The notes beneath the pieces are model-generated. The model did no database searches. It was not told where the DNA came from and was given only the letters and a program-made list of their open reading frames with translations. Below, in pieces: positions 1 through 64,000 of a DNA stretch of 64,000 bases. The position numbers were made by a program, and so were the translations under genes. The DNA lies in the NCBI RefSeq assembly GCF_030406045.1, contig NZ_CP128988.1:1957438-2021437 (forward strand), written 5' to 3'. Position 1 is the stretch's first letter, and every line of letters starts with the position of its first letter. Source of the DNA: Thiohalobacter sp. IOR34 (lineage in GTDB: Bacteria > Pseudomonadota > Gammaproteobacteria > Thiohalobacterales > Thiohalobacteraceae).

Positions 1-1
1 C

Positions 2-538
2 AAGGCGGGCATCTCGACGTCGAAGGTCGAGCTGGATCCCCTGTATCGGATCGACGACGACTATGTCCAGGGATATATCGATGCCGAGGCGGAAGGCATC
101 GAACACTATGCGCTGGAGGATATCAGGGACTACTTTCTAGCCTCCGGCTTCCGGGACGATCTGCTGGTCTACGTCCAGCCTTCGACGGATGATTTTCAAC
201 CACTGGGCGATGGCCTGCGGATCAACTTCTCCGCCGACAGGCCGCGGGTGGAGATCATGTCGCCCATGGACCTGGCCGAGGAATACCGCCGGGCGGACAG
301 CGAAGGTCCGCGGCAACTGATGATCCGGGTGAGAAGGGACCCGCTCTGGCAGGTCGTGTCGAAAGGCCTTCCCTGGGAAGACCTCAGCATTGGCTTCCAG
401 TGCCGTGTCGAGAGAAAGCCGGACGTCTACAATTCGGATTTCTGGTTCCACTTCACCAATGTCTACATCGGCGGCGCGGTGGAAACCCCTGTTGCAGGAA
501 CCGCATCCGGGAGGCAACAGCGGATCGGCAGCAGCTGA
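2..538 (+). CDS. 3' part of an unrecognised protein, truncated by the window edge
   Basis: An open frame runs from the first bases to a TGA at 536-538, giving about 178 residues with no start in the window. The sequence is acidic and aromatic-rich (for example DFWFHFTNVYIGG near the end) and looks soluble; I see no signal peptide or membrane segment. The ATG at 248 is internal to this longer frame and should not be taken as the start. I do not recognise the family. It lies outside the tRNA-fragment-bounded island that begins near 658, so it may belong to the chromosome or to an older neighbouring insertion. Confidence 0.55.
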   Translation, partial: KAGISTSKVELDPLYRIDDDYVQGYIDAEAEGIEHYALEDIRDYFLASGFRDDLLVYVQPSTDDFQPLGDGLRINFSADRPRVEIMSPMDLAEEYRRADSEGPRQLMIRVRRDPLWQVVSKGLPWEDLSIGFQCRVERKPDVYNSDFWFHFTNVYIGGAVETPVAGTASGRQQRIGSS

Positions 539-657
539 GGCGATTCCCTGTGAGCGAGGGGCAGGTCGCGATTCATCGCCCATGCCGATCACTGATTGGG
601 GAATGGTGATTCTATCGGGGAGCGGTCAGCGGCGAACACCGTAACCGTTTGAAAAAA

Positions 658-702
658 TGGCGCGCCCGGCACGATTCGAACGTGCGACCGCCTGGTTCGT
701 AG
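658..702 (-). repeat. tRNA-Arg(ACG) 3'-half fragment, attachment-site remnant (copy 1)
   Basis: Read on the minus strand, this is an anticodon loop CTACGAA (anticodon ACG, Arg), the 3' anticodon stem, a T arm with GTTCGAATC, an acceptor strand and an encoded CCA. The 5' half of the tRNA is absent: bases beyond 702 cannot pair with the anticodon stem. Integrating elements commonly leave such 3' tRNA fragments as att sites. A second fragment of the same length lies at 9943-9987. Confidence 0.7.
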
Positions 703-832
703 TTAGCAGATTAAATCGTAACTAGCTGTTTCTATTAACATATTCCGGATCGCCCGTTGCCCATTTTGCCCCACAATGCAGGACAATGCATAACCAATCC
801 CCGCAAAAGTCCCGCAAGGATTTTCGTACCCG

Positions 833-1804
833 CTACAACGATCCGCGGTGTTTCCGGATATTGAGAGCCTTCCACTGAAGCTGGGGATGCTGCCTGATAC
901 GCTCCGCCAACTCACCGTCGCCTGTCAGCAGTTCAGGAACGATCTCGCCACGCTCCAGCACCCGTTCCAGAAATTCGCGCTCGTGTGCCTCGAACGGCAG
1001 TACCATGGCCAGTCGCTCCCGGCATTCATCGACCAGCCGATCCATCCAGGCGCCCAGAACCTCCCGCTCGGGCACAGCATCCTCACGTAAAACGGGGAGC
1101 AGCTGTTGCTGCAGTTCCCGATAATCACAGCGGATGTCGGCCGGTGAGACGGCCCGCCAATCCTTGCGATTGCATGCGCCGTAGACGACAAACCCCAGCC
1201 TCAGCTTGTCACGATCGAGATTGCCAAACCTGAGCAACGCATGGGCATCGAAGAGATCCCGGCTGGCCTGTCTCGACAAGAGCGCCGCCAGCTTGCCGGC
1301 GGCGAGTTCGTGGAGATCGAGGATCGGTATGTCTTTCGCCTGGAATGTTCCTACGGGCCGTGAGTCCCGTCGTTGAATGGGCCATAGCGGTACCCTCAAG
1401 GTGAAGACCACGTCGATCTCCAGGTTGGCATTGCGCCCCAGGGCGTTGGTGTAGGCGAGCCGCCACTTTCCCCCGGCATGGGCTTCCGGCTGCCGGCGGA
1501 TACCAAACCCTTCCCGACTGCACACGGCCATGATGGCCTGTTCGATCTGCTTTCGTTCGGCCTGCATACCCGCACGATCGACCGCCCCCACATAGTTCAG
1601 GTCGATGTCCACCGACAATCGGGGAAGATCGAAGATGAAGAGGTTGAGCGCCGTCCCACCTTTCAGGACGACCCGATCCTTGAGGTAAGGATGTCGTTGG
1701 AAGGCGTTCAGCAAACCGATCAGGCGAATCACCTTGTCCAGGGTCTCTGGTGGAAAACCAGTGGCGGCCGCCTCGGACTGGAGTTCTTGCAAAGTAAGGT
1801 TCAC
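833..1804 (-). CDS. abiEii: AbiEii/AbiGii-type nucleotidyltransferase toxin
   Basis: The 323-residue protein has the nucleotidyltransferase core of AbiEii toxins: a KGGTALNLF segment around residues 48-56, followed by SVDIDLNYVG with the paired acidic metal ligands, and further acidic positions near LEIDVVF. AbiE is a toxin-antitoxin module that aborts phage infection; related toxins transfer nucleotides to tRNA acceptor ends. The start overlaps the upstream abiEi stop by four bases (1801-1804), indicating translational coupling. It sits in the same island as the Wadjet locus, which supports a defence role. Confidence 0.88.
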   Translation of the reverse strand: MNLTLQELQSEAAATGFPPETLDKVIRLIGLLNAFQRHPYLKDRVVLKGGTALNLFIFDLPRLSVDIDLNYVGAVDRAGMQAERKQIEQAIMAVCSREGFGIRRQPEAHAGGKWRLAYTNALGRNANLEIDVVFTLRVPLWPIQRRDSRPVGTFQAKDIPILDLHELAAGKLAALLSRQASRDLFDAHALLRFGNLDRDKLRLGFVVYGACNRKDWRAVSPADIRCDYRELQQQLLPVLREDAVPEREVLGAWMDRLVDECRERLAMVLPFEAHEREFLERVLERGEIVPELLTGDGELAERIRQHPQLQWKALNIRKHRGSL

Positions 1805-2607
1805 GCGACCTCCTCCCAGGCCCGTTCGAGAACGGCGGGGGGTACGATCAGGTTCCAGGAGGCCACCAGCTTCCCGGGCTCTCGCCGGCTACGCTCCAGG
1901 TAACAGGGCTGTTTGGGTACGTGCTTGCGCAACCTGTCCAGATGCGCCTCCTCCACCATCAGGGCATCGCGATGCTGCTCCAGAAAGAACCCCACCTTGG
2001 CCGCCACCGTTGCGCTCTTCAGTAACAGTGCATACTGAACCACCTGTCCCAGATCGAAATACTCCACCCCCTCCAGGGACCGCCAGACTTCCTCCCATCC
2101 TCCACCCAGATCGGGCCGGGCCAGCACATCCACCAGTGTCCGTTCCAGGCTGGTGACGCGAACCTGTCCACCGCCATGGCTTCGGATCTCGACACCGAAG
2201 TCTTCGGCCTGCTGTTCCAGCAAGGCCTTGGGAAAGGGCGTGGCGATGAACGCCTGGCCCTGGAAGCTGAAAGGCTGACGCGCCCGCCGGCTGAGATAGG
2301 GGAATCGGTGATGAACAGAATGGGCCCTGCCGTGAAACTGCAAGGCACTGTGATAGGCCAGCACGGCATCATCGGTGAGATGGCATGCCAGCAGGTAAGG
2401 ATCCACCGGATAGTCCCCGGGACGGAAACCACGGGGAACCACGGCATACAGCCCCCGCCGGATGCGCAGCAGGTGTCCCGCCTTGACGTGATAGGCCAGC
2501 AAGGCCTCGCGGGTCTTCTTGCTGCCGGTCCCCGTTTCCGTCAGGAAGGCGGCGAATTCCTCGTGCCGGAAAACAGGGTGTTCGTCGAAGAAATCCTGGG
2601 TTTTCAT
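1801..2607 (-). CDS. abiEi: AbiEi-type antitoxin/repressor
   Basis: This 268-residue protein matches the AbiEi arrangement: an N-terminal winged-helix DNA-binding region (DEHPVFRHEEFAAFL onward) and a larger C-terminal antitoxin domain. It precedes the toxin gene with a four-base overlap. AbiEi proteins neutralise AbiEii and repress their own promoter by binding inverted repeats; a promoter with inverted repeats lies directly upstream at 2617-2673. The start at 2607 is the first ATG after that promoter. Confidence 0.87.
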   Translation of the reverse strand: MKTQDFFDEHPVFRHEEFAAFLTETGTGSKKTREALLAYHVKAGHLLRIRRGLYAVVPRGFRPGDYPVDPYLLACHLTDDAVLAYHSALQFHGRAHSVHHRFPYLSRRARQPFSFQGQAFIATPFPKALLEQQAEDFGVEIRSHGGGQVRVTSLERTLVDVLARPDLGGGWEEVWRSLEGVEYFDLGQVVQYALLLKSATVAAKVGFFLEQHRDALMVEEAHLDRLRKHVPKQPCYLERSRREPGKLVASWNLIVPPAVLERAWEEVA

Positions 2608-2616
2608 GGCCTAAAC

Positions 2617-2673
2617 TTGACAATAATTTTATTTACACCTAATTAATTTAGGTGCTCACATATTAATTGTCAA
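2617..2673 (-). promoter_or_regulatory. abiE promoter with nested inverted repeats (operator)
   Basis: On the minus strand a consensus -35 TTGACA (2668-2673) is followed after 17 bases by a -10-like TAAATT (2645-2650). The -10 is covered by an inverted repeat, CACCTAA (2636-2642) and TTAGGTG (2648-2654). An outer pair, TTGACAAT (2617-2624) and ATTGTCAA (2666-2673), spans the whole promoter. This fits autorepression by AbiEi. It also lies just past the jetD stop codon. Confidence 0.7.
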
Positions 2674-2688
2674 TATTCATTTGCCTCG

Positions 2689-3870
2689 TCAGGCGACATA
2701 GGCCTCCTGGTCTACGAAACAGCCTGAGCGGCGCAGGAAGGGCAGCAACTGCGTATCGGCGAAGGGGCAGCCGGTTTCCGATACCCCCGCCTGCTGCCCG
2801 CCCTTGTGGACATCCTCATCGGCGGCGTGCCCCTCCCCCCGCCGGGCGCGGTCGAGCAGCACCCGGTAACCGGGTTCCCAGGCGCGGGTGCCCACGAAGA
2901 TCTCCCGCAGCGCGCGCAGAATATCCATGGCGGCGAAATCCAGATCACCGAAGAACCAGGTCTGCAACTGGCATGCAGGATCCATCCAGGCGCGCGCCAG
3001 CCGCTCAAGCCCCCGCGGATCGGATGCCAGGGAAGCGTGCATCGACACCCCCTCGGCCGAGCGCAGCCGCTTGGCGGCGCCCATGAAACCCGAAATCCAG
3101 ACCACGGCCAGGCGGTCGGGATCGACATCGGGCAACCGCCCACGCACGGCACTGTGATAGGTGGTCTCGTTTTCGATGAACAGCAGCCCCTCCCAGGCCG
3201 GCCCCGGTACGTGGACGTTGATCAGCACCGGTTTTTCGGGAAACGCCTCCGGATCATCAAGCAGGTGGGTGACGGCCTCGCGACGCGTGTCCAGCAGTTT
3301 CGATATGCCCCAGAAGACCGTGGCGGAGGCCTCGCGGAGATACAGGGAACGATCCAGATCCATCAGCAGCGCAAGCCGCTCGGACACATTGACCGCCGAG
3401 CGGCCCGCCACCTTCACGGGCTGGCGCAGAAACCCGGATAACCGTTCCTCCGGCAGACGCAGTCGCCCGAGCGCCTCCCTCCAGAGATCGCGTTCCGATT
3501 TTCCATTCACTGGCCGTCCCAGCGCTTTGCGGATGACAAACTCGCCTGCGGGAGTCAGAACGATCCGGGGTTCGGCATCGAAAGGTGCCATGTTCGCGGG
3601 CCGGCGTTTGGGCAGCCGCAGTTCGATCCAACCCTGGCCGGCGATCGCCTCCAGCAAGGACCAGGCGAATTCCCGGTCCGGCGTCTTGCTCGTATCGAAG
3701 AAAACCGGCGTCTTGTCCACCTTGAGCCGTAGCTGGGGAGGGCGCTCCCGCTGTGCCATGGGCTGCCGATCCACGAGATCGATTAGACGATGCAACACAT
3801 CGGCGATGGCCGGCTCGCCCGCCCAGAGCTTCAGCTGTCCGCGGCTCTCGTCGTCATGGCCTGCGCTCAT
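2689..3870 (-). CDS. jetD: Wadjet JetD, Toprim-type nuclease subunit
   Basis: The 393-residue protein matches JetD (MksG-like, DUF2220/DUF3322). An N-terminal DNA-binding and arm region precedes a C-terminal Toprim fold with the metal-binding glutamate in FIENETTY (about residue 240) and the acidic pair in FFGDLDFAAMD (about residue 320). In Wadjet, JetD cleaves circular DNA sensed by the JetABC SMC-like motor. Here jetD is divergent from jetABC with a 68-bp gap rather than being the last gene of one operon, so expression of nuclease and motor may be separately controlled. Confidence 0.85.
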   Translation of the reverse strand: MSAGHDDESRGQLKLWAGEPAIADVLHRLIDLVDRQPMAQRERPPQLRLKVDKTPVFFDTSKTPDREFAWSLLEAIAGQGWIELRLPKRRPANMAPFDAEPRIVLTPAGEFVIRKALGRPVNGKSERDLWREALGRLRLPEERLSGFLRQPVKVAGRSAVNVSERLALLMDLDRSLYLREASATVFWGISKLLDTRREAVTHLLDDPEAFPEKPVLINVHVPGPAWEGLLFIENETTYHSAVRGRLPDVDPDRLAVVWISGFMGAAKRLRSAEGVSMHASLASDPRGLERLARAWMDPACQLQTWFFGDLDFAAMDILRALREIFVGTRAWEPGYRVLLDRARRGEGHAADEDVHKGGQQAGVSETGCPFADTQLLPFLRRSGCFVDQEAYVA

Positions 3871-3938
3871 GGTTTCATATCCTCGTCGTTCAGCGAAATC
3901 GGGTATGATGAAACAGGATACCAGCCTCCGGGTTTGTC

Positions 3939-5399
3939 ATGGACGCCTTGTTCGACATCGTCGGTTCCGATTTCTTCAAGCCCCTGACCGGCAAGCACCG
4001 TGCACTCTATGCCGACTGCATCACCGCCTTGTTCGAACGGCTGCACGGCCCCTACGCCGACTACCGGGTCAATATCACCCAACGTGAATTGCGCGAGCTT
4101 TTCCATCCGCTGGTCGCCACTCATGTGGACCAGACGATCTCGGCAATACCCGACGAAGAGCCTGACCTGGTAGGCCGGGAATCGGATCGCGCCCGTGCCG
4201 TCATCCGCCGCCTGGTGGAAACCGGCTGGCTGGAGACCCGGCTGGACAAGGGCACCATGCTCTCGGTCTACGGCCTCTCCCGCCCCGGCAAGGCGCTGGC
4301 AGACACCCTCTACCGCCTGCAAGGCGGCGGTATGCGCACCATCCGGCGCAACGTGCGTTCCACCCGCAATTCCCTGGAAGCCTATGTGCGCAGCGAAGGG
4401 CGGGAGCCCTACGAGCTGCTAGACGCCTTCGACGCCGCCCAGCGCATCATGTCGGACCTGAGCGACGACATCGACGCTCTGGAATTGCAACGCCGCAAAT
4501 TGACCGAAGACGTGGCGCGCAGCCGGGGAGAGGGCATTGGTGAAATCCTCCACGAGCTGCGCCTGCGGCTGCCGGAGGTGACCCGCAAGTTCACGGCGGA
4601 ATCCGTCGTCCAGCACCGCGGCCATATCGAGTCCCTGCTGGATGCCATCGAACACTGGTCACCCGAACGGCGCGAGACCGCCGACCGCGCCATCCTCGCG
4701 GCCCAGCCCGTCTTGGAAAACGAGCTGCTGGCGGGCGAATCCGCGCTCTGTTGGCTGACCGGAAACATCCGCGAGCGGGTCACGGCGGCCATGGAGGTCA
4801 AGATGCCGGAACTGCGCGAGGCGGTCTCCAATTTCGGCCGCCGCATTCAGCTCATCGTCATGCAGCAATCGGCCCTGGCCACCCAGGGCCGCGACACGAC
4901 GGCACACCTGATAGAGAGGCTGAAACGGCAGCCGCGCGACCGGCAGGAGGCCCTGTTGAGCCGCTTGGCCGGCGCCATGTTCCCCTTGCGGGTCCGGCTG
5001 CCCGACCCAGAACGGGTCACAGTGAAGGAACGCGCGGTGCGGCGCAAGCCCATCGATACCGGCCTGGCGCAGCCGCGTCTGACGCGGGAGGAACGGCGCC
5101 AGGCCCACATCCAGCAGGCCCTGGAGACCGCCTTCGCCCTGACGGAGCAGGAGGTCGACGCCTACGTGCTGGAGCAGATGGGCGCGGCCCGGGCCATGAG
5201 CCTGCGCCACTTCCGGGTCACCAATGCCCTGGAGCTGCTGGCACTGTCCCACAGCATCGAGGTAGCTGCCCACAGGGACACCGGCTACGAGTGGGACATC
5301 GTGCCGGAGCACGACGAACAGGGCGGTATCCGCTGGTTCGACACCGGTTACGGCCGCATGCAGGCCTTCACCCTCAAGCGCCGAGGCGGCACATCATGA
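3939..5399 (+). CDS. jetA: Wadjet JetA, kleisin-like subunit
   Basis: The 486-residue protein corresponds to JetA (MksF-like), the kleisin subunit that links the SMC heads. The N-terminal third looks like a winged-helix module, the middle is rich in charged helices (DLSDDIDALELQRRKL), and the C-terminus ends in a second likely winged helix. Its TGA overlaps the jetB ATG (5396-5399), so the genes are coupled. Family membership is inferred from gene order, size and partners as much as from motifs. Confidence 0.82.
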   Translation: MDALFDIVGSDFFKPLTGKHRALYADCITALFERLHGPYADYRVNITQRELRELFHPLVATHVDQTISAIPDEEPDLVGRESDRARAVIRRLVETGWLETRLDKGTMLSVYGLSRPGKALADTLYRLQGGGMRTIRRNVRSTRNSLEAYVRSEGREPYELLDAFDAAQRIMSDLSDDIDALELQRRKLTEDVARSRGEGIGEILHELRLRLPEVTRKFTAESVVQHRGHIESLLDAIEHWSPERRETADRAILAAQPVLENELLAGESALCWLTGNIRERVTAAMEVKMPELREAVSNFGRRIQLIVMQQSALATQGRDTTAHLIERLKRQPRDRQEALLSRLAGAMFPLRVRLPDPERVTVKERAVRRKPIDTGLAQPRLTREERRQAHIQQALETAFALTEQEVDAYVLEQMGAARAMSLRHFRVTNALELLALSHSIEVAAHRDTGYEWDIVPEHDEQGGIRWFDTGYGRMQAFTLKRRGGTS

Positions 5400-6067
5400 G
5401 CGTCTTTCTCGATGCCTTTCATGAGGCCCTGGACGCCACGCCCCTGCGCGGTGAACGGTCCTTTCAGGCCATCATCCACCGCCTGCTGGAACACGGCATC
5501 ATCGTCGCGGATGATTCCGAGGTGGAGCGCCAGTTGTACGAGCAGGCGGTTTCCGCCTTCCCCCTGTTGCGGGACTGGTTCGAAATCGCCGGGCTGCGCC
5601 TGGCCCACTACCGGGAATTCCGCTACCTGCGCCTCTACCCGCCGGGCGCGCGTATCCCGGGCGTCCACCAGGACGATGAGGAACACCTCGACGCCACCGC
5701 CCTACGCGAGCGCTATACCCCGATGGAAGCACGCCTGTTACTGGTGCTGCGCGCGCTCTATGACCAGGCCCTGGCGCTGGGCAACCTGGGCGACCGGGGC
5801 GAGGCCAGCCTGCCGCTGGAGGAAGTGTTCACCGCCATGAACACCATGATGAACACGCCCATGCCGGAGGCCGCCGGCGAACGCGACCGGCTCTTCAAGC
5901 GTCTCAAGCGTCTCAAGGCCATCGACTATGTCAGCAGCGACGCCCCGGAGTCGGAACGCTGGCTCGCCATTCGCCCCATGATCACCACCCTGGTGAGCGG
6001 TGACCTGCTGGCGGACGCCATCCAGTACCTGGAAGAGACGGCTACGAACGACGGCGAAGCGGACTGA
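5396..6067 (+). CDS. jetB: Wadjet JetB, MksE-like subunit
   Basis: This 223-residue protein fits JetB (MksE/KITE-like), the small winged-helix subunit that binds the kleisin. The ATG at 5396 overlaps the jetA stop and the stop at 6065-6067 is one base from the jetC ATG. Features include an HxDDEEHLDATALRERYTP block and a helical C-terminus. Size and position between kleisin and SMC-like ATPase are standard for the JetABC core. Confidence 0.83.
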   Translation: MSVFLDAFHEALDATPLRGERSFQAIIHRLLEHGIIVADDSEVERQLYEQAVSAFPLLRDWFEIAGLRLAHYREFRYLRLYPPGARIPGVHQDDEEHLDATALRERYTPMEARLLLVLRALYDQALALGNLGDRGEASLPLEEVFTAMNTMMNTPMPEAAGERDRLFKRLKRLKAIDYVSSDAPESERWLAIRPMITTLVSGDLLADAIQYLEETATNDGEAD

Positions 6068-6068
6068 G

Positions 6069-9000
6069 ATGTACATCGACCAAGTAATCACCGTCAACTG
6101 GGGCGCCCTGCCCAACCGCGAATACGCAATGGGGCCGCTGACCCTGTTCACCGGCGGCAACGGCACCGGCAAGACCACGCTGGCCGACGCCATCCAGACG
6201 GTGATGACGGCGGCCCGCGACACCTTCTACAAGTTCAACCCCGGCCAGGACGAAAGCTCGCAGCGGGGCCGCTATGGTAAGACCCCGCGTACACTCGCCT
6301 CCTACGTGCTCGGCGCCGACCGCAACCGGCTGGCCCGCCCCCAGGGCGCCCACGGCTACGTGGCGCTGGTGTTCCGCACCACGCCGGGCGTCGAGGCCGA
6401 GAGCGCCCCGTTCACCGCCCTCATCGGGGTCTCCGCCGATCTCGGCATCGAGGGCAAAAGGCGAGCGCCGCGCACCATCGACCAGGTCAACCTCATTCTG
6501 CCGGACATCGCCCTGGGCCTTAACGACTTGCTCGCCGACCGAGAACAGGACGGGGAAGACCATGTCGTACCCGTCGAGCGAATCGAAAATCACCTGAAGA
6601 AACGCTTCGGTTCCGCCGCCGTCCGCGTCTACCGGGACAAGATCGGCTATCTCAAGGCGCTGTGGGGCCACCTGCGCAATCCCCAGGGCATGGCCGTGAG
6701 CGAGCGAGATGGAGACGGTACAGGCCACCCGCACCTGGTCGCGGCTGATGGCGCACAGCCCCATCGGTTCCATCAACGATTTCGTGCGCGACGAGATCCT
6801 GGAGCGGCGCGACGTCGCCAGCGCCCTGGACCACATGGTGCAGTCGGTGCAGACATTCAACCAGCTCAAGCAGCAGGCGGAGGAAGTCGAGGCCCAGACC
6901 GCCAGGCTGCGCCGCATCGAGCAGCATGGTGTACAGATCGAACGGGGTTACAAGGCCCTGGCGGAAAAACGGCTGCTGCTGGCGGAGACCGTCCTGTACC
7001 AACTGGAACAGAAACGCGATGCGACACACGAAGAAATCGAAAGCAGCCGGGCCGAACGGCGTGGCATCGGGCGTCGCCTGGCCGCGCTCGAATCCGAACT
7101 GCAGCAGGTGGACAAGGAACGTGTCGTCCTCCAGGCCGAGCGTGACGGCCATCCCGTGCTGGCCCAGAAGGGCGAGCTGGAAAAAGAGCTCGAAACCCTG
7201 CGTCAGGCGCAGTTCGATCAGACCTCGCAACTACTGAGCGCCCTGGAAACCGTACAGAAAAAACTCAATATCCTGCCGCAACTGAAATCCCTGGTGCCGG
7301 AGGGCGACGACGAACTGGCCAAAGGTCTGCTAGGACTCCTGCAGACGGGCGCGCCCTTGCAGGCACTCGATATCGGTGAGTACCGGCGTCACCTCATGGA
7401 GGTCATCCAGAAAGAGGCGGGGCTGTACCAGCCTGAGGCCTTCGCCGCCTTTGCCGAACGGGCCGGCGGCAGCCGGATCGACCGCCTGCTCGCGGACATC
7501 CGCGACCGGGTGAGCCGGCGCGGCGGTCTGGACGAACGGCAGCTCCTGCTGCAACAGCGGCTGCGCGACGAGCACCAGCGCCTGTCCGGAGAACTCAAGG
7601 AGACCGAGGCCCAACTCGACCGGCTGCAACGGGGCGAACCGCCCTTGCCCAGGGAGACGGAAGCCGCCCTGGCGCTGCTGCGCCGGGAACAGCCCGGCGC
7701 CCGGCCCCGGGTGCTCTGCGAGCTGATCGAGATGGCGTCAGGCTTCGAAGACTGGCAGCCGGTCATTGAGGCCTATCTGGGCAGAAACCGTTTCGTCATC
7801 CTGGTGGAACCCGAATACGAATCCAGCGCCACCCGGCTGTTGAAACAGCACCGGCTGCACCGCTGCAAGATCGTCCAGGGCGAACGGGCGCGTCGGGATG
7901 CCGCCCAACGCTCCGTAGAACCACACACCCTGCCAGCCTGCCTGAAGGTGGACGACCCCACGGCACTCGCTTATCTGCTCGGCACCTACGGCAACGTCAA
8001 GCTGGTCGGTGATATGGAGACGTTACGCTGGACCCCGCGCGGCATCATGAAAGAAGGCTTTGCCTCCAGCGGCTACACCCAGTTTCCCTGCCAGGCCCGC
8101 AACGACGAACTGACCTTTGGCCGGCAGGCCCGGCAATACCGGCTGGAAAGCCTGCGGGCCCGCAAACGGGAAACCGAAGAGACGCTGGCCCGCCTCGACG
8201 AACGGCTGGGCGCCCTCGGCCGCCTGGCCGACGGCCTCCACCTGCTGAAGACCGACACCGCCCTGGAGGAGATCGCCATCGGCCTGTACGAGCGGGCCGA
8301 ACGGATGACCCGGCTTCGCGACCGTATCGAGGCCCTGGACCTGGGCGAAGCCCAATCCCTGGAACGGCGCTACCAAGCCGCGCTGGAAAGGATGGAAGCG
8401 CTGCAAAAGGAAAAGGAAACCGCCATCGATCGCAAGGGGGCACTGGGCGAAAAGCTCAGGCAACTCGAAGAACGGCTGGCCGGACTGGAAAACGAACAGG
8501 CGGAAGCGCGCAAGGGACTGGAAGCGGCCCGCCGGATCGTCCTCGACCTCGCCCGGCCAGATTCGGATTACGATGCCGGGGCCGTCATTGAGGCGCTGGC
8601 CGCGCAGGCCCACCGGGACACGCCGGATACCGATGAGCTGCATGCGCGGATAGAAAACGAGCAAAAGCAGTTCAACGGCCACTGGCCCAACTACCGCAGC
8701 GCCATCCGGGAATACAACGCCGCGGTGCCATCCCGAGAGCAGGCCATTACATTGTCACCACAGGCGCTGGATACCAATACGCTGGAACACAATACCCGTT
8801 TCTTCATGTTCATGGCCATCCAGCACGAGGTCCGGGCGCGCCTGCACATGCTCGAAACCTCCATACTTAACGCCATCCGCGAACAGCTCGCCGACATCAA
8901 ACAGGAGATCGACAAGGCCGTCACCAACGACTTTGTCAACTTGGTGATGGCCAACATCCGCAGCGGCAGGCAGCAGATCGACGACCTCAACCGCACCCTC

Positions 9001-9750
9001 CAGCAGCACCGCTTCGGCGACGAGCAATATGAATTCATCGCCCACTACCGGGAAGGCCTCCACGGCGCCTACCGGCGTTTCTTCAAGGCCGTCGCCGACA
9101 AGTCACTGCTCAACGAGGATGCCTTCTCCATCTTCGACGACAGCCAGTTCGACGCCCAGGACATCCAAACCCGTGACGAGATCATGGACAAGCTGTTCCA
9201 GGGCAGGGACACCCGGGTCCGCGATGAGCTGCTGCGCATGGCCGACTACCGGGAGTATTTCGACTTCGATATCTACCGCGTGCATGAAGGCGAACGCATC
9301 TCCCTGGCCGAGGACGCCACCGGCAGCGGCGGTCAACTGGAAACCGCGGCCTACGCCATCCGCTCCGCTTCGGTGATCAACGCCTTCCGGTTGAACGACC
9401 GGCGCAGCCCGCGCCATTGCCGCTTCCTGCTCTTCGACGAGACCTTCGCCAAAACCGACGAACAACGCTCCGTGGAAATCCTCAAGCTGCTCACCCGCTC
9501 CCTGAAACTCCAGATCCTGTTCGTCGTGCCCTCGCGCTCGGCGGGTGTCTTCAAACCCATCCTCACCCACCAGCACGTCTTCACCAAGTTCAAATCGGTC
9601 AACGCACCGGGTGAGCTGAACGACCTGGTCGAAATCAAGTCGGAAATCCTGGACAACGAGAAAATCGCCAAGCTATGGGAGCAACACAAGGAAGAAGTCA
9701 TGCTCCAGGCCGCACTCGAATTCGACAACCTGGATACCGAAACGACCTGA
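6069..9750 (+). pseudogene. jetC: Wadjet JetC, SMC-like ATPase, with one frameshift
   Basis: JetC (MksB-like) is the DNA-translocating ATPase of Wadjet. The first segment (6069 to about 6705) carries the Walker A GGNGTGKTT near residue 31. The second (from 6709, 1013 residues) holds two long coiled-coil arms around a hinge region, the ABC signature SGGQLE and Walker B FLLFDETFAK near the end. The first frame fails just after GMAVSER; the second starts METVQATRTW and has a TGA at 6697-6699 upstream. Skipping one base near 6700-6708 joins them into a protein of about 1,225 residues. All other motifs are intact, so this is a recent mutation, a sequencing error or, less likely, two separate chains. 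Confidence 0.8.
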
Positions 9751-9942
9751 TTTCGGCCCACGCGCGGCCATACGCGGCCTGCATGCACAACCCCCTGTGG
9801 TCGGCATAAGACCCGGTTTTTGACCAGATGGTCGGACCAGAACCCAAGTTATTGATATGCCAGAACGATGAGCTGGCTGCGAAGACAACAGCAAGTCAGA
9901 ACGAGCGTGGAAAATCGTTCATAACTTACTGTTTTTATTGGA

Positions 9943-9987
9943 TGGCGCGCCCGGAAGGATTCGAACCTCCGACCACCTGGTTCGTAG
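9943..9987 (-). repeat. tRNA-Arg(ACG) 3'-half fragment, attachment-site remnant (copy 2)
   Basis: It has the same length and architecture as 658-702: TGGCGCGCCCGG at the left, GATTCGAAC in the middle and GGTTCGTAG at the right. Differences fall mainly in the T stem, where paired changes keep complementarity. Beyond 9987 the sequence only partly pairs with the anticodon stem, so this is also a 3' fragment. It marks the right border of the defence island and probably the left border of the ICE. Confidence 0.7.
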
Positions 9988-10806
9988 CCACGAGCGCAAT
10001 TAATAAACCTTTTATTTTCAATATCTTGCGGCACCTGCCAATTACGATAATGAGCGTCAAGATACTGAAATTTAGTGGTAGTAGTATCCTGTGCTAGCAC
10101 ATTTTTGGGCACACCGATTTGCACGCCAACTCATGACACAATCGGTATCAGTACACGGAAGCTGTTTCAACACTACCGCCTCATGATTGGACCGGCAGTG
10201 CCCTGATTCCGTCCAGCAACACCCGGGTGGCACGGCAATCATCTTCGTTGTAATCCAAGATCCGCTGCTTGATTTCCAGATCACCGCTGTCGACCCATCT
10301 GTGGAACCATTCTATGGATGCCGCGCCTGATGGGTGAGTGTCACGCCAACTGAAGCCCAGGTACTTGGCAAGCGTCTTGATCGAATAGTCCTTTGTGGGC
10401 CACTCTGTCTTCGGGAGTACGACATCGAAGTAGAGGTCCACTGCATTGCCCGGATCAAAAAACTGTTCTAACTCCTCTTCGGTACATACGCCAGGATATT
10501 TTTCCCGCAACTTCCGCCAGATCGTGCGTTCATACTTGGAGTAGTAATAAACAGAACACTGTCCGGCTTCCTGCAAGTATTGCCACGCCTCTGCAAACGC
10601 CCTCTCCTCTTCCTCCGGCGTCGGGGTATCAGTAAAGAAAGCCACATAGCGTTCCCGGTCGTTATCGCCCTCACGCCGTTCGACAAATCCATGCACATAA
10701 CAGATATCCCGCATGGGATCGACCTCAATATCGAAGAAGATTTCCAGTGCCGAAGGCGGCAGTTCGACAGGTTCCTTCAAATATGGCGTACCATCAGGAT
10801 CAACTA

Positions 10807-11614
10807 GGGCGTGTTAACACTAATGCTGATATACTACATCCATGAAAATTACATCAGCAGAATTCAAAGTCATCGAAAAGTTACTGCCAAAACAGCGGGG
10901 TAACGTTTCCATATCCAATTTACAGGTACTCAATGCCATTTTGTATGTCGCGGAACACGGCTGCAAATGGCGAGGATTACCGAAAAAGTTCGGCAATTGG
11001 CATACGATTTACACGCGCGCCAACCGGTGGGCCAAGAAAGGCGTCCTGGATCATGTGTTCGCCGCACTGCAGGAAAACGATGTCATCAACATTCAGGTGG
11101 ATCATGTATCGCTCGATAGCACAGCTGTCAAAGTGCATCCTGATGGAACGGGCGCATTAAAAAAAACGGTCCACAATCGATTGGTAAATCGCGCGCGGGC
11201 TGGACAACCAAAATTCACATGGTTGCGGCTGACGCCAGAACAGCCGTGACGTTCTCGCTTTCTCCTGGTCAGGCAGGTGATGCGCCGGAGGGAAGAAAGC
11301 TGCTGAAAACCCTTGAAAATAAAGGATGGGAGGGGACGCATGTCATTATGGACAAAGCCTACGAAGGCGATGAAACGCGCCAGTTGGTATTGGAACTTGA
11401 AATGCTTCCTGTCGTCCCGCCCAAAAACAATCGGCTGAGCGTGTGGGAATATGACAAAGAGATGTACAAGAAACGCAACGAGGTCGAACGGCTGTTTCGT
11501 CGGCTGAAGGGTTTTCGCCGGATCTTCTCGCGATTCGACAAACTGGATTGCGTTTTCATCTTCTTCATTCATTTCGCACTGATTGTCGACGCACTGATTA
11601 GTGTTAACACGCCC
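10807..11614 (+). mobile_element. IS5-family (IS427-group-like) insertion sequence
   Basis: The ends are perfect 18-bp inverted repeats, GGGCGTGTTAACACTAAT at 10807-10824 and its complement at 11597-11614. The element is 808 bp and is flanked by a TA duplication (10805-10806 and 11615-11616), as expected for the IS427 group. It encodes a two-frame transposase. Perfect ends and the restorable target gene suggest it may still be mobile. Confidence 0.9.
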
Positions 11615-11617
11615 TAA
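10842..11617 (+). CDS. IS5-family DDE transposase made by -1 frameshifting
   Basis: The first frame (10842-11249, 135 residues) carries the N-terminal helix-turn-helix region; the second (to 11617) carries the catalytic remainder with VIMDKAYEGDE and a YKKRNEVERLFRRLK block. A run of eight A residues at 11159-11166 lies in the overlap. A -1 slip there joins ALKK to NGPQSIGKSRAGWTTKIH, restoring the continuous transposase sequence expected for this family. The second frame is open through the slip site, and its stop codon overlaps the right inverted repeat. Confidence 0.85.
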
Positions 11618-12650
11618 TAAACACGCCCGCTGATGTAACTTACCTAATGTCCCCACCCCAATGCCTGGGAAAACAGCCTTACGTCCGGCAATAAAATGCG
11701 ACGGCTCGCTGGCAGCAAATTCGTGGATGGTCTGAACATGCTCGACCATAGCATCACGCTTCGATCTCCCAAGTTCCGGGATCAGGGTAAGATCGTTGGT
11801 TGACTGAAGTTCGTCGAGGCACGCGCTATACCAGTGACACAACTTGCACGTCCCCCCGTAGGCCGGCAACGTCTTCTCGGATCGGGCAATAATCTCGCGC
11901 GCGGTAGCCAAATATACTTGGTATTCGTCCCATAGTGTACGAGGATTCCTCACACCTTGAGGTGCGGCCAAATCGTATGTGATCTCCCGACCATTAACGT
12001 CCCAGATAAATCCACGGCGACCGGCAGACAGCCCTTTACGCTCCAGGATATCCACATAGAGGGCAAGCTGCATGGCGTAATGCTTCTTCGGTCTACCATC
12101 ATCCTCAGAGCCCACTTCTCCAGCACCGGACTTGATGTCTCCTGGCACGTAGCCATCCCCTTCACGGCGCAACAAATCCGGATCCCCTAGCAAGTCATCA
12201 GACTGGATACGACCACTGTAGATCAGTGGTTCACCACGCCGGATCGCCTCTTCAGTCAATCGTTCCTTTTCATCACCTGCGTAGAGGGAAAGATCAACAT
12301 ATGGAATGTCCAGAGCACGAATAACATCCCGCTCGAAGGCGTTCCCTCTCTCCCACAAGAGCTGGATAAAAGGATTAATCTCATCCCGTTTCGAAGTATC
12401 GCCAAACAAATCCATAGTGACCCGATGTGGACAGTGCACCAAGTCATAGAGCATGGATCCTGTAATTTGAGTGGCCATTCCATCCCCCTGGTTCCCACAT
12501 CAGATATAGATCACCCGTAAAACCCGCTACCACAAGTTAGCGCCTTTTTCAACCCAGAAAGAGGCTCCCTTCTGGCCGTCTTTCCGTCGTTTTTGCCGCC
12601 CCACCAATGGTTAGCATAGCTACCGCGACAAGCACTGTGGAGCACAAACA

Positions 12651-12983
12651 GTGAGCGAAACAATCTCTTCAACCTATGAATATCTTCTGACGCACTATGG
12701 ACCGCTGCTGACACTCAAGCACTTGGCCGAAGTGATGCACACCACACCAAACGGTGTGCGTATGGCCATTGCACGCAAGCGACATCCACTGGCCGTCGCA
12801 TTGGCAACCGCCAGGAGACAGCTAGGGCGTCGAGTGTATTTCGAGGCACGGTTGGTCGCAGAAATCATTGATCAGGGAATAGAGACAAAGCGACATCAAA
12901 ACCCTTCAACCACCGAGAAGAAACGCCGCACTGAAACCGATGTTTCGTTACCCACTCAAGAGCGTTCTTTAACCTGTATATAA
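12651..12983 (+). CDS. small putative DNA-binding protein
   Basis: A 110-residue protein starting at GTG 12651 after a GGAG-like ribosome site. Residues 20-60 (LKHLAEVMHTTPNGVRMAIA) look like a helix-turn-helix of the kind found in small ICE and plasmid regulators; the C-terminal third is charged and probably disordered. It is the first intact gene after the nuclease pseudogene and precedes the activator pair on the same strand. I do not recognise a named family. Confidence 0.55.
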   Translation: MSETISSTYEYLLTHYGPLLTLKHLAEVMHTTPNGVRMAIARKRHPLAVALATARRQLGRRVYFEARLVAEIIDQGIETKRHQNPSTTEKKRRTETDVSLPTQERSLTCI

Positions 12984-13153
12984 ATACAACTAATACCAAC
13001 GCATGAAGTACTGAAAATGCCAGCACGAATACACAATTTGGCCATTTTTTCCGACAAATCGACACATTTTTCCGCCTTAAGAGCCGATCAAGAAGGCTAC
13101 CTCACCGATAAGGGAATACCTGCTGTCATTACCTGCAAGGAGGTGTTGTAGCC

Positions 13154-13447
13154 ATGAGTTTTGATTTTTCACAAGTGAATCTTCAGTACTTTATCCAGGC
13201 CCGTGATCTCGCCAAACAAGATCCGGAACTCGTTGCAACCATGCTCGGCATACCAGATGAGATGGCCCGTCTGCTGGCAGGGTTGACCCCTAAAGAACTC
13301 GCACATGTTTCCCTCATCAAACAACCGTTGCTGCTTCCGCGCCAGGAAGCATGGTGGTGGTCGCGTTTGTTTACGGCCGTACGTGAAGGCCGCGCGGAGG
13401 AAATCGAGGCCATTATGGAACACGCTCCGTTGATCACGGTGCCATAG
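13154..13447 (+). CDS. FlhD-like transcriptional activator (SetD-like)
   Basis: The 97-residue protein has the FlhD pattern: an N-terminal dimerisation helix (NLQYFIQARDLAKQDPELV), a LLAGLTPKELAHVS stretch and a C-terminal DNA-contacting helix. FlhD with FlhC forms the master activator of flagellar genes; SXT-type ICEs encode homologues (SetD, SetC) that switch on excision and conjugation. It lies 16 bp upstream of an FlhC-like gene, so an ICE-activation role is the better reading. AGGAGGTG at 13138-13145 provides a good ribosome site. Confidence 0.78.
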   Translation: MSFDFSQVNLQYFIQARDLAKQDPELVATMLGIPDEMARLLAGLTPKELAHVSLIKQPLLLPRQEAWWWSRLFTAVREGRAEEIEAIMEHAPLITVP

Positions 13448-13463
13448 AGGAGAGGACGTGTGA

Positions 13464-14120
13464 ATGAACTCCGTAGTCTGTTCGGCCCTGTTTCTCCCGA
13501 TCCCGCCACCGTGCGGTGAGCGGGTCGCCCGCGCCGGCTGCGATGTCGAACTTTGTGGCTATGCCACGAGAATCATGGAGGCCATCCATCTCATTCATCT
13601 CGGCGCGCGGGCAGGGCTCGTCTGTCAACTCACCCAACTTGAAAAAACCACGGTAAATCGCCTGTATCGGCAGTACAACGGTGCACCCTCACCGCCAGGA
13701 CAGATGCCCTTCACCGATAACTGGTACAGGGAGAGCGATGTGCGCATGTTGCAGGCCACGCTCGTCTGGCGGCTGCACCGGCGACTGTCACAAACGAGGC
13801 GAAGCGCTGCTCGCCTCCTGATCGATGTGTTTGAAGCGTACATCCAACTTGTACGCGAACCCTTGCTCGACCTGACTCGCACGGTATTCGTACCCCGCCT
13901 TGTCGCCATGGAGATATGGCACGAATGCGTGTGCGAGTTCTGTGGCATGACCTATCTGTCTGCAGTGGACAGCAACAGCATCGCCTGTCCCGGCTGCCGG
14001 CTCTATCACCGTCACCGGTGCTCCCAGTGCGGTTCGCCGTTGGCACCGCAACCCAAAGGACGCCGGCGTGTGGTCTGTGGCGATTGCGGAAACACCGATA
14101 ACGGAGGAATCCGGCATTGA
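13464..14120 (+). CDS. FlhC-like transcriptional activator (SetC-like)
   Basis: Typical FlhC elements are present: IHLIHLGARAGLV, a PFTDNWYRESDVRM block, FEAYIQLVREPLLDLTR, and the C-terminal zinc site built from CEFCGMTY and CPGCRLYHRHRC, with an extra CSQCG. It would form a heterohexamer with the FlhD-like partner. The first 30 or so residues are doubtful: they are cysteine- and proline-rich, while a GTG at 13460 in another frame reads naturally (VNELRSLFGPVSPDPATVR) before a TGA. A small frameshift near the 5' end, or an internal start near the ATG at 13575, is possible. Confidence 0.75.
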   Translation: MNSVVCSALFLPIPPPCGERVARAGCDVELCGYATRIMEAIHLIHLGARAGLVCQLTQLEKTTVNRLYRQYNGAPSPPGQMPFTDNWYRESDVRMLQATLVWRLHRRLSQTRRSAARLLIDVFEAYIQLVREPLLDLTRTVFVPRLVAMEIWHECVCEFCGMTYLSAVDSNSIACPGCRLYHRHRCSQCGSPLAPQPKGRRRVVCGDCGNTDNGGIRH

Positions 14121-14181
14121 TCGAGAGAGAAACCCATCGAAATCCCGAACCGGCATGTTCTCCACGTCCCTGGAGGATCCC

Positions 14182-15027
14182 ATGGCCCTGAAAATCACCA
14201 TCACCAGCACCAAGGGAGGTGTCGGCAAGACGACGTTGACCGCCAATCTGGGTGGCCTGCTGACCGATCTCGGGCAGAAGGTATTGCTCGTGGATGCGGA
14301 TGTGCAACCCACGTTGTCCAGTTACTACCCTCTGGAGCAACAAGCCGAACGAGGGTTGTCCTCGCTGATCACGGAGGGTGTAGTCGAGGGCGTCATCAGC
14401 CGTACAGCGATCCCGTGTTTAGACCTCATCCTCTCAGACGATCCAGAGGGGATGTTGCAGAACTGGATCCTGCACACGCCGGATGGGCGTGTCCGTCTGA
14501 AGCACCTGCTGGGCCGCTTCGACCAGGATTACGATTTCATCCTGCTGGATACGCAAGGCGCTGTCGGACCGCTACAGGATTCCGCCGTCCTTGCCGCAGA
14601 TCTCCTGGTCTCCCCGATCCCGCCGGAAATCCTCTCGGCGCGGGAGTTCGCTCGTGGCACAGTGCAGATGCTGGACCGCTTGCGTCCGATGGCCTTCCTC
14701 GGTGCGCCGCTGGGTCCGTTGCGCGGACTCATCTACCGCATGGACCGGACCGTCGACGCACGTCGCATCGCCCAGGAGTTGTGTCGGGAGGCCTACGGTC
14801 CCAGCAAGGGCGCCATCACCATCCTGGACACGGTGATTCCGAACACCGTCGCTTACCGGGAGGCGGCCACCGCGCGGGTGCCGGTGCACCGATGGGAACC
14901 CCGACGGCAAGGACCCACACTCAGTGCCCGCGACGCCATGCTGACCCTGGTCTCTGAACTCTTCCCGCACTTGTCGGACAAGAAGCTCGACTGCGAAAGC
15001 CTGTCGGCACAAAAGGAAACACGCTGA
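14182..15027 (+). CDS. parA: ParA-family partition ATPase
   Basis: A 281-residue ParA/Soj-like ATPase. The deviant Walker A TSTKGGVGKTT lies at residues 8-18, the A' motif VLLVDADVQPT near 37 and the Walker B FILLDTQGAVG near 118. The start at 14182 is chosen for its ribosome site (GGAGG at 14172-14176). The stop overlaps the start of the next parB-like gene by one base. In PFGI-1/ICEclc-type elements a parA near one end is needed for element stability. Confidence 0.88.
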   Translation: MALKITITSTKGGVGKTTLTANLGGLLTDLGQKVLLVDADVQPTLSSYYPLEQQAERGLSSLITEGVVEGVISRTAIPCLDLILSDDPEGMLQNWILHTPDGRVRLKHLLGRFDQDYDFILLDTQGAVGPLQDSAVLAADLLVSPIPPEILSAREFARGTVQMLDRLRPMAFLGAPLGPLRGLIYRMDRTVDARRIAQELCREAYGPSKGAITILDTVIPNTVAYREAATARVPVHRWEPRRQGPTLSARDAMLTLVSELFPHLSDKKLDCESLSAQKETR

Positions 15028-16688
15028 TGGCAAGGAAGCACCCGACCAGTGAACAGATCCAGTCGATGCTCCGTGAGGGTCACTTCGGCCAAAGCCGCGA
15101 ACTGCCGCCGGCGGATCCGCTCGACACCACGCAGATGCTGCTGGAGATCGACCGCATCCAGCCCTACGACCGCAATCCCCGCAAGGAACGCAACCCGCTC
15201 TACGACGAGATCAAGGCGTCCATCCGCGCCCAGGGCGGGCTCAACAATCCGCTGACCATCACCCGCCGGCCGGGGGATACCTATTATATGGTCGAGTCCG
15301 GCGGTAACACCCGCCTGCAGATACTCAAGGAGTTGTGGGCGGAAACTCACGACGAACGTTTTTATCGCATCCACTGCCTGTTCCGGCCCTGGGTCTCCGA
15401 ATCCCATGTCCTCACCGCCCACCTGATCGAGAACGACAAACGCGGGGCGCTCACCTTCATCGACAAGGCCCTGGGCGTGCGTGAACTGCGTGAAGTGCTG
15501 GAATCGGAGCAATCGGCGCAGCTCTCTCAACGACAACTGGCGGAGACACTGCGGGAACGGGGATACACGCTGGACCAGAGCATGATCTCCCGGATGGACT
15601 ACGCCGTGGACGTGCTGCTCCCGCTCATCCCGGAGGCGCTGCGCGCCGGCATGGGGGCACCGCAGATACGCCGGATCCGGCGCCTCGAATCCGCCTGCCG
15701 TCGCTTCTGGAACGACCAGGATAAGGCGCCGGAGCTGTTCGAGGTGCTGTTCAACGAGGCATTGGCCGCCCATGACGGTCCGCATTGGGAACTGGATGCG
15801 GTGCAGCGGGAGCTGGAAACCCGGATGGCCGAGGCCACGGGCCTCTCTCTCAAACACGTGCGGCTGGAGATCGATGCGCGACTGGCCAGTAGCGCCAACG
15901 AGCAGAACACTTTGAGCCCGGCCACGGACACCCGGCCCGAGCCTGCCACAACGCTAGAAGCCACAGGAGAGACGCCACCGAGCACTACGACCCCCGAGGC
16001 GGAAACCCCCGGGCCTGCGGAGCCACCACGCCCGACACCGCCCGGTGAGACCGATTCGGAATCAGAAGGCCCGGCTCAGAAAGCGCCGCCGTCAACCCCC
16101 TCCCCGGACAATTTCGCCGGTAGCGAAACTGGACAGCCGCAGGCTGCCCGAAGAGAGCATGCCAGGGACGACGCGCATCAATCTGACGCATCGTCCTACA
16201 ACGGACCCGGCGATCTGAAGTCGCTACGCGGCCGGGGTTACGTGCTCGCCCTCAAGATCGCCAAGCGACACGACCTGGAAGACTGCATCACGCCCGCCGG
16301 CAAACTCGGCATGGGGTTTCTGGTGGACATTCCGCGCGAATCCATCATCCCGGTCGCGGGCCAGGAAGACGCCCTCCGCCAACTCTACCGCCAATGGGTG
16401 TGGTGGCTCCTGTTGAGCTTTTCCGAGGAGAGCGTACAGCCCGAACGCATGGAGCGGATCCCCGACGACCTGCTGCTGCGCAACCTGATCCTGGAGAAGA
16501 ACGACACCCAGGCCCTGGCGCTGGTTGGTGAACCCGATTGGAAGGCGCTCGGCTACGAACTGCTGAACAACCCATCGGTCCCGCAGGCCACCATTGATGA
16601 CCTGCTGGCCCTGGCGCAGACCTGCCGCCGCATCCGGCAACTGATGGATGACGACGGCGGACTGGCCCTGTGGCAGACCGACGGATAA
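15027..16688 (+). CDS. ICE-type ParB-family protein (PFGI-1 class)
   Basis: The 553-residue protein has a ParB/Srx-like N-terminal domain (IQPYDRNPRKERNPLYDEIK, VESGGNTRLQIL, HLIENDKRGALTF) and a helix-turn-helix (LSQRQLAETLRERGYTLDQ). A proline/threonine-rich linker follows at about residues 290-385, then a conserved C-terminal domain. The length and layout match the large ParB class of PFGI-1-like ICEs rather than short chromosomal ParB. It is translationally coupled to parA. Its DNA target is unknown; parS-like palindromes are present at 18781 and 20690. Confidence 0.85.
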   Translation: MARKHPTSEQIQSMLREGHFGQSRELPPADPLDTTQMLLEIDRIQPYDRNPRKERNPLYDEIKASIRAQGGLNNPLTITRRPGDTYYMVESGGNTRLQILKELWAETHDERFYRIHCLFRPWVSESHVLTAHLIENDKRGALTFIDKALGVRELREVLESEQSAQLSQRQLAETLRERGYTLDQSMISRMDYAVDVLLPLIPEALRAGMGAPQIRRIRRLESACRRFWNDQDKAPELFEVLFNEALAAHDGPHWELDAVQRELETRMAEATGLSLKHVRLEIDARLASSANEQNTLSPATDTRPEPATTLEATGETPPSTTTPEAETPGPAEPPRPTPPGETDSESEGPAQKAPPSTPSPDNFAGSETGQPQAARREHARDDAHQSDASSYNGPGDLKSLRGRGYVLALKIAKRHDLEDCITPAGKLGMGFLVDIPRESIIPVAGQEDALRQLYRQWVWWLLLSFSEESVQPERMERIPDDLLLRNLILEKNDTQALALVGEPDWKALGYELLNNPSVPQATIDDLLALAQTCRRIRQLMDDDGGLALWQTDG

Positions 16689-16711
16689 CGGTGCCGGAAG
16701 CGAGGTGGACG

Positions 16712-17317
16712 ATGCCGAAGACGACACACGCAGAGTTGGTGTTCCACACCCTGCGCTACGTCACGGAAACCCTGGCCGAAGGGGACATCCACTCGGTGCT
16801 GGACCTGGGTTTCCGGCTGGACCAGATCGCCCGCCTGGAGCGCTTCACCCTGCGCGATCTCTATCACATCAGCCAGGTACGCACGCACTTCATGGACATC
16901 TCCGTGGACCCCGCCTGCTTCGACCGGGTACTGGACCACATGGAACGCAACAAACGTCACGATGCCCTGCAGAACGAACTCATCCGCCTGCGCGCACCCC
17001 TCGCCATGATGCGGGCCTTCTTCGGCATGACCAACGCCGAATACGCCGCCCGCCGCAAACTGCTCGGCATGACAGGCACCGGCATCGGGCGACCGCCCGC
17101 ACCGTCCGAAGACGACGAGCAGCGCGTCTGGAAGGCCTGGCAGGCCAACGCCCACCACCCCGTGGAAGCGCGTTACCTGCACGTCGGGCAGACAACCGGC
17201 GTGCCCTTGAACACGGTATGGGCGTTGATCCGATCCTGGGAGGCTACCGGGCTGCTGCCGGCGAAGCAATCGGACGATGCCAGCAAGGTCGTTCGGCTCA
17301 AGACCAACGAACAATGA
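16712..17317 (+). CDS. DUF2857-like ICE protein
   Basis: About 201 residues from the ATG at 16712, which has GAGG just upstream; a GTG at 16670 inside parB would add 14 residues. The protein is helical (LDLGFRLDQIARLERFTLRDLYHIS), has a helix-turn-helix-like tail and resembles the DUF2857 proteins that follow parB in PFGI-1-type ICEs. The function is unknown. It lies between the partition genes and the replication-type gene, on the same strand. Confidence 0.7.
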   Translation: MPKTTHAELVFHTLRYVTETLAEGDIHSVLDLGFRLDQIARLERFTLRDLYHISQVRTHFMDISVDPACFDRVLDHMERNKRHDALQNELIRLRAPLAMMRAFFGMTNAEYAARRKLLGMTGTGIGRPPAPSEDDEQRVWKAWQANAHHPVEARYLHVGQTTGVPLNTVWALIRSWEATGLLPAKQSDDASKVVRLKTNEQ

Positions 17318-17333
17318 GCCTGTGGGGAACTGA

Positions 17334-18755
17334 GTGGAGCGCGATACCGGAAAGATCAGACCTGAAACACATGCCCTGGATGCCTTCATCCAGGCGACCG
17401 TGGAACGGCTCCTGACCACCGAGACCCGCAGCGCCGCTCCAGCCGACGGCCTGTTGTTCCTCGGCAACTGGCACGATGCCATGCCGCGGCTGATCTTCCA
17501 GGACCCGGTGCTCCAGCCGGTGGACACCCGCATCTGGGGTGTGATCAAGATCGCCGCCGCCGGCACCCACCCGACCGCCTTCCCCACCTACAAGCAGATC
17601 GCAAGAACCGCCAACGTCGGCTCCGAGGCCACCGTCGCCCGATCCATGGCGATCCTGCGCGCCACCCGCTGGCTCTCGCTTTGCCGGCGTGTGCGTGATG
17701 CTCAGGGCCGTTTCCGTGGCAACATCTATGCCCTTCACGACGAGCCCCTGCCGCTGGCCGACACTCTCTATCTCGACCGGGATTACATCCAGTTTCTGGA
17801 GCAGGCACAGAACCACGCCCATCCCCAGGTACGGAAGGTTGCAGCCGCCGTACTGGGTACCATCGAGGAGGATCTCCAGGAAGGCGACGGTGGCACCGCG
17901 CACCTCAATCCAATGCAGAGGCGCCTGGAGGCCATCCGGACCCTGCAAGGCGAGGCGAGCCGCTTCTTCGGCTTCTCCTCCCGCCAACTTCAAAATCTGA
18001 AGTCGGCGCCTGATGTCACCCCACTTCAAAATCTGAAGTCCCACCCACTTCAAAATTTGAAGTCGGAACGTAGTAGTAGTTGTAGTTATATAAATAAAAA
18101 AACAACTACTACAACAACAGGGAACCCAGAAAAGTCTGACGCGCGTGCGCGCGAAGAGAACACGCAGAGCCCGCTCGCATTCCCCTCGTCGCTGACGCCG
18201 AACGAACTCCGTCTGGCCAGGATCTGTCTGCGCAATGCGCCGGAGACCATGCGACAGGACATCCTGGACGAACTGGCCGGCCGGTTGCTCGCTGCCAAGC
18301 GCAAGAGTGAACCCATCGACAACCCCATCGGCTACCTGGCGCAACTATGCAAGGCGGCCCGCAAAGGATCGTTCACCCTCACCAGCCTGGGATTGAAGGC
18401 CCGGGAGCAACGTCGCCAGGAGGCCCATCTGAAGTGGCTGGAAGAGATCAGCCGCGAACGTGCACTGGCCCACATGCAGACCCTGCTCGAAAACCCTGGC
18501 CGACCGAGCCCAGACCGGGAATCCCGGACACAGGGGGCAAGTGATGGCAGTGCCATCACCTCTCACGAGCATTCGGCTGATGGTAGTGCCATCAACCCAT
18601 CGCTTGAAATCCAGACCTCAACCCATCGGACATACGGACCTCGGAGTGATGGCAGTGCCATCACTTTGCACAACGACTCGACTGATGGCAGTGCCATCAG
18701 TCCTGCGACCGGCCCACCGGAGGATTCGCGCGAAAGATTCAAGCCACCGGGGTGA
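17334..18755 (+). CDS. STY4528-like ICE replication protein containing internal DNA repeats
   Basis: The 473-residue protein starts at GTG 17334. An N-terminal winged-helix region (FPTYKQIARTANVGSEATVARSM) resembles plasmid and ICE replication-initiator-type proteins. The middle is unusual: LQNLKS recurs three times because the DNA carries three 17-bp palindromes, followed by a low-complexity AT-rich tract (KKTTTTTT). A second helical domain follows. The tail repeats SDGSAI or TDGSAI, again encoded by palindromes, and the last palindrome contains the stop codon. The layout of iteron-like sites plus AT-rich DNA inside an initiator gene recalls phage lambda O. Confidence 0.72.
   Translation: MERDTGKIRPETHALDAFIQATVERLLTTETRSAAPADGLLFLGNWHDAMPRLIFQDPVLQPVDTRIWGVIKIAAAGTHPTAFPTYKQIARTANVGSEATVARSMAILRATRWLSLCRRVRDAQGRFRGNIYALHDEPLPLADTLYLDRDYIQFLEQAQNHAHPQVRKVAAAVLGTIEEDLQEGDGGTAHLNPMQRRLEAIRTLQGEASRFFGFSSRQLQNLKSAPDVTPLQNLKSHPLQNLKSERSSSCSYINKKTTTTTTGNPEKSDARAREENTQSPLAFPSSLTPNELRLARICLRNAPETMRQDILDELAGRLLAAKRKSEPIDNPIGYLAQLCKAARKGSFTLTSLGLKAREQRRQEAHLKWLEEISRERALAHMQTLLENPGRPSPDRESRTQGASDGSAITSHEHSADGSAINPSLEIQTSTHRTYGPRSDGSAITLHNDSTDGSAISPATGPPEDSRERFKPPG
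17987..18063 (+). repeat. three 17-bp ACTTCAAA palindromes in coding DNA
   Basis: ACTTCAAAATCTGAAGT occurs at 17987-18003 and 18023-18039; the third copy, 18047-18063, has TTTGAAGT and is a perfect 8-1-8 palindrome. Spacings are 36 and 24 bp. They encode LQNLKS each time. Regular palindromes next to AT-rich DNA suggest binding sites for an initiator or repressor. Confidence 0.85.
18064..18120 (+). other. AT-rich tract with a 10-bp inverted repeat, possible origin melting region
   Basis: Directly after the three palindromes the GC-rich background drops to a T/A-rich stretch (TTATATAAATAAAAAAAC) framed by GTAGTAGTTG at 18073-18082 and CAACTACTAC at 18103-18112. It is still translated in the replication-type protein. 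Such a tract next to iterons is the usual layout of an unwinding element; this is inference. Confidence 0.55.
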
Positions 18756-18776
18756 TGGCACTGCCATCACCCCGGT
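18541..18776 (+). repeat. five TGATGGCA palindromes
   Basis: Copies of TGATGGCAGTGCCATCA (8-1-8) lie at 18542-18558, 18578-18594 (one mismatch), 18647-18663, 18683-18699 and 18753-18769 (centre C). The last is the middle of a perfect 31-bp palindrome, 18746-18776, with 15-bp arms beginning ACCGGGGTGATGGCA. They encode DGSAI four times; the fifth contains the stop codon. They could be operator or partition sites. Confidence 0.88.
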
Positions 18777-18780
18777 ACAG

Positions 18781-18794
18781 GTGCCACGTGGCAC
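18781..18794 (+). promoter_or_regulatory. parS-like palindrome, copy 1
   Basis: GTGCCACGTGGCAC is a perfect 14-bp palindrome with the CACGTG core of bacterial parS sites. It sits in the gap between the replication-type gene and the PFL_4669-type gene. An identical copy is at 20690-20703. Confidence 0.6.
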
Positions 18795-18827
18795 ATCGAA
18801 ATCCGCTGACAATGGAGGAACACGCTT

Positions 18828-19649
18828 ATGGCCCAAACGACGACGGCAGACAACGCGGACGAACAGACGCCCCGCGAACTTCCCGACAACGCGGACCCGG
18901 CCGTGGACTACAAGACCGCCGCGGATCGTCCCGGCACCCTACGCGGCGACGCCTGCCTGGTGATCCAAACCCGGCAGGCGCAACGTCTGGTCTACGGCCG
19001 CAGGCAATCCCGAGAGCATCCCGGCATCATCGGGCTGGTCCGCTTCGGCATGCTGATGAAACGCATCTGGGTCTCGGCGATGCTGGACGACCCTTACGCG
19101 GACTGGTTTCTGCTGCAAGTCCATGAGGCCCTCGAAACCGGCCGCAGTGAGATCCAGAAGATGCGAACCGAAATGGACGAGCTGTTGCGCTCGACACGTG
19201 GGGTGGAGATCGCCATCGCCCACTCCCTCAAACCGGCCCGTGTTCCGCTCCAGTTTGCCAACCCCTACGGCTACATGGGCGCCTATCTGGTGGGCGACTA
19301 CGACGAACTGGTCTGCGCGGTGCTCACCGCCCGGCACGTCGGCCTGCTCGGCCGAGACCCCGCCGAGCAGATGTTGCACCGAGGCGGCCGACTGATCCGC
19401 CGCGCCTTCCTGCTTCCCACCCAGTGGAAACACTGTGCCGTCGATCGCAACGATGTGCGCCAGGACAACCAGCGCGCCCAGGCGGCGCGTACCGCCATGG
19501 GGGAACTGCCGCAGGAGGTTCTGGACGGCACGCGCCGAGCCCGCCACGCCCCGGAGATCCGGAATCAATCAACGTCGGCTGCGCCAGTGAGCAAAGGCTT
19601 CCTTTCTGCTCGCGCCACCGGCGACACGCAGGCGGCCCATGGCGAGTAG
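18828..19649 (+). CDS. PFL_4669-type integrating conjugative element protein
   Basis: A 273-residue protein preceded by GGAGG at 18815-18819. It has the features of the PFL_4669 (TIGR03761) family of PFGI-1-like ICEs: LRGDACLVIQTRQAQRLVYGR, IIGLVRFGMLMKRIW, and a NPYGYMGAYLVGDYDELV block followed by ARHVGLLGR. No enzyme motif is visible and the biochemical role is unknown. Its place between the replication-type gene and ssb matches the usual gene order of this ICE class. Confidence 0.8.
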   Translation: MAQTTTADNADEQTPRELPDNADPAVDYKTAADRPGTLRGDACLVIQTRQAQRLVYGRRQSREHPGIIGLVRFGMLMKRIWVSAMLDDPYADWFLLQVHEALETGRSEIQKMRTEMDELLRSTRGVEIAIAHSLKPARVPLQFANPYGYMGAYLVGDYDELVCAVLTARHVGLLGRDPAEQMLHRGGRLIRRAFLLPTQWKHCAVDRNDVRQDNQRAQAARTAMGELPQEVLDGTRRARHAPEIRNQSTSAAPVSKGFLSARATGDTQAAHGE

Positions 19650-19671
19650 ATAACAGCGGGGGAATTCGAAA

Positions 19672-20118
19672 GTGATACGAGTGGACACAAAAGGCCCTTT
19701 ATTACCCTTTAAGGGTAAGGGGGGCGCCCGGGTTCGTATGCGGGAACTGGAGAGGAAGCAGGCGGAGATCGAGTCACGCATGCGCAAGCTCGCGCAGGAG
19801 TTCCAGGCGACCTTCCGTTCCCCGCGGGTTGCCCACCTGGTGGTGCACCATCATGGCGGCTACTTCAATCTGCGCTGGCGTGCGACCGGCAACAATGGAC
19901 GCGGCCAGACGTTCTTCGAGCTCACTACCACCGACCAGGGCCAGCGGGTATTGGCCAGGCTGCCACCGGTCGTGCGGCCGCTGATCCTGCGCTTCGAGCG
20001 GCAACGTCTGGAACTGAACCTCGCCTCCAGCATTTGCCAGCACGAACTGCGGCGGCTGCGCGATTACCTGGTGAAACTGGAGGCGCTTCGCACCTGCCAG
20101 AACGAAAACCCGCCGTGA
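19672..20118 (+). CDS. DUF3158-like ICE protein
   Basis: About 148 residues. The segment GPLLPFKGKGG near the N-terminus and the following coiled helix (RELERKQAEIESRMRKLAQ) resemble DUF3158 proteins, which commonly lie between the PFL_4669-type gene and ssb in these elements, as here. The GTG at 19672 keeps the PFKGK motif and has GGGGGAA upstream; the ATG at 19738 would remove it. The codons for LLPFKG form the palindrome TTACCCTTTAAGGGTAA (19702-19718). Confidence 0.62.
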   Translation: MIRVDTKGPLLPFKGKGGARVRMRELERKQAEIESRMRKLAQEFQATFRSPRVAHLVVHHHGGYFNLRWRATGNNGRGQTFFELTTTDQGQRVLARLPPVVRPLILRFERQRLELNLASSICQHELRRLRDYLVKLEALRTCQNENPP

Positions 20119-20199
20119 ATCGAAATACGGTTTCCACTGTGCGGCCCAAGGTGTCTGTGATGCCATGGTGGTGACAATCTGACCCCAGGAGGAATCGAG

Positions 20200-20595
20200 A
20201 TGAGTACATTGTTCAGCGGTACCGGCAATTTGGGCAATGCCCCTGACTTGAAACATGTCGAAGTGGACGGCGAACAGCGGCCCGTGGCCGACATGCGGAT
20301 CTTCTTCGATCGCCGCGTCAAACAGGAGGACGGCAGCTTCGCGGATGGTGGCGGTTTCTGGGTGACGGCCAGCATTTGGGGCTGGCGGGCCGAGGCGGCG
20401 GCGAAGTTGCTGCCCAAGGGCGCCCGCATCTTCGCCCGCGGCCGGTTGCGGGAAGAGACCTGGGAAGACGACCAGGGTGAGCAGCATACCCAGCTGCGCC
20501 TCGATGCCGACTACCTCACGGTGGACCTGCTGTGCGTCGACGAGTTGACCGTGCGCTCCAAGTCGGACCCGGTGGACGACGAGGAATCGGACTGA
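20200..20595 (+). CDS. ssb: ICE single-stranded DNA-binding protein
   Basis: The 131-residue protein has an OB-fold pattern (STLFSGTGNLGNAPDLK, FWVTASIWGWRAEAAAKLLPKGARIFARGRL) and an acidic tail (DDEESD) without the DDDIPF-type tip of chromosomal SSB. It is expected to coat single-stranded DNA during element replication or transfer. A strong AGGAGG at 20188-20193 precedes the ATG. Confidence 0.85.
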   Translation: MSTLFSGTGNLGNAPDLKHVEVDGEQRPVADMRIFFDRRVKQEDGSFADGGGFWVTASIWGWRAEAAAKLLPKGARIFARGRLREETWEDDQGEQHTQLRLDADYLTVDLLCVDELTVRSKSDPVDDEESD

Positions 20596-20628
20596 TGGAT
20601 CAGGATCGCTCGGGGACCCCTGTAAACC

Positions 20629-21540
20629 ATGGCTGGCAACAGACAACACGCCGTGGACGGCAATGCCGAGGTAGACCGTCCGACTCCGAGTGCCACGTGG
20701 CACCGAACCGCGACGGCGCCGCATGAACGGCTTGGGGTTGAGACGAGCGTGCGGCAACTCGACGTGGACCTGCTTCGCCCGGGGCGCTACCAACCCCGCC
20801 GCAAGTTCACTTCCGAGGCGCTTGCGGAGCTGGCCGAATCCATCCGCACCGAGGGTGTGGTGCAACCGATCATCGTCCGCCCCCTCCCCGACACGGCACC
20901 GACACGCTACGAGATCATCGCCGGCGAGCGCCGCTGGCGCGCCGCCCAACTGGCGGGACTCCAGCACATCCCCGCCCTGGTACGATCCACCGACGACCGC
21001 TCCACCCTGGTCCAAGCCCTGGTGGAGAACATCCAGCGCGAGGACCTCAACCCCGTGGAGGTGGCGCGCGGCGTGGAGCGCCTGATCAGCGAGTTTCGGC
21101 TGACGCACCAGGAGGCCGCCCGCCGGCTCGGCCGTTCACGCGACAGCATCACGCATCTTCTCCGGATCCTGAAACTGGAACCTCCGGTCCTGGCCCAGGT
21201 CGAGGACGGCCGGCTTAGCCTCGGACACGCCAAGCTGCTGGCAGGACTGCCGCAGCCCATGCAGCGCCGTCTGGCGGACGAAACCATCCACAAGGGGCTG
21301 TCGGTCCGGGCGCTGGAGCGGCGGATCCGCGCCCTGAACGGCGCACCCGAGCGGCGGTCAGACGCCCACAGCCGGCGTGACGCCGACATCGTGCGCCTCG
21401 AGCAGCGGGTGGGTGAAATCGTCGGCGCGGAGACCCGGGTCGACTATGAGCCGGAACGTGGCCGAGGGCGGATCTCGTTCACCTTCCACTCTCTGGAGGC
21501 CTTGGAGGGGATTCTGGAACGGCTGGGATTCCACGGGTAG
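20629..21540 (+). CDS. parB: second ParB-family protein, short chromosomal type
   Basis: The roughly 303-residue protein has the canonical ParB core: ELAESIRTEGVVQPIIVRP, the CTP-binding GERRWRAAQ, ALVENIQREDLNP and a helix-turn-helix (LTHQEAARRLGRSRDSITHLLR), with a C-terminal dimerisation domain. It is the second ParB in the window, and only one ParA is seen. A parS-like palindrome lies in its own 5' coding region (20690-20703). The first 40 residues are poorly conserved and a later start is possible. Confidence 0.83.
   Translation: MAGNRQHAVDGNAEVDRPTPSATWHRTATAPHERLGVETSVRQLDVDLLRPGRYQPRRKFTSEALAELAESIRTEGVVQPIIVRPLPDTAPTRYEIIAGERRWRAAQLAGLQHIPALVRSTDDRSTLVQALVENIQREDLNPVEVARGVERLISEFRLTHQEAARRLGRSRDSITHLLRILKLEPPVLAQVEDGRLSLGHAKLLAGLPQPMQRRLADETIHKGLSVRALERRIRALNGAPERRSDAHSRRDADIVRLEQRVGEIVGAETRVDYEPERGRGRISFTFHSLEALEGILERLGFHG
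20690..20703 (+). promoter_or_regulatory. parS-like palindrome, copy 2
   Basis: GTGCCACGTGGCAC, identical to 18781-18794, lies inside the 5' end of the short parB gene, where it encodes SATWH. Finding a perfect CACGTG-centred 14-mer twice in 2 kb beside parA/parB genes makes a partition site plausible. Confidence 0.6.
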
Positions 21541-21613
21541 GCGCTGTAATGCATCCGCAGCCAAATAAGATTCACGGCATTTTCCAAACTCTATGGACCA
21601 CAAGGAGCCCCCT

Positions 21614-22069
21614 ATGTTTGACTTTCAATTTGAGCTCGTACGACCAGAGAATGCTATTGAATTTGAGTTTGATGATTTCTGCCGACACCTCGAAATAGCC
21701 ATGACGGCGGGATCCTCGCTGATACCGGCTTCTGACCCTGAGGAAATTGGGCTGATCCATATCGAGGAGGATGGCGAGCAGATGAAAGTTAGCTTCACGG
21801 ACTGTCCCATGAATCGCGCCATGTTTGCAGTCAAGCGGAGCTTCAACGATCCAACGAAATTCATGAGCTTCATGTGGCGCTTCTGGGCGCTCATGGACCT
21901 TGTACGGGAGGATGGGCTGCGACCGTGGTGTCAGCCGTCCAATGAGACCGAGGGCGCAATCACTATCCCCTCAGAGGTTCTCGATGTGGCCAGACGCATG
22001 CGACTGAACAAGCGCGGTGCGTTCAATGTTCGTAATTTCCGGAAACTCGTAGCTCAATCGGCTATGTAA
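21614..22069 (+). CDS. hypothetical protein
   Basis: A 151-residue protein. The start at 21614 is preferred because AAGGAG sits eight bases upstream, although the frame opens at an ATG at 21593. The sequence is acidic with aromatic-rich segments (FMSFMWRFWALMDLV) and no clear membrane helix or known motif. It follows the short parB on the same strand. I do not recognise the family. Confidence 0.6.
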   Translation: MFDFQFELVRPENAIEFEFDDFCRHLEIAMTAGSSLIPASDPEEIGLIHIEEDGEQMKVSFTDCPMNRAMFAVKRSFNDPTKFMSFMWRFWALMDLVREDGLRPWCQPSNETEGAITIPSEVLDVARRMRLNKRGAFNVRNFRKLVAQSAM

Positions 22070-22101
22070 GCCAAAGAGCTTGAGCTTCCAGTGGTTAATG
22101 A

Positions 22102-22383
22102 CTAGGCCGCGAGCTCGACCCGGATGCTCTTACCCAAGGCCTTGGCGGCACGCTCCAGGGTCAGCAGCGTAACCGAAGGATTGTCGGGATCGAGCAGCCG
22201 TTCCAGGGCGGAGCGACTGGTTTTCATCCGCTTGGCCAGTTGGGTCTTGGTCAGCTTCTGCTCCTTCATGAGTTCCTTGAGCTGGTAAGCGATCACGCGC
22301 TTGACGGCAATGGCTTCCGCTTCCGCAAGCACACCTTCCTCTTCAAGAAAATCATCAAAGGTACTACCGATGTGTTTGCTCAT
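22102..22383 (-). CDS. HigA-type antitoxin, XRE helix-turn-helix
   Basis: The 93-residue protein has a Cro/C1-type helix-turn-helix in its C-terminal half (KLTKTQLAKRMKTSRSALERLLDP). It follows the toxin gene on the minus strand with a one-base gap, the toxin-first order typical of higBA. It would neutralise the toxin and repress the shared promoter. Confidence 0.85.
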   Translation of the reverse strand: MSKHIGSTFDDFLEEEGVLAEAEAIAVKRVIAYQLKELMKEQKLTKTQLAKRMKTSRSALERLLDPDNPSVTLLTLERAAKALGKSIRVELAA

Positions 22384-22384
22384 A

Positions 22385-22729
22385 TCACTTCTCCAGGTTG
22401 GCTTTGCGGTCTTTGGCCAGTTGCAGGTCTACTTGTGGTGTCTTCTGTGACTTCTTGATGAATCCATGCAAAAGAATCATCTGCTCACCTTTCACCGTAA
22501 ACAGGATTCTGGCGATGCGTTTATCGAGCCGGCACCTGACTTCCCAAAGCCCATGGTCCATTTTCCGCACCACGGGCATGCCCAAAGGCCAGCCGTATTG
22601 AACCGTCTTGATATCGCCGCCGATAGCCTTCTTGTCCTGTTTGCTCAAACCCTTCAGCCACTCACGGACCGGTTCGTTCCCCGACTCCGTTCGGTAGAAA
22701 ACCACTTCAAGAGACATATCGGCATCCAC
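22385..22729 (-). CDS. HigB/RelE-type toxin
   Basis: The 114-residue protein has the RelE-superfamily fold signature of phage Gp49-like/HigB toxins: VREWLKGLSKQDKKAIGGDI, LWEVRCRLDKRIARILFTV and a lysine-rich end. Such toxins cleave mRNA at the ribosome. An in-frame ATG at 22717 (MSLEVVFYR) is an alternative start. The pair may stabilise the ICE after excision. Confidence 0.85.
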   Translation of the reverse strand: MDADMSLEVVFYRTESGNEPVREWLKGLSKQDKKAIGGDIKTVQYGWPLGMPVVRKMDHGLWEVRCRLDKRIARILFTVKGEQMILLHGFIKKSQKTPQVDLQLAKDRKANLEK

Positions 22730-22738
22730 GCGGAAAAG

Positions 22739-22756
22739 TGTACCATATTTGGTACA
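22739..22756 (-). promoter_or_regulatory. operator-like palindrome upstream of the higBA-type pair
   Basis: TGTACCA (22739-22745) and TGGTACA (22750-22756) form an inverted repeat with a four-base spacer, ten bases upstream of the toxin start. This is the usual place for a HigA binding site. Confidence 0.6.
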
Positions 22757-22860
22757 TACTGCAACCCTTTGAACGAAATGATGTTTTCGACATAATATAC
22801 TATGAAATTAACCCAGTCCTTTAAAATCAATACGTTATCGGAAGTTTCGTTGAATTTACC

Positions 22861-23097
22861 ATGTTCTCGCCTGACGATGAACTCACCCCAGGCCAGGCCG
22901 CGGACCTCCTGAACGTCTCCAGGTCTTACCTGGACAGGCTCCTGGAACAGGGTGACATCCCGGCCCGGAACCGGGGCGGTCAATGCCGGCTGCGCCTCCG
23001 GGACGTGCTGGAATACAAGGAGCGCAGCCAACGGCTGCGTGCCCGCTGCCTGGATGCGCTGACCGCCCAAGCCCAGGACCTCGACATGGGGTACTGA
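22861..23097 (+). CDS. orphan excisionase-fold antitoxin (VapB-like)
   Basis: The 78-residue protein has a MerR/excisionase-type helix-turn-helix (LTPGQAADLLNVSRSYLDRLLEQGDIPA) and a C-terminal LDALTAQAQDLDMGY. That combination is typical of antitoxins encoded just upstream of PIN-domain toxins. No PIN gene follows; the next 270 bp are RNA-structure-rich noncoding DNA. It may be an orphan antitoxin, or have been recruited as an ICE excisionase or regulator. The ribosome site is weak. Confidence 0.65.
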   Translation: MFSPDDELTPGQAADLLNVSRSYLDRLLEQGDIPARNRGGQCRLRLRDVLEYKERSQRLRARCLDALTAQAQDLDMGY

Positions 23098-23102
23098 GAA
23101 TT

Positions 23103-23275
23103 GCTTTGAATCGTCGATAACGTTTTTGCCTTGATGCACCCCTCACATCTGTTAGATTCAAGATAGTTTTACCGTCACCGTTGCGGATTTAACGGTACCC
23201 TTGCCGGTTTTTCCGGCGTCCCATGCGCCTTTGTCGGATCGCGAGACAGGCGCGGCGGCCTGAGGGCCGTCGATC
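23103..23275 (+). ncRNA. multi-hairpin RNA element, copy A
   Basis: Helices in order: TTGAATC/GATTCAA (23106-23112, 23155-23161); ACCGTTG/TAACGGT (23177-23183, 23190-23196); the linker CCCTTGC (23198-23204); GCCGG/CCGGC (23203-23207, 23213-23217); GCGCCT/AGGCGC (23225-23230, 23248-23253); and a GGCC hairpin to 23271. The order and linker match copies B, C and D, with different bases in the stems. Confidence 0.65.
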
Positions 23276-23350
23276 CACCCTTCATCCACCCTGCCGGGGG
23301 AAGTCATTCCCCGTCCAGGGGCTGTGCTTTCTCCGGTGTTTTTCAACCAA
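23276..23350 (+). promoter_or_regulatory. hairpin leader 1
   Basis: This lies upstream of the DUF3577 gene. CCGGGGGAA pairs broadly with the CTTTCTCCGG region, and CCCC-GTCCA-GGGG forms the inner hairpin. A T-rich stretch, CAACC and GAGGAG follow before the ATG. Confidence 0.55.
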
Positions 23351-23365
23351 TGAGGAGAATGCACC

Positions 23366-23779
23366 ATGCAAAACTCATCTCAACCCAAGTACTTCGATCT
23401 TCATACTACCGGCATCGGTTACCTGAACCGGGTCCGGGAAGTGAAGCCCGAGCGGGGTTGACCGTTTCTGGCGGTGGACATCTCCGCTCTGCACGGCAGC
23501 GCCGACAGCGTCGAGTACACCCGCTTCGATTGCCGGGTGTCCGGCCAGACGGCGCAGGATATCGTCCGTCAGTTGAAGCCTGCCATCGAGGACGGGCGCA
23601 CTGTTCTGGTGGGTTTCAAGATCGGCGACCTGTATGCGGAAACCTTCACCTACGAGCGCGGTGAGCGAGCCGGTCAGACCGGTATCAGCCTGAAAGCCCG
23701 CTTGCTCAGGATCGGCTGGGCCAAGGTGGACGGTGAACCGGTCACCCTGCCCTCCGCCGACCAGGAACAGGCCGCCTGA
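23366..23779 (+). pseudogene. DUF3577 (STY4534-like) ICE gene with an in-frame TGA
   Basis: From the ATG at 23366 (GAGGAG upstream) the frame reads QPKYFDLHTTGIGYLNRVRE, then hits TGA at 23459-23461 (codon 32). It continues in the same frame as PFLAVDISALHGSADSVEY to a stop at 23777-23779. The two parts together make a normal-length protein of about 137 residues of the DUF3577/STY4534 family. A downstream start at 23474 would lose the conserved N-terminus. A point mutation, readthrough or sequencing error would explain it. Confidence 0.78.
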
Positions 23780-23810
23780 TCCGCATCCGGACGGGGCCTG
23801 CTCCTGTTCC

Positions 23811-23875
23811 ATTCAACCACCCCGACGGGGAGACCCTCTCCCCACCCGGGGGACGCGTCTCCCCGTTTTTTTCAA
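23811..23875 (+). promoter_or_regulatory. hairpin leader 2, terminator-like
   Basis: ACGGGGAGAC (23825-23834) pairs with GTCTCCCCGT (23857-23866). Inside it, CCCC-ACCC-GGGG (23840-23851) forms a second helix. Seven T residues follow directly (23866-23872), so the element looks like an intrinsic terminator or attenuator 19 bp before the DUF3275 start. Confidence 0.75.
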
Positions 23876-23893
23876 GACACAAGGAGATGCACC

Positions 23894-24442
23894 ATGCTCA
23901 AACTCAGCGGCGTATTGACCATCCGTACCATCAACGGCCGTAACGGCCCGTTCAATGTCGGCCGGCTCGTGACCGATCTCGGCGAGTTTTCCGTCAAGGA
24001 CACGCTCCTCGACCAGTACGAGGAAGGCAAGTACGAGGGGGATTTCGGCATCAGCCGTATCTATCCCTCCTACTACCTGGCCGGCGGGCGCCTGGTCGTT
24101 GAGGTCCGGGCCACGCTGGAGACCATGGCGTTGGCCGGGATCGACGAACTCACGGCCGAGGACGTGGCCCCCGCGGTGGAACCCGATCCCATCGAGGAGA
24201 CGCCACCGGCCACCATGCCGCAGCCCGCTCCGAGCGGCGACGAGCCCACCGAGGGGGATGATGAGGATCCTGACGTTCGCCTGTTCGGTGAACTGTGGCC
24301 GTTGGGCGCGAAGGTCAAGCTCGACCCCACCGTGGACCGAGCCCGTTTCCGCCGGCAGAAGGAACGGCTCAAGAGCCTGGGCTATCAGTTCCGGCCCCTG
24401 GGCCAGTTCTGGGAAAAGCCGGCCGAAGAGGAAGCGGCCTGA
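23894..24442 (+). CDS. DUF3275-like ICE protein
   Basis: A 182-residue protein with an N-terminal beta-rich domain (LKLSGVLTIRTINGRNGPF, FGISRIYPSYY), an acidic proline-rich linker (about residues 95-135) and a C-terminal helical module (RARFRRQKERLKSLGYQF). This fits DUF3275, found in PFGI-1-like ICEs. The role is unknown. AAGGAG precedes the ATG, and the gene has its own hairpin leader. Confidence 0.75.
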   Translation: MLKLSGVLTIRTINGRNGPFNVGRLVTDLGEFSVKDTLLDQYEEGKYEGDFGISRIYPSYYLAGGRLVVEVRATLETMALAGIDELTAEDVAPAVEPDPIEETPPATMPQPAPSGDEPTEGDDEDPDVRLFGELWPLGAKVKLDPTVDRARFRRQKERLKSLGYQFRPLGQFWEKPAEEEAA

Positions 24443-24807
24443 TCCACGACCGGCCGGAAGGGGCATCCTGCCCCTTCCGGACTGCGGTTTCGGACCGGTG
24501 ACCGGGGAAGGTCTGCGGCCTTCCCGGAGCCTCCCGGGCGGGGGTTGCGGGAAGGCCGCAAGGCCTTCTGCCTCAATCGTCACCGGCCGCCCGCTGTCGG
24601 GAAAAGGCGGGTCCCTTTGTGCGGAGAGACCGCGCCCATGTATGTGGGACCCACCACCCCGATACGGGTCCGGCGACACGAGACAACCCGGTCGCACGGC
24701 AGGACCGCGTTGTTTCCATCGCGCGGGGTTGCCGGTCTCAGACCGGTCGATACTGCCCACGTCGGCAACACCCCGACAACGGCGCACTTGAAACAGGATT
24801 GACGACG
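24443..24807 (+). other. hairpin-rich noncoding stretch
   Basis: No convincing gene is present. A perfect 12-bp hairpin, CCGGAAGGGGCA/TGCCCCTTCCGG (24454-24480), follows the DUF3275 stop. Others include GGGAAGG/CCTTCCC near 24506, GAAGGCC-GCAA-GGCCTTC near 24551 (a GNRA-type loop), and CCGGTCT/AGACCGG enclosed by GTTGCCG/CGGCAAC around 24725-24770. It leads directly into RNA copy B. Confidence 0.6.
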
Positions 24808-25037
24808 GGAAGATCCCCGCGTGCGGGGGTCTTTCCGCAGGGCTTGCGGTTCCGACCTTTGCCGAACCTTGCGGAAAGACTCGCAACGATTGTGGTGGCG
24901 ACTCTCAGTCGCGCCCTGCCGGCCTCGTCCGGCACCCTTGCCTGCCCCGCTGTGGGCGGGCGCCCTGAAAGCACCTTGGTCTGGCCGGGAAGGAGGTGCA
25001 GCGGTCCCCGTTTCATAAGGGGACCGTCGGTCTTTTT
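24808..25037 (+). ncRNA. multi-hairpin RNA element, copy B
   Basis: Helices in order: GATCCCCGC/GCGGGGGTC (24811-24830); TTTCCGCA/TGCGGAAA (24831-24876); GCGACT/AGTCGC near 24897-24911; TGCCGG/CCGGCA (24916-24933); the linker CCCTTGC (24934-24940); GCCTGCCC/GGGCGGGC (24939-24960); GCACCT/AGGTGC (24970-24998); and CGGTCCCC/GGGGACCG (25001-25025). Six T residues follow (25032-25037), so the 3' end resembles an intrinsic terminator. Confidence 0.7.
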
Positions 25038-25038
25038 T

Positions 25039-25185
25039 CAACGTCCCTGTCCGGGAGTCTCCACTCCCGGTCCGGGGGTCGGTTTCTCCTGGGCGGTCTA
25101 CCGCCTCCCTGCGGGGGTCCACCAAAGCGGCCTCCCACAGGCTGTTTTGGGGACCTCCATCGTGGAGGCACAACCAACAGAGGAG
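25039..25185 (+). promoter_or_regulatory. hairpin leader 3, divergent
   Basis: CCGGGAGT-CTCC-ACTCCCGG (25050-25069) is followed by GGCGGT/ACCGCC (25092-25105) and CCTCCA-TCG-TGGAGG (25154-25168), ending in AGGAG before the small gene at 25192. It is longer and less conserved than the other leaders. Confidence 0.5.
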
Positions 25186-25191
25186 AAACAC

Positions 25192-25410
25192 ATGTCACTC
25201 AAGACCCCCGAACAGGTAAACCTGCAATCCAGTAACGGCCTGCTGAGTATCGGCAACACGGCGTGCCGCATCGAACCGCTTTCCAAGCGAATGGATGCCA
25301 CCGTCGAAACAGCCGATACGTCTTGCACGGCCGCTGCACCGTTCCCCGATTTCGAGATCGAGCTGTTGAACCAGCACGGCATCGAGGGGATACACATCTA
25401 CTTCAACTGA
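25192..25410 (+). CDS. small hypothetical ICE protein
   Basis: A 72-residue protein whose ATG at 25192 follows AGGAG. It contains SSNGLLSIGNTACRIEPLS and ends in FEIELLNQHGIEGIHIYFN. The open frame extends further upstream, but that part is noncoding RNA-element sequence. There is no recognised domain. Its position within the leader-preceded gene series supports it being real. Confidence 0.6.
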   Translation: MSLKTPEQVNLQSSNGLLSIGNTACRIEPLSKRMDATVETADTSCTAAAPFPDFEIELLNQHGIEGIHIYFN

Positions 25411-25435
25411 GGATACGGGCGGCCGCCAGGCCGCC

Positions 25436-25513
25436 GTTCCTTCCATCGACCCCGCGGGGCATCGCCATGCCCCACGGGGCCGTGGTGCGCCCCGCTTTCA
25501 CTCAATCCGAAAG
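25436..25513 (+). promoter_or_regulatory. hairpin leader 4
   Basis: CGGGGC (near 25456) pairs with GCCCCG (near 25491) around an inner CCCC-ACG-GGGC hairpin. A CTCAATCC stretch and AAGGAGG follow before the ATG at 25524. Confidence 0.6.
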
Positions 25514-25523
25514 GAGGTACACC

Positions 25524-26012
25524 ATGGGATGGCTGTTCACATACGGCACAAGCAAGGCCGACATCATCCGTGACTTGACCGCACCGGAAGAGAACGAGAC
25601 GCGGCGCTGGGAAACCATCGCCCACTGCGTGCGCGGCAACGTGCTCTGGGCGGTGATTGAAATCACCTACAAGCAGGAGAACCGGTGCAAGCGGTTCATC
25701 GCCTGCTACCTGCTCGCCAAGCAGGATGGATGCGGCTGGGGGTACAAGGACATGGAGGAATCCATGCATCCCTATTACTACTCCTGTCCGCTGAAGTACC
25801 TGGACATGGTGCCGGTCGCCAACGCCGACTGGCGCGACCAGGTCCGGGACTACCACCGGGACCGCAACCGGAAGGTCGAGATCGGCCAGAAGGTCGGCAT
25901 CAAGGGTTCCACCATACCGTGGGTGGTCATCACATCGTTGCATCCGTTGACCGGCGAGTACGGCGGCAGGCGCTATCGCGTGCCCCGCCGCATGCTCGGC
26001 GACGTGCTCTGA
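25524..26012 (+). CDS. hypothetical ICE protein, possibly DUF6927
   Basis: A 162-residue protein with a strong AAGGAGG before the ATG. The N-terminus (GWLFTYGTSKADIIRDLTAP) and WGYKDMEESMHPYYYSCP resemble a small family common in plasmids and ICEs, which I tentatively place in DUF6927. It looks soluble and has no catalytic motif I can name. Earlier in-frame starts fall inside the previous gene and leader and are not used. Confidence 0.68.
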   Translation: MGWLFTYGTSKADIIRDLTAPEENETRRWETIAHCVRGNVLWAVIEITYKQENRCKRFIACYLLAKQDGCGWGYKDMEESMHPYYYSCPLKYLDMVPVANADWRDQVRDYHRDRNRKVEIGQKVGIKGSTIPWVVITSLHPLTGEYGGRRYRVPRRMLGDVL

Positions 26013-26079
26013 CCACCGTCATCACCCAATCGAACCAGCGAACGACACGCCGGTCGTTTGGGTTTCAAAGGAGGATGTC

Positions 26080-26424
26080 ATGTACGACTACCGTGAACGC
26101 GAACGGCGATTTCTCGATGCCTGGAAGCGTGGCGTTCTGTTGGCAGGCCAGGACTGTTTCAGGGTGAAGTCCCCGACGGTCGAAGCTGCCACGCACAAGC
26201 GCCAACTCGAGCCCGATTGGGACTACATCGAGGAGACCATCACGGCACGCAGTCGCGGCGAAGCCGCGTTTCTTGCTGCGATGTGCTCGTTCTACAACGC
26301 CGAGTGGGGCCAATCGTTGCTGGTTCGTGCCGGCTATCCGAACCTCTGCGACCTGGCCTCGAAGCTGGATGAACCCCATGCGGGGATCGTCGCGGAGCTC
26401 TTTCTCAATTACCCCGGGTGGTAA
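26080..26424 (+). CDS. hypothetical ICE protein
   Basis: A 114-residue soluble protein (YDYRERERRFLDAWKRGVLL at the start, AELFLNYPGW at the end), preceded by AAGGAGG. I do not recognise its family. The stop codon lies in the loop of a CCGGGTG/CACCCGG hairpin (26414-26432). This gene lacks the usual GGGGAGA-type leader; its upstream gap is only 67 bp. Confidence 0.62.
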   Translation: MYDYRERERRFLDAWKRGVLLAGQDCFRVKSPTVEAATHKRQLEPDWDYIEETITARSRGEAAFLAAMCSFYNAEWGQSLLVRAGYPNLCDLASKLDEPHAGIVAELFLNYPGW

Positions 26425-26439
26425 TCACCCGGACACATT

Positions 26440-26512
26440 CTTTCAACCCGGTCGGGGCGCACACTCCCCGACGGGGGTGCGCTTCTCCGGCCATGTAACA
26501 CACCAACGAAAG
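26440..26512 (+). promoter_or_regulatory. hairpin leader 5
   Basis: GCGCAC (26457-26462) pairs with GTGCGC (26477-26482), enclosing CCCC (26466-26469) and GGGG (26473-26476). AAAGGAG follows before the ATG at 26523. The outer stem differs in sequence from leaders 2, 8 and 9 but keeps the fold. Confidence 0.65.
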
Positions 26513-26522
26513 GAGAAGCACA

Positions 26523-27623
26523 ATGGCTTTGATGTTCCAGCGCCTGGCGCGCAACTTTATCAAGAACGGGTATTTCCCGACCGACGCCGAGACCACGCGA
26601 CGCGTGTTGTCGGCTCTACAGCCCGGGGATACGGGGCAATTTCGCATTCTCGATCCCTGCTGCGGCGAGGGCGTGGCCCTGGCCGAGTGCAAACACCACC
26701 TGGGTGCCGACCGGACCGAGGCCTTCGGCGTGGAGTACGACGAGGAGCGGGCCTGGCACGCCAAGAGCATCCTGGACCGCTGCATCCACGGCGACGTGCA
26801 GGACTGCATCATCGGCAGACGCCAGTTCGGCCTGCTGTGGCTCAACCCGCCTTATGGCGACCTGGTTGCAGACAAGGCGGCGCTGGCCGGCTACACCGGC
26901 AAGGGCCACCCTCGGCTGGAGAAACTGTTCTACGGCCTGTCCAATCCCTGGCTCGCCTTCGGCGGCGTACTGGTGCTGATCATCCCCGGCTACAGCCTGG
27001 ACCGGGAACTGGCGGGATGGATCGCCACCCACTTCGAGCAGGTACGGGTGTTCCAGGCGCCGGAGCAACGCTTCAAACAGGTGGTGATTTTCGGCATTCG
27101 CCGACGCACCACCGGCGCCACGGGCATCAGTGAAACCCGTGCGATGCTGGAGGCGGTCGCCGCCGAACCACCCCCGGTGCTGCCGGAGCGTTGGCCCGAC
27201 GCGCCCTACGTGGTGCCGGCCGCGCCCCAGGGTGAGGCGACCTTCGTCTACTCGCGCATGGACCGGCGTCAGCTCGCCGACGAACTGGCGCGTCACCGCG
27301 GCCTGTGGGAGCGGTTCGAGCTGGTGTTCGGCGGTACGGGGCGAGGCTTGCGCCGACCATTGCGCGCGCTCTCGGACTGGCACCTGGCGTTGGCCCTGGC
27401 CGCCGGCCAGGTGTCCGGCGTGGTGCGCGCCGCCGACGGCCGGGTGTACGTCATCAAGGGCGACACCCACAAGGAGAAGGAGGCCAAGGTCGAAGTCGAG
27501 GAGAAGCCCAACGGGCGCATCACCGAGACCCGCATCCTGACCGACCGCTTCGTGCCGGTGATCCGGGCCCTGGACTTCACACCGGGCAGCCCGAGCTTCG
27601 GCCAGGTCCTGGTCATCCGTTGA
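26523..27623 (+). CDS. DUF6094-type N6-adenine DNA methyltransferase
   Basis: The 366-residue protein has a Rossmann methyltransferase core: the AdoMet-binding ILDPCCGEGVAL (about residues 41-52) and the catalytic LLWLNPPYGDL (about residues 102-112), whose NPPY motif indicates amino methylation of adenine. The C-terminal third (EKPNGRITETRILTDRF) is typical of DUF6094 proteins of ICEs and plasmids. It probably protects the element from host restriction or marks its DNA. No cognate nuclease is adjacent. Confidence 0.8.
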   Translation: MALMFQRLARNFIKNGYFPTDAETTRRVLSALQPGDTGQFRILDPCCGEGVALAECKHHLGADRTEAFGVEYDEERAWHAKSILDRCIHGDVQDCIIGRRQFGLLWLNPPYGDLVADKAALAGYTGKGHPRLEKLFYGLSNPWLAFGGVLVLIIPGYSLDRELAGWIATHFEQVRVFQAPEQRFKQVVIFGIRRRTTGATGISETRAMLEAVAAEPPPVLPERWPDAPYVVPAAPQGEATFVYSRMDRRQLADELARHRGLWERFELVFGGTGRGLRRPLRALSDWHLALALAAGQVSGVVRAADGRVYVIKGDTHKEKEAKVEVEEKPNGRITETRILTDRFVPVIRALDFTPGSPSFGQVLVIR

Positions 27624-27638
27624 AGAGGAAACGACATG

Positions 27639-27833
27639 GCGCCGCCGGCCGGCGGCGTCTGTCTCAAACCTCAACGCAGACGAGGCGATGGGGTTTGCGA
27701 CAGACGTGTTCTTTACCGTCGCCGTTGCGGCTTCAACGGCACCCTTGCAGGTGGGACACCTGCGCCCAAGCGCCTTCGCCGGACCGTGCAACAGGCGCAG
27801 CGATTCTCGAAATCGCCGGTCCATCTCTCTTTT
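27639..27833 (+). ncRNA. multi-hairpin RNA element, copy C
   Basis: Helices in order: GCCGCC/GGCGGC (27641-27656); CGTCTGTC with CAAACC pairing GGTTTG and GACAGACG (27656-27707, one mismatch); GCCGTTG/CAACGGC (27722-27741); the linker CCCTTGC (27743-27749); GCAGGTG-GGA-CACCTGC (27748-27764); GCGCCT/AGGCGC (27771-27799); and GCGATT/AATCGC (27801-27817), then a T-rich tract. The core 27716-27807 is 90 of 92 bases identical to copy D. Confidence 0.72.
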
Positions 27834-27905
27834 CTCAACCCAATCGGGGAGCGCACCCCCGTTGGGGCGAGGCCTCCTCACTCAACTTCAACCACTGATA
27901 AGGAG
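27834..27905 (+). promoter_or_regulatory. hairpin leader 6
   Basis: CAACCCAATCGGGGAGCG is followed by CCCC-GTT-GGGG and a CTCC arm, then CTTCAACC and AAGGAGG before the ATG at 27913. It carries the same order of elements as the other leaders. Confidence 0.55.
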
Positions 27906-27912
27906 GTGCTCC

Positions 27913-28236
27913 ATGAGTAAACGCGTACTTGGCATCGTGCAGTTCAAAGCATGGCTCTGCACAGCCGTACTGGAAACATACAGCGATGGGCGTCCGGCAA
28001 TCGCCTTGTTCGATTGCGAAGACGGCTCCCCGGTCGCCTGTGCGACGGTCAATGTCCCGGAAGTCCCGTTGGCGATCGACGAGATCATCATCAAGGACTA
28101 TTCGGAGAACGCCGGGATGCTGGACGCATTGGTCGCAGCCGGCATCGTCACGACGACCGACAAGACTGTGCCCCTCGGTTTTACCGTTGGGCATGTGTGC
28201 AGATTGGCGAATGCCGACATACCGGTAGCGCTTTGA
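27913..28236 (+). CDS. small ICE protein, DUF4313-like
   Basis: A 107-residue protein with AAGGAGG before the ATG. It has a beta-rich N-terminus (RVLGIVQFKAWLCTAVLETY) and a repeated acidic pattern (LFDCEDGSPVACATVNVPE). It tentatively resembles DUF4313. The function is unknown. The frame is open upstream to 27688, but that region is RNA copy C and leader 6. Confidence 0.6.
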   Translation: MSKRVLGIVQFKAWLCTAVLETYSDGRPAIALFDCEDGSPVACATVNVPEVPLAIDEIIIKDYSENAGMLDALVAAGIVTTTDKTVPLGFTVGHVCRLANADIPVAL

Positions 28237-28249
28237 ATCAACCGCCGCT

Positions 28250-28325
28250 GCCTGGTCTGCGGCAACCACCCTCGCGGGGAGATCGACTCCCCGACGGGGG
28301 TTCTCCCCGCATCCATCGACTGCGG
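28250..28325 (+). promoter_or_regulatory. hairpin leader 7, upstream of radC
   Basis: GGGGAGA (28276-28282) pairs with TCTCCCC (28302-28308) around CCCC-GACG-GGGG (28289-28300). GGAGGAG precedes the ATG at 28334. A proteobacterial RNA motif named after radC is known upstream of such genes; identity with it is untested. Confidence 0.68.
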
Positions 28326-28333
28326 AGGAGACC

Positions 28334-28849
28334 ATGATGCAGAACGTCTTGCCTTTAACCACCGACGCTGGCGATCGGTTCGCGGCGATCCGGCCTTCGG
28401 AACTCAGTGAGACCGAGCAGGCGTCACTCGTGCGACTGGCACTCGCGGTGCTGCAGGCGCGCCATCGACCTGGGGAGTACCTGAACAGCCCGGACGCCAC
28501 CCGCGATTACCTGCGACTGCTTCTGGGCGAGCGCAGGAACGAGGTGTTCGGGACGCTGTTTCTCGACAACCGTCATCGCGTGCTATGTGTCGAGGAGCTG
28601 TTCCAGGGCACCCTGGACGGTGCCTCGGTGCATCCACGGGTCGTGGTGCAACGGGCGTTGGCGTGTAACGCCGCGGCCGCGATCTTCTACCACAATCACC
28701 CGTCCGGCTTGCCGGAACCGAGTCGTGCCGACGAGGCGCTGACGCGGAAACTCAGGGACGCACTCTCTCTGATCGAGGTGCGCGTCCTCGACCACATCGT
28801 CGTCGGATGCGAAGGCACCGTGTCCTTCGCTGAACGCGGCCCGCTGTGA
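28334..28849 (+). CDS. radC: RadC-family JAB/MPN-domain protein
   Basis: The 171-residue protein is essentially the MPN domain of RadC without the N-terminal helix-hairpin-helix of longer members. The zinc-binding JAMM motif is intact: FYHNHPSGLPEPSRADEALT (about residues 117-136), with a conserved LDHIVVG after it and an upstream E in the RRNEVFGTLFLD segment. RadC proteins occur on many ICEs and plasmids; a DNA-repair role is disputed. An in-frame second ATG follows immediately (28337). Confidence 0.88.
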   Translation: MMQNVLPLTTDAGDRFAAIRPSELSETEQASLVRLALAVLQARHRPGEYLNSPDATRDYLRLLLGERRNEVFGTLFLDNRHRVLCVEELFQGTLDGASVHPRVVVQRALACNAAAAIFYHNHPSGLPEPSRADEALTRKLRDALSLIEVRVLDHIVVGCEGTVSFAERGPL

Positions 28850-28856
28850 CGATCTC

Positions 28857-28930
28857 AATCCACCCCGCCGGGGAGACGCTCCCCGGCCGGGGGCGTCTCT
28901 GACCGGTTTCTTGACCATCAACCGAAAGGA
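28857..28930 (+). promoter_or_regulatory. hairpin leader 8
   Basis: GAGACGC (28873-28879) pairs with GCGTCTC (28893-28899) and encloses CCCC-GGCC-GGGG (28881-28892). TTTCTTG, CATCAACC and AAAGGAG follow before the ATG at 28940. Confidence 0.7.
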
Positions 28931-28939
28931 GAAAACTCC

Positions 28940-29572
28940 ATGAACACGCTCAATCAACGTGACGCAACACGGCCTGCGCTCATGCCCATCCTGGATGCGC
29001 CCGGCCTGTTCGCCGACGCCGTCCTCACCGATGAAGGGGACAACCTGTTGTTCCTGTCGCTGTGGGGTCGGGACACCGCCGTGCAGGAGTTCCGTGCGCG
29101 GCTGTCGCTGCCGGTCCGTGAAGGCGGACTGGACAACTTCCGCCTGGATGGTGACGGCGCACCGTTCGTGCAGGTGGGCAACCCGGAACGGCTGGTCACC
29201 GACTCCGGACGCACACCGCCGCAGATGATCTTCGGCAGCTTGGTTCACCTGTGGCTGTACGACCGTCTGGCGGTAGAGCCGGACCGTGCCAACCGGCGTG
29301 CGTTGTTGCTCTATCAACCGAAAGACGCATCGACGCCCACAGGGAAAGCGTCGCTCAGGCATCGGCTCTGGTCACAGGTCACCGAGACCTGCCACCTGCC
29401 GCTGCTGCCCGAGTGGCGTGACACCGTGCTCGATGCCTTCGAGGCCGCGGGCTGGATCAAAACCCTCCAGGGCGTCGGCCTGGCCGCCTATGCCTTGGAC
29501 CTGGGTGACGACGCGGTTGAAACCGTTGTCAGCCAACTCATCCGGGAACGCCGTCTGACGGCCACCGGCTGA
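28940..29572 (+). CDS. hypothetical ICE protein
   Basis: A 210-residue protein with AAAGGAG at the ribosome site. It contains NLLFLSLWGRDTAVQEFRAR, HLWLYDRLAVEPDRANRR and a helical C-terminus rich in aliphatic residues. There is no known motif and it is probably cytoplasmic. It belongs to the leader-preceded series and is coexpressed in orientation with radC and the following genes. I do not recognise the family. Confidence 0.66.
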   Translation: MNTLNQRDATRPALMPILDAPGLFADAVLTDEGDNLLFLSLWGRDTAVQEFRARLSLPVREGGLDNFRLDGDGAPFVQVGNPERLVTDSGRTPPQMIFGSLVHLWLYDRLAVEPDRANRRALLLYQPKDASTPTGKASLRHRLWSQVTETCHLPLLPEWRDTVLDAFEAAGWIKTLQGVGLAAYALDLGDDAVETVVSQLIRERRLTATG

Positions 29573-29607
29573 TCGACCGTACCGGGGGATGCCGCCCTGC
29601 GCCATCC

Positions 29608-29680
29608 CTCATTCCACCCCACCGGGGAGACTTCCGTCCCCGGTAGGGACGGTGGTCTCTCCATTCATCAACCGAAAGGA
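29608..29680 (+). promoter_or_regulatory. hairpin leader 9
   Basis: GAGAC (29627-29631) pairs with GTCTC (29655-29659); the inner helix is CCGTCCC (29634-29640) with GGGACGG (29646-29652). CATCAACC and AAAGGAG follow before the ATG at 29689. Confidence 0.7.
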
Positions 29681-29688
29681 GAACCATC

Positions 29689-30108
29689 ATGAACGACAAG
29701 CAAGCCATCGATGAGCTGTTTGGTGAAGTCATTCACGCCTACACGCGCGCCCAGGCCATCGAGGACGGGGTACTGGTGGACGTGTCGGAGACGGCCCGCG
29801 AGGCCGGTTTCCGCTGGCCGGTGGCCCTGACCCGGGCCGCCTGGGCGGACTGCGTCGCCTGGACGGAGGACGACAACCACCGCCAGGTCTACCAGGACGA
29901 GTCCGGCCGCCTGTGGGATGTGCTGTGGATGGCGTTCAATGCGATCCGCGGCGCCGCCGCCGGTAAATCGCAGATCGTGTACCAACTCTATCGCGTGCCG
30001 CGAGACGGCAAGAGCGTCGAGGCACGGCTGACGGCGCTGAAACTGGTGGCCGGGCCGGGTGACGCCGGCGAACCGGTGGTGACCATCATGCTGCCCGGGG
30101 AGGACTGA
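29689..30108 (+). CDS. DUF6573-like ICE protein
   Basis: A 139-residue protein with the segment IDELFGEVIHAYTRAQAIED near the start and DVSETAREAGFRWPVALTRA after it. This pattern recurs in plasmid and ICE proteins of the DUF6573 type. The role is unknown. It is followed after two bases by another small gene on the same strand. Confidence 0.7.
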   Translation: MNDKQAIDELFGEVIHAYTRAQAIEDGVLVDVSETAREAGFRWPVALTRAAWADCVAWTEDDNHRQVYQDESGRLWDVLWMAFNAIRGAAAGKSQIVYQLYRVPRDGKSVEARLTALKLVAGPGDAGEPVVTIMLPGED

Positions 30109-30110
30109 CC

Positions 30111-30335
30111 ATGACCATGGGCGACCTCGTCCGACAGCGCTACCCGCGGCTCATTCGGGCCGTTCAGCGGGGCAACCGGTTGAGCGAACCGGAAGCTGTC
30201 AACGCCTTGGTGGAGTACGGAATCTTCGGCATCACCGACGATACCGTCTCGGAAGCGACCGCCCCGCTGGGCGGTCCACTGGCGGTCATCCGACAGGGTT
30301 TTCGCTACCGGCACTGTCTATCGAACCAAAGGTAA
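30111..30335 (+). CDS. small hypothetical ICE protein
   Basis: A 74-residue protein beginning two bases after the previous stop, with GGAGGA of the preceding coding end as its ribosome site. It contains RLIRAVQRGNRLSEPEAVNA and VEYGIFGITDD. It is probably translationally coupled to the DUF6573-like gene. The family is not recognised. Confidence 0.58.
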   Translation: MTMGDLVRQRYPRLIRAVQRGNRLSEPEAVNALVEYGIFGITDDTVSEATAPLGGPLAVIRQGFRYRHCLSNQR

Positions 30336-30354
30336 ACGGGCGTCTTCGACGTCA

Positions 30355-30424
30355 CACCGTTCCCACCCCGCGGGGAGACTTCCGTCCCCCGTGGGGCGGT
30401 GGTCTCTCCGCCCATCCAACTGGA
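30355..30424 (+). promoter_or_regulatory. hairpin leader 10
   Basis: GAGAC pairs with GTCTC across 30374-30407; the inner helix is CCGTCCCC with GGGGCGG, including one T-G pair. ATCCAACTGGAGG follows before the ATG at 30433. Compared with leader 9 the inner stem changes on both sides. Confidence 0.7.
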
Positions 30425-30432
30425 GGATCATC

Positions 30433-30822
30433 ATGAAATACGTTGTGCAATACACGCTCCCCTACGAGCACCGGGTCGTGGTCGGCATCGAGGCCGAAAG
30501 CAGAGAGGCTGCCACCACCAGGGCTGAAGCCTTGTTCGACGAGGGCGAGATATGGCAGGACACCGCTGAGGTGCCGTTGCTGTTCGACGACTACGAGGAA
30601 ACGGGCGACAGCCCTCTCATCTTCACCGTCGAGCAGGAACTGGACGCCGATGCTCCCTGGCCGGAAGCCGACAGCAGCGTTCACTACCTGCGCCGGCGTG
30701 AGGCGGCTTTCACGGCCGCACGGTTGCTGGTCGAAGCCTACCGCCGCGGCGAGGAACGCGGCGGCAGCATCGACTGGGACGATCTGAACCAAGCCTATGA
30801 AGCCGCCCTGAAAGCCGTGTGA
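30433..30822 (+). CDS. hypothetical ICE protein
   Basis: A 129-residue acidic protein starting after GGAGG. Its N-terminus (KYVVQYTLPYEHRVVVGIEA) suggests a small beta-alpha fold and the C-terminal half is helical (HYLRRREAAFTAARLLVEAY). I do not recognise the family. The ribosome site of the next gene immediately follows the stop. Confidence 0.62.
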   Translation: MKYVVQYTLPYEHRVVVGIEAESREAATTRAEALFDEGEIWQDTAEVPLLFDDYEETGDSPLIFTVEQELDADAPWPEADSSVHYLRRREAAFTAARLLVEAYRRGEERGGSIDWDDLNQAYEAALKAV

Positions 30823-30834
30823 GGAGGTGAAGCG

Positions 30835-31026
30835 ATGAACCGTCTATCAACTGTTCAAAGCGATGCCCTCACACGAGCGCGGCGTCATTTCGGCCGGTGC
30901 TGGAAAACGAAGCTCAGGCAATGCTGGCTCTATGCGAGCTATCCGCCCGAGCTGCGCGATGTGGCGCCCCATTTACAGCACCTCAGAAACACGCTCGGTC
31001 CAAGCGGTCTGAGCAGGCTGAAGTAA
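30835..31026 (+). CDS. small hypothetical protein
   Basis: A 63-residue basic protein (LTRARRHFGRCWKTKLRQCW) with a very good GAGGAGGTG ribosome site and tight spacing to the previous gene, which is the main evidence for coding. It ends just before RNA copy D. No function can be assigned. Confidence 0.5.
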   Translation: MNRLSTVQSDALTRARRHFGRCWKTKLRQCWLYASYPPELRDVAPHLQHLRNTLGPSGLSRLK

Positions 31027-31030
31027 CCAG

Positions 31031-31218
31031 CCGGCCCCGCTCTCGCGGGGCCTTTCCCGAGCACCGGTTGGCCGATGTTCGGGAAAGGTCTTTTCACCGT
31101 CGCCGTTGCGGTTTCAACGGCACCCTTGCAGGTGGGACACCTGCGCCCGAGCGCCTTCGCCGGACCGTGCAACAGGCGCAGCGATTCCCTCATATAAAGG
31201 GGATCGCCGGTCCATTTT
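31031..31218 (+). ncRNA. multi-hairpin RNA element, copy D
   Basis: Helices in order: GGCCCCGC-TCTC-GCGGGGCC (31033-31052); TTTCCCGA/TCGGGAAA (31053-31086); GCCGTTG/CAACGGC (31102-31121); the linker CCCTTGC (31123-31129); GCAGGTG/CACCTGC (31128-31144); GCGCCT/AGGCGC (31151-31179); and GCGATTCCC/GGGGATCGC (31181-31207), then a T-rich tract. The last helix is longer than in copy C, with changes on both arms. Confidence 0.72.
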
Positions 31219-31221
31219 GTT

Positions 31222-31290
31222 ACTCAACCCACACGGGGTGGATTCATCCCCGTGCGGGGTGGTCTGCCCCTCGTTTTTTCAACCTGAAAG
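31222..31290 (+). promoter_or_regulatory. hairpin leader 11, terminator-like
   Basis: It begins CTCAACCCACACGGGG; CCCC-GTGC-GGGG (31248-31259) is the inner hairpin and GGGG/CCCC arms flank it. Six T residues (31274-31279), CAACC and AAAGGAG follow before the helicase ATG at 31300. Confidence 0.62.
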
Positions 31291-31299
31291 GAGCAGACC

Positions 31300-33591
31300 A
31301 TGAGCGCAACTGCAGAAACGCTTCAACTCGATATCGACGTATCCAACGTCATTCCGCTGTCCCAGTTCGTCTCCGACTTCGGCGACGGCCTGCTGGAGGC
31401 GGTCACCCGGCAAAACCCGCCGGTCTACGACGGGACGCCCGACCCGCGCCGCGACGCGGTGATGGAGGTCCTCAAACGCAAGCCGTTCCCAGCGCAGCGG
31501 GCGGTGGTGCAGGCCGTGACCCGGTTGCTGGTGGACGAGGCCGAACAGGCCGCGGTCATCAACGCAGAGATGGGCACCGGCAAGACCATGATGGCCATCT
31601 GTACCGCCGCGGTACTGCATGCCGAGGGATACCGACGCACCCTGGTGATCGCCCCACCCCACCTGGTCTACAAGTGGCGGCGGGAGATCCTGGAGACGGT
31701 GCCGAATGCCAGGGTATGGGTCCTCAACGGCCCGGACACCCTCCGCAAGCTGTTACAGCTTCGGGCGGCACTGGATGGGGCGCCAAGCCACCAGGGTCCG
31801 GAGTTCTTCATCATGGGCCGCGTGCGCATGCGCATGGGTTTTCACTGGAAACCCGCCTATGCGGTACGCAACGTCCACGTGCGCGAGCACACGGAGCGGG
31901 GCAACGATGAATCGCCCACCTTCGTGCGCACCGTGCGCTACGCCGCCTGCCCCGCCTGCGGGACGACGGTGGTCAACGGCGACGGCGATCCGGTGCCACC
32001 GGAGCTGTTCCCGGCAGAACGCCGTCTGGCCTGCGGGGAGTGTGGTGAGCCCCTGTGGACGCTGATACGCCCGGGTCGCAAGCAGAAGAGCCGGCGCGAG
32101 CTGGTTCTCGAGGCCATGTGCCAGCTACCCACCATCGGACCCAAGACGGCGGACAAGCTGGTGCGGACCTTCGGCGAGGACCTGCTGTCGGGGATGCTCG
32201 CGGACAACGTCCACGAGTTCATCAACCTGATGGACGCCGACGGTGAGCTGGTGTTCTCCGACCGCCAGGCGGCGCGCATGGAGCGTGCCATGGCGACCCT
32301 GGAGTTCTCTTTCGGCCAGGGCGGTTATCAGCCGACGGAGTTCATCAAGCGTTACCTGCCGGACGGGTACTTCGATCTGCTCGTGGTGGACGAAGGCCAT
32401 GAGTACAAGAACGACGGCTCGGCCCAGGGCCAGGCCATGGGCGTGCTCGCCAACAAGGTCCGCAAGGTCTTGCTGCTGACCGGCACACTCATGGGTGGCT
32501 ACGCCGACGACCTCTTCTACCTGCTGTGGCGCATCATGCCCCACAGGATGATCGAGGACGGCTACCGCTACAACGGCCGCGGCAGCCTGGGCAGCGCGGC
32601 CATGGCCTTCATGCGGGACCACGGCATCCTCAAGGACATCTACAAGGAGTCCGAGGGGGACAACCACCGCACCGCCCGCGGCAAGCGCATGACCGTGCGC
32701 ACCGTCAAGGCACCGGGGTTCGGCCCCAAGGGGATCGCACGCTACGTGCTGCCGTTCACGGCCTTCCTCAAGCTCAAGGACATCGGCGACAAGGTACTGC
32801 CGCCGTACCGTAAGCATTTCCAGGAAGTGACGATGACGGCCGACCAGGCTGAGCGGTATCAGGCCCTGGAGTCCACGCTCACGGCCGAGCTGAAGGAGGC
32901 CCTGCGCAAGGGCGACAACAGCCTGCTGGGTGTCGTGCTCAACGTGCTGCTGGCCTGGCCGGATACCTGCTTCCGGGAGGAAGTGATCAAGCATCCGCGG
33001 ACCCGGCAGTTGCTGGCGTTCGTGCCGTCGATCCTCGGCGAGGCCCCCTCTCCGAAGGAAGAGGAGATGCTGCGCATCTGCCGGGAGGAGAAGGCCCGGG
33101 GGCGCCGTGTGCTGGTCTACACGACCTACACCGGCACCCGCGACACCTCCAGCCGGCTCAAGGGCCTGTTGGAGAGCCATGGCCTCAAGGCCGCGGTGCT
33201 GCGGGCCAGCGTGGACACGAGCCGGCGGGAAGACTGGATCTTCGACCAGGTCGACCGCGGGGTGGACGTGCTCGTCACCAACCCCGAGCTGGTGAAGACC
33301 GGTCTGGATCTGCTGGAGTTCCCGACCATCGTGTTCATGCAGACCGGCTACAACGTCTACACCTTGCAACAGGCCTCCCGCCGCTCCTGGCGGATCGGCC
33401 AGAAGCACCCGGTGGACGTGTATTTTCTTGGCTATGGCGAGACGGCACAGATGGCGTGCCTGTCACTCATGGCCAAGAAGATCGCGGTAAGCCAGTCCAC
33501 CTCCGGCGACATGCCTGAGACCGGCCTGGACATCCTCAACCAGGATGGGGATTCCATCGAGGTGGCCCTGGCCAAGAAGCTGGTGTCTTGA
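31300..33591 (+). CDS. SNF2-type superfamily 2 helicase
   Basis: The 763-residue protein has Walker A NAEMGTGKTMMA near residue 90, motif Ia TLVIAPPHLVYKWRRE, a DEGH box in LLVVDEGHEYKND near residue 365, and C-terminal motifs ending in QASRRSWRIGQKHPVDVYFL. An insertion between motifs I and II carries a zinc ribbon (CPACG and CGECG, about residues 210-250) and a helix-hairpin-helix-like LPTIGPKTADKLV. That suggests recognition of particular DNA structures. It is the last gene of the leader-preceded series; related helicases are found in PFGI-1-type ICEs, role unknown. Confidence 0.82.
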   Translation: MSATAETLQLDIDVSNVIPLSQFVSDFGDGLLEAVTRQNPPVYDGTPDPRRDAVMEVLKRKPFPAQRAVVQAVTRLLVDEAEQAAVINAEMGTGKTMMAICTAAVLHAEGYRRTLVIAPPHLVYKWRREILETVPNARVWVLNGPDTLRKLLQLRAALDGAPSHQGPEFFIMGRVRMRMGFHWKPAYAVRNVHVREHTERGNDESPTFVRTVRYAACPACGTTVVNGDGDPVPPELFPAERRLACGECGEPLWTLIRPGRKQKSRRELVLEAMCQLPTIGPKTADKLVRTFGEDLLSGMLADNVHEFINLMDADGELVFSDRQAARMERAMATLEFSFGQGGYQPTEFIKRYLPDGYFDLLVVDEGHEYKNDGSAQGQAMGVLANKVRKVLLLTGTLMGGYADDLFYLLWRIMPHRMIEDGYRYNGRGSLGSAAMAFMRDHGILKDIYKESEGDNHRTARGKRMTVRTVKAPGFGPKGIARYVLPFTAFLKLKDIGDKVLPPYRKHFQEVTMTADQAERYQALESTLTAELKEALRKGDNSLLGVVLNVLLAWPDTCFREEVIKHPRTRQLLAFVPSILGEAPSPKEEEMLRICREEKARGRRVLVYTTYTGTRDTSSRLKGLLESHGLKAAVLRASVDTSRREDWIFDQVDRGVDVLVTNPELVKTGLDLLEFPTIVFMQTGYNVYTLQQASRRSWRIGQKHPVDVYFLGYGETAQMACLSLMAKKIAVSQSTSGDMPETGLDILNQDGDSIEVALAKKLVS

Positions 33592-33596
33592 CCCTA

Positions 33597-33630
33597 ATCC
33601 CGCCCTGCGCCTATTGGCGCTTGGCGGGAT
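33597..33630 (+). terminator. hairpin terminator after the helicase gene
   Basis: ATCCCGCC and GCGCC pair with GGCGC and GGCGGGAT around a TATT loop, four bases after the helicase stop. The tail is GCTTATTT rather than a clean T run, so termination may be partial. Confidence 0.5.
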
Positions 33631-33766
33631 GCTTATTTACGCAGCAGCAATCAGGGCGGAGTTGTGCAAAAAACAAGGACATAACATACTGATACCCAAG
33701 AACTTTGCTATCGTCAAAGAACGTTCGAAGGTTTCACGTGTTACGCATTTATGGGACAATAGATGC

Positions 33767-34075
33767 ATGTTGAACAAAGCATTCAACCAGCGCACCGAGG
33801 AGAATTTTCTCATAAGACTCGCATTGATTTTCGCCCTGGTTTTTGCCGCCGCACATGTGGCTTTCCACGACCTGGACATGAGCGGTGATGGCCTGGGTGT
33901 TCAAGACGAGTGCCATGTCTGCCGTCTTAACCATGCGCCAGCGGCCTCTTTGGCCGTCCCTTCCCTCGTTGCTCCGTTGCAGTTTCTCGTATATGTACTT
34001 CCTATTGCAGATTCAGATTATCAACTATCACATCCGTCCCACATCTCTTGGGCACGTGCCCCACCCCTGTTCTGA
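33767..34075 (+). CDS. small membrane protein with a CxxC motif, metal locus
   Basis: About 102 residues, starting at ATG 33767. One hydrophobic segment (LIRLALIFALVFAAAHVAF) is followed by DECHVCRLNH, a likely metal-binding CxxCxxxH, and a second hydrophobic stretch. It resembles small DUF2946-like proteins found beside copper and zinc genes. It leads the porin-binding protein-permease cluster. The ribosome site is weak. Confidence 0.6.
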   Translation: MLNKAFNQRTEENFLIRLALIFALVFAAAHVAFHDLDMSGDGLGVQDECHVCRLNHAPAASLAVPSLVAPLQFLVYVLPIADSDYQLSHPSHISWARAPPLF

Positions 34076-34092
34076 TTGATCTCTTACTGACG

Positions 34093-34138
34093 GCTGACGT
34101 GTAAACCACGCAGTGTTCTGCTGCGTGGTGTCGTCAGC
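34093..34138 (+). terminator. two-part hairpin between metal genes
   Basis: GCTGACG (34093-34099) pairs with CGTCAGC (34132-34138) and encloses CCACGCAG (34106-34113) with CTGCGTGG (34121-34128). It lies between the small membrane protein and the porin. With no T run, it could equally be an mRNA stability or attenuation structure. Confidence 0.5.
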
Positions 34139-34176
34139 GGCAATGTATTGCTGATAAATCAGAACAGGAGTTCATT

Positions 34177-35550
34177 ATGGATCATTCTTACTTTCGTATT
34201 AAACGGGTAGCCGCCGTTATGAGTGCGCTGCTGCTCAATCCAGGGGCTGCATTCGCTGGTAAGGAGACCGAGTCATTACACCGGCAATTAACAGAAATCA
34301 CGCAACAAATGCAGCGCCTGCAACAGACCTACGAACAGCAGATCAATGCGCTGGAACAGCGTCTGGAGGAACTGGAATCAAAATCGGTTAAAAGTGCCAA
34401 GGCAGCCGTTTCCCCTGCCTTACCGAAAGTATCCACTGCGACGGCAAGTCATAGCGGCTTCCAGATCGGCCTGTCCGGCCTGTTCGCGGCCGGCGGTTCC
34501 AGTGTCGATAACGACGCACTGGAAGGTTTACAGGGCGGCGCTCACGATCCCAACCAGAACGGCTTCACGGTGCAAAACGTGGAGTTGTCTATTGCTGGTA
34601 CGGTAGACCCTTACTTTGATGCCCAGGCCAATATCATCTTCCAGATCGACACCAACGGTGAGACAGTGGTGGAACTGGAAGAAGCTTTTTTTACCACTCG
34701 CAACCTGCCTTGGGGTCTGCAAGTCAAAGGCGGCCAGTATTTCACCGAGTTCGGCCGCCAGAACCCACAACACCCCCATACCTGGAGTTTCGTGGATCAG
34801 CCCGTGGTGTTGTCACGTTTCTTCGGTGGTGATGGTTTGCGCAGCCAGGGTGTGCGCGCTTCCTGGCTGATGCCGACAGACTGGTACTCGGAACTCTATC
34901 TCGGCATCCAAAACCCTAAGGGAGAAACGGTGACCAGCTTCCTGAATGCGCCGGGGGAAGAAATCGGCGGCCATACCCTGATTGACCGGGATGCACGCAA
35001 TTTTGGCGATTTGCTCTATACGGCGCGTTGGCTCAACGGCCTCGATCTGTCCGATACGCTCAGCATGAACCTCGGCGTCTCCGGTCTGTGGGGTCCCAAC
35101 GCCAGCGGCATGACGACCGATACCCAAATAGTTGGCCTGGATCTCTATCTGAAATGGCAACCCGCCTACACGCAGCGCGGCTTTCCTTTCGTCTCCTGGC
35201 ATACCGAGATATTGAAACGCCGCTATGAGGCAGGTGATCCGGTCGATCCCAGCCGTGAAACCCTCAAGGACTGGGGATTGTTTACCCAGGCACTGTGGGG
35301 ATTCAAACCCGGCTGGGTGGCGGGATTGCGCTGGGAATATGCCAGCGCCGATGGCGATACGGCGAGCGACCCACTGCGCGATACGCGTAAGCGGCTATCG
35401 CCCAACCTGACTTGGTATCCCACCGAATACAGCAAGCTGCGGCTGCAATACAACCGCGACTGGGCACAACACTTGCCCGGCAAAACCGCTGACTCCTTAT
35501 GGTTGCAGTTTGAATTCAACCTCGGCAGCCATGCGGCGCATGTGTTTTAG
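34177..35550 (+). CDS. outer-membrane porin-like protein of a metal uptake cluster
   Basis: A 457-residue protein with a signal peptide (cleavage near FAGKE), a periplasmic coiled coil (residues about 28-70: EITQQMQRLQQTYEQQINAL) and a long beta-rich C-terminal region ending in QFEFNLGSHAAHVF, as expected for a 16-18-strand porin. The closest general type is the phosphate-selective porin O/P group. It lies just upstream of a zinc-type binding protein and permease, so it probably brings the metal across the outer membrane. Confidence 0.75.
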   Translation: MDHSYFRIKRVAAVMSALLLNPGAAFAGKETESLHRQLTEITQQMQRLQQTYEQQINALEQRLEELESKSVKSAKAAVSPALPKVSTATASHSGFQIGLSGLFAAGGSSVDNDALEGLQGGAHDPNQNGFTVQNVELSIAGTVDPYFDAQANIIFQIDTNGETVVELEEAFFTTRNLPWGLQVKGGQYFTEFGRQNPQHPHTWSFVDQPVVLSRFFGGDGLRSQGVRASWLMPTDWYSELYLGIQNPKGETVTSFLNAPGEEIGGHTLIDRDARNFGDLLYTARWLNGLDLSDTLSMNLGVSGLWGPNASGMTTDTQIVGLDLYLKWQPAYTQRGFPFVSWHTEILKRRYEAGDPVDPSRETLKDWGLFTQALWGFKPGWVAGLRWEYASADGDTASDPLRDTRKRLSPNLTWYPTEYSKLRLQYNRDWAQHLPGKTADSLWLQFEFNLGSHAAHVF

Positions 35551-35559
35551 GAGGCCATC

Positions 35560-36468
35560 ATGAAAAGACATAAACTCTTATTCGGGCTGCTGTTGTTCAT
35601 GACCACCTTCAATAGTCACGCGGCGCTACGGGTTGTAACGACCACCCAGGATCTGGCGGCCATTGCCGAAGCGGTGGGCGGCGAACGGGTACAGGTGCAG
35701 AGCCTGACGCCCGGTACCCGCGACCCGCACTATGCTACCGCCAAGCCCAGCATGATCCGCAAGGTCTTCCGTGCCGATCTGCTGCTGGTGATCGGCTCCG
35801 ACATGGAAATCGGCTGGTTGCCACCCTTATTGCAATCAGCGCGTAATAGCCGAGTACAGCCCGGCAATCCCGGCTATCTGGATCTCTCAAGCGTCATTCC
35901 CTTGTTGGGCAAAATCAATGGCCCCGTATCGCGCGCCATGGGCGATGTGCATGCCAAGGGCAATCCCCATTACTGGCTGGACCCACGTAACGGCATACGC
36001 ATGGCGCGGGCGATCGCCACGCGACTGGGCGAACTGGATCCCGTACATAAGGACGAATTCCATCATCGATTCAAGGCATTCGTCCAAACGATGGATGACA
36101 AGCTACCTGTCTGGCGGAGTAAGCTTAGCCATCTCAGAGGACAGTCGGTCATCGCCTACCACAAATCCTTTGTCTATCTGGCAGATGCCTTCGGCTTCCG
36201 CATCGTCGATGAGGTCGAACCAATCCCCGGCATCGCCCCGAGCGCCGCTTCCCTGAACGCACTGATCACACGCATCCGGAACGAACACATCGGCCTGCTC
36301 ATCATGGAGCCGTATTACGAGCGCCGGTCTGCGCGCTACTTAAATGAACAGACGGGTATTCGCACCGTAGTGTTGCCCCAATCGGTGGGAGCGCAGCCCG
36401 GTATCCACACCTATTTCGATCTGTTCGATGCCATCGTGGCGGCACTGAACAACGACGGAGGAAAATGA
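35560..36468 (+). CDS. ZnuA-like metal ABC transporter binding protein
   Basis: The 302-residue protein has a signal peptide and the cluster A-I features of zinc/manganese binding proteins: TPGTRDPHYATAKPS (His about residue 54), GNPHYWLDP (His about residue 143), VIAYHKSFVYLADAFG (His about residue 205) and a late acidic ligand region. It lacks the His-rich loop of many ZnuA proteins. The gene follows the porin by nine bases and precedes the permease by one base. Confidence 0.85.
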   Translation: MKRHKLLFGLLLFMTTFNSHAALRVVTTTQDLAAIAEAVGGERVQVQSLTPGTRDPHYATAKPSMIRKVFRADLLLVIGSDMEIGWLPPLLQSARNSRVQPGNPGYLDLSSVIPLLGKINGPVSRAMGDVHAKGNPHYWLDPRNGIRMARAIATRLGELDPVHKDEFHHRFKAFVQTMDDKLPVWRSKLSHLRGQSVIAYHKSFVYLADAFGFRIVDEVEPIPGIAPSAASLNALITRIRNEHIGLLIMEPYYERRSARYLNEQTGIRTVVLPQSVGAQPGIHTYFDLFDAIVAALNNDGGK

Positions 36469-36469
36469 C

Positions 36470-37273
36470 ATGGACCCGTGGTTGATTCTGTTGCCAGCGT
36501 TTGTTATGAGCGCCTTGATGATTCTTAGTCATACCTACTTGGGCCTGCATGTGCTGGCACGTGGCATCATCTTCATTGATCTGGCTCTTGCCCAGGTAGC
36601 AGCCCTGGGAATAAGCCTCGCCTTTTTGTTGGGAGAGGAGGCCCATGGCTTGACTGCACAGATTTATGCCTTTGGTGCCACCTTGACCGCCGCGTTTGGC
36701 TTTGCCGGTTTACGCCGTATCCCGGGCAAAACGACTCGCGAAGTCATTATCGGCTGCGTTTATGTGGTAAGCACAGCACTCTCTATCGTTATCCTCAGCC
36801 GCTCGACCCAGGGCATGGAGGAACTCAAATCGCTCTTTAATGGCAACATCCTTTGGGTACGTTGGGAAGAAATCGGAATCGTAGCAGGGATATATCTCGC
36901 TCTGGCCGTGTTACACGGGATTTACCGTCAGAAGTTCCTCGCTCTGTCATTTGTAAGCGAAGAGACCAGGAGACCGGGCTTTCTGTGGGAATTCCTGTTT
37001 TTCGCCTCGTTCGCGGTGGTGATTACCTTGGCGGTCAATATTGCCGGAGTATTGTTGGTCTTCGCGTTTCTGATAATTCCGGCATTCAGCGCCTCGTTGC
37101 TGGTCTCTTCGCTCACGAACCGTCTACTGGCTGGGTGGGGACTTGGATTATTTGGCGCCGTTGCCGGTTTGTGGGTTTCCTTCAACGCAGATCTGCCTGT
37201 CGGTGCCACTGTTGTATCTGTAATTGGGCTATTACCATTTGTTGCGCTTATGCTCCGGAAAATGAAGATATAG
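36470..37273 (+). CDS. ZnuB-like metal ABC transporter permease
   Basis: The 267-residue protein has seven to eight hydrophobic segments and the ABC-3 permease pattern (IIFIDLALAQVAALGISLAF near residue 35, VLLVFAFLIIPAFSASLLVS near residue 200). It would form the membrane channel with the upstream binding protein. No ATP-binding subunit gene is present in the cluster, so a host ZnuC-like ATPase would be needed. Confidence 0.85.
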   Translation: MDPWLILLPAFVMSALMILSHTYLGLHVLARGIIFIDLALAQVAALGISLAFLLGEEAHGLTAQIYAFGATLTAAFGFAGLRRIPGKTTREVIIGCVYVVSTALSIVILSRSTQGMEELKSLFNGNILWVRWEEIGIVAGIYLALAVLHGIYRQKFLALSFVSEETRRPGFLWEFLFFASFAVVITLAVNIAGVLLVFAFLIIPAFSASLLVSSLTNRLLAGWGLGLFGAVAGLWVSFNADLPVGATVVSVIGLLPFVALMLRKMKI

Positions 37274-37385
37274 TAGATTTTCTGGTTGGCGTGCGCTTCT
37301 CTCATGAATAGCCGAGTCCGTATCATTGCCTCATCACACCAACAACCCGCGACAATTGCAACATCCCTTTGTAACTGGGTTGGAC

Positions 37386-37694
37386 CTACAATTCTCCCCA
37401 GCGCGCCACGTCCGCCACCCAGTACATGCATCGTCCCGTGATGCCGGGGACATCGCTTCGCACGGCATCGAGCACGACCTCCACATCATCGTCTTGCAGC
37501 AGGATATCCACTCTCACGCGAGGCGTATAGCCAACCACCTTGTCCCGCGCGGACAGGAAGTGATCCGGTTCTGCCCGGTGACCGTGACCTTCCACGTGGG
37601 AGAAAGTGAATTCCTGAACCTGGCCCAGGCCGCGCAGGCAATCGGCCAGGTCCTGCTGAACGCTCGCATTCACGATCATGACCAGATTTTTCAT
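37386..37694 (-). CDS. DUF3240-like protein of the metal efflux operon
   Basis: A 102-residue PII-like small protein (MKNLVMIVNASVQQDLADCL, then FTFSHVEGHG and RVRVDILLQDDDVEVVLDAV). DUF3240 proteins often lie directly after CzcA-type pump genes. The start overlaps the pump stop by four bases (37691-37694). HVEGHGH could bind metal; a regulatory role is inferred. Confidence 0.78.
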   Translation of the reverse strand: MKNLVMIVNASVQQDLADCLRGLGQVQEFTFSHVEGHGHRAEPDHFLSARDKVVGYTPRVRVDILLQDDDVEVVLDAVRSDVPGITGRCMYWVADVARWGEL

Positions 37695-40600
37695 GGCAAA
37701 TCTCCTGCAATGGCTTGCGGTTTCTCATCGACCCGGGTTTCCAGCCAGGCATAGAGGGTGGGTAACAGCACCAGCGTCAGCAGAGTCGATGTGAACAGTC
37801 CTCCGATCACCACCACAGCAAGCGGGCGTTGCAACTCGGAACCCGGCCCGGTGGCGAAGAGCAAGGGCAACAGGCCCAGTCCGGCGATCAGGGCGGTCAT
37901 GAGCACCGGCCGCAGGCGCCGTTCGGCACCTTCCTGCACAGCCTGCAGTACGGTACGGCCGGCCTCCCGGAGCTGATTGATGTACGTCACCATGACTACA
38001 CCGTTGAGCACGGCCACGCCGAACAAGGTGATGAACCCCACCGAGGCAGGTACCGACAGGTAGAGACCCGACAGGTAGAGGCTGATCACGCCGCCAATCA
38101 TGGCGAAGGGAATGTTGAGGATAATCAATCCGGCCTGGCGCAGGGAACGGAAGGTGGTGAACAGCATCACGAAAATCAGGGCTACGGAGACAGGCACCAC
38201 CAGGCCCAGCCGGGCTGCGGCCCGCTGCTGGTTCTCGAACTGGCCACCGAAGGTGACGTAGTAGCCTGCCGGCAGCTCCAGCGTCCGTTGCAACCGGGCG
38301 CGCACGTCGTCAACGAACCCAACCACGTCCCGACCCTCCACATTGGCCTGCACGACCACCATGCGCCGGGTGGATTCGCGGGTGATCTCCACTGGACCGT
38401 CCACCTCGCGGATATCCGCCAGACTGCTCAACGGTACACGTTCGCCGGAGGCCGTCTTGACCCACAGCGAGCCAATGTCTGCGGGCGTGGCGCGCGCCGA
38501 CTCCGGGTAGCGAAGCAGGACGCCGATACGCTGGTTTCCCTGGATGATCTCGGTTATCACGCGCCCACCCACGGCCACCTCGACGAGGCGGTTGATGTCC
38601 TCGATGTTGATCCCGAAGCGGGCGATTGCGTTCGGGCTGATCTCGATTTGCAGGTAGATCTGGCCCGATAGTTGACTCCGGAACACATCCACCGCCCCGG
38701 GCACCTCGCTCACCAGGGCTTCGATCTGCTTGGCCTTCTCCTCCATCACCTTCAGATCGTCGCCGTAAAGTTTGATGGCCACGGCGGCGCGCACACCGGT
38801 GAGCATTTCCGAGACGCGCATGTCGATGGGCTGGGTGAAGGCATAGTCGATGCCGACAAACCGGTCGAGGATCGAACGCAGTCTTTCGTGGAACTCCTCC
38901 AGCGTGATTGTCCACTCGTCCCGAGGCTTGGTAATGAGGAAATTGTCGGTCTGGTGCAGCCCCATGGGGTCGAGGCGCAACTCGTCGGCCCCAGTGCGTG
39001 AGACTACGCCGTTAACCTCGGGCAGCTCCATCATCGCTTTTTGAAATGGCGCATCCAGCTCCAGGGAACGCTCCAGGGAAATGCTGGGCAGCTTCTCGAT
39101 GATGACCACGGTGGTGCCTTCATCCATCACAGGCATGAACTCCCTGCCGATCCAGGGGAACAGGGCCGCAGCGACCGCCATGGCCGCCAGGGCGCCGCCT
39201 ACTGCCGTCTTCCGGTTGGCCAATGCCCAGCGCATCACCGGCAGATAGGCGCGCTTCAGCGACACCAGCAGCCGGCCGTCCACCTCGGCGCCGGCTCCGG
39301 TCTTGTGCCGCATCAGCAGGCTCGCCAGCACCGGAATCACCGTCAGTGACAGGATCAGCGAACCCACCAGTGCGAAGGTGATGGTCACGGCCAGGGGCGT
39401 GAACATCTTGCCCTCCAGGCCGGTCAGGCTGAACAGCGGCAGGAAGACGACGATGATGATCAGAATGCCGGAGATGACCGGCGTGGCCACCTCCAGCACC
39501 GCGCGATAGACCAGGTGCAGCCGGCCCACGCCGGGCGGCGCGTGGCTGAGCCGGGTGTGGATGTTCTCCACGACAACCACCGCCGCATCCACGAGGATGC
39601 CGATGGCGATGGCCAGTCCCCCCAGCGACATAAGATTGGCCGTGACGCCAAACACCCGCATCATGACGAAGGTGAAGAGCACCGACAGCGGCAGGATCAG
39701 TGCCACGGTCAAGGCCGCGCGCAGGTTGCCCAGCATGACGACCAGCACCAGCAGCACGAGCAGTACCGCTTCGCCCAGCGCCTTCTCCACGGTCCATACC
39801 GCGGATTCGACCAGCTCGGTACGATCATAGAAGGGCACGACATGCACTCCCGGCGGCAAGGCCGTCTTCAACGCGTCGAGTTCCGCCTTGACCCCCTCGA
39901 CGGTTGCACGGCTGTTGGCCCCCTTGCGCAACAGCACCAGGCCGGTGACCACCTCGCCCCGCCCATCCGCGGTGACTGCGCCATAGCGGGTCAGGGAGGC
40001 GATACGCACCTCCGCCACGTCACGCACGTGCACGGGGATGCCGTCGCGTGCGGCAATGGTGATCGCCTCGATATCGGCGATGCCCTGCAACTGGCCCACG
40101 GTGCGCACCAGCAACACCTCGTCATTACGGTTGATGCGATCACCACCGGCGTTACGGTTGTTCTCAACCAAGGCCCGCTCCAGGTCGGCGATGTCCAACC
40201 CGCGGGCCAGCAAGGCTTCGGGATCGGGCGCCACCTCGAACACCTTGACCTTGCCGCCGAGGGAATTGACATCGGCGACGCCATCCACGGTGCGCAGGCG
40301 CGGCCGGATGATCCAGTCCTGGATACGGCGCAGCTCCTGCAGGCTGTATCCCTCGCCTTCCACCCGGTACATGTAGATCTCCCCCAGCGGCGTGGTGATG
40401 GGTGCCAGCCCGCCTGCCACGCCCTCGGGAAGTTCGCCCCACACCTGGTTGAGACGCTCGGCCACCTGCTGCCGCGCCCAGTAAATATCGGTGCCGTCCT
40501 CGAAATCGATAGTGATGATACTGAGGGCGTACTTGGTAGTGGAGCGCAGCACCGTTTGGCGGGGCAGCCCCTGCATCTCCACCTCGATGGGAAAAGTAAT

Positions 40601-40792
40601 GCGGCTTTCCACCTCGGTCGGCGAGAGTCCCGGCGCCTTGACGATAACCTGCACCTGCGGCGCGGAAATGTCCGGGAAGGCGTCGATGGGCAGGGTGCGG
40701 AATGCCCACACGCCGCCGGCGCAGAGCGCCACGGCCAACAGCAGGATCATCAACCGCTGGGTCAGGGAGAAACGGATCAGTGCCGCAACCAT
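37691..40792 (-). CDS. RND heavy-metal efflux pump, CusA/CzcA family
   Basis: At 1,033 residues it is full length for an HME-RND transporter: TM1 (LTQRLMILLLAVALCAGGVW), two large periplasmic loops and twelve predicted TM segments. TM4 reads AIGILVDAAVVVVEN, which has one Asp and the Glu but lacks the first Asp of the CzcA DFG...D signature. That is closer to CusA-type members, so the exported metal cannot be named safely. Overlaps and short gaps place it third in an operon with outer-membrane and fusion proteins. Confidence 0.88.
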   Translation of the reverse strand: MVAALIRFSLTQRLMILLLAVALCAGGVWAFRTLPIDAFPDISAPQVQVIVKAPGLSPTEVESRITFPIEVEMQGLPRQTVLRSTTKYALSIITIDFEDGTDIYWARQQVAERLNQVWGELPEGVAGGLAPITTPLGEIYMYRVEGEGYSLQELRRIQDWIIRPRLRTVDGVADVNSLGGKVKVFEVAPDPEALLARGLDIADLERALVENNRNAGGDRINRNDEVLLVRTVGQLQGIADIEAITIAARDGIPVHVRDVAEVRIASLTRYGAVTADGRGEVVTGLVLLRKGANSRATVEGVKAELDALKTALPPGVHVVPFYDRTELVESAVWTVEKALGEAVLLVLLVLVVMLGNLRAALTVALILPLSVLFTFVMMRVFGVTANLMSLGGLAIAIGILVDAAVVVVENIHTRLSHAPPGVGRLHLVYRAVLEVATPVISGILIIIVVFLPLFSLTGLEGKMFTPLAVTITFALVGSLILSLTVIPVLASLLMRHKTGAGAEVDGRLLVSLKRAYLPVMRWALANRKTAVGGALAAMAVAAALFPWIGREFMPVMDEGTTVVIIEKLPSISLERSLELDAPFQKAMMELPEVNGVVSRTGADELRLDPMGLHQTDNFLITKPRDEWTITLEEFHERLRSILDRFVGIDYAFTQPIDMRVSEMLTGVRAAVAIKLYGDDLKVMEEKAKQIEALVSEVPGAVDVFRSQLSGQIYLQIEISPNAIARFGINIEDINRLVEVAVGGRVITEIIQGNQRIGVLLRYPESARATPADIGSLWVKTASGERVPLSSLADIREVDGPVEITRESTRRMVVVQANVEGRDVVGFVDDVRARLQRTLELPAGYYVTFGGQFENQQRAAARLGLVVPVSVALIFVMLFTTFRSLRQAGLIILNIPFAMIGGVISLYLSGLYLSVPASVGFITLFGVAVLNGVVMVTYINQLREAGRTVLQAVQEGAERRLRPVLMTALIAGLGLLPLLFATGPGSELQRPLAVVVIGGLFTSTLLTLVLLPTLYAWLETRVDEKPQAIAGDLP

Positions 40793-40795
40793 GGT

Positions 40796-41917
40796 CTATT
40801 CGCCTCCCTCGTACTGCCAGTGGGACTTGAGCTCCGCCACGCCCTTGCTGACCACGGTGGCACCGGCCTCGATGCCTTGCAGAACGGACACCCAGCCCGC
40901 CGCTTCGGATCCGGTAACCACCGGCACGGCCTCGAACCGCCCACGCCCCAGCACCTTGAAGACATAGGCGCTGTCGCCGACGCGAAACACCGCACTCACC
41001 GGTACCATCAGGCCGCGGGTCGGCACCGCGGCCAACGAGATCTCGGCGTACATACCCGGCCGCAGGCGGCCATCGTCATTGGCCAACACGATGCGTCCCG
41101 TCAAGGTCTGGCTTTCGGCGTCCACCTGGCCACCCAGGGACTCCAGGCGCCCACGATAGGTCTGGCCGGGGCCGGCGGCCACCCGGATGACAGCCTCCGC
41201 CCCCAACTCGACCTGGGGCAGGCGATCGACCGGAATGTTCACCATGGCCCACAGGACGCTGAGATCAACAACCTGGAATGCGGCCAGGCCCGCGGCCACC
41301 ATCTGGCCCGGCTCGATGGCCACCTCGGTCACCACGCCGTCCACCGGGCTGGCCAGCTCGAGCACGGCGAGTCGCTGGGGATCGCGTGCCAGGTGCCCGA
41401 TCTGCCGTTGCGACAGGCCGGCCAGTGACAGCAGCCGGCGGCGCGCCTCCAGAGTGGCGCGGGCAGACTTGTACTCGCTGTCCACGCGCAACCAGCGGCT
41501 TTCGGCAATGATGCCGTCTTTCCACAAGCCCTCGATGCGCGCCCGTTCGGCGCGAGCCAGCTCGAAGCGGGCCAGGGCCTCCAGGTAGTCCGCCTGGGCC
41601 AGGCCCAGACGATGACTGTGCAACCGTGCCAGCACCTGGCCCTTGCGCACCCGTTCATGGGACACCACGCGCAACTCCCTGACGATCCCGCCCACGATGG
41701 GCGCCACGCGGTGGGCGCGGCGCCCATCGGCGGTCAAGATGCCGTTGAGTTCAAGCCGGGCGCGGCTCTCACGCTCAACCACGGTGGCGGTATCCAGGGA
41801 AACATTGGCCAATTGAGCCTCGGTCAGTTGTAGCGCTCCGGCCAGGACTAATGACGGCAGCAGGCCAAGAAGCAAGGTGGCGATGACCTTATTGATGATC
41901 TTATTCATGGGCAGCAT
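40796..41917 (-). CDS. RND periplasmic adaptor (membrane fusion) protein
   Basis: The 373-residue protein has a signal-anchor N-terminus, a lipoyl-like half motif (GGIVRELRVVSHERVRKGQVL), a helical hairpin (residues about 100-165), the second lipoyl half (SPVDGVVTEVAIEPGQMV) and a beta-barrel. It bridges the inner-membrane pump and the outer-membrane channel. An alternative start at 41908 is possible. It overlaps the end of the outer-membrane factor gene by 17 bases. Confidence 0.87.
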   Translation of the reverse strand: MLPMNKIINKVIATLLLGLLPSLVLAGALQLTEAQLANVSLDTATVVERESRARLELNGILTADGRRAHRVAPIVGGIVRELRVVSHERVRKGQVLARLHSHRLGLAQADYLEALARFELARAERARIEGLWKDGIIAESRWLRVDSEYKSARATLEARRRLLSLAGLSQRQIGHLARDPQRLAVLELASPVDGVVTEVAIEPGQMVAAGLAAFQVVDLSVLWAMVNIPVDRLPQVELGAEAVIRVAAGPGQTYRGRLESLGGQVDAESQTLTGRIVLANDDGRLRPGMYAEISLAAVPTRGLMVPVSAVFRVGDSAYVFKVLGRGRFEAVPVVTGSEAAGWVSVLQGIEAGATVVSKGVAELKSHWQYEGGE

Positions 41918-43205
41918 CCTGTTTGGTTGTCATCAGCAGGGAGCGACCGGCGGCCAGACGCAGTTCCGCGGCCTCGAGCCATGCCTCCTGCAATAATTCC
42001 AGATAGCGTTCGTGGGCATCGAAATAGGTGTTGTTGGCGTCGATCAAGTAGAGAATTTCCACCTCGCCGCTGTCGTAAGCCCGACGGGTCATCTCGAATA
42101 CCTCGCGTGCCGGCGCATACACCCGCTCGCGGAAATGCACGCCCTGTTCGACCAGATGGGTCAAGTGCAAATGTGCCTGGCGGAGGCGGCTGCCCAGATC
42201 GCGTTCCCGTGCCCGCAGGCGTGCTTCCGCCCGGTCCATTTCGGCGTGGGCCTCCCGGATCCGCCCCTGCTTGCGATCCCACAGCGGTACGGTGACGGCC
42301 ACGCCGACACCGTTGACCTCCTGGCGGCGTCCCCCCAGGTAATCCTGCTCGCGGAACAAGCGCAGCACGGGGTCCGGCCAGCGTTCCGAGCGCGCCAGGT
42401 CGATACCGGCCCGGCTTGCCTCCAAGCCATACTGCTCTACTTGAAGCGCCGGATGGTCCGGCAGACCTGCCAGCAGCTCCGCCAGGGGAGGCATGGATTC
42501 GAACGGCGTCAGTGGCACCAGCTCGGGGACAAAGCCGGCTGGCAGCCCCAGGTAGGCGCGGAAACGGCTCAGTGCCTCGTTGAACCGGCCTTCGGCCTTG
42601 GCCAGGTTCTGCTGCGCCGCCTCGCGGATCAGGTCCAGCCGCAACCGTTCCAGACGCGCCATCTCCCCGGCCCAGGCACGCCGCTGGCCCGCATGCTGCA
42701 AGTCGTCCGCCAGTTCCAGGCGCTGCCGAGCGAGGCGCAGGCGCGCGTCGGCCAGCTGCAGAGCGTGGAAGCGCCGCGCTGTTTCAGCCTCCAGCAACAG
42801 CAAGCGGTAACGCCGCTCGGCGCGGGCACGCTTCAGCACTGCCTGCGCCATCCGGCGCTGATGGCCCAACCGGCCACTCAGGGGCAGGGGCTGGCTGAAG
42901 ATAAACTGGGTGAGATCGGTCCCCCCCTGGCCGTCGTCCTTGCCCAGCCGGTCATCGCCGCGCAGCTCGAACTCTGGGTTCGGCCAGACGAGGGACTGGG
43001 ACAAGGCGCCTTCGGCAGCCGCAACGCCGGCTTGCGCCGATTCCGCCTCGGGCGCAACCTCCAGCACCTGGCGGATGCTGCGCTCCAGTGTCCACGGCGC
43101 CTGTGCCTGTGTCGCACCGGATGCCAGAACGAGACAGGCCAACAGGAATCTACGCGAAACACCGCAACACGCCCGCGGATTCCGGGCACGAGTATTCTCG
43201 GACAT
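41901..43205 (-). CDS. CzcC-like outer-membrane efflux channel
   Basis: The 434-residue TolC/OEP-family protein has a signal peptide (LACLVLASGATQA) and two repeats of the outer-membrane efflux fold, for example LEVAPEAESAQAGVAAAEGA and RSERWPDPVLRLFREQDYLG, with long periplasmic helices. It is the first large gene of the efflux operon, preceding the adaptor and pump, as in czcCBA and cusCBA. Confidence 0.87.
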   Translation of the reverse strand: MSENTRARNPRACCGVSRRFLLACLVLASGATQAQAPWTLERSIRQVLEVAPEAESAQAGVAAAEGALSQSLVWPNPEFELRGDDRLGKDDGQGGTDLTQFIFSQPLPLSGRLGHQRRMAQAVLKRARAERRYRLLLLEAETARRFHALQLADARLRLARQRLELADDLQHAGQRRAWAGEMARLERLRLDLIREAAQQNLAKAEGRFNEALSRFRAYLGLPAGFVPELVPLTPFESMPPLAELLAGLPDHPALQVEQYGLEASRAGIDLARSERWPDPVLRLFREQDYLGGRRQEVNGVGVAVTVPLWDRKQGRIREAHAEMDRAEARLRARERDLGSRLRQAHLHLTHLVEQGVHFRERVYAPAREVFEMTRRAYDSGEVEILYLIDANNTYFDAHERYLELLQEAWLEAAELRLAAGRSLLMTTKQDAAHE

Positions 43206-43319
43206 AAATCACTCCACGATTTCCGGGCATGCAATCACGCCCCGGATGGGACTTGGACACGCGCATTGCCGGGTTCTGGCCTGGGCCAGACCCTTGCAAG
43301 GCGACGACAGGAGGATTGC

Positions 43320-43739
43320 TTAGACGAGGGGTGGAGCGCGAAGCGGTGGCGGCAGTGATCGACGCCGGTGGACAAGCCGCGAAGGGCTACCCCGCCACCA
43401 CGATACCCGCGTGCAAAGACGGGGCGACAGAATGAGAATCACGGCCGTAATCAGGGCAATGACCAGTGATCCGAAGGAAAGGTTTTTCAGCAGGCCCTGG
43501 TGTGTCAGGTCGACCTCCCCGACCTTGTCAGGGTGCGCGGCCGGAGAAGAATCATAGGCTGGATGCACCACATCCACATGGCCATGCGCCGGTGCGAGCG
43601 GTTCATGATCATAGGTATGTACGTGCAACCGTGCGCCCTGGATAAATACCAGCGCAAGGCTCAGATAGACAACCCAGAGGGTTTTCCTGAAGGTCGTTGG
43701 GCGTGCTCGGCACATCGGTCCAGTATATTCAAGAATCAT
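43320..43739 (-). CDS. small His-containing membrane protein, metal efflux operon
   Basis: A 139-residue protein with two hydrophobic helices (TLWVVYLSLALVFIQGARL and LVIALITAVILILSP) around a His-rich loop (HVHTYDHEPLAPAHGHVDVV). It precedes the outer-membrane channel gene on the same strand. An internal ATG at 43715 (MCRARPTTF) may be the true start. Metal sensing or buffering in the periplasm is inferred from the His pattern only. Confidence 0.62.
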   Translation of the reverse strand: MILEYTGPMCRARPTTFRKTLWVVYLSLALVFIQGARLHVHTYDHEPLAPAHGHVDVVHPAYDSSPAAHPDKVGEVDLTHQGLLKNLSFGSLVIALITAVILILSPRLCTRVSWWRGSPSRLVHRRRSLPPPLRAPPLV

Positions 43740-44080
43740 GCTTCACACAATTAGGTTGACCTCCCCGCGTGGAACGACGAAACCGTTACCAGCGAGGAGG
43801 CAGCCGCGCCCGAGAAAACACGAATCAATACATAACATATTGATTTTACATAATATTTAGCACGACAAAGAAGAATCCAGCAACATAATTCAACCACCAC
43901 TTGAGGTTGTCCATCAATCTATCTTCCGGGTCGCAGGACTGGATCAGGCGTCACCAAAAAATACCCTTTCCCGAATCACATAACGTTTTCCCTTCCTTAC
44001 CACTCCCGTTTCCCCGAGGATGCGGCCTCGTTACCGGAACTGATTTCCGGAGGGGTTCCACGCATTACGAGGAAAGCGGG
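43740..44080. promoter_or_regulatory. intergenic control region between metal and transfer genes
   Basis: This 341-bp gap has no convincing gene. It holds an AT-rich block with the inverted repeat AATCAATA (43823-43830) and TATTGATT (43838-43845), spacer seven, followed by TTTTACATAATATTTAG. The right arm overlaps ACATAACATATTGAT (43830-43844), which recurs with one change at 33679-33693 upstream of the other metal operon. It probably carries the efflux operon promoter. Confidence 0.5.
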
Positions 44081-44365
44081 ATGTGCCAGTCAAAAAACGC
44101 TGCGACGTTGCCCGATGCCGACCCGGCGACTCCGCCCGAGGCGGATCCGGATGCACGAAGTGTATCCGAAGAGCACACACCAGGGGCGGCACGCGTCAAG
44201 CCGGTTCCAGTCAGCGACCTCCCACAGGAGGTACGGGATGTACTTGTTGCCGCAGGGAAACTCTACTCGGCCATCGGTGAACATGCCCCTGACATCTTGC
44301 TTCCGCAAGAGGTGGAGCAAAGGTGGAAACGCCTCGGCGAGTGCTTGGCCTGGTTGCAGCGTTAG
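44081..44365 (+). CDS. small hypothetical protein at the head of the transfer operon
   Basis: A 94-residue protein starting at ATG 44081 after GAGGAAAG. The N-terminal 45 residues are acidic, proline-rich and probably disordered; the rest is helical (DLPQEVRDVLVAAGKLYSAI, VEQRWKRLGECLAWLQR). It overlaps the transglycosylase gene by 43 bases. The family is not recognised. Confidence 0.55.
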   Translation: MCQSKNAATLPDADPATPPEADPDARSVSEEHTPGAARVKPVPVSDLPQEVRDVLVAAGKLYSAIGEHAPDILLPQEVEQRWKRLGECLAWLQR

Positions 44366-44817
44366 CGTCGCTGATCCCTGGACCCATTCACGCGGATGAT
44401 CTGGCGGCATGTTTCCAAGAGGCCGGAGGGCGCTACGGCATCGCTCCCGCCCTCCTGCGAGCCATCGCCGAAGTGGAGAGCGGGCTCGACCCGCAAGCGA
44501 TGCATGTCAATGCGGACGGGACAGCCGACATCGGGCTGATGCAGATCAACTCATGGTGGTTTCCCGTCCTGAAGCAGCACGGCATTGAGCCACGGGATCT
44601 TTGGGACCCCTGCCTTAGCATCGGCGTGGGCGCCTGGATCCTGGCCGGTAACGTCCGGCAATTCGGCTATGGGTGGCGGGCCGTCGGCGCATACAACGCC
44701 GGCACGAGAAGAGACCAAACGACAGAACGACAACGTGAAGATTATGCGATCAGGGTTTATGGGCATCTGCCTTGCGGTGTTGGCCGGTTGTGCCTCGGCA
44801 CCGCCCAGCCAGAGTGA
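44323..44817 (+). CDS. conjugation lytic transglycosylase
   Basis: A 164-residue secreted SLT-family protein: signal peptide (LGLVAALASLIPGPIHA), catalytic glutamate in LRAIAEVESGLDP, then DIGLMQINSWWF and AVGAYNAGTRR. It opens the peptidoglycan for the secretion channel, as do VirB1-like proteins. The start is GTG 44323, and the 3' end overlaps the lipoprotein gene. Confidence 0.85.
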   Translation: METPRRVLGLVAALASLIPGPIHADDLAACFQEAGGRYGIAPALLRAIAEVESGLDPQAMHVNADGTADIGLMQINSWWFPVLKQHGIEPRDLWDPCLSIGVGAWILAGNVRQFGYGWRAVGAYNAGTRRDQTTERQREDYAIRVYGHLPCGVGRLCLGTAQPE

Positions 44818-45442
44818 ATCGAGCACACCGACAAAGCTAGGCGTGACACAGCAACCGTCCGTCGCGCACCGGGGCGCACAACCGTTCTACGTCGTGTGTG
44901 CGGACTGTCCCGGCGCGACACCGAAGACGCCATTCAGCGAGACAAACAAACCGCTCACCCAACAACCGGTAGCGATGACCGAACCGGTCAAGAACAGCAC
45001 CGTGGAAGGAGCCGGCAGAGCCATACAGGCCGCCAAGGCTGAGATACCCAAGCCGCAGGCGAGGGTCTTGTTTGCCGCCCACTTCGCCTTCGGCACTGCG
45101 CAGCTATCAGCCGCCGACAAGCAGGCCCTGCAAGACCTGCTGCCCGAACTCAGGAAACAACGGCTCACCATCGTGGGCCACACCGACAGCGTCGGTCCCC
45201 AGGACTTCAACGACTGGCTGGCGCTGCGCCGCGCGCAATCGGTGAAGAACCATCTGGTCACGCTCGGACTGGATCCCGAACGTATCCGTGTCAGCGGTCG
45301 CGGCAAGTGCTGTTACCTGCAAGCCAACGACACCGCCCTCGGCCGGGCGGCCAACCGCCGTGCCGAGATCAGACCCGAACCTTTGGACACCCCGAGCAAG
45401 GGCCATTCAACTGCAAACCAACCTGGAGGTAATACACCATGA
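44744..45442 (+). CDS. OmpA-like lipoprotein of the transfer operon
   Basis: About 232 residues. The lipobox LAVLAGC is at residues 10-16. A disordered proline/threonine region leads to a C-terminal OmpA domain (AHFAFGTAQLSAADKQALQD, IVGHTDSVGPQDFNDWLALR, RISG-type end with NRRAEI) that binds peptidoglycan. It probably anchors the secretion apparatus to the cell wall. GTG 44735 is an alternative start. The stop overlaps the pilin ATG. Confidence 0.8.
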   Translation: MRSGFMGICLAVLAGCASAPPSQSESSTPTKLGVTQQPSVAHRGAQPFYVVCADCPGATPKTPFSETNKPLTQQPVAMTEPVKNSTVEGAGRAIQAAKAEIPKPQARVLFAAHFAFGTAQLSAADKQALQDLLPELRKQRLTIVGHTDSVGPQDFNDWLALRRAQSVKNHLVTLGLDPERIRVSGRGKCCYLQANDTALGRAANRRAEIRPEPLDTPSKGHSTANQPGGNTP

Positions 45443-45735
45443 CTCGAACCATCGCCTTCCACCAGTCCGCTGCGCTGCTGGCGATTCTGCTGCTGCCGGG
45501 GATCACCCTGGCCGCGACCACGGGCGCGGAGTTCCAGAGCGCTTATCAGTTCTTCTACGATGCGGCGACCGGTTATCTCGGCCGCGGCATCGCCATCGTC
45601 GGCGGCCTGATCGGTCTGGGTTACGGCGCCGCCAAGGGCAGTCCGTTGCCCGCCATCCTGGGCGTGATCCTGGCGGTGTTCGGCGCGCTGGGTCCGACCA
45701 TCATCGACGCCATTTTCGGCTCCGCCGTGGTGTAG
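45439..45735 (+). CDS. traA: TraA-like conjugative pilin
   Basis: A 98-residue prepilin with a signal peptide (LLAILLLPGITLAA) and two hydrophobic helices separated by a short glycine-rich loop (GIAIVGGLIGLGYGAAKG, LGVILAVFGALGPTIID), typical of VirB2/TraA pilins. It starts the F-type gene order and is followed at once by traL. Confidence 0.78.
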   Translation: MTRTIAFHQSAALLAILLLPGITLAATTGAEFQSAYQFFYDAATGYLGRGIAIVGGLIGLGYGAAKGSPLPAILGVILAVFGALGPTIIDAIFGSAVV

Positions 45736-45737
45736 GC

Positions 45738-46025
45738 GTGGAACAGGAGAACTACCTGATCCCCCGCCGACTAGATGATCCGCCCCAGTTCTTTTTCTGG
45801 GACGCGGACGAGGCCATCCTGGTGATCTTCTTCACCCTGATGGGGGCCTTGCTCGGCCAGATCCTCGTCGGCGTCGTCATCGGCCTGCTGTTGTCCCGCG
45901 GCTTCGCGCGGGTGAAGGCGGAAGGCGGTCGGGGGATCATCGCCCGCTTTCTCTACTGGTACACGCCGTCGCAGTGGTGGTTTCGGGGGCGTGCGCCCAG
46001 TCACGTCCGGGAGTACGTGGGATGA
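45738..46025 (+). CDS. traL: TraL, type IV secretion (VirB3-like)
   Basis: A 95-residue protein starting at GTG 45738. The N-terminal IPRRLDDPPQFFFWDADE motif is diagnostic of TraL, followed by one membrane helix (LVIFFTLMGALLGQILVGVV) and a WYTPSQWWFRG end. It overlaps traE by four bases. Confidence 0.85.
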   Translation: MEQENYLIPRRLDDPPQFFFWDADEAILVIFFTLMGALLGQILVGVVIGLLLSRGFARVKAEGGRGIIARFLYWYTPSQWWFRGRAPSHVREYVG

Positions 46026-46621
46026 GGGAAAGCCGCTACCGTTCCCTGCTCGCCGAGACCCTCTGGCGGCGCAACCTGTGGATGGCCGTCGCCCTGGCAA
46101 TGGCCGTCTCCAACATGGGCCTGGCGTACTGGGTGATCAATACCGACGTGCGGGAGAAGACCATCGTCGTCCCGCCGGTGTTCGAGAAGACCTTCTGGGT
46201 GCATGGCGACGAGGTGTCACCCGAGTACCTGGAACAGATGGCGGTGTTCTTCGCGAGCCTCGCCCTCACCTACAACCCCGACAACATCGATCACCAGGTG
46301 AGCCTGTTCCTGCGTTACGCGGATCCCAAGAGCTACGGCGCCCTCGCCGCCAAACTGGAAGGCGACGCGCACAAGATCAAGCGCAACCGCCTCTCCTCGG
46401 TGTTCTACCCCCAGGAGATCCGGCTCAAGGGGCAACAGGCCGCCCTCACCGGCCAACTCACCACCCTGGTGGGCAACAAACAGACCGAACAACGCCAGGC
46501 CCGATTCCTGATCCGGTTCGTCTACCGGGACGGCCGGCTGTTCGTCTCGAAATTCACGGAGGTCCAAGACAGTGCGAATCCGTTTGCTACTGACGGCGAT
46601 ACTGCTGAACCTGAGTCTTGA
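46022..46621 (+). CDS. traE: TraE, type IV secretion core assembly (VirB5/VirB8-like)
   Basis: A 199-residue inner-membrane protein with one N-terminal helix (LWMAVALAMAVSNMGLAYWV) and a periplasmic domain (KTFWVHGDEVSPEYLEQMA, FLIRFVYRDGRLFVSKF) matching TraE. The 3' end overlaps the traK start by 50 bases. Confidence 0.85.
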   Translation: MRESRYRSLLAETLWRRNLWMAVALAMAVSNMGLAYWVINTDVREKTIVVPPVFEKTFWVHGDEVSPEYLEQMAVFFASLALTYNPDNIDHQVSLFLRYADPKSYGALAAKLEGDAHKIKRNRLSSVFYPQEIRLKGQQAALTGQLTTLVGNKQTEQRQARFLIRFVYRDGRLFVSKFTEVQDSANPFATDGDTAEPES

Positions 46622-47282
46622 GGCCCACGCCCTGCAACTCGTGGAGGTAGTGGACGGCCAGACTGTCACCATCAAGGTGTCCATCAGGGATCTCACCCGC
46701 ATCGCCATGGCGGATGGAGGCCGGATCACACGCGTCTGGGGCCTGGAGGACCACATGCAGGTCGAACCCGACCGGGAGGGCGGCCAGGTGTTTCTGCGTC
46801 CCGTGCCCGGCATGACGGCCCGGGCCTTCAGCTTCTTCATCCGGGACGACCAGGGGGCCACCCATACCCTGCTGGCGGTGCCCGTGGACATGCCGTCGGA
46901 CACGGTGCTGCTCCGCCCGAAGAACCGTGCCGCCGCTGCGCGCGTCTCGGGCCACGATGCCCATTCCATCCCCTACATCGAGCGGATCAAGCGCCTGGTC
47001 CGGGACATGGCGCGCGGCGCGGTGCCCGACGGCTACCTCCCCGCCGCCGAGGGGCGGGAGATCCCGCTGTGGGCCGAGGCCAGGGTCGTGCTGGTCACAC
47101 GCTTTGACGGTGATTTCACCGGCGAAGTGTACCAGCTCACCAACGTCTCGGACGAGGAGATGCGCCTGGACGAGCGGGAGTTCGCGGCCCTGGCCGCCGA
47201 CATCAAGGCGGTGGCCATCGTGGAACACACCCTGGTCCCGCAGCAGTCGACCTGGATCTATCTGGTCAGGGAGGGACGGTAG
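46572..47282 (+). CDS. traK: TraK, type IV secretion outer-membrane core protein
   Basis: A 236-residue secreted protein (signal peptide to EAHA) with a beta-rich VirB9-like body (VDGQTVTIKVSIRDLTRIAM, EVYQLTNVSDEEMRLDE). TraK forms the outer-membrane core with TraV and TraB. It starts at GTG 46572 inside traE. Confidence 0.85.
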   Translation: MRIRLLLTAILLNLSLEAHALQLVEVVDGQTVTIKVSIRDLTRIAMADGGRITRVWGLEDHMQVEPDREGGQVFLRPVPGMTARAFSFFIRDDQGATHTLLAVPVDMPSDTVLLRPKNRAAAARVSGHDAHSIPYIERIKRLVRDMARGAVPDGYLPAAEGREIPLWAEARVVLVTRFDGDFTGEVYQLTNVSDEEMRLDEREFAALAADIKAVAIVEHTLVPQQSTWIYLVREGR

Positions 47283-48569
47283 ATGGAAGACAGCCGGGCT
47301 ATCCGCCGCCGCCAGGCCTGGATCACCATCGCCGCCGTGGGCGCCGTGGTCTCGCTGGTAGTGCTGGGGCTCTACCTCTCCGATCCCTCCCGCCGGATCG
47401 AGCAGGCCGTCAAGGCACGGGAGGTGGTCAAGAGCTACCGCACCCCGGCCAACAGCCTGGACCCGAGCGAGGTCTGGATCACCCGTTCCGAGACCGAACT
47501 GCAGAACATCAAGCAGACGAACGAGGCGCTGCGGCGCGAGATGGACGACCTGCGCAGCCAATTGGAGCGGTTGCAACGCCAGCAACGCGACAAGGCGCAA
47601 ACCACTCCCCGGACACTGCCACCACCCCCCACGTCGAAACCGCAGCCGTCGGCCAATTCCGCTTCCGGCAACTTGATGCCCTCGGTTCAGGGCGACCGCA
47701 TCAAGGAAACCGTCGCCAAGCAGCTTCTGCCGCCACCACCCCCGCCAAGACGGCTGGACGGCACCCGCCGCGGCACCACCGCGCGTGCCGGTACGCCACC
47801 AGGCATCCTGGTGGTCGACCTCGCCCCGGCCGGCAACGTCCCGGACAGCAAGACCACCACGCGCAAAGCCGGCGACGGCGAGGCTGCCGCCGACAAGGTC
47901 ACCCACCACGTGCGCGACTTCCTTCCGGCCGGGGCGTTCGCCAAGGCGGTGCTGCTCTCCGGTCTCGACGCACCCACCGGCGGACTCGCCAAGACCAACC
48001 CGCAGCCGGTCCTCCTGCGCCTCGTGGACCACGGCACCCTGCCCAACCGCTTCCGGTCGCGGGTACGGGAGTGCTTTGTCACCGCCGCCGGCTACGGGGA
48101 CCTGGCCTCCGAACGCGCCTACCTGCGGCTCGAGAAACTGAGCTGCGTATTGCGCGACGGCACCGTGCTGGAGGTCGCCCTGAAAGGCTTCGTCACGGGC
48201 GAGGACGGCAAGGCGGGACTGCGCGGCCGGGTGGTGAGCAAGCAGGGCCAGTTGATCGCCCGCGCACTGGTCGCCGGCGTGGCCGGCGGGATCGGCAACG
48301 GCGTCGCCCAGTCATTCACGTCCTTGTCCACCAGCGCCCTTGGCAACGTGCAGAGCATTGATCCCGGCAACATCGCCCAGTACGGGGTCGCCAACGGTTT
48401 CGCTTCGGCACTGGACCGCATCGCCCAGTGGTATCTGGAACGGGCCAACGAGGTCTATCCGGTCCTCGAGGTGGATGCCGGCCGGGTCGTGGAAGTCGTG
48501 CTGAACGAAGGACTCGAGCTAGGGGTGGACCTGCTCAATAACGCCAACGATACCGGAGGACCCTCATGA
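47283..48569 (+). CDS. traB: TraB, VirB10-like core scaffold
   Basis: The 428-residue protein has a TM helix (ITIAAVGAVVSLVVLGLYL), a coiled coil (LQNIKQTNEALRREMDDLRS), a proline-rich spacer (residues about 110-165) and a C-terminal VirB10-like beta-barrel domain (FLPAGAFAKAVLLSGLDAPT, LRGRVVSKQGQLIARALVAG). It spans both membranes in the channel. The stop overlaps the next ATG. Confidence 0.88.
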   Translation: MEDSRAIRRRQAWITIAAVGAVVSLVVLGLYLSDPSRRIEQAVKAREVVKSYRTPANSLDPSEVWITRSETELQNIKQTNEALRREMDDLRSQLERLQRQQRDKAQTTPRTLPPPPTSKPQPSANSASGNLMPSVQGDRIKETVAKQLLPPPPPPRRLDGTRRGTTARAGTPPGILVVDLAPAGNVPDSKTTTRKAGDGEAAADKVTHHVRDFLPAGAFAKAVLLSGLDAPTGGLAKTNPQPVLLRLVDHGTLPNRFRSRVRECFVTAAGYGDLASERAYLRLEKLSCVLRDGTVLEVALKGFVTGEDGKAGLRGRVVSKQGQLIARALVAGVAGGIGNGVAQSFTSLSTSALGNVQSIDPGNIAQYGVANGFASALDRIAQWYLERANEVYPVLEVDAGRVVEVVLNEGLELGVDLLNNANDTGGPS

Positions 48570-49381
48570 ACCTGAGCCACAAGATACTCTTCGGCCTGCT
48601 CCTGACGCTCGCGGGCGGACTCGGCCATGCGGCCGAGCCGGCGCAAGACCGCACCAAACCGCCTGCCCTCCCGCAGAACAAGGCCATCCCCGAACAAGAC
48701 TTCGCCGCCATCGAACGGAGCGTCCGGCAGGCCATGCCGTCGACGAAAATCGATGCCATCGCGCCGACCCCGATCCCGGGGCTGGTGGAGGTCGTGGCTG
48801 GACAGAACGTCCTCTATGCGGACACCTCGGGCCGCTGGCTGCTGGTGGGCCACCTCTACGATCTCAAGACCGCGCGGGACGTGACCGCCGAGCGCAAGTC
48901 ACAGCTCTCGCGCCTCGATTGGCAGGAACTGCCCCTAGAGGCGGCCGTGCACTACGGCGAAGGTCCATTGAAGCTTGCCATCTTCTCCGATCCCGACTGC
49001 CCCTGGTGCCGCAAGCTCAACAAGGCCTTGCGGCAGGCGGAGGGCATCGAGGTGTGGGAGATCATGTTCCCCGTCCCCGCCCTGCATCCGGAGGCCCGCG
49101 ACAAGGCGGCCCGCATTCTCTGTCACGCGCAGCCGGCAGAGGCCCTCGCCCGGGTGATGAGCGGCGAGGCGCTGGACGGCGAACCGCCCTCCGCAGACTG
49201 TACCCAACGAACGCTGCAACTCGTCGACCAGGCCATGGCCTTCGGTCGCGCCCACGGGGTCCAGGGCACGCCCACCCTGGTCGCCCCCGACGGGCGGGTG
49301 CGCAACGGCTACCTGCCCATGGACCAGCTCAGGGCCTGGCTGGCGCAAGGCGCCAAAGCCGGGCGGGAGGCGGCCCGATGA
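48566..49381 (+). CDS. DsbC-like periplasmic disulfide isomerase
   Basis: The 271-residue protein has a signal peptide, a DsbC-type dimerisation region and a thioredoxin domain with the active site DPDCPWCRKLN near residue 145, plus the cis-Pro loop GVQGTPTLVAPDG. F-type and SXT-type transfer systems encode such isomerases to fold Cys-rich proteins such as TraU. Confidence 0.87.
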   Translation: MNLSHKILFGLLLTLAGGLGHAAEPAQDRTKPPALPQNKAIPEQDFAAIERSVRQAMPSTKIDAIAPTPIPGLVEVVAGQNVLYADTSGRWLLVGHLYDLKTARDVTAERKSQLSRLDWQELPLEAAVHYGEGPLKLAIFSDPDCPWCRKLNKALRQAEGIEVWEIMFPVPALHPEARDKAARILCHAQPAEALARVMSGEALDGEPPSADCTQRTLQLVDQAMAFGRAHGVQGTPTLVAPDGRVRNGYLPMDQLRAWLAQGAKAGREAAR

Positions 49382-49761
49382 GCAAGGCGCTTCTCAGCCT
49401 CCTGGTTCTCGCCCTGCTCGCCGGCTGCGCCAGCAGCCCCAAATACGCCTGCGGCGTGCCCGAGGGCATCGGCTGCAAGCCGGTCGGGGAAGTCTACGAG
49501 GCTTCGGTCACCGGCACCCTGACCCGTGGCCGCGTCACACCTGACGACGAAGACGGCGAACAGGAGGCCGCCGAGCGCCCGCTCGCCGAGCCGGCGAACA
49601 CGCCTGTCGTCGCCACGGTACAGCCGGGCGATCCGCTGCTCACCCGCCCGCGGCACATCCGGGTGTGGATCAACCGCTGGGAAGACAAGGCAGGCGACCT
49701 CCACGACGAGACCTACCTCTACCTGCGGCTGGACAACGGCACTTGGCGGCTCGGGCGATGA
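49378..49761 (+). CDS. traV: TraV, outer-membrane lipoprotein of the transfer channel
   Basis: A 127-residue lipoprotein with the lipobox LLAGCASS at residues 12-19 and the YACGVPEGIGCKPVGEVY motif of TraV. It anchors the TraK/TraB core to the outer membrane. Its ATG overlaps the previous stop and its stop overlaps the traC start. Confidence 0.85.
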   Translation: MSKALLSLLVLALLAGCASSPKYACGVPEGIGCKPVGEVYEASVTGTLTRGRVTPDDEDGEQEAAERPLAEPANTPVVATVQPGDPLLTRPRHIRVWINRWEDKAGDLHDETYLYLRLDNGTWRLGR

Positions 49762-52283
49762 TCAGCCTTACCGACGTCAAACAGATCGTCACCCACGAAA
49801 TCCGGCGCTGGTTCCAGGAGGAGCCGCCCGCCGCGGTCTACGCTGCGGGCGGTCTGCCGCCGTCGATTCGGCGGTTGCGGGCACTCACCGACAACCACCG
49901 GCTCGCCACCCTGCTTCCCTACGAGCGGTTCGACCCGGAAACCCACCTGTTCTTCAACGAGGACAGCGTGGGCTTCATGCTGGAGGCCACCCCGGCGGTG
50001 GGACTCGGCGAGAATCAGCTCAAGGTACTGAGCGGGCTGTTCACCCAGGGCCTGAAGCCGGGTACCTCGGTGCAGATCCTGCTGTACGCCTCGCCGGATA
50101 TCCTGCCCCTGCTGGAGCACTGGGCGGCGGCGCGCCAGGGCGAGTCCGGCGAAGGCACGGTGTTCCGGTTCCTGGCCGGCAAGCGTGTCGACTACCTGCG
50201 CCGCGGCAACTGGTGCTCCCTGCTGTCGGACCAGCCCATGCTAGTGCGGGACTTCCGGCTGTTCATCACGGTGGTCCGACCACTGTCGAAAGGCGCGGGG
50301 AGCCGTACCGAGAACGACTGGCTGGCGCGCACCCGCGAGGCCATCCGGGGCATCCTCTCCTCGGCCGGACTGCCGAGCCGGCCCGTGGACGCCGATACGT
50401 TCATCAACCTGCTCGACACGATCCTGAACCCGCCACGGGACCGGCGTGCGCCGCTGCACTGGGAGGACGACCGCCTGCTCAAGGAACAGGTGGTGGACGG
50501 TGACACCCTGCTGCTGGTCGGCCGCGACGGCCTAGGGCTGGGCCACGGCGATCACGTCATCGAGGTGCGCCCCTACTCCGTGCGCCAGTATCCCCAGTCC
50601 TGGGCGGGCTGGGGGATGAGCGACCTCATCGGCGATCTCTTCAGCAACACCCTGCGCCTGCCCTGCCCGTTTCTCTATACCCTCACGGTACACATGCCGG
50701 ACCAGGTCTCGGCCGCCCACGGCGCGAAGATGAAGGCGGCCCGCGCGACCCAGATGGCGGACTCGGCCATGGGGCGCTTCCTGCCCGCCTGGCGGGAGCG
50801 CAAGCAGGACTGGGACTTCGTCACCCGCCTGGTGGAGGACGGACACAAGCTGCTGCAGGCCCATTCCCAACTGGTGCTGTTCGCGCCCCAGGACGAGGGC
50901 GACTACGCCGAACAGCGGCTCAACGCCCTGTTCGAGTCGCGGGGCTGGACCCTGCAGAAAGACCGCTTCACTGCCCTGCACGCCTTCCTCTCCGGCCTGC
51001 CCCTGATGCCCGGACCCGGTTTCGTGGAGGAAATGCGCATCCTGGGCCGGCTGCGCACCTTCCTCACCTGGTCCTGCATCAACACCGCGCCGGTGATCGC
51101 GGAATGGAAGGGCACCGGCACGCCCCTGCTGATGCTGCTCGGCCGGCGCGGCCAAATCATGCACATCGATCCCTTCGACAACAAGAAGGGCAACTTCAAC
51201 GTCGCCGTGGCGGCGGCCAGCGGCGCCGGCAAGAGTTTCTTCACCCAGGAGATGGTCACCAGCCTGCTCGGAACCGGCGGCCGGGTCTGGGTCATCGATT
51301 CGGGGCGCAGCTACGAGCGGCTCTGTCACCTGGTGGGCGGCACCTACCTCGAGTTCTCGGAAGGCACGCGCATCAACCTCAACCCCTTCACCGGCATTCG
51401 CGACATTGCGGAAGAGACGCCCATGCTCAAGGCGGTCCTGGCGCAGATGGCCGCCCCGAAAGACGGGCTCAACAGCCTGCAAATGGCCTTTCTCGAAGAG
51501 GCCATCAAGGTGACCTGGGACGCGCACGGCAACCATGCCACCATCTCCCACGTGGCCGACTGCCTGCTCGGGAACGAAGAGGAAAGCGCCCGGCGCGTCG
51601 GGCGCATGCTCTATCCCTACACCCGTAACGGCAGCTACGGCCGCTACTTCGAGGGGGCCTCCAACATCGATCTGGACAACCCCTTCGTGGTGCTGGAATT
51701 GGGCGAGCTGGACGCCCGGCCGGATTTGCAGACCGTGGTGCTCCTGCTGCTGATGATGCGCATCACCGAGGCCATGTATCTGGGCGACCGCAACCAGCGC
51801 AAGCTGTGCATCATCGACGAGGCGTGGCGGCTGATGGGACAGGGCAACGCCGGTCAGTTCATCGAGCAGGGCTACCGCACCGCACGCAAGTTCGGCGGGG
51901 CGTTCATGACCATCACCCAGGGCATCGACGACTACTTCAAGTCCGGCACCTCCAAGGCCGCGCTGGACAACGCCGACTGGGTGTTCCTGCTCCGACAGAA
52001 GCCGGAATCCATCAAGGCCGCCGAGAACAGCGACCGCATCATGATGGATGAGGCCCTGCGCCGTCTGCTGACCAGCGTGGACACCCAGCAGGGCAAGTAC
52101 TCGGAGATCGCCGTCATGGGTCCCGGCGGCACCACCGTCGGCCGCCTGGTGGTGGACCCCTTCGCCGAAAAACTCTACTCCACCCGCGCCGAAGAGTACG
52201 CCGCCATCGAGGCGATGCAACGCCACGGGCTGAGCCTAGTCGCGGCAATCGAGCGACTGGTGGAAACCGGGGGGAGCCGCTGA
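49758..52283 (+). CDS. traC: TraC, VirB4-family secretion ATPase
   Basis: The 841-residue protein from ATG 49758 has the TraC N-terminal domain, Walker A AAASGAGKSFFTQ near residue 490, IDSGRSYERL, and Walker B KLCIIDEAWRLMG near residue 685. It powers pilus assembly. The frame extends upstream into traV, but the ATG overlapping the traV stop is the logical start. It overlaps trbI by one base. Confidence 0.92.
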   Translation: MISLTDVKQIVTHEIRRWFQEEPPAAVYAAGGLPPSIRRLRALTDNHRLATLLPYERFDPETHLFFNEDSVGFMLEATPAVGLGENQLKVLSGLFTQGLKPGTSVQILLYASPDILPLLEHWAAARQGESGEGTVFRFLAGKRVDYLRRGNWCSLLSDQPMLVRDFRLFITVVRPLSKGAGSRTENDWLARTREAIRGILSSAGLPSRPVDADTFINLLDTILNPPRDRRAPLHWEDDRLLKEQVVDGDTLLLVGRDGLGLGHGDHVIEVRPYSVRQYPQSWAGWGMSDLIGDLFSNTLRLPCPFLYTLTVHMPDQVSAAHGAKMKAARATQMADSAMGRFLPAWRERKQDWDFVTRLVEDGHKLLQAHSQLVLFAPQDEGDYAEQRLNALFESRGWTLQKDRFTALHAFLSGLPLMPGPGFVEEMRILGRLRTFLTWSCINTAPVIAEWKGTGTPLLMLLGRRGQIMHIDPFDNKKGNFNVAVAAASGAGKSFFTQEMVTSLLGTGGRVWVIDSGRSYERLCHLVGGTYLEFSEGTRINLNPFTGIRDIAEETPMLKAVLAQMAAPKDGLNSLQMAFLEEAIKVTWDAHGNHATISHVADCLLGNEEESARRVGRMLYPYTRNGSYGRYFEGASNIDLDNPFVVLELGELDARPDLQTVVLLLLMMRITEAMYLGDRNQRKLCIIDEAWRLMGQGNAGQFIEQGYRTARKFGGAFMTITQGIDDYFKSGTSKAALDNADWVFLLRQKPESIKAAENSDRIMMDEALRRLLTSVDTQQGKYSEIAVMGPGGTTVGRLVVDPFAEKLYSTRAEEYAAIEAMQRHGLSLVAAIERLVETGGSR

Positions 52284-52612
52284 TGCCGCGCTGGACATAC
52301 GGCCTGCTGTTCGGGCTTGCGGGTGGGCTGGTCGCGCTACTGGTGGAACGCATCGTCTTTCCACCGCTGACCGTCGCCCACGTGGACCTGGCCGGACTGG
52401 TCAATGAACACGTCCGCCGTCCCGATCTGATGAAGCTCCCCGAAGCGGAACGCTCGATGGACGCAGCCCGCTTCGCCGCCCGCCTGGAAGAGGAGACTAC
52501 GAAGCTGGCCCGGGAATACCGTGTCGTCATTCTCGCCGCTCCAGCCATCGTCTCCGGTGCTCCCGACCTTACGGCGATCCTGCGCAAACGCATCGAGGAA
52601 CACACGCCATGA
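52283..52612 (+). CDS. trbI: TrbI-like type-F transfer protein
   Basis: A 109-residue protein with one N-terminal TM helix (LLFGLAGGLVALLVERIVF) and a periplasmic helical tail ending in a short beta segment (YRVVILAAPAIVSGAPDLT). Size and position before the peptidase and traW match TrbI, which affects pilus retraction. Confidence 0.78.
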   Translation: MPRWTYGLLFGLAGGLVALLVERIVFPPLTVAHVDLAGLVNEHVRRPDLMKLPEAERSMDAARFAARLEEETTKLAREYRVVILAAPAIVSGAPDLTAILRKRIEEHTP

Positions 52613-53139
52613 CGACACAGACCCTGGCGATTGTACCCACGGACTCTCACCCGAAGATCCATCGCTTCGCCCGGTGGATGGGCCTCACCCTCGGCATCAT
52701 CATATCGGTCTGGCTCATCTCCCTGATGCTCTCACCCTGGTACCGCCTCGGCATCAACGGCACCGACAGCCTGCCGGGTGTGCTGTACCTGGTACTCAAG
52801 ACTGAGATGCCGAAGAACCGCGGCGATCTGGTCGCGTTCTACCCGCCGGAGAACCGCTTCTACCCGAAGGGAATGTTCTTCATCAAGAAGGCAATGGGCA
52901 TGCCCGGCGATAAAGTCACCCGCAAGGGACGGGATTTCTACATCAACGACGAATACATCGCCACCGCCAAAACCCGGTCACGGTCCGGTAAGCCCCTGCG
53001 GCCCGGACCGGCCGGAGTGATTCCAAACGGATATTATTTCGTCTGGACGCCCCATCCTGACAGTTACGACTCCCGCTATGAAGACATCGGCTGGATTCCC
53101 GAAGATCGCGTTATCGGTCGCGCTGTTCGCCTGTTCTAG
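52609..53139 (+). CDS. TraF-type S26 signal peptidase
   Basis: A 176-residue membrane protease: TM helix (LTLGIIISVWLISLMLSPW), catalytic serine in GTDSLPGVLY and catalytic lysine in FFIKKAMGMPGDK, then a RYEDIGWIPEDRVIGRAVRL end. It probably processes the pilin or other transfer proteins, as TraF/TrhF do in SXT and IncP systems. The traW start lies inside its last 62 bases. Confidence 0.87.
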   Translation: MTTQTLAIVPTDSHPKIHRFARWMGLTLGIIISVWLISLMLSPWYRLGINGTDSLPGVLYLVLKTEMPKNRGDLVAFYPPENRFYPKGMFFIKKAMGMPGDKVTRKGRDFYINDEYIATAKTRSRSGKPLRPGPAGVIPNGYYFVWTPHPDSYDSRYEDIGWIPEDRVIGRAVRLF

Positions 53140-53722
53140 CATCCTGCTTGGCCAGGACCTTGGCGTTGTAGGCCCCGTCTACCCCATCGCCGAGCAGGAC
53201 ATGCTTGTGACAATCGAGCAGCACCTCAAAGCACTGGAGGAAAGCGGCGAGCTGGCACGTATCGAAGAAGACGCCAAGGCCCGGTACAGAGCCTATGTGG
53301 AACGCCCGAAAGGCGTACACCTCCCACGCGCAAAGAAAGACCGGACCTACTATGTGGACCCCAGCCTCACTGTTCCCTATGACATCAGAGACCACGAGGG
53401 CCGCATCATTCACCCGGCAGGAACCACTGTGAATCCACTAGATTACATTACACTATCGAAGCAACTCCTGTTCTTCGACGGCGACGACCCAATCCAAGCT
53501 GAATGGGCACGATCGGTGATTGACAGCGATCCGCTACGAGTGAAACCGATTCTGACCAATGGACCAATAATGGCGCTTATAAAGGAGTGGAAATTACGCT
53601 TGTATTTTGATCAACGGGGAAAGCTGACGGAACGATTTCGTATTCAGCGGCTGCCAGCTATAGTGAGTCAAGATGGGAAGCAGCTGAGAGTGATGGAACA
53701 TAATCTCCGTACACAGGAGTAA
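53078..53722 (+). CDS. traW: TraW, periplasmic transfer protein
   Basis: The 214-residue protein has a signal peptide (IALSVALFACSSILLG), GPVYPIAEQDMLVTIEQHL and YDIRDHEGRIIHPAGTTVNP, both typical of TraW, and a C-terminal LYFDQRGKLTERFRIQRLPA block. TraU normally follows immediately; here 9 kb of inserted genes intervene. The 3' end is intact. Confidence 0.88.
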   Translation: MKTSAGFPKIALSVALFACSSILLGQDLGVVGPVYPIAEQDMLVTIEQHLKALEESGELARIEEDAKARYRAYVERPKGVHLPRAKKDRTYYVDPSLTVPYDIRDHEGRIIHPAGTTVNPLDYITLSKQLLFFDGDDPIQAEWARSVIDSDPLRVKPILTNGPIMALIKEWKLRLYFDQRGKLTERFRIQRLPAIVSQDGKQLRVMEHNLRTQE

Positions 53723-53903
53723 CACTAGTCTCGACATTCTGACATATTATATTATACTCCACAGTGTTCCACCGATGTCGCAACCCAACCCGTCATAGCC
53801 CTTAAGATGAAATCCACGGGTTTCGCTGAACTTACTCGCAGTGGTCTTGAATCATTCCGCGCTGCCAATAACCAATTCGAGCCCCAAATATAAGGACATT
53901 GAA

Positions 53904-55709
53904 TCATCTTACTTTCAAATTCCCATTATTATCCCACGAGACAACCCGTCGGCTCGACCTCGAAATCTCCACCTTGCTCGTCCCATACCACCAGGTTTCA
54001 GTACCCGAGTAGATATCAATGTCCGATGGCGTCCCCTGTAATCGTAGAACATCATCCTGATGCGAACCCCTGGTGTAATAGGAAGCAGATGTGGTATTCG
54101 AACCGGGAAGATATCTCACCTTCAGATTCCCGTTATTATCCCACGAGACAACCCGTCGGCTCGACCTCGAAATCTCCACCTTGCTCGTCCCATACCACCA
54201 GGTTTCAGTACCCGAGTAGATATCAATGTCCGATGGCGTCCCCTGTAATCGTAGAACATCATCCTGATGCGAACCCCTGGTGTAATAGGAAGCAGATGTG
54301 GTATTCGAACCGGGAAGATATCTCACCTTCAGATTCCCGTTATTATCCCACGAGACAACCCGTCGGCTCGACCTCGAAATCTCCACCTTGCTCGTCCCAT
54401 ACCACCAGGTTTCAGTACCCGAGTAGATATCAATGTCCGATGGCGTCCCCTGTAATCGTAGAACATCATCCTGATGCGAACCCCTGGTGTAATAGGAAGC
54501 AGATGTGGTATTCGAACCGGGAAGATATCTCACCTTCAGATTCCCATTATTATCCCACGAGACAACCCGTCGGCTCGACCTCGAAATCTCCACCTTGCTC
54601 GTCCCATACCACCAGGTTTCAGTGCCCGAGTAGATATCAATGTCCGATGGTTTTCCTTGTATCGCTAGCACCTCATCTTGTACTGATCCACGAGTAAAGT
54701 ACCTCGCCGCAGCTATCGAATTCATCGATGAAGTGCTGGTTTGGAATGATTGTCTTGACTGACTTTGCGGTGCCGATGGGGTCATTCGTTTTGGTATATA
54801 TACGGCCTTTGCTCTTCTTAGAGCATTAATCAGACTCTGATCAATCCATCCATCTTGTTTAATTCCAATGTCGCGCTGAAACGCCTTTACAGCATTCGCG
54901 GTACGTGGACCATATTTGCCATCCACCGGGCCTGGATTGTAGCCAAGGTCTGTCAGGAGCTGCTGTGCCTCTCTTGTATATTGAAGACTTGGCCTCTTGA
55001 TCTGATATGAGCGCCCCAGATTCCTTGCTTCTCGGATGGCTTCCGCTACAATCTGACTTCGGTAGACTTCAACATCACGCTCGGCGCGTTGCTGAGATCC
55101 TCGGCGATATCGATAACTACCGCAGCGCCTGTTGTAGTCATTGACAATTCGGTTGAACGCATCAATCCCCTTGTTGGTATTAATGACATTTCTCATCGCC
55201 TCGATTCGAATGCTTTCCCGGACGCACCAGCGTATCTCTGGCACGGACAGTATATTGTTGGTGCCAACCGAAGGCTTCGTATATTGCAAACGGGGAGTTA
55301 CTGGCTTTCTTGGGGTCTTGACTACTGGAGCGGGGTTACTCTGCGGGTAGTTATAGCTAAGTGACGGGGATGGGCGGGTGTACGACGGTTTCTTGCTACT
55401 TTGTCCTCCATTGTTAATCAGCCAGACCACAAAGGCGAAACCAATAATGGCAAGAATCCATTTTCCTCCTGCGCTGCCTCCGCCTTTTCCGCTACTGACT
55501 GTTTCTATAGGCGGAGATGACGTTGGTTCCTTTCTCTCGGACTCACTGGAAGGGGTTTCCTGTTGAAGCGAGGAAACCTGGTTAGGCGTGGAGGTATTTG
55601 CTTCCGCTTTTGACTCTGAACTTGTCGGCTCGTCAATGCCACTGACCTGGGAAACCAGGTCAGAGAGCCCTGAAAATCCTTTTTTTACCTTATCTTCATC
55701 ATCAGCCAT
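53904..55709 (-). CDS. single-pass membrane protein with peptidoglycan-binding domain and four tandem C-terminal repeats
   Basis: About 601 residues from ATG 55709, preferred for its AAAGGA site over GTG 55739. Domains in order: an N-terminal tag KKGFSGLSDLVSQVSG; a disordered Ser/Thr region; one TM helix (WILAIIGFAFVVWLI, about residue 85); a Pro/Ser linker; a helical domain with cysteines; a PG_binding_1 domain (QQLLTDLGYNPGPVDGKYGP); and four repeats of about 69 residues beginning YYTRGSHQDDVLRLQG, similar to SmpA/OmlA-type modules. It is the last gene of the Hsp70-AAA operon and may contact the envelope. Function unknown. Confidence 0.75.
   Translation of the reverse strand: MADDEDKVKKGFSGLSDLVSQVSGIDEPTSSESKAEANTSTPNQVSSLQQETPSSESERKEPTSSPPIETVSSGKGGGSAGGKWILAIIGFAFVVWLINNGGQSSKKPSYTRPSPSLSYNYPQSNPAPVVKTPRKPVTPRLQYTKPSVGTNNILSVPEIRWCVRESIRIEAMRNVINTNKGIDAFNRIVNDYNRRCGSYRYRRGSQQRAERDVEVYRSQIVAEAIREARNLGRSYQIKRPSLQYTREAQQLLTDLGYNPGPVDGKYGPRTANAVKAFQRDIGIKQDGWIDQSLINALRRAKAVYIPKRMTPSAPQSQSRQSFQTSTSSMNSIAAARYFTRGSVQDEVLAIQGKPSDIDIYSGTETWWYGTSKVEISRSSRRVVSWDNNGNLKVRYLPGSNTTSASYYTRGSHQDDVLRLQGTPSDIDIYSGTETWWYGTSKVEISRSSRRVVSWDNNGNLKVRYLPGSNTTSASYYTRGSHQDDVLRLQGTPSDIDIYSGTETWWYGTSKVEISRSSRRVVSWDNNGNLKVRYLPGSNTTSASYYTRGSHQDDVLRLQGTPSDIDIYSGTETWWYGTSKVEISRSSRRVVSWDNNGNLKVR
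53913..54713 (-). repeat. 207-bp tandem repeats in coding DNA
   Basis: The marker ATGTCCGATGG (plus strand) occurs at 54019, 54226, 54433 and 54640, exactly 207 bp apart. The three units nearest the gene's 3' end are almost identical at DNA level, and the fourth diverges at its outer edge. This indicates recent in-frame amplification of a 69-residue module. Confidence 0.92.
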
Positions 55710-55757
55710 GGGTACTGGTCCTTTTGATTTCGCACACAACGGTCATGGCGGACCCCG

Positions 55758-56510
55758 TCACATGAAAGTCAGCCCCCACACTCCCAGGCCACCGATTCCG
55801 ATACAAAGAACTATTACCGGAGCACACCCAGAGTTATTCTTTTTTGCGGGCAGACCCGTCTCGGGATGTCCGTGCGCCTTCGCTAAATCACCGATCATCT
55901 TTGGCCGCCCAGAAACTCCCAGCTGTCGCCCAAGAATTTCGAAAAAGCGCTCTTTGACAGCCTGCGGGCTTACATCACCTTCATATTCACCAAGATTCAA
56001 GCGAGCATCGCCTGTAAATAAACCAATCACCAACTGACCCATTTTGCTGCCAGCTTCTGCCTGCAAGAGGCTTCCGTCATCGCTACTTAGTAGCGATGCC
56101 AATATACCCATGTCAGCTTGCTCGAGGGCGATAGTCATGATTGGCCGGTGCGACGGGCCATGGGGATTCTTGTCAAGCCTGTAGAAAACCGTCATAGCAT
56201 AGTGGTAGGTCATCCCTCTGAATTCTCCTTTCTTTCCTTGTATATCCATGGTCAGGTCAAGAACGGTCTTTGGATTCTTTTGGAAGGTAAGAAAGAAATC
56301 CCCCCATATCCACGTCTCACCACTATCAACGCTCGACCATGGGGCCGGGAGGGTTGGCCACTTGGTCAGTTCAAGCAAGGCGAACACGGTCTTTGCCGGT
56401 GCTGCGTGCTTAGAGATAACCGGACTGGACTGAGTCTGTGGACGGGTACCGGTATCCGATGTTAGGTCAGAGAGACCGGAAAATCCGCGCTTGTTGTCTT
56501 TGTTATCCAT
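55758..56510 (-). CDS. tail-anchored protein with N-terminal GFSGLSDL tag
   Basis: A 250-residue protein. The N-terminus KRGFSGLSDLTSDTG matches the tag of the last protein in the operon. The middle is a beta-rich soluble domain (SGETWIWGDFFLTFQKNPKT, MTYHYAMTVFYRLDKNPHGP) and a helical part (ALEQADMGILASLLSSDDGS). A C-terminal hydrophobic helix (APVIVLCIGIGGLGVWGLTF) suggests tail anchoring. The family is not recognised. It starts six bases after the J-like gene. Confidence 0.7.
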   Translation of the reverse strand: MDNKDNKRGFSGLSDLTSDTGTRPQTQSSPVISKHAAPAKTVFALLELTKWPTLPAPWSSVDSGETWIWGDFFLTFQKNPKTVLDLTMDIQGKKGEFRGMTYHYAMTVFYRLDKNPHGPSHRPIMTIALEQADMGILASLLSSDDGSLLQAEAGSKMGQLVIGLFTGDARLNLGEYEGDVSPQAVKERFFEILGRQLGVSGRPKMIGDLAKAHGHPETGLPAKKNNSGCAPVIVLCIGIGGLGVWGLTFM

Positions 56511-56516
56511 ACGTCC

Positions 56517-58163
56517 TTATTCCCCCAAGAGGTTACTCAACCTATCCCCACCTCGTTTCCAGAACATGCGAATCGCGGCCTCCAATATGTGAATGTTGTC
56601 CTCGTCCTGGTAAGAAAAAGCTGCCACAACCTTTTTATCTTCCTTTTTCCCGATGCAGAAGACACCAGCTCCATTCCAGATAACAAGTTCCCTCCACCGG
56701 CAAAAAACTCGCTCATTACTTGAAAACAGCTTCTTTCGCTCTAACTCCATGCCATAATCACTTAGAACAGCGGATCCGAATCGATATTTTTTTCCGTCTT
56801 GCAAACCTTCGAGGTACTCAGTAAGTAGTCGAACACCAACTGTCTTCCATAGGCGATCGATAAAATTCGTGTATATGACTTCCTTCTTCAACTCGATGGA
56901 TGCGTAATCGGAGTCATTTCCAAAAAAAATGTGGTAGGTGGTTCCGGTGGGAACGCCGTTGACCGAATGGCGGGTACCTCCCCAGCGAACACGCGTAATG
57001 GAATCGAGAGCCCAGTGGCGCCCTTTCCACTCGATGCCTTCTGGAGAAATGCGAAGTTTATCCTTAAAGATAACTCCGACATCAGCCTCGTAGGTTATTT
57101 CCCTTCGCCATTCTTCAGCATGGTTTTTTGCATTTTCTATAAGCTGCGCCCTTTGCTCCGCAATCTCATCAAGAGCATCTGCGTCCTCAGCAGTGCGCTC
57201 TGCGACTTCCACAACCTCCGCAAATACTTCCTGCAGCATGTTCGTGAGTTGCTTCGAAAAATCAAGCTTGCCGTGTTCGTTGAACATATGAATCGCCAAA
57301 CCGCGCACGAGTCCGGCGACGCGGTAGCTTGCTTCGTGATCTAACCCTCGACTTTTTGTACTAACCTGTATTGGCTGGGCGACGGTGTCCCAGTTTTTTA
57401 CGACTTGGATAAGCTTATTCACCATGGGATTCAAAACAGAATCCGGCTGTTCTTCATCTACGGCCGCCTGTATTTTCTCGACCAAGGCCCTAATATTTTC
57501 TTCCTCCTTTTCAAGGAACTCCTGGGCCTCTACCTCATAGGAATCTACGAGGTCATCAATCAGAATGGGGCCATGTTCCTCGCCATCATCAGTTGCAGAT
57601 TCAACTGCAACGGTAACCGCTTCAACGAGCTCCTTTGCAGAAAGCTTATCCAAGGCAGATTTAATGACTTGCCGATAATATCGCCGCCGCTCCTGAATTT
57701 CCGATTCCAAGTTCGAGAGGTCGATCACCTCAGGAAAGCCGGAAACAACACGTTCCTCGTTAATAATTACCCTCAGATCTTCTGGATCGATATCATCGAA
57801 TGCCCAAGCGATTTCAAGAATCCACTCCGCAACGTCATCAGATGTATAATTAGGTAGCCGAGAGAGGCCAGCCGCGAGCAAATTGGCTCGTGCAATTGAC
57901 GTCAGCTTATCGACATCGATAAGATCTGACGTCGAGGATTCGAGGATTGACAACACATCCTCAGCGCGCTTCGGCCCAATGCCTGGCAGCCAGGCAACCT
58001 CGGCGGAAAGCCGCTTCCTGGGGTTGGTCAGGTCCGACCGAGCCTGCATGCACGCACTTGAATCGAGAAGTAGGCTACGTTCATCGGCCAATTCCATAAT
58101 CCGTCGACGGTCATCGCGGGGGCTGGCACTCAGGATATGAAAAGGATTTTCCAAAAGGTCCAT
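56517..58163 (-). CDS. divergent J-domain-like protein without HPD
   Basis: A 548-residue protein. Residues 5-60 (ENPFHILSASPRDDRRRIM to LTNPRKRLSAEVAWL) follow the J-domain layout of a start helix, a loop and a DPxxR-like end, but the HPD that stimulates Hsp70 is missing. A long acidic helical region follows, then a C-terminal beta-rich domain (RISPEGIEWKGRHWALDSIT, YHIFFGNDSDYASIELKK) reminiscent of PH-like modules. Its place next to Hsp70, GrpE-like and AAA+ genes is the main reason to call it a J-like cochaperone. Confidence 0.62.
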   Translation of the reverse strand: MDLLENPFHILSASPRDDRRRIMELADERSLLLDSSACMQARSDLTNPRKRLSAEVAWLPGIGPKRAEDVLSILESSTSDLIDVDKLTSIARANLLAAGLSRLPNYTSDDVAEWILEIAWAFDDIDPEDLRVIINEERVVSGFPEVIDLSNLESEIQERRRYYRQVIKSALDKLSAKELVEAVTVAVESATDDGEEHGPILIDDLVDSYEVEAQEFLEKEEENIRALVEKIQAAVDEEQPDSVLNPMVNKLIQVVKNWDTVAQPIQVSTKSRGLDHEASYRVAGLVRGLAIHMFNEHGKLDFSKQLTNMLQEVFAEVVEVAERTAEDADALDEIAEQRAQLIENAKNHAEEWRREITYEADVGVIFKDKLRISPEGIEWKGRHWALDSITRVRWGGTRHSVNGVPTGTTYHIFFGNDSDYASIELKKEVIYTNFIDRLWKTVGVRLLTEYLEGLQDGKKYRFGSAVLSDYGMELERKKLFSSNERVFCRWRELVIWNGAGVFCIGKKEDKKVVAAFSYQDEDNIHILEAAIRMFWKRGGDRLSNLLGE

Positions 58164-58174
58164 GCTCCCTCCCG

Positions 58175-59641
58175 TTACTCATCCCAGACGAACCCGATCG
58201 GTCTGTTTTTTTTCTCTGTTTCGCTCGGCAAGCTGCTCAACGCGGAATCAATACTTTCTTGATCAAGCTGTGACTTACCGGCTTTAGCAGCGAGTCTTGC
58301 TGCCTCACGGATGACAAAAGCTGAATCGGATAGAGCTCTACCCGTGAGAGCGTCTAGGATCTTATCCACGTTGAGGTCATCGGATTTTGGCAGCTTGCTC
58401 AATAGAGAGTCGATTAGCGAAGCCACTTCTTCCCTTGAGGGCATACCGACTTCAATGATATGGTCGAAACGACCGCGCCGGAGAATAGCTGGATCGATCA
58501 TATCGATCAGGTTCGTCATGGCGATGATCAGAACCTTGTTCTTGATCGCCTCCGGAATGCGCCGGAGGAACTCCGCCACCTCTTCAACGTGATGCAATCC
58601 CGAAGCGCTGCCAGCATGCCTATCGGAAAGAAAAGACTCCATCTCATCTATGACAATAACGGATGGAGCGTCCTCAATCGCTTTATCGAAAATCTCGGAA
58701 ATTTTCTTGCTGGTTTCGTGAATGTAAGGGCTACCAACACTATTGGAATCAATCGAGTAGCTTGGCCAATCAATGAACTCGACAAGGCGTTCTACGGCAA
58801 AGGTCTTACCGCAGCCCGGTGGCCCATGGAGAACAATGGCAGAAGGAAACTCGATACCCATTGCCTGATATTTTTCAGCATTGAAGATAATGTCGATGAC
58901 ATGCTCGTTGAAAAACTCTTCTAACTGCGGTCGGCCAGGAAGCCTGAACACTTTGGGCTCGACTGGTTCCTTTCGTGATTGCGGCCGGTCAGTCTCATCG
59001 TCCGCCTCAGCGAGGGCGGTCTTTTCATCAGTCTTGATTTGCGACGCTGGCTTGTGCTTAGTGAGCAATCCTGCATCAGCAGGCACATCAAATCCTGCAG
59101 CTTCGATGATTTCCGCAAGATCGCCAGCGGGCATCCACCCTGTCAGATTGGTCAAACGTCTGAATGAATCCGTGGAAATGACTACGCCACCGGTAATCCA
59201 TGTTCCCAAAACCACTTCATCGTCGACATGTGGTGTCAACGTCCAGGCCGGGAGCAGCCTGGAGTACTGCTCCACATAAATGGCGTCATGGAATGAGACG
59301 CTCTCCGAGAGTTTTCGAGACTCCTTTAGCGCGTGTGCAAAGGCCAAGGCATCTACCTTGCTCTCGGGGGATTTTCCATTTTCAATCGGCGTCAGGGCAT
59401 ATTTCTTATGGCTGACCAGGCACCAGTATGATTCGGATCCAAACGAGACCTCACCAAGCAGAGACCCGTCGAGAAAACCTGTTTCTTTCCACTTCTTCGC
59501 CAACTCCGGGCGCGCAAGCAGGACATTGCTCGATCCATTGGTATCAAAAATCTGCCAGTCATCCCCCGAAAAGAGAAGTGATCGGATTTTTGAGCCATCC
59601 AGCAACTCATATCCCTTGGGCAGCCATAAATCCTTCGCCAT
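58175..59641 (-). CDS. AAA+ ATPase, Cdc48/FtsH-like core
   Basis: A 488-residue protein. The N-terminal 230 residues are a unique substrate- or partner-binding region; a charged linker follows. The single AAA module has Walker A LHGPPGCGKTFAVE (about residue 275), Walker B SVIVIDEMESFLSD (about residue 330), sensor-1 IAMTNLIDMID and arginine fingers RRGRFDHIIEVG. There is no protease domain. It is probably a hexameric unfoldase working with the Hsp70. It sits three bases from the Hsp70 stop. Confidence 0.85.
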   Translation of the reverse strand: MAKDLWLPKGYELLDGSKIRSLLFSGDDWQIFDTNGSSNVLLARPELAKKWKETGFLDGSLLGEVSFGSESYWCLVSHKKYALTPIENGKSPESKVDALAFAHALKESRKLSESVSFHDAIYVEQYSRLLPAWTLTPHVDDEVVLGTWITGGVVISTDSFRRLTNLTGWMPAGDLAEIIEAAGFDVPADAGLLTKHKPASQIKTDEKTALAEADDETDRPQSRKEPVEPKVFRLPGRPQLEEFFNEHVIDIIFNAEKYQAMGIEFPSAIVLHGPPGCGKTFAVERLVEFIDWPSYSIDSNSVGSPYIHETSKKISEIFDKAIEDAPSVIVIDEMESFLSDRHAGSASGLHHVEEVAEFLRRIPEAIKNKVLIIAMTNLIDMIDPAILRRGRFDHIIEVGMPSREEVASLIDSLLSKLPKSDDLNVDKILDALTGRALSDSAFVIREAARLAAKAGKSQLDQESIDSALSSLPSETEKKNRPIGFVWDE

Positions 59642-59644
59642 AAA

Positions 59645-62140
59645 TCATCCCCTGATTATGTTGGCTACATCAAACATCTCGGTATCAGGGCCACCACCAA
59701 TCTGGATCATCGAAAGCTGAGCGACAACAGCGCGAAGTTTCTCAATGTCATCGGAGCGCATGAGCTGCGTACCAATCTTTGCAAGTTCTTCAAAGCGCGG
59801 CTTGTCGGCAAATAAGTGGGGCGAGCTGATCATCCACTTGAATCGCTCGACAACAAACCAATCTTGCCGCCATAGGATCTCGAAATTTTTTCCTTTCAGC
59901 TCATCAAGATGGTGTTCGAAATCCTTGTCATTCCTGTCAATTGAGCGCTGCGCGGTCTTCGTGAGGTTATCGAACGCTGACGCTTCGGACGGGCGCGCAT
60001 GCTGGCGGACATGTTCATTGAAGAAGGACACTACATTATCGAGGTCAATCTGGCGAATTTCCTTGAGATGCTCCTTTCTGACCTGGGCAATGAGTCGCCG
60101 AGCCTCAAGAACCTTTTCCATGGCCTCTTGGGAGTTTTCTGTTTCCGCTTCCTCTGGATCGAGCGAGACAGCGGACTCAAGCTTCCGCCGCGCTTGCTCC
60201 AGTTTTGGGCTGTCAACGACGTCGTTGATCTCATCGATGCGGTTAAGCGTCCTCTCGCCCTCTTCAACGACCATAGCGGCGGCTGCGGTGTAGTCGAGTT
60301 GTCCTTCCTGGCGGGAATAGAAGTTTTTGCCGGAGTGGAAAGTGCCTCCAATACAAGGCACGGAGACTTCAAGGATGATGTTGCCGGAATCTAGGATTTC
60401 GTATTCGCATTCAAGATCGGCACCGGCGGGAATCACGCCGTCATCAAAATCGGAACCGGAAATCTTCAAGACACCGATCGGACGATTATCTGTAATGGGG
60501 TCCTCAATTTCACCCTCCCAAAGCTTCAGGTTGAGTGACCCTGCCGCGCCCGCCTTGAGTGATTCCGCAGCCTTGAATACTTTTTTGCCTTTCTTGGGGA
60601 GCGAATCACCTGCGCGGACCAGGTACTCGAGCACGGGACGGCCGCCGAGCTTCTCCAATACCTCAATTCCAACCGAGTGAGAGGCCGGAATGGCGTCTAC
60701 CGTGGCGGCTGTGCGGGTGATAACGATCTTGTCCTGTTCCAAGGCTATGGGACCACCCACTGAATCAAAAACAAATACCTTAAATGTGTTATCGCCAGTC
60801 TTCGTAAGGGCAACGTCTACGGTTGCGCCATGTTTGAGAGGAAGACGACCTGATGTCCAGCCAGTATCTACACTATCGATCTGGAATTCTGAACCAGGTT
60901 CAGCCTCACCGGTCAGCTGAACCGCAATCTTGGCCTTAACATCTGGCGTGCGAGCAATGTAATTGAAGGACAACGCAAGTTCGCCACCGGAGGAAATCTG
61001 CCCTCGGGTACTCTTCCGTGAGCGGTTCTGAGATCCCCAGTCGATGGATTCGGCAAACAAGCTTGCCCCTTCAGCCACGGCGGTCATGGGGTTTACATCG
61101 GTACTGCCGGGAATTCCCAGCTCAAATGCGACCTTGTCACGCAGGGGTTTATAATTGGTTGGACCGCCGACAAACACAATGCGCTCCAGGTCATGAGGGG
61201 TCAATCCTGCTTTATTAAGAGTTTCTCGAGCAGCTTCAATCGACTCATTGACACGCTCGGCAATCAACTCGTCGTAGGTATCTCGCTGCAAGGGAATGTC
61301 GAGATAGATTTCGTTACCATTGAGATCCCGAACCCGCGCTTCGCTTTCCGACAAGCTGATGACAGCATCCTCTCGCGCCGAGAGCTCGATCTTGGCGCGT
61401 TCGGTTGCCCAGGTGGCTAGACGAATGAGCGACTTGAAACTTGGGTTAACTGAGAAATCTTCAGGAAGATCGAAATTTTCGAGCAGCCAAGGACGGACAA
61501 CATTATCGACGAGAGCACGATCGAAATCCCGGCCGCCACACATGGCGATACCACCGTGGGCGAGCAGATTGACTCGACCACCTATACTCTCAGCGATTGC
61601 GATATCTAAGGTACCACCGCCCAAGTCGTAGATTAGAAACATACCATCGGTATTACGAGCACGCATGACGCTCATCACCGCGGCCACGGGCTCCTGCATG
61701 AGTGCAACCTTACCGATACCAGCCATGCTCGCGGCCTGCATGGTCGCATCCTTTTGCATCTGGTTAAACGCTGCCGGAACAGTGATGACAGTTCCGGTAT
61801 CGGGGTCATTTCGAATTTCCTCGGGCAAGTAGCCGAACAGAACCTTTAGAACCTCTGCTGAGCACTCTTCGGGGGTTTTGGTGAGATTCACTGCAGATAG
61901 ATGAACGGGCGTACTCGTCCCCATGAGTCGTTTGAACAGCATGGCGGAGTTGTCCGGGCTGTGCGGAGCCGAGTCATATGCCCGCTTACCGACGTACTTA
62001 TTACCACGTCGGTCGATATAGATTGCCGATGGCGTCACATCATTCTGTTCGGGACTCTTCCAGATGCGGGTCTCGGAACCGTCATAGGAGCAGATCGCGC
62101 TATTTGTGGTACCCAAGTCAATTCCGACAAAATTTTTCAT
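59645..62140 (-). CDS. large Hsp70-family chaperone
   Basis: The 831-residue protein has all DnaK ATPase signatures: VGIDLGTTNSAICSY at the N-terminus, FLIYDLGGGTLDIAIAES near residue 170, and IVFVGGPTNYKPLRDKV near residue 325. A substrate-binding-like beta region follows, then a C-terminal helical extension that makes it about 190 residues longer than DnaK and lacks an EEVD/EEVKD tail. It overlaps the GrpE-like gene by four bases. Its clients may include the two tagged membrane proteins; that is inference. Confidence 0.88.
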   Translation of the reverse strand: MKNFVGIDLGTTNSAICSYDGSETRIWKSPEQNDVTPSAIYIDRRGNKYVGKRAYDSAPHSPDNSAMLFKRLMGTSTPVHLSAVNLTKTPEECSAEVLKVLFGYLPEEIRNDPDTGTVITVPAAFNQMQKDATMQAASMAGIGKVALMQEPVAAVMSVMRARNTDGMFLIYDLGGGTLDIAIAESIGGRVNLLAHGGIAMCGGRDFDRALVDNVVRPWLLENFDLPEDFSVNPSFKSLIRLATWATERAKIELSAREDAVISLSESEARVRDLNGNEIYLDIPLQRDTYDELIAERVNESIEAARETLNKAGLTPHDLERIVFVGGPTNYKPLRDKVAFELGIPGSTDVNPMTAVAEGASLFAESIDWGSQNRSRKSTRGQISSGGELALSFNYIARTPDVKAKIAVQLTGEAEPGSEFQIDSVDTGWTSGRLPLKHGATVDVALTKTGDNTFKVFVFDSVGGPIALEQDKIVITRTAATVDAIPASHSVGIEVLEKLGGRPVLEYLVRAGDSLPKKGKKVFKAAESLKAGAAGSLNLKLWEGEIEDPITDNRPIGVLKISGSDFDDGVIPAGADLECEYEILDSGNIILEVSVPCIGGTFHSGKNFYSRQEGQLDYTAAAAMVVEEGERTLNRIDEINDVVDSPKLEQARRKLESAVSLDPEEAETENSQEAMEKVLEARRLIAQVRKEHLKEIRQIDLDNVVSFFNEHVRQHARPSEASAFDNLTKTAQRSIDRNDKDFEHHLDELKGKNFEILWRQDWFVVERFKWMISSPHLFADKPRFEELAKIGTQLMRSDDIEKLRAVVAQLSMIQIGGGPDTEMFDVANIIRG

Positions 62141-62517
62141 AATTCCACCTTCCTCAATGTGACGGTTCCTGTCTTCACCAAGCCTTCTTTTCCCATAATG
62201 ATCGGCTCGAGCATCTGGTCGACTATCAAGGCATCCTTCGCGTCGAATTCTTCGATGTTCAGGGGAGTGGCGGCCATGCCGGGATCAAAGGGATGTCCTT
62301 CGACGTTTACGATCCTGAGCTCGGCCTGCTCAAGGGCCTCTTCGACCTTTTTGATGAACCACCGGAACTGGCTCTTGTACCGGTTTTGTTCTCCGGCATC
62401 GAGTTTTGTCAGCAGACGGTCGAACACCCGGCCAAAGCGCCAGGATTCAACTGCCATACTGATCACTGCATCCCTCATGGCCTCAGGGGTGGTTGTCGTT
62501 TGTTCAGAATCGGCCAT
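62137..62517 (-). CDS. GrpE-like nucleotide exchange factor
   Basis: The 126-residue protein has a helical N-terminal part (FGRVFDRLLTKLDAGEQNRY) and a C-terminal beta segment beginning VNVEGHPFDPGMAATPLNIE and ending in GTVTLRKVEL, the GrpE pattern in shortened form. It is the first gene of the operon and is coupled to Hsp70 by a four-base overlap, which supports an exchange-factor role. Confidence 0.72.
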   Translation of the reverse strand: MADSEQTTTTPEAMRDAVISMAVESWRFGRVFDRLLTKLDAGEQNRYKSQFRWFIKKVEEALEQAELRIVNVEGHPFDPGMAATPLNIEEFDAKDALIVDQMLEPIIMGKEGLVKTGTVTLRKVEL

Positions 62518-62824
62518 ACGCCCCTCCCTTTTTTAGCTCATCCCACTACCGCCACATCTGAGGTAACCCTGGATACCTGTTGGCAGAACATCCCGCTCCG
62601 CGGTGGTTAGTGATTTTCCTTTTTAGGATCAATAGATTACCCAAAGTAAGGAAGAGATTCCACATCATGCATGGGAATAGAGGCGCCCCAAACACCTCAT
62701 GCCTTTTCTTCGCGTATTTTCAATAAGTTACACTCCATCGAGCCTTTGAACCGTCAGAAATTCCATTGAAAAGGATATAAGGTTTTTCCTTCCCCAAGCG
62801 CCCAGTTCGCTCAACGATGGGCGC
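62518..62824. other. divergent intergenic region between the chaperone operon and traU
   Basis: 307 bp without a gene. It must hold the chaperone operon promoter (minus strand) and the sequence through which tra transcription resumes (plus strand). I see GAGGGG before the GrpE-like start but no convincing sigma70 or sigma32 promoter. It is AT-richer than its surroundings, and no clear terminal inverted repeats mark the insertion. Confidence 0.5.
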
Positions 62825-63829
62825 ATGAAGCGCCCGTCAATCCACTACACTCTGCCGACTGCATACCTAATCGTGCTACTGCTGTGCCTGACATCCACCC
62901 AGGCACAGGCCGAGCAGCCCTGCTACGGGCGCTTCCCCAACCCGTTCACCGACGTGTGCTGGAAATGTGTGTTCCCGATCAGCATCGGTCCGCTCAGAAT
63001 CGACATGGGGATGGAGGATTCCGGGGACAGCGTGCCGCTGATCTGCACCTGCCCCGCGCCGCCGCCCGTATTTGTCCGCATCGGCTTCGGGGCGGGATTC
63101 TGGGAGCCGGCCCGGGTGGCCGAGGTGGTGCGCACGCCATTCTGCTCCCCCCTGCTGGGTGGTGTCACCCTGGGCTCACTGGCCGCACCGTCGGGCACCA
63201 ACATCAAGACGAGCAACAACCGGGACGCCTTCTATCACGTCCACTGGTACATCTACCCCTTGCTGGCGTGGATGAACCTGCTGACGGACCTGGCGTGCGT
63301 GACGCCGGAGTCCTTCGACATCCTGTATATCACGGAGCTGGACCCGCTCTGGGAGGATGACGAACTCGCCTTCCTGATCAATCCCGAGGCGGCCTTGTTC
63401 GCCAATCCCATTGCCCAGGCCGCCTGCGCCGCCGATTGTGCCGCGGCCACCCTGGGCTTTCCGCTCGATCCGCTGTTCTGGTGCGCCGGCTGCCAGGGTT
63501 CCATGTACCCCATCGACGGCAACGTGAAACATCACGAAGGCGGCGTGGACAGCTCGCTGCTGCTAGTACAGCGCATGGCGGCCAAACTGCACCGGCAGCT
63601 CATCGCTCGGGACACGTCCAGTCGTGACGCCATGTGCCTGCCCCTGCCGCTGCCCATCCTGCGCAAGTCCCAGTACAAGACGCAGATGCTCTACCCCGTC
63701 CCCTTCACGCTCAATGCGCAGCCTTTCGGCAGGGTCACCATCCCCTGGGGCGCCGGGCGTGAGTATCCAGTGCGCGGCGAAGACTGGGCCTATCTAATCT
63801 GGAGGAAGAAGGCATGCTGCGCATTCTGA
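62825..63829 (+). CDS. traU: TraU, Cys-rich transfer protein
   Basis: The 334-residue protein has a signal peptide (LIVLLLCLTSTQAQA) and many cysteines in TraU-type spacing: PNPFTDVCWKCVFPISIG near the start, CTCPAPPP, AACAADCAAATLG and LFWCAGCQGSMYPIDG. TraU is essential for DNA transfer in F-type systems and needs disulfide formation, consistent with the DsbC-like gene upstream. The gene is intact although separated from traW by the insertion. Confidence 0.9.
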   Translation: MKRPSIHYTLPTAYLIVLLLCLTSTQAQAEQPCYGRFPNPFTDVCWKCVFPISIGPLRIDMGMEDSGDSVPLICTCPAPPPVFVRIGFGAGFWEPARVAEVVRTPFCSPLLGGVTLGSLAAPSGTNIKTSNNRDAFYHVHWYIYPLLAWMNLLTDLACVTPESFDILYITELDPLWEDDELAFLINPEAALFANPIAQAACAADCAAATLGFPLDPLFWCAGCQGSMYPIDGNVKHHEGGVDSSLLLVQRMAAKLHRQLIARDTSSRDAMCLPLPLPILRKSQYKTQMLYPVPFTLNAQPFGRVTIPWGAGREYPVRGEDWAYLIWRKKACCAF

Positions 63830-64000
63830 GACTGTTGCCGCTCGCCAGCCTGTACCTGGCGACAGCGCCGATACTCCCAGCGGCGGAACCGGGCGCCGAC
63901 GACCTGGACAGCGCGAGCACCCGTTCACGGGATGCGGTGGAACAGGCACAGCGCCTGAGCCGGGATGCCCGTTTCAATCGCAGGATTCGCCGTGAAGGCG
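63814..64000 (+). CDS. trbC: probable TrbC, 5' part only
   Basis: The ATG at 63814 (GGAGGAAG upstream) overlaps the traU end and the frame stays open to the window edge, giving 62 residues: a signal peptide (LRILRLLPLASLYLATAPIL) and a charged helix (VEQAQRLSRDARFNRRIR). TrbC commonly follows TraU in F-type operons, which is the main basis for the name. Confidence 0.6.
   Translation, partial: MLRILRLLPLASLYLATAPILPAAEPGADDLDSASTRSRDAVEQAQRLSRDARFNRRIRREG

Follow-up and report, generated by a model that had tools for sequence, protein, structure and literature searches.

What function do the arrays of DNA palindromes within and behind a single ICE gene of Thiohalobacter sp. IOR34 serve, and could the element replicate from them once it has excised? 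The gene lies in a stretch of 64,000 nucleotides (contig NZ_CP128988.1, positions 1,957,438 to 2,021,437), which was analysed as a whole and is called the window here; positions are those of the window unless preceded by C1. From our comparative and modelling analyses, we propose, with a probability of a little over three in four, that the ICE has its vegetative origin (oriV) in this region, with the STY4528-family protein encoded there as the initiator. A candidate origin had been put forward in a preliminary description of this DNA, and it is now supported by a layout conserved across the family, selection acting on the DNA, correspondence with the origins of pKLC102 and PFGI-1, and the plasmid lifestyle of relatives. 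From these lines we infer that replication would proceed from the region after excision.

The gene in question (17334–18755, plus strand) encodes a protein of 473 aa, which scores 227.3 bits against the NF040582 profile of STY4528-family ICE replication proteins (curated cut-off 130). STY4528 was its sole match in NCBIfam at E 0.01, without a phage O family, and a Pfam search gave no match, including RepA_N, Rep_3 and the phage replication protein O family. The repeats at the STY4528 locus are palindromic, whereas Rep_3 iteron plasmids have direct-repeat iterons. The surrounding module starts with a ParA gene at 14068 and continues with an ICE-type ParB gene (15027–16688, plus strand; TIGR03764, 313 bits) and the usual 5' neighbour, a DUF2857 gene (16670–17317, plus strand; PF11198, 160.5 bits). 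Downstream lie a PFL_4669-family ICE gene (Pfam AcaB; 18828–19649, plus strand; TIGR03761, 211.8 bits, PF08900), which is the usual 3' neighbour of oriV, an SSB gene at 20200 and a second, canonical ParB gene at 20629. The order ParB – DUF2857 – STY4528 – PFL_4669 is standard for the STY4528 family. A perfect palindrome, GTGCCACGTGGCAC, occurs at 18781–18794, just 3' of the STY4528 gene, and at 20690–20703, inside the canonical ParB gene. Its centre CACGTG is parS-like, the window clade and locus L025 share its first copy, and the pair is likely to be the parS of the second ParB.

The hallmarks of an ICE, namely a tyrosine integrase, a relaxase and a T4SS on a chromosomal element, are all present. 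Genes of an F-type T4SS (TraL, TraV and TraC, the last with 788 bits) occupy 44585–53136, and the same contig encodes a MOBH relaxase (C1:2047167) and a tyrosine integrase (C1:2052318) 26–31 kb past the window end, the ends of the element lying at least partly outside the window. The T4SS of pKLC102, in contrast, is typed MPF_G, and the window element looks like a hybrid ICE, with a replication module of pKLC102 type and transfer genes of F type. A FlhC/AcaC-like gene at 13464 accompanies the AcaB gene at 18828. Elsewhere in the window, a nuclease-like gene on the minus strand (10181–12478) is apparently split by an insertion with two transposase-like ORFs (10842–11617), and a 1013-aa coiled-coil protein of SMC-like appearance is encoded with its neighbours at 3939–9750, possibly a Wadjet/MukB-type plasmid defence operon.

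Two types of 17-bp palindrome are found at the STY4528 gene. Type A (ACTTCAAAATYTGAAGT) occurs three times in mid-gene, at 17987–18003 (ACTTCAAAATCTGAAGT) and 18023–18039, each with one mismatched pair, and in perfect form at 18047–18063 (ACTTCAAAATTTGAAGT). Next to these sites, and before the coding sequence of the C domain, is an AT-rich inverted repeat of 46 bp (18070–18115, arms 18070–18091 and 18094–18115; 27% GC), our proposed unwinding element; GC content at 18050–18109 is 27%, compared with 60–70% in the surroundings. Type B (TGATGGCASTGCCATCA) occurs in five copies between 18542 and 18769, spaced by 36–70 bp: 18542–18558, in frame and encoding DGSAI; 18578–18594, with one mismatched pair; 18647–18663; 18683–18699; and 18753–18769, within a perfect 31-bp palindrome (18746–18776). 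The preliminary description had listed three palindromes, an AT-rich inverted repeat and five further palindromes within one coding sequence. All of these exist, but only four of the type B copies are within the reading frame, as the fifth extends over the stop codon TGA and supplies it. No DnaA box or IHF site was found in the region.

The coding sequence contains four perfect 17-nt palindromes, compared with a mean of 0.08 and a maximum of 2 in 2000 synonymous shuffles. Type A was found nowhere else in the 2.96-Mb genome with one mismatch allowed, and type B has one extra copy outside the array of the window. This lone perfect B palindrome (AGGTGATGGCACTGCCATCACCT; C1:1565462, L001 1498–1520), far from the ICE, adjoins an AAA-ATPase gene and three repeats spaced by 23 bp, and is possibly a remnant or part of a second element sharing the B site. 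Since it is the only extra copy genome-wide, a dispersed regulon for the A and B sites is unlikely.

To place the locus in its family, 107 STY4528 loci were gathered, from which a non-redundant set of 72 (<90% identity) was derived; one of the searches gave 580 candidates, of which 80 were kept. The 70 STY4528 genes compared hold 67 perfect palindromes of at least 17 nt, where synonymous shuffling yields 10.3 (maximum 15), and 85 more lie in the 3' flank, in 51 of 69 loci. In the same loci, parB genes with 12 (8.1 in synonymous shuffles) and DUF2857 genes with 6 (4.0) stay close to expectation, and for PFL_4669 a smaller excess is seen across the family (18, compared with 6). The palindromic DNA is real, non-random and functionally constrained. 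Its order across the family is A in mid-gene, then a GTAGTA...TACTAC inverted repeat, both within the DNA that encodes the linker between N and C domains, then B from about the stop codon on. The GTAGTA...TACTAC inverted repeat is present in 52 of the 72 homologues, often around TATATAAATA. Most lineages with a clear A have the form RGTTCNN-N3-NNGAACY, and of 46 B sites 37 share a CASTG-type core, most of these fitting TGNTNNCASTGNNANCA. Some homologues have no clear A or B palindrome under the criteria used, and many relatives have a single B palindrome between STY4528 and PFL_4669. The arm letters vary between elements with palindromicity kept, and copies within one element mostly agree. Conservation of the palindromes in homologous genes, which the preliminary description had named as a test, was therefore found for symmetry and position but not for the letters themselves. 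In five enterobacterial loci (L043, L110, L112, L114 and L123), TTYTACACAGNGTGTARAA-type palindromes take the place that the GTAGTA hairpin has in others, about 400–420 bp before the STY4528 stop, possibly as a third site class.

The B array normally lies just 3' of the stop codon and is translated only in the window clade (L046–L048, L050 and L051), where the spacings between B copies are all multiples of three, compared with 31 of 47 elsewhere, many of them in 57-bp and 36-bp units. Because the protein of other members ends before the B array in the alignment, we regard an intragenic B array as a clade-specific extension, and an intragenic position of the A sites and AT tract as a trait of the family. 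The earlier idea of an origin embedded in the replication-protein gene accordingly applies to the A/AT half, and to the B array in the window clade alone. Several relatives carry dnaB, topoisomerase III and SSB genes within the module. Relatives are recorded as circular plasmids, and in two such records (72 and 95.5 kb) no other replication initiator is annotated, the gene tables being incomplete and a relaxase being present. A blastn search for DNA-level relatives on plasmids returned none. Five gammaproteobacterial-type STY4528 loci (L066, L075, L076, L077 and L090) are found in MAGs labelled Planctomycetota, Planctomycetales, Chloroflexota or Thermomicrobiales, probably through mis-binning or contamination.

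Which protein reads the palindromes was approached by comparing distances. Those between B arms correlate with those of the STY4528 N domain (Mantel r 0.40–0.47) at least as highly as with those of any neighbouring protein. Given the STY4528 N domain, +0.10 to +0.12 is left for ParB and 0.00 to +0.10 for DUF2857, and the values for PFL_4669 and the C domain are slightly negative, little in every case; with each of these controlled for in turn, the N domain retains +0.21 to +0.38. The A arms correlate with several module proteins, and STY4528 is not singled out. The covariation signals for A and B are weak and confounded by common ancestry, and do not reveal which protein binds. Furthermore, the arms of A differ in sequence from those of B, so that a single protein might not recognise the two. 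Only the A sites and AT tract may be the origin, with the B array serving as a partition centromere for the ICE ParB (TIGR03764) or being read by another module protein. Palindromic arrays are typical of centromeres, the module itself encodes ParB and ParA, and the unlike arms as well as the correlation of B arms with ParB are in line with such a division. We nevertheless consider it unlikely: the ParB correlation nearly disappears given the STY4528 N domain, while the reverse is +0.26, a separate parS-like pair is present (GTGCCACGTGGCAC, at 18781 and 20690), and the B-bearing repeats of pKLC102 have been reported as oriV.

The excised ICE could instead replicate by rolling circle, starting at oriT and using its relaxase, the palindromes being only regulatory, either in autoregulation of STY4528 or as an operator of the PFL_4669 promoter. 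In ICEclc, the excised element needs TraI and oriT1 to multiply, and mutants in either have a lower copy number (PMC6561031); the window element has a MOBH relaxase gene, and many relatives have just one B palindrome in the gap ahead of PFL_4669. However, operators leave the mid-gene A sites beside a conserved AT-rich hairpin unexplained, as well as B arrays of 5 to 16 copies, and a regulatory role fits poorly with a genome that has A nowhere else and B once elsewhere. Replication from oriT only is also at odds with the dnaB, topoisomerase III and SSB genes in the module of several relatives, and the authors of the ICEclc study allow for other ways of replicating (PMC6561031). Although we judge this explanation improbable for the locus, the TraI/oriT1 route may be the main one in some members, or a second route.

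The way in which the sequences diverge bears on whether DNA or its products are selected. Among the 35 loci in which A occurs at least twice, 22 carry it in differing reading frames of one gene, so that the peptides differ though the DNA is kept. Between the window gene and that of L050 (76% protein identity), changes at codon positions 1, 2 and 3 number 9, 8 and 7 in the linker (52 codons), 11, 10 and 59 in the N domain (163 codons), and 15, 21 and 24 in the C-terminal extension. Judging by these counts, synonymous change in the linker is suppressed without codon-position bias, which together with the mixed frames of A indicates that selection acts on the DNA. Divergence in the C-terminal extension is spread over all three codon positions, so that no protein-level constraint is apparent there. 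What is maintained is the symmetry, as 14 of the 16 B copies of pKLC102 are perfect palindromes in fixed register despite comprising eight different sequences.

Varying arms with persistent symmetry, even within the one array of pKLC102, would also fit hairpins in place of protein-binding duplex sites, for instance signals for a primase or for single-strand initiation, or structures in RNA, and strand displacement has been suggested for pKLC102, according to a citation in PMC2647930. We regard hairpins as very improbable, because A-C mismatches in A sites outnumber G-T mismatches (45 vs 18), mostly at the degenerate R position, which fits half-site recognition but not plus-strand RNA pairing, and because B sites keep mostly fixed TG....CASTG....CA letters. 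An RNA hairpin was rejected on the types of mismatch, among which G-U pairs on the plus strand are not preferred. That the palindromes are protein-level repeats or inserted palindromic mini-elements without origin function is scarcely credible: LQNLKS and DGSAI do recur in frame in the window gene, but homologues read the same DNA palindrome in other frames, the peptides differ while the DNA symmetry persists, and the extension lacks protein-level constraint. Frame mixing and codon-position counts thus lead us to reject protein-level repeats; the LQNLKS and DGSAI repeats had initially been suggested to follow from constraint on the DNA.

We return to the proposed oriV and its initiator. The AlphaFold model comprises a confident winged-helix N domain, a low-confidence stretch at about residues 240–275, a confident helical C domain (289–386) and disorder from about residue 397. 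Residues 218–244, partly forming two short helices in the model, are encoded by the A sites, 246–261 by the AT tract and 403–456 by the translated B sites; disorder is predicted for the greater part of the linker and for the tail encoded by B. The N-domain model matches Geobacillus DnaB (Z 8.3, rmsd 4.5, 121 aligned), entries titled initiator or Rep (4pql and 4pt7, Z 6.0; 5kbj, 5.5; 4pta, 5.4), RctB (Z 5.7) and DnaD (Z 5.6), all of these being modest matches near common-fold level, with unrelated winged helices scoring a similar Z. The absence of lambda O from these fold matches carries no weight. Foldseek alone gave no match at E 0.001, and a sequence search of solved structures gave nothing useful. 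The likeness in fold supports a way of working like that of lambda O and pSK41-type systems rather than membership, as the profiles share no family. A literature search returned no binding or replication data for any STY4528 protein.

On this basis, the winged-helix N domain would bind the palindromic iterons as a dimer, and binding at the A array would open the adjoining inverted repeat of 27% GC. The helical C domain would then recruit the helicase, which would be host DnaB here and the module's own dnaB product in several relatives. The B array, past the conserved part of the gene, would act as a second iteron set that loads or titrates the initiator and determines copy number and incompatibility. 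What the data show are the sites, their conservation, the selection on DNA and, in a model, the arrangement of domains; binding, melting, loading of the helicase, control of copy number and recognition of both A and B by STY4528 are all steps that we infer. The A sites and AT tract may be tolerated inside the gene because the linker that they encode is mostly disordered; in the window clade the B array is translated as well, as a disordered tail.

More tentatively, STY4528 might be an unrecognised initiator across the SPI-7/pKLC102/ICEclc superfamily, with the origin in its own linker. Its iterons (A, RGTTCNN-N3-NNGAACY; B, TGNTNNCASTGNNANCA) could have diversified with the winged helix into many mutually blind specificities, an intragenic, self-coevolving code by which co-resident ICEs would avoid cross-replication and incompatibility. 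The additions made here are the assignment of an initiator, the intragenic half of the origin and the diversification of the iterons. Genes for catabolism, resistance and virulence travel on elements of this family, and the analysis names a candidate initiator and a candidate minimal origin for the excised form. Such an origin is easy to miss because half of it is coding sequence, and deleting or recoding the STY4528 gene would remove the origin as well as the protein. Such ICEs could be typed for incompatibility by the sequence of their palindromes. The proposal is worth testing, as it names an initiator and exposes a diversified iteron code.

Origins at or within initiator genes are known from several systems. 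Phage lambda, whose O gene had been cited as having the same design, carries four iterons and an AT tract in mid gene O (PMC7466680). The likeness holds for A-type iterons in mid-gene with the AT-rich region next to them, but not for the B array, as no second palindromic array is described at the end of gene O, and profile searches do not place the window protein in the lambda O family. The origin of staphylococcal RepA_N plasmids offers just as good a parallel. In pSK41, the N domain binds four Rep boxes located centrally in rep, which encode a linker that is deletable if the origin is supplied elsewhere, and both domains are DnaD-like (PMC5703833). Central sites encoding a linker and a helical C domain are shared with the window protein, and its winged-helix N domain may resemble the DnaD-like one, with a fold Z of 5.4–6.0 to entries titled initiators, at or below a safe level. 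The hosts and the iteron form differ, no end-of-gene palindromic array is described, and the window protein has no Pfam RepA_N match. In IncU plasmid RA3, the origin likewise lies at the 3' end of the initiator gene repB and in downstream repeats, but the repeat type is different and only one truncated repeat is within the gene (PMC9455977). For ICEHin1056, oriV was assigned from iteron-like repeats in an AT-rich region (PMC2258188).

The closest correspondence is with elements that carry the same gene module. As in the window, pKLC102 (L039), a mobile island or plasmid of P. aeruginosa, has A-type palindromes inside its STY4528 gene, B-type palindromes directly 3' of it, and then PFL_4669. 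Its B array differs in being intergenic, with 16 copies at 57-bp spacing, from that of the window, with five copies at 36–70 bp, four of them translated. The array consists of sixteen 57-bp units, of which the first lies 30 bp past the STY4528 stop and each holds one B-type 19-mer; the oriV published for pKLC102 is a set of sixteen 57-bp repeats, in line with PMC2647930 and PMC2258188. PFGI-1 of P. fluorescens Pf-5 has a putative oriV of about 1.1 kb immediately upstream of PFL_4669, one half being AT-rich with four copies of a perfect 23-bp palindrome and the other consisting of four 46-bp repeats with an inverted repeat in each (PMC2647930). It shares with the window its place right upstream of PFL_4669 and the combination of an AT-rich palindrome half with an inverted-repeat array half, although the palindrome letters differ. 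Its authors stated that no Rep protein is encoded (PMC2647930), whereas in the window the origin-bearing gene is itself the proposed Rep. Because each pKLC102 repeat carries a B palindrome and the PFGI-1 oriV has the same two halves, the window region is very probably an oriV. With the same position, AT-rich palindrome part and second inverted-repeat array, it belongs, on its layout, to this described class of putative origins, and since the gene contains the candidate origin, its STY4528 product is the best candidate for the initiator.
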